Virus record (IMG/VR): IMGVR_UViG_3300025769_008778
Coordinates: 1 to 20,290 of that record
Strand: one strand, 5' to 3'
DNA length: 20,290 bases
Origin: a virus
Position numbers and translations under genes: made by a program. Within the stretch, counting starts at the first letter, position 1; every line of letters begins with the position of its first letter. Under the pieces are notes generated by a model. It saw nothing but the letters and a program-made list of their open reading frames with translations. It was not told the origin of the DNA and did no database searches. Shown piece after piece: positions 1 through 20,290 of this stretch.

Positions 1-25
1 TCCATAGTAAAAAAGGACTGACCTG

Positions 26-490
26 ATGGGAATTAGATTATTTTTTATAGGACTTATAGTCACCGCCTTAGCCGGCGGTGGCTTCTATGTTTTGAAGTTG
101 CAAAAAGATAATGCAATTTTAAAAGCAAACGCTATCAAAATGGAATCAGCAATCGCTGACCAAAAAACACTAATTGAAAATCAAAAAAAAGATTTTGAGG
201 CCATACTTGTGGCTAACAAAGAAATGAACGAACTAATTGGCAAACTAAAAACAGATTTTGCCGATTTAGATAAACGATTTAATAAGAAAAACAGAGATGT
301 TGGTTTACTTGCAATTGAAAAAACAAAAACAATTGAAAGAATTACTAACTCTGCTAGTGATAAGGCTAACAGATGTATAGAAATCGCAAGTGGTTCACCA
401 TTGACGGAGAAAGAGATTAATGCTACGAAGAAGTCTGAAATCAATACAGAGTGTCCTTCTATTGCTAACCCTAACTATATTCCTTACTAG
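26..490 (+). CDS. Inner-membrane spanin (i-spanin, Rz-like)
   Basis: This 154-residue protein has one N-terminal hydrophobic segment (about residues 4-22, N-in). A long polar, Lys/Glu-rich stretch predicted to be coiled coil follows (about 25-115), and the C-terminal tail holds two cysteines. That is the architecture of an i-spanin, which sits in the inner membrane and spans the periplasm to meet an outer-membrane lipoprotein and fuse the membranes at lysis. The strongest support is the neighbour: a lipoprotein gene starts inside this one at 420 in another frame, the classic overlapping Rz/Rz1 layout. An AAGGA ribosome binding site lies at 13-17, eight bases before the ATG. No family-specific motif is recognised, because spanins diverge quickly. 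The call therefore rests on topology and gene arrangement. Confidence 0.72.
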   Translation: MGIRLFFIGLIVTALAGGGFYVLKLQKDNAILKANAIKMESAIADQKTLIENQKKDFEAILVANKEMNELIGKLKTDFADLDKRFNKKNRDVGLLAIEKTKTIERITNSASDKANRCIEIASGSPLTEKEINATKKSEINTECPSIANPNYIPY

Positions 491-797
491 TTGTGCTGGA
501 GTAAAAGAGTTAAGTATATTTAAAGAAGAAGTACCTAGAGCTAAACTTAATTTAGAAAAACCAACTCCATTACAAATGGAGAAAATTCAATGGCATATTA
601 TTACAAGTGAAAATGCTGAAGAGGTATTTAAAAAGTTAGAGGCTGAAGGTATTGACCCGGTGTTATGGGGTTTAACAGATAAAGACTTTGAATTGCTATC
701 AAAAAACTTTGCACAAATTCGTAATAAAATGGTAGAAACTAATGCCATATTAGATAAGTATAAAGAATATTATGAAAGTGAAGAAGATAAAGAGTAA
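420..797 (+). CDS. Outer-membrane spanin lipoprotein (o-spanin, Rz1-like)
   Basis: This 125-residue protein has a basic N-terminus (MLRRSLK), a hydrophobic h-region and a lipobox LTSC with the lipidated cysteine at residue 25. The remaining roughly 100 residues are polar and periplasmic. Its first 71 bases overlap the end of the i-spanin gene in a different frame, as in lambda Rz/Rz1. GGAG at 406-409 is a usable ribosome binding site ten bases before the start. The expected role is to anchor in the outer membrane inner leaflet and complex with the i-spanin for the last step of lysis. It is longer and less proline-rich than lambda Rz1, so a different periplasmic lipoprotein function is possible. 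The stop codon overlaps the next start (TAATG at 795-799), which implies translational coupling. Confidence 0.7.
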   Translation: MLRRSLKSIQSVLLLLTLTIFLTSCAGVKELSIFKEEVPRAKLNLEKPTPLQMEKIQWHIITSENAEEVFKKLEAEGIDPVLWGLTDKDFELLSKNFAQIRNKMVETNAILDKYKEYYESEEDKE

Positions 798-1057
798 TGG
801 ACATTGTTGATATTTTAAACAGATATGGATTTGCCACCTTAGCTGCAATAGGTATGGGTTGGTTTATATATTTCATATATGTTTATATCACAACGCAAAT
901 TAAAGTAAAATTAGGTGAGATGAATGGTGTTCTAATTGGTCTTATAGACAGAATTCGTATGCTAGATAACGACTTAATTAGATTAAGAACTAAACTAAAC
1001 ACAATTCTCACTATCAGAGAAAATTCTAAGACAAAACAAGACGACAGCAAGAGCTGA
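797..1057 (+). CDS. Small membrane protein with coiled-coil tail, paralogue of 1564-1845
   Basis: This 86-residue protein has one N-terminal transmembrane segment (about residues 12-32) and an amphipathic, charged C-terminal helix rich in Leu/Ile at heptad spacing. It aligns along most of its length with the protein at 1564-1845. Shared features include IL-x-x-(Y/F)G near the start, AA-x-x-MG-x-FI in the membrane segment, M-x-G-x-x-x-GL after it, and (D/N)ND-(L/M)-I-(R/K)-L in the tail. It follows the spanin pair with overlapping stop and start codons. One short membrane helix plus a charged coiled tail recalls BhlA/UviB-type holin-like proteins, so a holin or lysis role is plausible. The paralogue sits between csgF and csgG, so a curli-related role is equally possible. 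No function is proven. Confidence 0.75.
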   Translation: MDIVDILNRYGFATLAAIGMGWFIYFIYVYITTQIKVKLGEMNGVLIGLIDRIRMLDNDLIRLRTKLNTILTIRENSKTKQDDSKS

Positions 1058-1061
1058 TTCG

Positions 1062-1069
1062 TATAAATA
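1062..1069 (+). promoter_or_regulatory. T4-type late promoter motif TATAAATA
   Basis: An exact TATAAATA octamer, the T4 late-promoter consensus, lies in the 17-base gap between the small membrane protein and csgF. The known T4 geometry (octamer ending near -6) would put the transcription start at about 1075, the A of the annotated csgF ATG. The motif is short and the genome AT-rich, so chance is not excluded. Its placement in one of the few gaps, ahead of the curli genes, favours function. Confidence 0.5.
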
Positions 1070-1074
1070 CCAGT

Positions 1075-1563
1075 ATGAAAACATCATTTAAAATGATGTT
1101 AGTAGTGTCAATCATATCATTATTACAAACGAATTCATTAATACTAGCATCGGAGTTAGTCCATGAATTTAGCAATCCAGCCTTTAGTGGTAATGGATAT
1201 TCTCAACATGTCTTATCTGTAGACCAATTACAGTCACAGAGAAAGAAAGCCAATGAAGATGAGGCTAAATCAGCAGCCGCAGCTGCTGAAAGAGATGAGA
1301 AAAATAAGACAGTAAACAAATTTATTGCTAATGTGGAATCCAGAATTTATGCCAACTTATCTAAACAGTTAGTAGATAACATGTTTGGAACAAGTTGTGA
1401 TAGTAGTACGACAACATGCCCTACAAGTGGAACTGCCGAGATTGAGGGTGCAAGTATCTATTGGGTAAAAGACGCAACTACTGAAGTAATTACTTTAACA
1501 GTAACCGCTGATGATGGTTCTGTAACTACAATATCTGTGCCGATAGGAGATTTTCAATTTTAA
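1075..1563 (+). CDS. csgF: CsgF-like curli assembly factor
   Basis: The product is 162 residues with a signal peptide (about 1-26, ending SLILAS). The mature N-terminus, VHEFSNPAFSGN, matches the diagnostic CsgF start (E. coli FQFRNPNFGGN), followed by a Gln-rich QLQSQ segment. In E. coli this N-terminal part inserts into the CsgG pore, and the C-terminal part sits outside the cell, where it links secretion to curlin nucleation. The rest fits too: an amphipathic helix (about 80-104) and a C-terminal beta region with ITLTVTADDGSVTTISV like the E. coli LQLNVTDRKTGQTSTIQV. Unlike E. coli CsgF it has an Ala/Lys/Glu-rich helical stretch (about 55-80) and two cysteines near 108-115. There is no clear ribosome binding site at 1075. 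Met7 or Met8 (1093, 1096) are alternative starts that would still leave a signal peptide. Confidence 0.88.
   Translation: MKTSFKMMLVVSIISLLQTNSLILASELVHEFSNPAFSGNGYSQHVLSVDQLQSQRKKANEDEAKSAAAAAERDEKNKTVNKFIANVESRIYANLSKQLVDNMFGTSCDSSTTTCPTSGTAEIEGASIYWVKDATTEVITLTVTADDGSVTTISVPIGDFQF
1080..1100. repeat. 21-base perfect inverted repeat over the csgF start
   Basis: AACATCATTT (1080-1089), a single A (1090), then AAATGATGTT (1091-1100) form an uninterrupted inverted repeat. It lies 5 bases after the first csgF ATG and covers the in-frame alternative ATG at 1093. As RNA, the outer 7 to 8 pairs could form a hairpin that hides that second start. As DNA, the symmetry suits a dimeric repressor site just downstream of the late-promoter motif. 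Confidence 0.5.
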
Positions 1564-1845
1564 ATGGAGATGTTTCTAACAATATTAGGCAAGTTTGGTT
1601 TACCTGTAGCAGCTGCTGTTGTTATGGGGTTTTTTATATTTTTGGTAATAAAGTATATTTTAGACTCTGTTGTAGGACAAGTTTCAGGAATGCATGGAAT
1701 TATAATGGGTTTGGAAAATAGAGTTAAGAATATGAATAACGATATGATTAAATTAGACATACAAATTTCAGACGCATTAAATCTTAGACAAGATGAAGAA
1801 AGAATTAGTAGAGCCGATGGAAAAGAAGACGCAAGGAGAGATTAA
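1564..1845 (+). CDS. Small membrane protein between csgF and csgG, paralogue of 797-1057
   Basis: This 93-residue protein has a single strong transmembrane segment (about residues 10-33) and a charged helical tail ending in a Glu/Arg/Asp-rich region. It aligns with the 86-residue protein at 797-1057, so the pair probably arose by duplication around csgF. The ATG follows the csgF stop with no gap, and AGGAGA at 1545-1550 is the nearest ribosome binding site (13 bases away, slightly long). Its stop overlaps the csgG start (TAATG at 1843-1847). Its position inside the csgF-csgG pair suggests a role with the secretion channel or in inner-membrane energising or gating. A holin-like role is the alternative. 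It is not a known Csg protein. Confidence 0.75.
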   Translation: MEMFLTILGKFGLPVAAAVVMGFFIFLVIKYILDSVVGQVSGMHGIIMGLENRVKNMNNDMIKLDIQISDALNLRQDEERISRADGKEDARRD

Positions 1846-2681
1846 TGCTAAAATTTTTGCAGGTGGTCTTAGTGGGATTAATAGTGACAGGTTGCGCCAA
1901 CACGGCAAAGGATGTCAAAACATTTCAAGGCAGTATGCCATATGTTGAGGGTACGCCTACACTAGAACAACTGAAATCAATTCCTGATTTGGATGGTCAA
2001 CCAAAGATTACTATTGCAGTATATAAATTTACTGACCAAACAGGACAGAGAAAACCTAGTACAAAGTTTTCTCAGTTATCAACAGCTGTCACACAAGGAA
2101 GTGACGCATTTGTTATATCTGCTTTGAGAGCAGTATCAGATGGCGACTGGTTTCAAGTTGTTGAAAGAAATGGTTTAGATAATCTTGTCAAAGAGAGACA
2201 GTTGATTAGAAGTACAAGAGATTTATATGATGGTGAACAAGAAATACAAAATGTATTAAAACCATTATTGTTTGCAGGTTTACTTATTGAGGGTGGTATT
2301 GTAGGTTACGATAGTAATATACAATCAGGAGGTGCAGGTGCTAGATATTTTGGCATAGGCTTAAATGAACAATATAGAGTAGACCAAGTTACTGTATCAA
2401 TGAGAATTGTATCAGTACAATCAGGAGAAATTTTACTATCCACTAATGTGACTAAGACCATTGCAAGTCACAGTAGTGGTGGAGATGTGTTCAGATTTTT
2501 AGACATGGGCACAAAGGCCTTAGAATTAGAAACAGGTGTGGCCGTAAACGAACCTGTGAATTATGCAATACGGACTGCTATCGAGTTTGCAGTTTTAGAC
2601 ATGATTTACGCTGGTGAAAAACAAGGTTTTTGGAAGTTTAAAAAAGAAAAAATAAAAACTATCCATGAGGATAGAAAATAA
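1845..2681 (+). CDS. csgG: CsgG-family outer-membrane curli secretion channel
   Basis: The 278-residue product is almost the same length as E. coli CsgG (277). A lipoprotein signal ends in the lipobox VTGC with the acylated cysteine at residue 17. Family signatures are clear: the AVYKFTDQTGQRKP segment, STAVTQG, the LDNLVKERQLIRSTR helix (E. coli LQNLLNERKIIRAAQ), and a C-terminal DVFRFLDMG ... NEPVNYAIRTAIEFAV ... GFW block. CsgG forms a nonameric beta-barrel through the outer membrane that exports unfolded curlin, gated by CsgE and capped by CsgF. The putative constriction loop (residues 72-78) differs from E. coli: it is one residue longer and lacks equivalents of Tyr51 and Phe56. AAGGAGAG just upstream is a strong ribosome binding site. 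It is coupled to the upstream small gene and followed by curlin-like substrates. Confidence 0.93.
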   Translation: MLKFLQVVLVGLIVTGCANTAKDVKTFQGSMPYVEGTPTLEQLKSIPDLDGQPKITIAVYKFTDQTGQRKPSTKFSQLSTAVTQGSDAFVISALRAVSDGDWFQVVERNGLDNLVKERQLIRSTRDLYDGEQEIQNVLKPLLFAGLLIEGGIVGYDSNIQSGGAGARYFGIGLNEQYRVDQVTVSMRIVSVQSGEILLSTNVTKTIASHSSGGDVFRFLDMGTKALELETGVAVNEPVNYAIRTAIEFAVLDMIYAGEKQGFWKFKKEKIKTIHEDRK

Positions 2682-2698
2682 GAAGGGACAAATAAGCT

Positions 2699-3388
2699 AT
2701 GAAAAGGATAATAAGCTATATTATGTTTGTTATGTTTGTAATGGCTGGTCCATCGTTTGCGAATGACATTTATGTGACACAATCTGGTGCTAACTTAGAT
2801 TTAGATATAACACAAGATGGCCAAAATAACACAGTAGGTAATGCTCAAACATCATCTGCTTCAACAGGTGCAACAACTGTGTTAGATATTGACCAAGTAG
2901 GTAACTCAAATGTCATTACATATCAGGTAAATGGTGCAACATACACAGGTACCATAAGTTTAACAGGTGACTCAAATGATGTCGATTTAAATTGTGATAG
3001 TGGAGGATCAAACAGCTCATGTGGAACTGTAACTGCTTCTATTACTATGGCCGGTTCATCAAATGATATTGATTTAGATATTGGTGAAACAAGTGACGCT
3101 TCAAACTCAACTGTAACTATAACAGGACAATCTGGTTCAGATTCAAATATTATAGCTGCAACAGTTGATGGTACAAGTGCCGTTTTAACTTTAACAGTAA
3201 ACGGTGATACTAACAATTACTTAATTGATATAGACGGTGACGGTGATGTTAATGGTCATACATTAATTCACTCACACACAGGTGGTATTGGAGATGTGGA
3301 TATTACACAATCAGGTGTTAATGATAACTACATTTCATTAACTACAAGTGGTGACAACGCTGACATTGATATATCACAAACGGATTAA
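2699..3388 (+). CDS. Curlin-like secreted amyloid subunit (CsgA/CsgB-type repeats)
   Basis: The 229-residue product has a signal peptide cleaving near FA/ND (residues 21-22). The rest is built of loose repeats of about 20-25 residues with alternating hydrophobic/polar strands and Gly/Asn/Asp turns: DIYVTQSG, LDLDITQDGQNN, TVLDIDQVGNSN, and near the end DVDITQSGVNDN and DIDISQTD. Alternating I/V/L with D/T/S/Q, and Q-x-G-x-x-N turns, is the curlin signature of strand-turn-strand amyloid units. The mature part contains no lysine or arginine, is rich in Asp, and has two cysteines close together (NC...SCG). It follows csgG by 17 bases with AAGGGA as ribosome binding site, so it is the natural export substrate. 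Whether it acts as the major fibre (CsgA role) or nucleator (CsgB role) cannot be decided. Confidence 0.82.
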   Translation: MKRIISYIMFVMFVMAGPSFANDIYVTQSGANLDLDITQDGQNNTVGNAQTSSASTGATTVLDIDQVGNSNVITYQVNGATYTGTISLTGDSNDVDLNCDSGGSNSSCGTVTASITMAGSSNDIDLDIGETSDASNSTVTITGQSGSDSNIIAATVDGTSAVLTLTVNGDTNNYLIDIDGDGDVNGHTLIHSHTGGIGDVDITQSGVNDNYISLTTSGDNADIDISQTD

Positions 3389-3389
3389 T

Positions 3390-3497
3390 ATGGAAAATAT
3401 AACACTTTTATTATATACAGGATTAATAATATATGTGGTTTACAAATTTTATAATTGGGTGCATACTCTTAACCCTTACGACTTTACCAACAAATAG
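3390..3497 (+). CDS. Possible 35-residue membrane peptide overlapping the FecR-domain gene
   Basis: An ATG at 3390, one base after the curlin stop, opens a 35-codon frame ending in TAG at 3495-3497. It is predicted to be a single hydrophobic helix (MENITLLLYTGLIIYVVYKF) with a short polar tail. It overlaps the FecR-domain gene start (3433) by 65 bases in another frame, and its ribosome binding site is poor. It may be a real micropeptide or a chance frame in AT-rich DNA that also encodes a signal peptide. Confidence 0.22.
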   Translation: MENITLLLYTGLIIYVVYKFYNWVHTLNPYDFTNK

Positions 3498-4548
3498 TTT
3501 AGCGACTATTGGTAATGTAAGTTTAAGTGAAGGTAAATCTGTAATTGACCGAAAAGATGGTAACAAAGGTATCATAGTAGAAAAAGATTTAGATGTCTTT
3601 ACCTATGATACCGTCAAGACCGGTAAAGGTAAAGTTGCTATTGAATTTTTAGATGAAACTAGAGTAGATGTAACATCACACTCTAAATTAATTATAGATG
3701 AATTTGTATTTGACCCTAATCAAAAAACTGGAAAGTTGTCTTTAAAGGCAGCTTTAGGTACAGTTAGATATGCTAGTGGTCAAATTGCAAAAAACTCGGC
3801 ACAAAATATTAGTATAAAAACTCCGACTGCTACAGTATCAGTTAGAGGTACAGACTTTGCAATGACGATAGATGAGATAGGTTCATCTACAATTATATTA
3901 TTACCAAGTTGTGATACAAATGGTAATTGTTTTGTCGGTGAAATATCTGTAGAAAGTGACGCAGGTCAGGTAATATTAAATCAGGCATTTCAAGCTACAC
4001 AAGTAGATACGCCTGAAAGTAGACCTATTAATCCTGTAATTTTAGATTTAGATGAATCACTTATTAATAACTTGTTAATAGTAAGAAGACCACCTAAACT
4101 AGAAGACCAAATACAGTATGAAAAAAATTTAAAAATTGTTGCTAATGCTTTAGATATTGATTTTTTAAAATTTGATGATTTAGAAGTTGATTTATTAGAA
4201 ACTGAAGAAGATGAATATGCTACAGCACTTGATATTGATTTTTTAGAACAAAATTTTTTAGTGGATATATTAGAACAATTAAATAAACAACTTGCATTAC
4301 AAATGAGAAGTGAGTTTGATAAAGCTAAAGACACAAGAAAAACAGGAAAAGATGAATTTGGAGTTATATTATTAGACGAAGCACCTGAATGGGTTTGGAT
4401 GAGAACAGATGAAGCAGGTAACAATGTAGTTTTAAGATTAGACCAAGAACAAGGGTACAATATAAATGTGGTACAACAAGATACTGAAATCAGAGATTAT
4501 ACTCTCGGCGAGGGAAGTAATGAAATCTATATACAACAAAACCAATAA
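3433..4548 (+). CDS. Exported FecR-domain protein with C-terminal curlin-like strand
   Basis: The 371-residue product has a signal peptide (about 1-24). A FecR-type beta domain follows (about 45-165): the repeat-like GKGKVAIEFLDETRVDVTSHS and ISIKTPTATVSVRGTDFAM segments, with the RGT-x-F signature at 138-142, are typical. Then comes an acidic linker with an internal duplication (ALDIDFL at 239-245 and 265-271, each followed by a related stretch). The C-terminal 43 residues look curlin-like and end GSNEIYIQQNQ, close to the SNEIYVSQTG and NDIYVTQSG starts of the two neighbouring curlins. No sigma factor is adjacent and there is no inner-membrane anchor like FecR of E. coli, so I infer a secreted or periplasmic structural or ligand-binding role, perhaps anchoring or nucleating fibres. 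AGGA at 3419-3422 precedes the start. The gene overlaps the next by 29 bases. Confidence 0.8.
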   Translation: MWFTNFIIGCILLTLTTLPTNSLATIGNVSLSEGKSVIDRKDGNKGIIVEKDLDVFTYDTVKTGKGKVAIEFLDETRVDVTSHSKLIIDEFVFDPNQKTGKLSLKAALGTVRYASGQIAKNSAQNISIKTPTATVSVRGTDFAMTIDEIGSSTIILLPSCDTNGNCFVGEISVESDAGQVILNQAFQATQVDTPESRPINPVILDLDESLINNLLIVRRPPKLEDQIQYEKNLKIVANALDIDFLKFDDLEVDLLETEEDEYATALDIDFLEQNFLVDILEQLNKQLALQMRSEFDKAKDTRKTGKDEFGVILLDEAPEWVWMRTDEAGNNVVLRLDQEQGYNINVVQQDTEIRDYTLGEGSNEIYIQQNQ

Positions 4549-5359
4549 AGAAAATTGGCTGATGATTGTTTTATGGTTTGGTGTATTTTTATGTTTTTTA
4601 ACCTTATGTACTAAAGCATTTTCAAATGAAATTTATGTATCACAAACAGGTTCAGGTGATAATTTAAATTTACAAATATTACAAGACGGTGAAGATAACA
4701 AAATAGATATGTCAATAGGTAATCATACAAACAATACAATAGAAATAGAACAAAAAGGTGATGATGGTTATGTTGGTTACACCTCATTATGGGGAAGTTT
4801 ATATAGTTGGGGTGGAGATATAGATGGTGATTATAATAGTTTGAGTATTAAACAATTATGTAATCAAGCACCTTCTTGTGGTGGTGATAGATTTGAGTTT
4901 CATATTTCAGGTTCAAATAATGATGTTGACTTTGCTCAAGGTTATCATGTACAAAATAATGGAACAGTTGACACACCAGATAGTTATGAATATGGTGGTC
5001 ACTTTGTAAGATTAGATATTCACGGTTCAAATAATAAGTTTTTAGGAAGTCAAAGGTCAAACAATTCAGGACACGAACATAGTAATGTTACTTACATTTA
5101 CGGTAATAGTAATGATGTTTATACAAGACAAGAATGGAACGAAGACAAAACAATAAATTTGACTATAAACAATTCTAACAATGATGTTGATTTGATACAA
5201 TTGGGTAATGCTTCACACAGCGCTACTATTACATTAAATGGTAGCTACGGTACAGATTTAGATTTATTACAACAAGGTAGTACAGCACAATCATATACTT
5301 TATCACAATCATGTGCTACTGTTGGTGGTTGTTCAGTTTCAGTAACACAAGGAAATTAA
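4520..5359 (+). CDS. Second curlin-like secreted protein
   Basis: I choose the ATG at 4520 because AGGGAAG (4511-4517) lies just before it. The open frame runs back to an ATG at 4466, but that would extend well into the preceding gene and lacks a better site. The product is 279 residues. It has a signal peptide of about 35 residues (hydrophobic core about 13-29, ending KAFS) and then NEIYVSQTG, matching the mature start of the first curlin. Curlin-like units follow: LNLQILQDGEDNK, TIEIEQKGDDG, repeated SNNDVDF / SNNKF / NSNDVY / SNNDVDLIQLGN turns, and a terminal CSVSVTQGN. It is richer in aromatic and basic residues than the first curlin and has two cysteine pairs. It probably is a second export substrate of CsgG, either minor subunit, nucleator or adhesive tip. 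Confidence 0.78.
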   Translation: MKSIYNKTNKENWLMIVLWFGVFLCFLTLCTKAFSNEIYVSQTGSGDNLNLQILQDGEDNKIDMSIGNHTNNTIEIEQKGDDGYVGYTSLWGSLYSWGGDIDGDYNSLSIKQLCNQAPSCGGDRFEFHISGSNNDVDFAQGYHVQNNGTVDTPDSYEYGGHFVRLDIHGSNNKFLGSQRSNNSGHEHSNVTYIYGNSNDVYTRQEWNEDKTINLTINNSNNDVDLIQLGNASHSATITLNGSYGTDLDLLQQGSTAQSYTLSQSCATVGGCSVSVTQGN

Positions 5360-5375
5360 GGAGAATTTAATTCAA

Positions 5376-5705
5376 ATGAAAGAGATAATAGCAATTATCG
5401 GCACAGTTGTCCTAATTGTTTCTCTCTGGTCATTTGCGAAAGCGGAATCTATATCAAATAAAGTGATGAAACAATGTGTAGAAATGTATAAACCAGATTG
5501 GAATAAAGCAGCTGCATGTCATAGTGACTACAGAGTTGGTCAAAGAAAAACAGACAACGAAAAAATAAAAAAATTGTTAGCAGAAAAACCTTGGTACAGA
5601 GGTAAAAATTGGAATTGGGAAGAACCTGCTAAATTAAATTATAGTTGTAGAAAAGATTTATCAAATGGTGCGACAATATGCCAAAGACCTTATTACATTA
5701 ACTAA
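5376..5705 (+). CDS. Small exported four-cysteine protein, function unknown
   Basis: The 109-residue product has a signal peptide (about 1-23, ending FAKA). The mature domain of about 86 residues has four cysteines (34, 48, 91, 102) that could form two disulfides, and a tryptophan-rich middle (KPWYRGKNWNWEEP). AAGGAG at 5358-5363 is the ribosome binding site, overlapping the stop of the curlin gene. It lies between the second curlin and the CHASE2 cyclase, so it could be a periplasmic accessory of either. I see no CsgE or CsgC similarity: CsgE is longer and lacks this cysteine pattern. I do not recognise a family. Confidence 0.7.
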   Translation: MKEIIAIIGTVVLIVSLWSFAKAESISNKVMKQCVEMYKPDWNKAAACHSDYRVGQRKTDNEKIKKLLAEKPWYRGKNWNWEEPAKLNYSCRKDLSNGATICQRPYYIN

Positions 5706-5708
5706 ATA
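5702..5708 (+). promoter_or_regulatory. Possible late-promoter-like CTAAATA motif before the cyclase gene
   Basis: CTAAATA overlaps the preceding stop codon and ends three bases before the first cyclase ATG. That gene has no visible ribosome binding site. If the motif acts like a T4 late -10 element, transcription would start in or beside the ATGATG at 5712-5717. The motif is short and AT-rich, so this is weak evidence. Confidence 0.2.
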
Positions 5709-5711
5709 GAT

Positions 5712-7580
5712 ATGATGAAGAAATTATTTACTCATTGGGCATTTGCCTTTGTTACATTATTTGCTCTCACATGGGTAGGTTTACAAGACCCTCAAATCAA
5801 AGAGATATTGAGGTTGAAATCCTTTGACTTACATTTTCAAAATCAAAATCCAGAAATATCACAAGACATTGCTATTGTTACAATAGATGAAAAGGCTATT
5901 GAAAAATATGGTCAATGGCCATGGAAAAGAGATGTACTTGCTGATGTAATATTAGAATTAAGAAAACAAGGTGCTGGTGTAATTGTATTACCTATTTTAT
6001 TTTCAGAACCAGATAGATTAGGTGGAGATGAATATTTTGGCCAAGTTTTAAATGGTAATTTTGTAGTAGTTGCACAAACAGGTTCACATCAAACACAACA
6101 AAACGGATACCCTAGAGGTGTTGCAAAGATAGGTAATCCTTTAGAGTGGTTATTTGAATGGCCAGGCATGGTAGGTCCTATACCAGAAATAGGAGATAAT
6201 GCAGCTGGTGTAGGTACAACAAATGTATCTCCTGAAATAGACGGTGTTGTAAGAAGAATGCCTTTACTTATGAAAATAGGTAATGATGTTTATCCTAATA
6301 TTGCAATCGAAGTAATTAGAACTGCTACAGGTGACCCTAGTTATCAAGTTAAATCTGGTGACGCAGGTATAATTGCCATGAGAGTACCAGGTTTTGCAAC
6401 AATAAAAACGGATGCAAACGCAAGAATATGGTTGACTTGGAACAAAGCATATCCTTCAATATCAATTGCAGATTTAGGTACAAACGAATTTAGACTTGCA
6501 AATAAAACAGTTATCATAGGAATGAAAGCAGAGGGACTTGGTGGCGTGATTGCTACACCAAGTGGAAGTAATTATGATTACATAGCAGTTGCTTCAACTT
6601 TACAAACAGTTATAGATGGTGTTAATATTGAAAGACCTGATTTATCATTTATTATAGAATTAGTTGTTGCCTTTTTAGTAGGAAGTGCTATAATAATACT
6701 CACAAGATTTACACCATATTATGTGGTTGGTGGAATAATGGTTGCCTTTTCAACAGCGGCTGTATATGGTACAATTTATTTCTTTGGTAAAAATCAATTA
6801 GTAGATGTTACTTGGATTTTAGTAACAATATTATTTGTAGGATTGCATAGTATATTTAATAGGTTTATCTTAGAATTTAAACTAAAACAACAAATTAGAA
6901 AACAGTTTGAATCTTACCTTGACCCTCGACAAGTCGCCATATTACAGAAAGACCCTAGTAAATTAAAATTAGGTGGTGAACGAAGAGAAATGTCTTTCTT
7001 ATTCATGGACATTGTAGGATTTACACCTATCTCTGAATACTATAAAAATAATGATGACCCCGAAGGACTTGTACAAGTTATAAATGATTACTTAAATAGA
7101 ATGAGTAAGATAGTATTAGACAACGGTGGTACAATTGACAAGTACATGGGTGATTGCATAATGGCCTTCTGGAACGCACCCCTAGACTGTCCTAATCATG
7201 CGGAGATGGCTGTTAAGACAAGTATAGAATGTGCTAAAGAAACGGCAAGATTAAAGAAAGAATTTAAAGATAAAGGACTACCAGACATAAACATAGGTTC
7301 AGGTGTAAACACAGGTACTTGTATCGTAGGTAATATGGGTAGTGATATGAGGTTTGACTATTCAGTCATTGGTGACGCAGTTAACTTAGCTGCTAGACTA
7401 GAGGCTGCAACACGAAATTACAAAGACAAAAAAGGTAATGTCGTGGCTACATTATATTCATCTTATACAATGGACCAACTTAAAGATATTAAATCTATAG
7501 AAGTTGACAAAATTAAGGTGAAAGGTAAAGAAGAACTAATTACAATTTATAAACCTGTGATGGAAAAGGAGGATGCTTAA
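5712..7580 (+). CDS. CHASE2-domain membrane class III adenylate/guanylate cyclase
   Basis: The 622-residue product has an N-terminal membrane segment (about 8-24) and then an extracytoplasmic CHASE2 sensor domain (about 30-305). CHASE2 hallmarks visible are KSFDLHFQ, IAIVTIDEKAIEKYGQWPW, GVGTTNVSPEIDGVVRRMPL and a late NKTVIIG. Three transmembrane helices follow (about 313-385), then a cytoplasmic cyclase domain (about 425-618). Catalytic residues are present: metal-binding Asp433 (FMDIVGFT) and Asp481 (KYMGD), Lys477 and Ser551 at the base-selecting positions, and Asn558 and Arg562 (AVNLAARLE). The enzyme therefore looks complete and most likely makes cAMP, with cGMP less likely. In bacteria CHASE2 cyclases often neighbour FecR-domain genes, as here. 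A full-length sensor cyclase is unusual for a phage. No clear ribosome binding site is seen; Met1 and Met2 are both possible starts. Confidence 0.93.
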   Translation: MMKKLFTHWAFAFVTLFALTWVGLQDPQIKEILRLKSFDLHFQNQNPEISQDIAIVTIDEKAIEKYGQWPWKRDVLADVILELRKQGAGVIVLPILFSEPDRLGGDEYFGQVLNGNFVVVAQTGSHQTQQNGYPRGVAKIGNPLEWLFEWPGMVGPIPEIGDNAAGVGTTNVSPEIDGVVRRMPLLMKIGNDVYPNIAIEVIRTATGDPSYQVKSGDAGIIAMRVPGFATIKTDANARIWLTWNKAYPSISIADLGTNEFRLANKTVIIGMKAEGLGGVIATPSGSNYDYIAVASTLQTVIDGVNIERPDLSFIIELVVAFLVGSAIIILTRFTPYYVVGGIMVAFSTAAVYGTIYFFGKNQLVDVTWILVTILFVGLHSIFNRFILEFKLKQQIRKQFESYLDPRQVAILQKDPSKLKLGGERREMSFLFMDIVGFTPISEYYKNNDDPEGLVQVINDYLNRMSKIVLDNGGTIDKYMGDCIMAFWNAPLDCPNHAEMAVKTSIECAKETARLKKEFKDKGLPDINIGSGVNTGTCIVGNMGSDMRFDYSVIGDAVNLAARLEAATRNYKDKKGNVVATLYSSYTMDQLKDIKSIEVDKIKVKGKEELITIYKPVMEKEDA

Positions 7581-7614
7581 TATCATATAATTTTCTAAAA
7601 TAAAAGGAGGTCTT

Positions 7615-7821
7615 TTGACTAAATTACGACAGAGAAAACTACATAAAGTAATTAAGAAGAGAGTAAGAGCCGACCATAGAACACGATTATATTTAATTTT
7701 TTATAATTGGGTTTTAATTAGAAAACAAAAAGATAGAAGGAGAAGAAGAACATTAAAAAAACTTTGGAAAGAAGATAGATTAAGACAACTGAAAAACGGA
7801 GGTATTCCTTTGGCAGCCTAA
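7615..7821 (+). CDS. Small highly basic protein, TTG start
   Basis: The 68-residue product is about one third Lys/Arg, including a run of five arginines (residues 41-45) and a central hydrophobic/aromatic patch (LYLIFYNWVLI, about 25-35). AAGGAGG at 7604-7610, four bases before TTG, is one of the strongest ribosome binding sites in the window and decides this non-ATG start; no ATG in frame would give the full protein. It could bind RNA, DNA or the ribosome, like small basic phage proteins. I do not recognise a family and specifically cannot match it to ribosomal S21. Confidence 0.6.
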   Translation: MTKLRQRKLHKVIKKRVRADHRTRLYLIFYNWVLIRKQKDRRRRRTLKKLWKEDRLRQLKNGGIPLAA

Positions 7822-7929
7822 AATCATAAATATGAAATATAGGACAATCTAAAAAAGGTGCCTGTTTACACAGCAATTCAAAGTTATGTTTAAAGTCCTA
7901 TTTCAGCGTCCAAAAGGATAGATAGTTTA
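7822..7929 (+). other. 108-base non-coding gap with possible RNA structure
   Basis: No gene is seen here. GAAATATAGGAC (7834-7845) can pair with GTCCTATTTC (7895-7904), leaving a two-base bulge. They enclose a loop that holds a small CTGT-TTAC-ACAG hairpin (7862-7873). This could be a structured 5' leader of the next gene, a processing site or a small RNA. The pairing is modest for AT-rich DNA. AAGGA at 7914-7918 serves the gene at 7930. Confidence 0.35.
7825..7832 (+). promoter_or_regulatory. Late-promoter-like motif CATAAATA
   Basis: CATAAATA lies four bases after the stop of the basic protein, about 98 bases before the next ATG. It differs from the T4 late consensus TATAAATA only at the first base. 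Transcription from about 7838 would produce a leader containing the paired elements of this gap. Confidence 0.35.
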
Positions 7930-8349
7930 ATGGAAACAACAGACATAAAAGTACAATTAGAGGGTCTAAAAAAAGATATTGAGAATGTCAATCATCTCAA
8001 TGGTAGATTAGACACAGCAATTGAAAAGTTAACAGATGTATCTACATCCATTAAACAGATGTTAGCTGTACACGAAGAAAAAATATCCAGACAAGAACAA
8101 ATAGATGAGATTATTTTTGATAAATTAAAAGAACGAGCTGGTGAAATTGATACCGTTCATAGAGAACTAAGTAAAGAAATCCAACAGGTAGAAAAACGAT
8201 TACTCATTGAAATGAAGCAAATAAAGCTTGACATTGGCGGGAGAGTTGGTATACTAGAGAAGTATAAATGGTTGGTATTAGGTGGTGCTATAGTCTTAGG
8301 TTGGGTCTTCTCGGCAAATTTCAAAACCATTATAGAAATGATGTCATAG
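7930..8349 (+). CDS. Coiled-coil protein with C-terminal membrane anchor
   Basis: The 139-residue product is almost entirely charged alpha-helix with heptad-like spacing (about residues 5-112). One hydrophobic segment follows near the C-terminus (about 114-130, WLVLGGAIVLGWVF), then a short tail. It has no signal peptide, so the long coil is probably cytoplasmic and tail-anchored in the inner membrane. Similar architecture occurs in phage membrane scaffolds, anti-holin-like proteins and superinfection factors, but no motif selects among them. It stands alone between two non-coding gaps and is probably expressed with the late genes. Confidence 0.75.
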   Translation: METTDIKVQLEGLKKDIENVNHLNGRLDTAIEKLTDVSTSIKQMLAVHEEKISRQEQIDEIIFDKLKERAGEIDTVHRELSKEIQQVEKRLLIEMKQIKLDIGGRVGILEKYKWLVLGGAIVLGWVFSANFKTIIEMMS

Positions 8350-8356
8350 GAACTGG

Positions 8357-8381
8357 AGTGCTTTTAACCAAAAAAAGCGCT
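8357..8381 (+). terminator. Hairpin after the coiled-coil gene, weak terminator candidate
   Basis: AGTGCTTTT (8357-8365) pairs with AAAAGCGCT (8373-8381) through nine pairs, one of them G-T, around a seven-base loop. A T-rich tract (8397-8404) follows only about 15 bases later, not directly. It marks the boundary between the envelope block and the replication block and may end transcription or stabilise the 3' end. Confidence 0.3.
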
Positions 8382-8408
8382 TGAAAATTCTCTGGTATTT
8401 TTTTATGC

Positions 8409-8422
8409 TGGAAGTTTTTCCA
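8409..8422. repeat. Short inverted repeat abutting the -35 box
   Basis: TGGAA (8409-8413), GTTT, TTCCA (8418-8422) form a 5-base-pair hairpin or small palindrome ending three bases before the TTGACA of the promoter. It could be part of an operator. It is too short to be sure. Confidence 0.25.
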
Positions 8423-8425
8423 CCA

Positions 8426-8454
8426 TTGACAATATTATGTGTTTAGTGTATATT
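8426..8454 (+). promoter_or_regulatory. Sigma-70 promoter for the primase/nrd block
   Basis: TTGACA at 8426-8431 is a perfect -35 box. A spacer of exactly 17 bases leads to TATATT at 8449-8454, five of six matches to TATAAT. It lies in the gap before the primase, the natural start of an early/middle replication operon read by host RNA polymerase. The expected transcription start is near 8461, only about four bases before the primase ATG. Confidence 0.75.
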
Positions 8455-8464
8455 AGAGTTTGCT

Positions 8465-9463
8465 ATGTCGAGTTATATTGATTTAAAATTTATTAATGAG
8501 TTAAGTGCCAGATTGTCGCAGTTTAAAAAGAAAGGCGACTATTTGTTCAACTTTAGATGTCCCCATTGTGGTGATTCTAAAAAGAACAAAACCAAGGCAA
8601 GAGCCTATCTCTATAGAGTAAAAAATGACATGTTTTTTAAATGTCATAACTGTGGTGAAGGACAGAGTTTTGGAAATTTACTAAAATTCTTAGATAATAA
8701 GAAGTACGAACAATACTTATTAGAAAGATACAAAGGGTCGGCACCCTCCACGCCTCAGCCGAAGTTTACAAACTTTAAACCAGAATTTAAAGAGGTAGAC
8801 ATACTGAATGGTCTTCAATCTGTTTCTGATTTGAAAGAAGACCATCCAGTAAAACAATATGTTTTAAAAAGAATGATACCCGAATCATATCATTCAAAAT
8901 TATTTTTATGTGATAAGTTTATGGCATTTGTGAACAAAACAAAGCCAAATACTTTTAGTCATACAAAAGGTGAACATCCAAGATTGATTATACCTTTTTA
9001 TGACATAGACGGAAAAGTGTTTGCTTATCAAGGCCGAGCTTTCGGTAAAGAACAACCAAAATATCTAACTATTAAGTTAGACGAGAATAAACAAAAGGTT
9101 TACGGTTTAGATACTGTTAACCTACAAGAACATATTACTATAGTCGAAGGACCTATAGATAGTATGTTTTTAAATAATTGTTTGGCGGCTGCCGGTGCAG
9201 ACTTGACAATAAAGGTAGAACCTGATAATGTAACATACATATTTGATAATGAGCCAAGAAACAAAGAAATTATAAAAAGAATGTATGATGTGATTGAAAA
9301 GGATTATAATGTGGTCATCTGGCCAGATGATGTACAACTGAAAGATGTAAATGATATGATTATGAATGGTATGACAAAGGCAGAGGTACAAAGTATTATA
9401 AGTAGCAACACCTTTTCAAAATTAGAAGCGTTAACTAAAATGAGTTATTATAAGAAATGTTAG
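8465..9463 (+). CDS. T4 gp61-like DNA primase
   Basis: The 332-residue product matches the T4 gp61 layout. An N-terminal zinc-binding domain has CPHCGDSK (Cys32, Cys35) and CHNCGEG (Cys60, Cys63); the FRCPHCGDSKKNKTKAR stretch is close to T4 FRCPVCGDSK. A TOPRIM-type catalytic domain has EGPID (228-232) and FDNEPRN with Asp261 and Glu263, then the VNDMI element. It makes RNA primers for lagging-strand synthesis with the replicative helicase gp41, which is not in this window. The MSS start agrees with T4 gp61. No ribosome binding site precedes it and the promoter places the transcript start about four bases upstream, so translation is probably leaderless or nearly so. Confidence 0.93.
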   Translation: MSSYIDLKFINELSARLSQFKKKGDYLFNFRCPHCGDSKKNKTKARAYLYRVKNDMFFKCHNCGEGQSFGNLLKFLDNKKYEQYLLERYKGSAPSTPQPKFTNFKPEFKEVDILNGLQSVSDLKEDHPVKQYVLKRMIPESYHSKLFLCDKFMAFVNKTKPNTFSHTKGEHPRLIIPFYDIDGKVFAYQGRAFGKEQPKYLTIKLDENKQKVYGLDTVNLQEHITIVEGPIDSMFLNNCLAAAGADLTIKVEPDNVTYIFDNEPRNKEIIKRMYDVIEKDYNVVIWPDDVQLKDVNDMIMNGMTKAEVQSIISSNTFSKLEALTKMSYYKKC

Positions 9464-9472
9464 GAGAGATTA

Positions 9473-11788
9473 ATGGTAAATAAAGAAATATTAAATGTAA
9501 AGAAAAGAAACGGAAGAGGTACTGAACCTCTTAACATTGAAAAGATACACGAAATGGTGGAATATGCATGTGAAGATATTTCAGGTGTATCATCATCTCA
9601 GGTTGAGATGTCAAGTGGCCTACAATTTTATGATGGTATGACCACAGATGAAATTCAACAAATTTTAATTAAATCAGCTTCAGACCTTATCTCATTAGAA
9701 AATCCTAATTATCAATATGTAGCGGCTAGATTACTTCTTTATAGTTTGAGAAAACAAATTTTTCGTAAATTGTGGGACCACCCACACATTTATGACCATG
9801 TGAAAAAATGTGTAGATATCGGAGTTTATGATAACGAAATCTTAACTTGGTACGACAAAAAAGATTTTGATAGAATGGAAAACTGGATTACACACGAAAG
9901 AGATTATGATTTCACATATGCAGGCCTAAGACAGGTCATTGACAAATATTTGGTACAAGACAGAAGCACAGGTGAGGTATTTGAAACCCCTCAATTTATG
10001 TATATGATGATTTCTGCTACTTTATTTGCCAAATATCCAAGTAATAAAAGGATGAGTTATGTTAAAAAATATTATGACGCAATTTCAAAATTTAAAATCA
10101 ACATTCCTACTCCCGTTATGGCGGGTGTTAGAACACCTATTCGCCAATATGCTAGTTGTGTGTTGGTTGATGTTGATGATACTTTGCCTAGTATTTTCAG
10201 TAGTGATATGGCTATTGGCAATTATGTTGCACAAAGGGCTGGTATCGGTATTAACGCTGGGAGAATCAGAGGTATCAATTCGAGGATTAGAGGCGGTGAA
10301 GTCCAACACACAGGAGTTATACCTTTCCTCAAAAAGTTTGAGTCAACAGTTAAGTGCTGTACTCAAAACGGTGTTAGAGGTGGCAGTGCAACGGTTCACT
10401 TCCCTATTTGGCACAAAGAAATAGAAGACATTATTGTTTTAAAGAACAATAAAGGGACAGAGGATAACAGAGTTAGAAAATTAGATTATTCAATTCAGTT
10501 GTCTAAAATATTTTATGAGAGGTTTATAAATGATGAAGATATTACATTATTTTCTCCACACGAAGTACCTGAACTCTACGAGGCTTGGGGCTCGCCTGAA
10601 TTTGATGAACTTTATAAAACAGCTGAAAGAAAAACCAGCGTCAGTAAAAAGAAAGTGTCAGCACAATCGTTGTTGTTCGACATGCTTAAAGAAAGAGCAG
10701 AGACAGGAAGAATTTATATTATGAACATTGACCATTGTAATACTCATTCTAGTTTTAAAGATAGAGTTTACATGTCAAACTTATGTCAAGAAATTACATT
10801 ACCTACAGACCCTATTCAACACATTGATGGAGAGGGTGAGATTGCATTATGTATTTTAAGTGCTATCAATGTAGGTAAATTAAACTACCTTGAAGACTTA
10901 GAAAGTCTTTGTGACCTTGCAGTAAGAGCTTTAGATGAAATTATTGACCATCAAAGATATCCAGTTAAGGCTGCCGAAGTATCTACAAAGGCAAGAAGAA
11001 GTCTTGGTATTGGTTATATTGGTCTTGCACATTACCTAGCAAAACTAAAATTAAAATATAGTGATAAACAAGCGTGGAAAGAAGTTGACGAATTAACAGA
11101 GGCATTTCAATTCTATCTATTAAAAGCAAGTAATGAAATTGCAAAAGAAAAAGGTCAATGTGATTACTTCCACCGTACAAAGTATTCAGACGGCATCCTA
11201 CCAATTGATACTTACAAAAAGGAAGTTGATGAACTTTCAGGCAGAAAACTGTCTATGAAATGGGAACAACTCCGTAAGGATATCAAAGAACATGGGCTAA
11301 GACATAGCACCTTATCAGCTCAAATGCCGTCTGAATCTTCTAGTGTGGTTTCAAATGCTACAAACGGCATTGAACCACCTAGAGATTATTTAAGTATTAA
11401 AAAATCTAAAAAAGGTACTTTAAAACAAGTTGTACCAGATTATAATAGATTGAAGAACCATTATACTCTTTTATGGGATATGAAAGGGAATGAAGGATAT
11501 ATAAATATCGTTGCAGTAATGCAAAAGTATTTTGACCAAGCAATAAGTGGTAATTGGTCTTACAATCCAGAAAATTATGAAGACAACCAGGTGCCAGTTT
11601 CAGTAATGGCTCAAGACCTATTGTCAACATACAAATACGGTTGGAAGACTTCTTATTATCAAAATACATATGACGCTAAGAAAGACCTTGACGAACCAAC
11701 ACATCCAGTTGGTTGGACAGATAATGTAGAAGAGGATAAACCAGCAACATTGCAAGTCGAAGAAGATTGCGATAGTTGTACAATATAG
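9473..11788 (+). CDS. nrdA: Class Ia ribonucleotide reductase, alpha (catalytic) subunit
   Basis: The 771-residue product is full length for NrdA (E. coli 761). It has an N-terminal ATP-cone-like region (about 5-95), then the ten-stranded barrel with all key residues. Cys229 (QYASC) and Cys460 (IALC) are the substrate-reducing pair, and NLCQE (436-440) holds the thiyl-radical Cys438 with Asn436 and Glu440. Tyr728-Tyr729 (SYYQNT) carry the radical from NrdB, and Cys766/Cys769 in the C-terminal tail (CDSC) are re-reduced by thioredoxin or glutaredoxin. It converts ribonucleoside diphosphates to deoxy forms for phage DNA synthesis. GGAGAG upstream is the ribosome binding site. Unlike some phage nrdA genes it has no intron or split. 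Confidence 0.97.
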   Translation: MVNKEILNVKKRNGRGTEPLNIEKIHEMVEYACEDISGVSSSQVEMSSGLQFYDGMTTDEIQQILIKSASDLISLENPNYQYVAARLLLYSLRKQIFRKLWDHPHIYDHVKKCVDIGVYDNEILTWYDKKDFDRMENWITHERDYDFTYAGLRQVIDKYLVQDRSTGEVFETPQFMYMMISATLFAKYPSNKRMSYVKKYYDAISKFKINIPTPVMAGVRTPIRQYASCVLVDVDDTLPSIFSSDMAIGNYVAQRAGIGINAGRIRGINSRIRGGEVQHTGVIPFLKKFESTVKCCTQNGVRGGSATVHFPIWHKEIEDIIVLKNNKGTEDNRVRKLDYSIQLSKIFYERFINDEDITLFSPHEVPELYEAWGSPEFDELYKTAERKTSVSKKKVSAQSLLFDMLKERAETGRIYIMNIDHCNTHSSFKDRVYMSNLCQEITLPTDPIQHIDGEGEIALCILSAINVGKLNYLEDLESLCDLAVRALDEIIDHQRYPVKAAEVSTKARRSLGIGYIGLAHYLAKLKLKYSDKQAWKEVDELTEAFQFYLLKASNEIAKEKGQCDYFHRTKYSDGILPIDTYKKEVDELSGRKLSMKWEQLRKDIKEHGLRHSTLSAQMPSESSSVVSNATNGIEPPRDYLSIKKSKKGTLKQVVPDYNRLKNHYTLLWDMKGNEGYINIVAVMQKYFDQAISGNWSYNPENYEDNQVPVSVMAQDLLSTYKYGWKTSYYQNTYDAKKDLDEPTHPVGWTDNVEEDKPATLQVEEDCDSCTI

Positions 11789-11799
11789 AAAGGTAACTT

Positions 11800-12444
11800 A
11801 TGGCATATTTGTGTGTCAATACACCTCATGTTGATGTGTATGTTAAGAAAGAATATCTATATGATGGTAATAGAGGACATGGTGAATTAGTTGAGGGTGT
11901 ATGGGTAACAGCTAAGTCTATTCAAGGTAGAGCATTATATTTTGAAACATATATTCCTGAATATGGTGCTTTGTATGACAAGTTGCCAATTAGTGCGTTT
12001 GTATGGAAAAAAGATTATGAAGGAGAAGTACCTTTAACAGAATTACAGTTATGGGATTGTTTTAGTTATGATATTGCAATTATTGAAAAACAAATGCTTA
12101 GTGGCAATCAATGTAAATATTTGTCGTCAAGTAAAAAATGGTATAAGGGTTGGTACATGTTTACAATAGACAATGCTAACTCAACAAATTTAGAAAGAAA
12201 TATAACTTATAGTGAAGTACCGTCACAACATAAGTCATTTAATATTCTAAAGTTAGAGAACGGCTATTTTGCAGCTCAACCTAACAATAGAGTAATATTC
12301 TATGATAAGAGTTATACTCCTAGCGAGTTGAAGTTTCCAGACTTCAATGTGTCCACTAAAGAGTATAGTGTAGAATGTGAACAAAAATGGACAGCAGGTG
12401 ATGACGATAAATTCTTTTATGATTTAGAGGAGAGAAAAGAGTAA
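11800..12444 (+). CDS. Unknown protein between nrdA and nrdB
   Basis: The 214-residue product has no signal peptide or membrane segment. It is rich in Tyr, Trp and Phe with alternating beta-like segments (for example GVWVTAKSIQGRALYFETYIPEYGALYDKLPISAFVW). AAAGG precedes the ATG, and the stop overlaps the nrdB start (TAATG at 12442-12446), so it is made together with the reductase subunits. The location suggests a link to reductase regulation or dNTP metabolism, but I recognise no domain. I recall unknown genes at this position in marine T4-like phages, which makes a conserved phage protein likely. Confidence 0.8.
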   Translation: MAYLCVNTPHVDVYVKKEYLYDGNRGHGELVEGVWVTAKSIQGRALYFETYIPEYGALYDKLPISAFVWKKDYEGEVPLTELQLWDCFSYDIAIIEKQMLSGNQCKYLSSSKKWYKGWYMFTIDNANSTNLERNITYSEVPSQHKSFNILKLENGYFAAQPNNRVIFYDKSYTPSELKFPDFNVSTKEYSVECEQKWTAGDDDKFFYDLEERKE

Positions 12445-13547
12445 TGGCTAAAAGCGTATTCAGTAAAGAAAAAGGACTAGACTTCACAAAACAACCTATG
12501 TTTTTTGGTGAGGACTTACAAGTACAACAATATAGTGATATGAAATATCCTATATTTGATAAATTAAACCAACAACAATTAGGTTATTTTTGGAGACCAG
12601 AGGAAGTTTCTTTACAGAAAGATAGAAACGATTATCAAGAATTATCTCCTCAACAAAAGTTTATTTTTACTTCTAACTTGAAGTATCAAACTATGTTAGA
12701 TAGTGTACAAGGTAGAGGTCCATGTTTGGCCTTTTTACCATTTGTATCTAATCCTGAATTAGAAGGCTGCATTGTCACATGGGATTTCATGGAAACAATT
12801 CACAGTAGAAGTTATACATACATTATCAAAAATCTATACTCACAACCTAGTGAAGTGTTTGATACAATTATTGAAGATGAAAAGATTGAAAAGAGAAGTA
12901 AATCAGTTACACAAACCTATGATGAATTAATTGAATTAGGTTATAGATGGCATTTAGATAAGAGTAAAGTTGACCTTTATGAACTTAAAAAGAAAATGTA
13001 TCTTGCAATGGTAACTGTAAACATTTTAGAAGGCCTTAGATTCTATGTATCGTTTGCTTGTTCGTTTGCATTTGGTGAACTTAAATTACTTGAAGGTTCT
13101 GCTAAGATTATTTCTTTTATTGCAAGAGATGAAAGTCAACATCTTGCAATGTCACAAACAGTTATCAATAACTGGCATGACCGTAATGATGACAAAGATA
13201 TGTTAAAGATTAGAAAAGAATTAGAACAAGAAGTTTACAAAATGTATGATGACGCATTACAGGAGGAAAAGCGTTGGGCAACACATCTATTTTCTCAAGG
13301 AAGTATGATTGGATTATCAGAAAAACTGTTACACCAATTTGTAGAATACATGGCGAACAGACGAATGAAAAGTATCGGACTAGAACCAAGATACGAACAA
13401 AAATCAAACCCTCTACCGTGGGTAGACCATTGGTTGAATTCAAAGGGTACACAAAACGCACCACAAGAAACAGAAATTGAGTCCTATGTTATTGGTGGTA
13501 TTAAACAAGATGTTAAAAAGGACCAATTCAAAGCATTTAAACTATAA
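12444..13547 (+). CDS. nrdB: Class Ia ribonucleotide reductase, beta (radical) subunit
   Basis: The 367-residue product is normal for NrdB (E. coli 376). All diiron ligands are visible: Asp86, Glu117 and His120 (METIHSRSY), Glu196 (ILEGLRF), Glu230 and His233 (ARDESQH). The radical tyrosine is Tyr124, seven residues after Glu117 as in E. coli (Glu115/Tyr122). It is therefore a tyrosyl-radical enzyme, not a Tyr-less class Ic form. It delivers the radical to NrdA through its C-terminal tail. It is coupled to the upstream unknown gene and to the following zinc-ribbon gene, since TAATG joins each pair. Confidence 0.96.
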   Translation: MAKSVFSKEKGLDFTKQPMFFGEDLQVQQYSDMKYPIFDKLNQQQLGYFWRPEEVSLQKDRNDYQELSPQQKFIFTSNLKYQTMLDSVQGRGPCLAFLPFVSNPELEGCIVTWDFMETIHSRSYTYIIKNLYSQPSEVFDTIIEDEKIEKRSKSVTQTYDELIELGYRWHLDKSKVDLYELKKKMYLAMVTVNILEGLRFYVSFACSFAFGELKLLEGSAKIISFIARDESQHLAMSQTVINNWHDRNDDKDMLKIRKELEQEVYKMYDDALQEEKRWATHLFSQGSMIGLSEKLLHQFVEYMANRRMKSIGLEPRYEQKSNPLPWVDHWLNSKGTQNAPQETEIESYVIGGIKQDVKKDQFKAFKL

Positions 13548-13726
13548 TGGAAAAAGCAATCAAAAAGTGTTCCTCATGTGAGACTAAATATACCGTACAA
13601 TGGGATATTGAAGAGCAAGATTTAGAACCTCTTACATGCCCATTTTGTGGATATGAGGTAGAAAATGAAGAAGACCAACCAGAAGAAGTCTGGACTAACG
13701 AAAACGAAGACGACAATTGGGATTGA
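13547..13726 (+). CDS. Small zinc-ribbon protein (59 residues)
   Basis: An ATG overlapping the nrdB stop (13545-13549) opens a 59-codon frame ending in TGA at 13724-13726. The product has CSSC (residues 8-11) and CPFC (31-34), a two-knuckle zinc ribbon, followed by a strongly acidic tail (about 37-59, Glu/Asp/Asn-rich with two Trp). Zinc ribbons of this size typically bind nucleic acid or a polymerase. The acidic tail suggests protein contact or DNA mimicry. Its last 62 bases overlap the next gene in another frame. The coupling, coding-like composition and paired CxxC knuckles argue that it is real. Confidence 0.72.
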   Translation: MEKAIKKCSSCETKYTVQWDIEEQDLEPLTCPFCGYEVENEEDQPEEVWTNENEDDNWD

Positions 13727-14240
13727 TTATAGTTTAACAAGTCCAGCTGTTTGTTTAGATAATGGAAACTTGATGTTTTATTATCTAACAAATAAGAAAA
13801 AGTGGATTGGTCAAATGAGTGAGGATATAATTGGTTATGAACATAAAGAGTGGACTGACCCTATACAAAGATTTACTTACATCTCTGATTTTGTGTTTGA
13901 CATTATCGGTTCGCTTGTTAATCCTGAAATTTACATTGAGGGTTATTCTTTTGGTTCTAAAGGCCAAGGTCTTTTTCAAATCGCTGAAAATTGTGGCATA
14001 CTCAAATATAGACTTCTCGAAAAAGGTTACACATATAATACCGTTGTACCAAGCGTTGTTAAAAAAGGTGCTACAGGCAAAGGTAACGCAGACAAAGACA
14101 TGATGTACGAGGCATTTGTAAAAGAAACTAACATTGATTTGAAACAAATATTTGATACAGAAAAAGTAGGTAACCCTATATCAGATATTGCAGATAGTTA
14201 TTTTATACAAAAGGTTGGTTATGATAATTATTCCAGATAA
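13665..14240 (+). CDS. RuvC-fold nuclease, probable Holliday-junction resolvase
   Basis: The 191-residue product has the RNase H/RuvC acidic set in order: Asp21 (IGIDYS), Glu92 (YIEGYSFG), then Asp174 and Asp177 (PISDIADSYF). The conserved VVPSVVKKGATGKGNADK segment (about 127-144) lies between, like the RuvC P-x-x-(V/W)K-x-x-x-TGxG-x-A-x-K element. Such enzymes cut branched DNA before packaging or during recombination. They are common in marine T4-like phages, whereas T4 itself uses the unrelated gp49. GAGG at 13655-13658 is six bases before the ATG and supports this start despite the 62-base overlap with the zinc-ribbon gene. No other ATG, GTG or TTG precedes the first catalytic Asp. Confidence 0.85.
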   Translation: MKKTNQKKSGLTKTKTTIGIDYSLTSPAVCLDNGNLMFYYLTNKKKWIGQMSEDIIGYEHKEWTDPIQRFTYISDFVFDIIGSLVNPEIYIEGYSFGSKGQGLFQIAENCGILKYRLLEKGYTYNTVVPSVVKKGATGKGNADKDMMYEAFVKETNIDLKQIFDTEKVGNPISDIADSYFIQKVGYDNYSR

Positions 14241-14892
14241 TAAACTAACTAGTGATGGTTATGCACCTCATAAATTTATTCATGGGTTTGTAAAACATTG
14301 GGAAGATTTAAGAGATGAATGGCCAGATGAAAGTTTATTTAAAGATGAAGGCCACATAAAACCTAGAAAACACGGACAAAGACCACATTTACGAAAGTTT
14401 ATGTGTTATTCGCCATGGCCTGATAGTCCATATTTTAACCAATATAAAATACGCAGATATCAATTATCTGAAACATGGGATTATTTTGTAGATAAAATTT
14501 TTAGTAGTAAAGAATATTCTGATTGGATAAAAGAAACACTAGAAATACCAGACAATAATTTTAAATATAGATTTGATTGGCATTTGACAAAAGGTGGACA
14601 AGATGTATCACCTCATGTTGATAGTGCAGGTAAATATGGTAGTCACTTAATATATTTCATGCCAGATGGTTGGGACGATAATTGTGGTGGTCAAACAGTA
14701 TTTTATAAAGGTAAATTAGTAGAAAATTTAAATCCCGAATTTACAGATTTCAAAGAACATATATCTTATTCAAATACAGGTAATACATCATTACTGTTTA
14801 AGAATGTAGAAAACGGTTGGCATGGTGTAACAAAAGTAAATAGTGATTTAAATAGACAAATATTTAATGTGGTAATTTTAAAAAATGATTGA
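14221..14892 (+). CDS. 2-oxoglutarate/Fe(II)-dependent oxygenase
   Basis: I choose ATG 14221 because AAAAGG lies at 14209-14214; an in-frame ATG at 14188 would lengthen the overlap with the nuclease gene without a better site. The 223-residue product has a double-stranded beta-helix core with the iron facial triad His132-x-Asp134 (PHVDSAG) and His201 (GWHGV). Arg212 (NRQIF) is in the position that binds 2-oxoglutarate. This fits the prolyl-4-hydroxylase-like family. The substrate is unknown: protein hydroxylation, nucleic-acid modification and sugar or lipid oxidation are all known for the family. It starts the accessory block that continues with methyltransferases and glycosyltransferases, so a glycan or virion-protein substrate is a reasonable inference. 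It overlaps the next gene by eight bases. Confidence 0.82.
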   Translation: MIIIPDNKLTSDGYAPHKFIHGFVKHWEDLRDEWPDESLFKDEGHIKPRKHGQRPHLRKFMCYSPWPDSPYFNQYKIRRYQLSETWDYFVDKIFSSKEYSDWIKETLEIPDNNFKYRFDWHLTKGGQDVSPHVDSAGKYGSHLIYFMPDGWDDNCGGQTVFYKGKLVENLNPEFTDFKEHISYSNTGNTSLLFKNVENGWHGVTKVNSDLNRQIFNVVILKND

Positions 14893-15580
14893 GTTTTGGA
14901 ATAATGATAAAACTAAATTAGATTGGGCTGTTGAGTACCAAGAGGTGGCTGGTATAAAGTTTAAGTATGATAATTACAATAGATTAATTAAAAAAAGAAT
15001 GAGTAGTTATTATACAAAAGAACCAAATACCATAAAGTGGCTAAATGAGATGAAAGAAGGTGAAACTCTAATTGATATAGGAGCAAACATTGGTGTTTAT
15101 AGTTTATATGCAGGCAAAAAAGGTGTTAGTGTTTTTGCATTTGAACCTCATGCACAAAACTTTGCTGATTTAAACACAAACATAGTTATAAATGATTTAT
15201 CAAGTTATGTTAGAGCGTATCCTGTAGCTTTACTTGATAAACCATTTTCGCCAGAAAAATCATCAATTAGTTTATTATCAATTGTACCAGCACAATCACA
15301 TAATAATGTGAGTGCCACAGGCCAATATGTACAAGGCACCGTAGTTTTAGATTTAGATAGTTATAATTTTGAACCTGACTATATAAAACTAGATGTAGAT
15401 GGTTTAGAGGATTTAGTTATTGCAGGCATGACTAATACTTTAAAAACTGTCAAGTCAATATTAGTAGAAGTAACTACTATAGATACACTAAAACCTTTAA
15501 TAGATTATGGTTTTAAAATAGATGAAAGTATGACTTATAAGTTAAGTGATACTGAAACAAATTATGTTTTAAGGAGATGA
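14885..15580 (+). CDS. FkbM-family SAM-dependent methyltransferase 1
   Basis: The 231-residue product has SAM motif I LIDIGANIGVYSL (62-74), motif II AFEPHAQNF (85-93) and the FkbM signature IKLDVDGLEDLVIAGM (167-182), followed by a strand ILVEV. FkbM enzymes are Rossmann-fold O-methyltransferases, usually acting on sugar hydroxyls in polysaccharides or secondary metabolites. The gene overlaps the oxygenase gene by eight bases, ends one base before the next methyltransferase, and lacks a strong ribosome binding site of its own. That suggests coupled translation. It is only distantly similar to its neighbour, so the two probably methylate different positions. Confidence 0.87.
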   Translation: MIEFWNNDKTKLDWAVEYQEVAGIKFKYDNYNRLIKKRMSSYYTKEPNTIKWLNEMKEGETLIDIGANIGVYSLYAGKKGVSVFAFEPHAQNFADLNTNIVINDLSSYVRAYPVALLDKPFSPEKSSISLLSIVPAQSHNNVSATGQYVQGTVVLDLDSYNFEPDYIKLDVDGLEDLVIAGMTNTLKTVKSILVEVTTIDTLKPLIDYGFKIDESMTYKLSDTETNYVLRR

Positions 15581-15581
15581 C

Positions 15582-16286
15582 ATGAAAAATATAAAAGGGT
15601 GGCAGTTGCCCAATTGGGACAATCACTATGAAGCCATGTTAACTGAACACAACGGTACATGGCATTATCAAAAAGAACAAAGAGATTTTGCATTAAGTTT
15701 TGTAAAAGACTGGAACTTTGCATTAGATATTGGTGGCAATATTGGTTTTTGGTCGCAAGATTTATGTAGAAAATTTAAATCTGTGACAGCATTTGAACCA
15801 CATCCAGAAAACTTAGAATGTTATAGGGAAAACATGAAAGAGTTTGATAATTGGCACATGGAAGAAGTTGCATTATCAGACCATCAAGAAGAGAATGCTG
15901 TTTTATTTTCTAGTCCTGATGAAAGTGGTAATGTAAGTTTACTTGCACATGGAGTTACACATGGCAATTCTATTAGAACTTTGAAAGAAGAACAACTAAA
16001 CAAAACTTATACAGATGTAAAAATGTTAGATGATTATGTTAGTGAATTTGATGGCAAAGATATCGGTTTTATTAAAGTTGATTGTCAAGAACATGAAAAA
16101 GAAATTGTTAATGGTGGACTAGATTTATTAAGTAGGCATAATGCTGTATTGTGTTTAGAATTACCTTGTAGAAATCCACAAGAAAAACAGTACCATGATG
16201 ATATTGTTAATGTTTTAAGTGGTGTTGGATATGTTAGACGAGGTAACAAAAGAAAAGAAACTATATTTACAAAATGGTCTGATTAA
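15582..16286 (+). CDS. FkbM-family SAM-dependent methyltransferase 2
   Basis: The 234-residue product has SAM motif I FALDIGGNIGFWSQ (46-59), motif II AFEPHPENLECYREN (70-84) and the FkbM signature IGFIKVDCQEHEKEIVNGG, then LCLELPCRN. Its motif II is closer to textbook FkbM proteins than that of methyltransferase 1. AAGGAGATGAC immediately precedes the start, a very strong ribosome binding site. It probably methylates a sugar in the product of the glycosyltransferase genes that follow. It ends exactly where the asparagine-synthetase-like gene begins. Confidence 0.87.
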   Translation: MKNIKGWQLPNWDNHYEAMLTEHNGTWHYQKEQRDFALSFVKDWNFALDIGGNIGFWSQDLCRKFKSVTAFEPHPENLECYRENMKEFDNWHMEEVALSDHQEENAVLFSSPDESGNVSLLAHGVTHGNSIRTLKEEQLNKTYTDVKMLDDYVSEFDGKDIGFIKVDCQEHEKEIVNGGLDLLSRHNAVLCLELPCRNPQEKQYHDDIVNVLSGVGYVRRGNKRKETIFTKWSD

Positions 16287-18089
16287 ATGTGTGCCATTCA
16301 CGGTATATTTAAAAGAGATATTACAGCCATTGAAAAGATGGTTGATAAAGCGCACCACAGAGGTCCTGATGGTGATGGTGCTTGGCATGATGACTTCATT
16401 ACATTAGGTCACAATCTCCTTTCTATTGTAGATGAAGAAGTTAACTCAAAACAACCGTGGATATATGAAAATCTAGTATTAGTTTATAATGGTGAAATAT
16501 ATAATTACAAAGAACTAGGTAAAGAGTTTGATTTAGATACAAATACAGATACCGAAGTCATCATAAAAGGCATAGCAAAATATGGTCATAGTTTTTTAGA
16601 TAAACTAGACGGCATGTTTGGTCTTGCTTGTTACAATAAAATCACAAAACAATTAATACTAGCAAGAGATAGTAATGGTGTAAAACCAGTTTATTATGGT
16701 TTTCATAATCATACAATTCATTTTTCTTCAGAAATTAAATCTTTATTAGAAGTTGGTTTTGAAAGACGAGTTAATAAAAAGGCCTTATCACACTATCACA
16801 AACTAGGATATAATTCAGGTTACCTTACTATGTTTGAAGGCATACAAAAGTTAGTGCCTGGTGAAGTTAGAATATATGATGTGATAGAGGGTAATGTTAT
16901 TGAAAGTAGAAATCTTAATAACTATCAATATAACTTTAAAGGTTTACATTTAGAAGAAGTACAAGAAAGAATTAATAAAAGTGTAAAACAAACTTTAATG
17001 GGTCGTAGAAATATTGGTCTGTTTTTATCTGGTGGTATGGACAGCACATCAATTTTATATGAGATGTTAAGTTTAAATGTAAAACCAAAAACATTTACTA
17101 CAGCATTTGATACGATTGACCCTTATAGTAGATTAAATGAAGATAGTAAAATTGCAAAAGGTTTAGCAAGTGATTTAAAGGTTGAAAATCATGCCTTGTT
17201 TCAATCTCAAAATGATTATGTTGACGCATTAGAAGATACTTTTTATGCATTAGAAGAACCTAGACAAGGTAAATCTTTTCCTTCTTATTACAACACAAAT
17301 AAGTTTTTAGCAAAAAATAATATTACTATTACATTAGCTGGTGATGGTGGTGATGAATTGTTTGCAGGTTATAAACATCATTTAAATCCTGATTGGAAAA
17401 CAAATATTACAAGACTGTGTGGTAAGAACAAAATATTAAAGAATAATGAACTATCTTGTACTGTAGATGACTTAATGGATTACATGTATGAATGGTTGCC
17501 TACAAAACCTATGACAGGTGATAAGTTAAATGATTTTTTATATATAGAGAGTTTAACCAATTTAGCTGAAGATTTTTTTATAAGAAATGATAAGTTAGGT
17601 ATGGCATTTAGTATGGAAGGAAGATTTCCTTATATGAATAAAACTATTAGAGATTATATTAGAGGTATACCTAGTAAATTAAAAGTACATGAAAAATTTA
17701 CACAAAATCCTACATTGTATAATAAAAAATTACAAAAATCAGCTTACGCAGGAAAATTACCACAATATATTATTAACCATCCTAAAACAGGTTGGAGATT
17801 TCCTACAGATGAAATATTAATAGGTAGTTGGGGAGAAGTTAGAGAATGGCACCCAGCACCAGATACAGGCATTTTAAAAGATTATATTAGAAGTGTTTTA
17901 CAAGATAAAGAATTACAAGAACTCTTTGAATTTGATAATACAGATATTGAGAAAAGGTATTTAAATAACAAAGACCATGCAGACATAATGGAAGGCCACA
18001 AGGCAGGACCTGGTCTATTAGCACAAAAAGAATTGTTTTTAATATTAAACTTTGCAGTATGGAAAAAGGTATTTAAGGTGTCAGTATGA
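16287..18089 (+). CDS. AsnB-type asparagine synthetase / amidotransferase
   Basis: The 600-residue product starts MCAIHGIF, so removing Met exposes the Cys2 nucleophile of class II glutamine amidotransferases; this fixes the start. The N-terminal glutaminase domain (about 1-200) shows HRGPDGDG, NGEIYNY and TDTEVI. The C-terminal synthetase domain shows the ATP loop SGGMDS (248-253), AGDGGDELFAGY and SMEGRFPYMNK. In E. coli AsnB the sequence after the conserved His is ERLSIVD with glutamine-binding Arg49; here it is NLLSIVD, with Leu44 in place of that Arg. Glutamine use may therefore be reduced. Standard AsnB makes asparagine from aspartate, but this family also amidates sugars and peptides in capsule and antibiotic clusters. 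With glycosyltransferases on both sides, a glycan amidation role is likely. It overlaps the next gene by four bases (ATGA). Confidence 0.9.
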   Translation: MCAIHGIFKRDITAIEKMVDKAHHRGPDGDGAWHDDFITLGHNLLSIVDEEVNSKQPWIYENLVLVYNGEIYNYKELGKEFDLDTNTDTEVIIKGIAKYGHSFLDKLDGMFGLACYNKITKQLILARDSNGVKPVYYGFHNHTIHFSSEIKSLLEVGFERRVNKKALSHYHKLGYNSGYLTMFEGIQKLVPGEVRIYDVIEGNVIESRNLNNYQYNFKGLHLEEVQERINKSVKQTLMGRRNIGLFLSGGMDSTSILYEMLSLNVKPKTFTTAFDTIDPYSRLNEDSKIAKGLASDLKVENHALFQSQNDYVDALEDTFYALEEPRQGKSFPSYYNTNKFLAKNNITITLAGDGGDELFAGYKHHLNPDWKTNITRLCGKNKILKNNELSCTVDDLMDYMYEWLPTKPMTGDKLNDFLYIESLTNLAEDFFIRNDKLGMAFSMEGRFPYMNKTIRDYIRGIPSKLKVHEKFTQNPTLYNKKLQKSAYAGKLPQYIINHPKTGWRFPTDEILIGSWGEVREWHPAPDTGILKDYIRSVLQDKELQELFEFDNTDIEKRYLNNKDHADIMEGHKAGPGLLAQKELFLILNFAVWKKVFKVSV

Positions 18090-18775
18090 AAATTTTAGTT
18101 GTTACATCATATAATAATAAATTATATAAAGAGTATGCTCATAGATTTAAAAACACTTACAATTGGAAATTTGATTTAAAAGTTTACAATGAAGATGAAG
18201 ATATGTTTGATTTGATACCAGAATGTAAAGCTTTTGTAGATAGAAACAAATCAAAATTTATACCTGATACACCTGAAGGATTTTATATTGATGGTGTAAG
18301 GTTTTGTTATAAAGTTTATGCATATACACATGCTATATTAAATGAAACAGATTACAATTATATAATTGGAATAGACGCTGATAGTGTATTCTATAAAGAA
18401 ATGACCGAAGATTTTGTAAGAACAAGATTATATTCACCAGATAAAATGATGACTTATCTAGGAAGAGGTCAACAATATAGTGAGTGTGGTTTTTTAGGTT
18501 TTAATATGAAACATCCTGAAACCCTAAACTATGCAGCTGAAATGAAAAAAATGTATGATAGTGATGAGATATATAATTTAGATGAACAACATGATAGTTA
18601 TGTTTGGGACTATATACGATTAAGATTTGAAGGAAAGAGACGAGTAAAAAATCTAAATATAGGCGATAATAAAGGTGGACATGTACAGGCCAGGTCTGTG
18701 TTAGGCAATTTTTACGACCATACAAAAGGTAAAGAAAGAAAACTAAAAGGTAGAAGTAAGGAGTTTAGAGGATGA
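18086..18775 (+). CDS. GT-A-like glycosyltransferase 1
   Basis: The 229-residue product starts with a Rossmann-like strand (MKILVVTSYN). A DAD motif at 97-99 (YIIGIDADSVF) fits the metal- and nucleotide-sugar-binding DxD of GT-A enzymes, followed by ECGFLGFN (about 133-140), resembling the acceptor-site region. The C-terminus is basic (KGKERKLKGRSKEFRG). No membrane segment is present. It probably transfers a sugar in the same pathway as the following genes. It is coupled on both sides by ATGA overlaps (18086-18089, 18772-18775). The exact GT family and donor cannot be given. Confidence 0.75.
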   Translation: MKILVVTSYNNKLYKEYAHRFKNTYNWKFDLKVYNEDEDMFDLIPECKAFVDRNKSKFIPDTPEGFYIDGVRFCYKVYAYTHAILNETDYNYIIGIDADSVFYKEMTEDFVRTRLYSPDKMMTYLGRGQQYSECGFLGFNMKHPETLNYAAEMKKMYDSDEIYNLDEQHDSYVWDYIRLRFEGKRRVKNLNIGDNKGGHVQARSVLGNFYDHTKGKERKLKGRSKEFRG

Positions 18776-19434
18776 TTAATATTTTTATCGGTTACGATAG
18801 TAAAGAAAGGGTGGCTTATAATGTGTTATCACATAGTATTATTCAAAATAGTACAAAGCCTGTGGCAATTACACCGATTGCGTTAAATAATTTAAGAGAC
18901 GATTTTGTGAGAGAAAGAAATAGTTTGTCTAGTACAGAGTTTTCTTTTAGTAGATTTATGATACCTCACCTTATGAATTATCAAGGTTGGGCATTGTTTA
19001 TGGATTGTGATATGTTAATGTTTGAAGATGTTGCTGAATTATGGCGAATGAGAGATGATAGTAAAGCGATTCAAGTTTGTAAACATGACTATGTACCAAA
19101 AGAGAAAACAAAGTTTTTAGGCCAAACACAAACAGCATATCCTAAAAAGAACTGGTCAAGTTTCATGTTAATGAATTGTAAGAAGTGTACTACATTGACA
19201 CCAGATTATGTAAACAAAGCTAGTGGTTTAGAACTACATCAATTTAAGTGGTTGGAAGGCGACCATCTTATCGGAGAGTTGCCTTTAGAGTGGAACTGGT
19301 TAGTAGGTGAGTATGAATTTAAAGAAGATGTAAAAAATGTTCACTATACAAAAGGTGGACCTTGGTTTGAGGAATATAAAGATTGTGATTATTCACAAGA
19401 CTGGTTTATAAACAAAGAAGAGTGTAATGGTTGA
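18772..19434 (+). CDS. GT-A-like (GT8-type) glycosyltransferase 2
   Basis: The 220-residue product begins INIFIGYDSKERVAY, as in GT8-like enzymes. It has a DCD motif at 78-80 (ALFMDCDMLMF) and a late HYTKGGPWFEEY element, where His and Gly often contact the donor diphosphate. A conserved WSSFMLMN segment lies between. AAGGAG and GAGG upstream give a strong ribosome binding site, and the start overlaps the preceding stop. It is a soluble probable sugar transferase. The specific sugar is unknown. Confidence 0.8.
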   Translation: MINIFIGYDSKERVAYNVLSHSIIQNSTKPVAITPIALNNLRDDFVRERNSLSSTEFSFSRFMIPHLMNYQGWALFMDCDMLMFEDVAELWRMRDDSKAIQVCKHDYVPKEKTKFLGQTQTAYPKKNWSSFMLMNCKKCTTLTPDYVNKASGLELHQFKWLEGDHLIGELPLEWNWLVGEYEFKEDVKNVHYTKGGPWFEEYKDCDYSQDWFINKEECNG

Positions 19435-20254
19435 GGGATTTTGTACAAGTACAGGTAAAGACGAATTTATCAAAGCGTTTTGTGATTCTGTACATACAAA
19501 TAGTAAAACGGGTATAAAACCCTTTGAGGTTGGTGAATGGCCTACTTTTGATATGAAAAAGTGGACTAAAAATCCTGTTGCAGTTGTAGGTACTTTAAGA
19601 GGTACTGAACAAATCATATGGGAATGTCAGAAAAGATTACACCCTTTTTATTATATGGACCATGCTTACTTTGGTGCTACTAGAAATTATCAACCAGGAC
19701 CTAATGGTGTTTTGTATAGAGTTATAAAATCTCAAATGCAAATGAACTTTATATTAGAACCTGATAGAGAAGATTTAAAAAGAATTAAAAAGTATAAACC
19801 AATTGATAGAAAACCATACAATGGTGGAGGCGAACATATATTAATATGTCCACCTACTCAGGCAGTATGTAGATTATACGATTTAGGTGATGAAAAAATG
19901 TGGATTGATAGTATGATTATTGAATTACAAAAATACACCGACAGAAATATTATTGTTAGAAAGAAAGATGAAAAAAAATCTTTAAGTCAACAATTAGAAA
20001 ATTGTCATGCTGTGGTATCTTATCAATCAACAGCTGCCATTGAAGCAGTATTAAATGGTGTACCTAGTTTTTGTAATAGTGTGTCAGCAGCTAAAGAGGT
20101 ATCAGAGTGTATGATAGAAAATATTGAAACGCCATATTATCCTGATGAAGATTTAATACAACATTGGATAGATAGTTTACTTTCATGTCAATTTACAATG
20201 GAAGAAATAAAAAGTGGTTTAGCAAAAGAGGTAGTAGATAGGTTACAAGTATGA
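19427..20254 (+). CDS. GT-B-like / capsule-type glycosyltransferase
   Basis: The 275-residue product has a C-terminal Rossmann-like half with NIIVRKKDEKKSLSQQL and then HAVVSYQSTAAIEAVLNGVPSF. That arrangement (S-x-x-S/T-x-x-x-x-E-A-x-x-x-G-x-P) is common in GT-B enzymes and capsular-polysaccharide transferases of the KpsC or CDP-glycerol type. The N-terminal half (GTLRGTEQIIWECQK, YMDHAYFG) also resembles the acceptor half of such proteins. The start at 19427 overlaps the preceding gene by eight bases and has only a weak ribosome binding site. The coupling supports it. Function is inferred from fold-like motifs only. Confidence 0.65.
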   Translation: MVEGFCTSTGKDEFIKAFCDSVHTNSKTGIKPFEVGEWPTFDMKKWTKNPVAVVGTLRGTEQIIWECQKRLHPFYYMDHAYFGATRNYQPGPNGVLYRVIKSQMQMNFILEPDREDLKRIKKYKPIDRKPYNGGGEHILICPPTQAVCRLYDLGDEKMWIDSMIIELQKYTDRNIIVRKKDEKKSLSQQLENCHAVVSYQSTAAIEAVLNGVPSFCNSVSAAKEVSECMIENIETPYYPDEDLIQHWIDSLLSCQFTMEEIKSGLAKEVVDRLQV

Positions 20255-20290
20255 TTATTACACATAAGATAGCATGGGACAAATGTTTAT
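20251..20290 (+). CDS. Partial gene at the window edge
   Basis: ATG at 20251 overlaps the previous stop (ATGA), the same four-base coupling used twice just upstream. It opens a frame that continues to the window end: MIITHKIAWDKCL, 13 codons. Nothing can be said about function. The coupling pattern is the main evidence that it is a real gene of the same operon. Confidence 0.5.
   Translation, partial: MIITHKIAWDKCL

Follow-up and report, generated by a model that had tools for sequence, protein, structure and literature searches.

The closest described relatives of the locus reported here are the curli modules of pelagiphages, known from HTVC023P-type podoviruses and from the myovirus HTVC008M (PMC9599517; PMC7029224). 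A module that includes a FecR-domain protein and a cyclase was already published in 2022 (PMC9599517) and is not new. According to that paper, the module has an alphaproteobacterial origin, the FecR and cyclase genes lie outside bacterial curli operons, and the action of cAMP on csgD in E. coli provides an analogy. The same cassette is present in the Methylophilales phage Melnitz (PMC9004378). Roles as a lysis-timing or uptake pore have been proposed for phage CsgG and CsgF (PMC9004378; PMC7029224).

CHASE2 adenylate cyclases that take an outer-membrane input, and a regulon that includes a FecR-domain protein, are also features of the CyaD1/CyaD2/CyaK-Clr system of Sinorhizobium meliloti. There, an outer-membrane protein acts upstream of the CHASE2 cyclases (PMC13001267), CyaD1 without its CHASE2 domain makes cAMP constitutively, and the FecR-domain gene SMc02177 belongs to the Clr regulon but is not required for signal perception (PMC5498481). 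As described (PMC5498481; PMC13001267), this system has no curli genes, unlike the cassette considered here, and it has a cAMP receptor, Clr, whereas none was found in the phage records or the SAR11-order genomes searched.

The cassette and its phage setting

The window analysed here comprises positions 1-20,290 (20,290 nt) of the IMG/VR record IMGVR_UViG_3300025769_008778, and all coordinates are those of the window. It holds a curli (type VIII secretion) cassette in the order CsgF-CsgG-curlin-FecR-curlin-cyclase, with the FecR/cyclase pair at its right end; the genes are separated by short gaps or overlap, and all lie on the same strand (Table 1). The genes and their order are those of the pelagiphage module (PMC9599517), and the position labelled 'HK' there is occupied here by one-TM proteins of 86-93 residues without a kinase domain. 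The smaller of these proteins matches no Pfam family significantly, also with the threshold relaxed to E <= 5, and at least one small one-TM homologue adjoins CsgF in 89 of the 95 viral CsgF loci with room for it. No relatives of the 109-residue ORF were found in the compared viral loci.

Table 1. Features of the cassette and its right flank in the window
Feature	Coordinates	Strand	Basis
86-aa one-TM coiled-coil protein, paralogue of 93-aa protein	797-1057	+	position and homologues
CsgF, curli fibre-anchoring chaperone	1075-1563	+	PF10614, E 1.4e-13
93-aa one-TM coiled-coil protein, phrog_18771	1564-1845	+	phrog match
CsgG, outer-membrane curli export pore, lipoprotein	1845-2681	+	PF03783, E 8.9e-53
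Curlin-like fibre subunit 1	2699-3388	+	Curlin_rpt PF07012, E 1.6e-4, over cut-off
FecR-domain secreted/periplasmic protein, 371 aa	3433-4548	+	FecR PF04773, E 2.7e-9
FecR domain, residues 59-149	3607-3879	+	PF04773
C-terminal beta module (six strands) with a final curlin-like strand, G-x(2,3)-N-x-I-x-I-x-Q	4363-4539	+	motif; AF2 strands
Curlin-like protein 2, hypervariable slot between FecR and cyclase	4520-5359	+	Curlin_rpt, E 0.0064, below cut-off
109-aa orphan ORF	5376-5705	+	
CHASE2 - 3 TM - class III adenylate cyclase (predicted), 622 aa	5712-7580	+	Pfam, residues, AF2 model
CHASE2 match, residues 19-324	5766-6683	+	PF05226, E 2e-41
Three further membrane helices (312-333, 336-359, 367 to about 387)	6645-6872	+	AF2; hydropathy for first and third
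Class III cyclase domain, residues 426-611	6987-7544	+	Guanylate_cyc PF00211, E 8.5e-18
Phage backbone (primase, NrdA, NrdB, RuvC-like)	7936-14223	+	90-92% DNA identity to Mosig

CsgG, CsgF and a curlin-repeat subunit all score over their Pfam cut-offs, and none of the cassette ORFs has a Pfam match to CsgE, CsgC or CsgD. PMC9599517 reports that these three are missing from alphaproteobacterial-type modules too and, since they are dispensable for fibre formation in some lineages, assignment to the curli core stands. Linkage between the genes is tight in two viral scans that covered the closest relatives only and in which contigs fetched by both scans were counted twice: upstream of the cyclase, where there was room, FecR was found in 61/61 loci, CsgG in 49/50 and CsgF in 45/46, and CsgG loci with room had FecR downstream in 67/67 cases and the cyclase in 40/41. 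HTVC008M carries its cassette at a different genome location, adjoining the tail region, and its cyclase is 67% identical to that of the window. The Melnitz cyclase is 48% identical and has Asp and Ser at positions 551 and 558, unlike the Ser and Asn of the window. Although Melnitz was described as being without csgA and csgB (PMC9004378), its record annotates two curlin-repeat proteins, FecR and a cyclase.

A cellular origin of the contig, which would have undone the sequence-only reading of a phage-encoded cyclase, is ruled out by the viral record and by a right flank that closely resembles Pelagibacter phage Mosig, with identities of 98% for NrdA and 92% for the primase. The similarity ends at 7936, and the cassette boundary lies just to the left of this position. 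Mosig, whose host of cultivation is Ca. P. ubique HTCC1062, has unrelated secreted ORFs at the corresponding place, and its absence from this phage marks the cassette as accessory. A spanin-like pair lies directly upstream of the cassette (26-797), and the Mosig region that matches the cassette site contains a holin-like gene.

Cyclase, FecR-domain protein and variable subunit

The sequence-only reading saw in the last gene of the cassette an extracytoplasmic CHASE2 domain, membrane helices and a class III cyclase, and the Pfam matches and an AF2 model (pLDDT 84.7) agree with it. The model has helices at residues 10-25, 312-333, 336-359 and 367-399, an outer domain and a cyclase domain, and TM1 (10-25) and TM2 (312-333) enclose its outer part, as in CHASE2 receptors. 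A sequence search brought up no solved structure related to the CHASE2 domain. The five catalytic residues named earlier are all in place: the metal-binding D433 and D481, the adenine-reading K477 and the transition-state residues N558 and R562. Four of these (D433, K477, D481 and R562) are invariant over 77 viral homologues and N558 is kept in 75; the cyclases of Melnitz and locus L082 lack this Asn. The second adenine-reading position, S551, is Ser in 75/77 viral homologues and aligns with a Thr in Pseudomonas aeruginosa CyaB (3r5g); the Lys-Ser pair K477/S551 is, judged by its residues, of the class IIIb kind. The closest solved relatives of the cyclase domain by sequence are mostly adenylate cyclases, CyaB being the nearest (38% identity, about 200 residues in the fold match), and the best fold matches of the modelled domain include the adenylate cyclases CyaB and CyaC (1wc1). 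CyaB is a cellular protein that has a different sensor part and acts through Vfr. Values of dN/dS are low (0.00-0.12 for the cyclase domain and 0.09-0.18 for the whole gene), which marks the 5712-7580 frame as a real gene kept by purifying selection and not a chance ORF. An envelope-facing CHASE2 sensor with a predicted, catalytically complete cyclase is thus supported.

The FecR-domain protein stands beside the cyclase, as had been noted, and is flanked by the two curlin-like proteins. The core of its C-terminus, [NT]-x-[IV]-x-[ILVMS]-x-Q, recurs within the last residues of 43/43 FecR homologues, the bacterial one included, and a fuller curlin-like unit is found in 40/43 of the tails versus 0.6% of shuffled tails; the motif was written after the tails had been inspected and the 43 homologues are related, and these data show conservation and a resemblance to curlin at the level of sequence rather than 43 independent events. 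Non-curli FecR proteins, taken as a control, end directly after the FecR domain, which indicates that the curlin-like tail is not general to FecR proteins, and nothing more. The FecR domain weakly matches 5ix9, the anchoring domain of a bacterial adhesin (E 0.024 by sequence profile, positions 23-94, and E 0.0073 by fold), and the AF2 model of the protein is poor (pLDDT 62). Taken together, the curlin-like tail and this weak match suggest that the protein may be the base or anchor of the fibre. A surface-signalling regulator of the FecR-FecI type was also considered and is ruled out: in the AF2 model a signal-peptide-like helix (2-17) leads directly into the beta domain, where such a regulator would have a cytoplasmic anti-sigma domain and a TM helix, and none of the window ORFs scanned has a sigma-factor match.

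The second curlin-like protein, with its start set at 4520 instead of 4466, occupies the most changeable part of the cassette. Two sister contigs (L171 and L172) match the window with 98-99% identity over 780-4618 and 5715-11380 and diverge in between, and in a comparison of 62-73 loci the slot has a median identity to the window of 0.30, versus 0.65-0.73 for its neighbours. The slot proteins range from about 105 to 494 residues, most with a common C-terminal cap. In L171 the product is a 443-residue protein whose signal peptide is unchanged and in which a PA14 domain (E 2.6e-8) is combined with curlin repeats (E 5.8e-6); a PA14-curlin protein is also present in HTVC008M, and PA14 matches, strong in some cases and weak in others, occur at further loci. 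Sugar binding is frequent among PA14 domains, and with this property and the variability of its product the slot looks like that of an exchangeable adhesin on the fibre. Such a slot speaks for adhesion, sibling capture or receptor masking rather than for a function as a pore alone. A search of open-access papers for PA14 in combination with curlin and phage found nothing.

Bacterial counterparts and capture

The suggestion that the FecR and cyclase genes had been captured as a unit is supported, and extends to the whole cassette. A contig of a Caulobacteraceae MAG (L085) has CsgF, CsgG, two curlins, FecR and a CHASE2 cyclase in the same order as the window, surrounded by genes of chromosomal type, one of them TonB receptor-like, and in a second Caulobacteraceae genome (L170) these six genes recur at 87% DNA identity within different flanks. 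A quick ML tree unites the viral cyclases with those of these two genomes in one clade (100% SH-aLRT) within the bacterial CHASE2 cyclases. Both observations support capture of the whole cassette from a curli operon of Alphaproteobacteria. The phage module had lacked a cellular counterpart, and the two operons supply it, contrary to the statement in PMC9599517.

Six-gene operons with FecR and cyclase are rare in bacteria. Among 385 sampled Alphaproteobacteria genomes, 125 have CHASE2 cyclases at E <= 1e-60, the top match being the Caulobacteraceae MAG itself (462 bits versus 311 for the next), and six have CsgF over the cut-off. Neither FecR nor the cyclase lies beside five other CsgFG loci (L101-L105), which rules out the pair as a general part of alphaproteobacterial curli operons. 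The further claim that FecR/CHASE2-cyclase neighbours are familiar in bacteria held only in part: four of 30 loci, with flanks of about 1.5 kb, match the FecR profile (L108, L112, L122 and L106, the last being the curli operon itself) and the rest do not. A Pirellulales MAG (L084) was rejected as a further bacterial carrier, as its cyclase groups with that of Melnitz and it has the small-TM genes of the phages; it is probably mis-binned phage DNA. Relative to the accessible parts of PMC9599517, four elements are new: a six-gene operon in bacteria, the absence of a visible receptor, a curlin-like tail on the FecR protein and a variable slot with PA14-curlin proteins.

A proposed fibre-coupled cAMP signal and its alternatives

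The sequence-only reading was that the cyclase could rewire host cAMP signalling; that it feeds an existing cAMP/CRP circuit is also, in part, the sense of the E. coli analogy in PMC9599517. SAR11 genomes were found through four exactly matching 16S probes (G209, G299), a SAM-V riboswitch probe having produced nothing above the family cut-off, and the search covered 117 genomes of their order, a set that may or may not include HTCC1062 and lies outside OM43, the host of Melnitz. A class III cyclase was found in 0/117 of these genomes, and 110 of them have no cNMP-binding domain. In the other seven the domain lies in ORFs of about 870 residues, apart from one truncated by the end of its contig; the ORF that was examined is of the acyltransferase type and combines two cNMP-binding domains with an acyltransferase domain. 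The search of 12 phage records, namely HTVC008M, Melnitz, Mosig and nine further ones of which some are fragments, gave no cNMP-binding domain. With no CRP-type receptor visible in the host order or the phages, rewiring of the CRP type is unsupported, and use of an existing host circuit is improbable, although the cyclase is catalytically complete by its residues, CHASE2 cyclases are common in Alphaproteobacteria and a donor-type bacterial genome (G001) has cNMP-binding proteins.

The reading that we prefer, with a probability of about 0.5, is a fibre-coupled CHASE2 cyclase in a captured SAR11-phage curli cassette, supplying cAMP to a receptor of phage or host. We infer that the infected cell would export and display amyloid fibres through the CsgG pore, with CsgF as anchor and two curlin-type subunits, the variable display protein being one of the two, and that the secreted FecR protein, with its fibre-like C-terminus, would probably sit at the periplasmic base of the fibre or pore. 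The cue may be fibre export, stalled subunits or a condition of the envelope, read by CHASE2 perhaps through contact with the FecR protein. If the topology extends beyond the model as we suppose, the four-helix membrane part would relay the signal to a cytoplasmic, class IIIb-type homodimeric cyclase, which would convert ATP to cAMP during infection, and the cAMP would act on some receptor of phage or host origin. Direct FecR input to the cyclase is made less probable by the dispensability of SMc02177 for perception in S. meliloti. The proposal as a whole is weakened by Mosig, which has a core more than 90% identical and lives without the cassette, by the lack of a receptor in the host order and phage records searched, and by the poor FecR model and the post hoc tail motif.

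If CsgG and CsgF were instead a lysis-timing or uptake pore, the cyclase could report pore opening rather than fibre assembly. The spanin-like pair upstream, the holin-like gene of Mosig and the absence of a CsgE match from the cassette would suit such a role, but the curlin-repeat proteins, the curlin-tailed FecR protein and the PA14-curlin slot fit fibre display better, and we regard the pore as unlikely. Somewhat less likely still is that the cyclase is a passenger, kept only through its linkage to the curli genes. A passenger would need no known cAMP receptor, could be missing along with the cassette, as in Mosig, and might lose its transition-state Asn, as in Melnitz and L082; against this, dN/dS in the cyclase domain is very low, the catalytic residues are kept in 75-77 of 77 viral proteins and the cyclase is present in 40 of 41 curli loci. 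PADLOC models of PycC match the protein at E 2e-24, which raises the idea of a pyrimidine cyclase of the Pycsar type, or of a protein that counters such defence, but the match is restricted to the cyclase domain that both have in common, the Lys that reads adenine is retained, the nearest solved sequences are mostly adenylate cyclases, and none of the tested neighbours matches a PADLOC model, such as one for an adjacent PycTIR/PycTM effector; this explanation is very improbable.

The fibre-coupled cyclase admits a bolder form, tentative and less likely than the general one, in which the phage would install a self-contained cAMP circuit in a lineage without cAMP signalling, made up of the fibre-coupled cyclase, an unrecognised receptor and lectin-like exchangeable subunits. 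Mosig, whose core is more than 90% identical and which has no cassette, offers a natural control that grows on the same host strain. Few entities in the ocean are as abundant as SAR11 and its phages, and phage curli genes have had no accepted function. The findings raise sharper questions for them: what binds cAMP in a cell without CRP, which cue CHASE2 perceives, and whether exchangeable adhesins appear on infected cells.

Genes around the curli cassette

Immediately upstream of the cassette, two overlapping reading frames look like a spanin pair, one resembling the inner-membrane partner by its transmembrane (TM) segment and coiled coil, the other the outer-membrane lipoprotein by its LTSC lipobox; homologues of the pair were found in three other loci (L012, L019 and L080). 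At least one small one-TM protein adjoins CsgF in 89 of the 95 phage CsgF loci with room for one, and none was detected in the bacterial operons. These proteins are probably what PMC9599517 labels histidine kinase; the two in the window contain no kinase domain. Further downstream lie two stretches with which the corresponding part of the Pelagibacter phage Mosig shares no DNA similarity.

Features and their coordinates
Feature	Position	Remark
Spanin-like pair	window 26-490, 420-797	adjoins cassette
Paralogous one-TM coiled-coil proteins (86, 93 aa)	window 797-1057, 1564-1845	
Hypervariable fibre-subunit slot	window 4520-5359; L171:10011-11342	between FecR and cyclase
Cyclase	window 5712-7580	
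Melnitz-type cyclases	L003:9998-12049; L082:1058-2878	
2OG-Fe(II) oxygenase, FkbM methyltransferase	window 14224-15566	no DNA similarity to the corresponding part of Mosig
Asparagine synthase	window 16277-18232	no DNA similarity to the corresponding part of Mosig
cNMP-binding-domain protein (~870 aa)	L151:919-3264 (G439)	also six other SAR11-order genomes

The fibre slot, the cyclase and cNMP binding

In the sister contig L171, 98-99% identical to the window, the fibre-subunit slot is occupied by a PA14-curlin fusion, which phage HTVC008M likewise encodes, whilst the short variants hold scarcely anything beyond the C-terminal cap.

The only kind of cNMP-domain protein seen in the SAR11 order joins a PlsC-like acyltransferase domain to two cNMP-binding domains, and perhaps ends in an SGNH-hydrolase-like region.

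In Melnitz-type cyclases the residues aligned with S551/N558 are Asp/Ser; the transition-state Asn is thus lost, and their activity may differ. Contig L084 (JADHSL010000081.1) belongs to a Pirellulales MAG; its Melnitz-like cyclase, FecR and small-TM genes make it probable that this is phage DNA. Between the window and L005, dS is 0.02 in the nearly identical cyclase domain versus 0.79 in the diverged CHASE2 half, which argues for recombination within the gene that exchanges the sensor.
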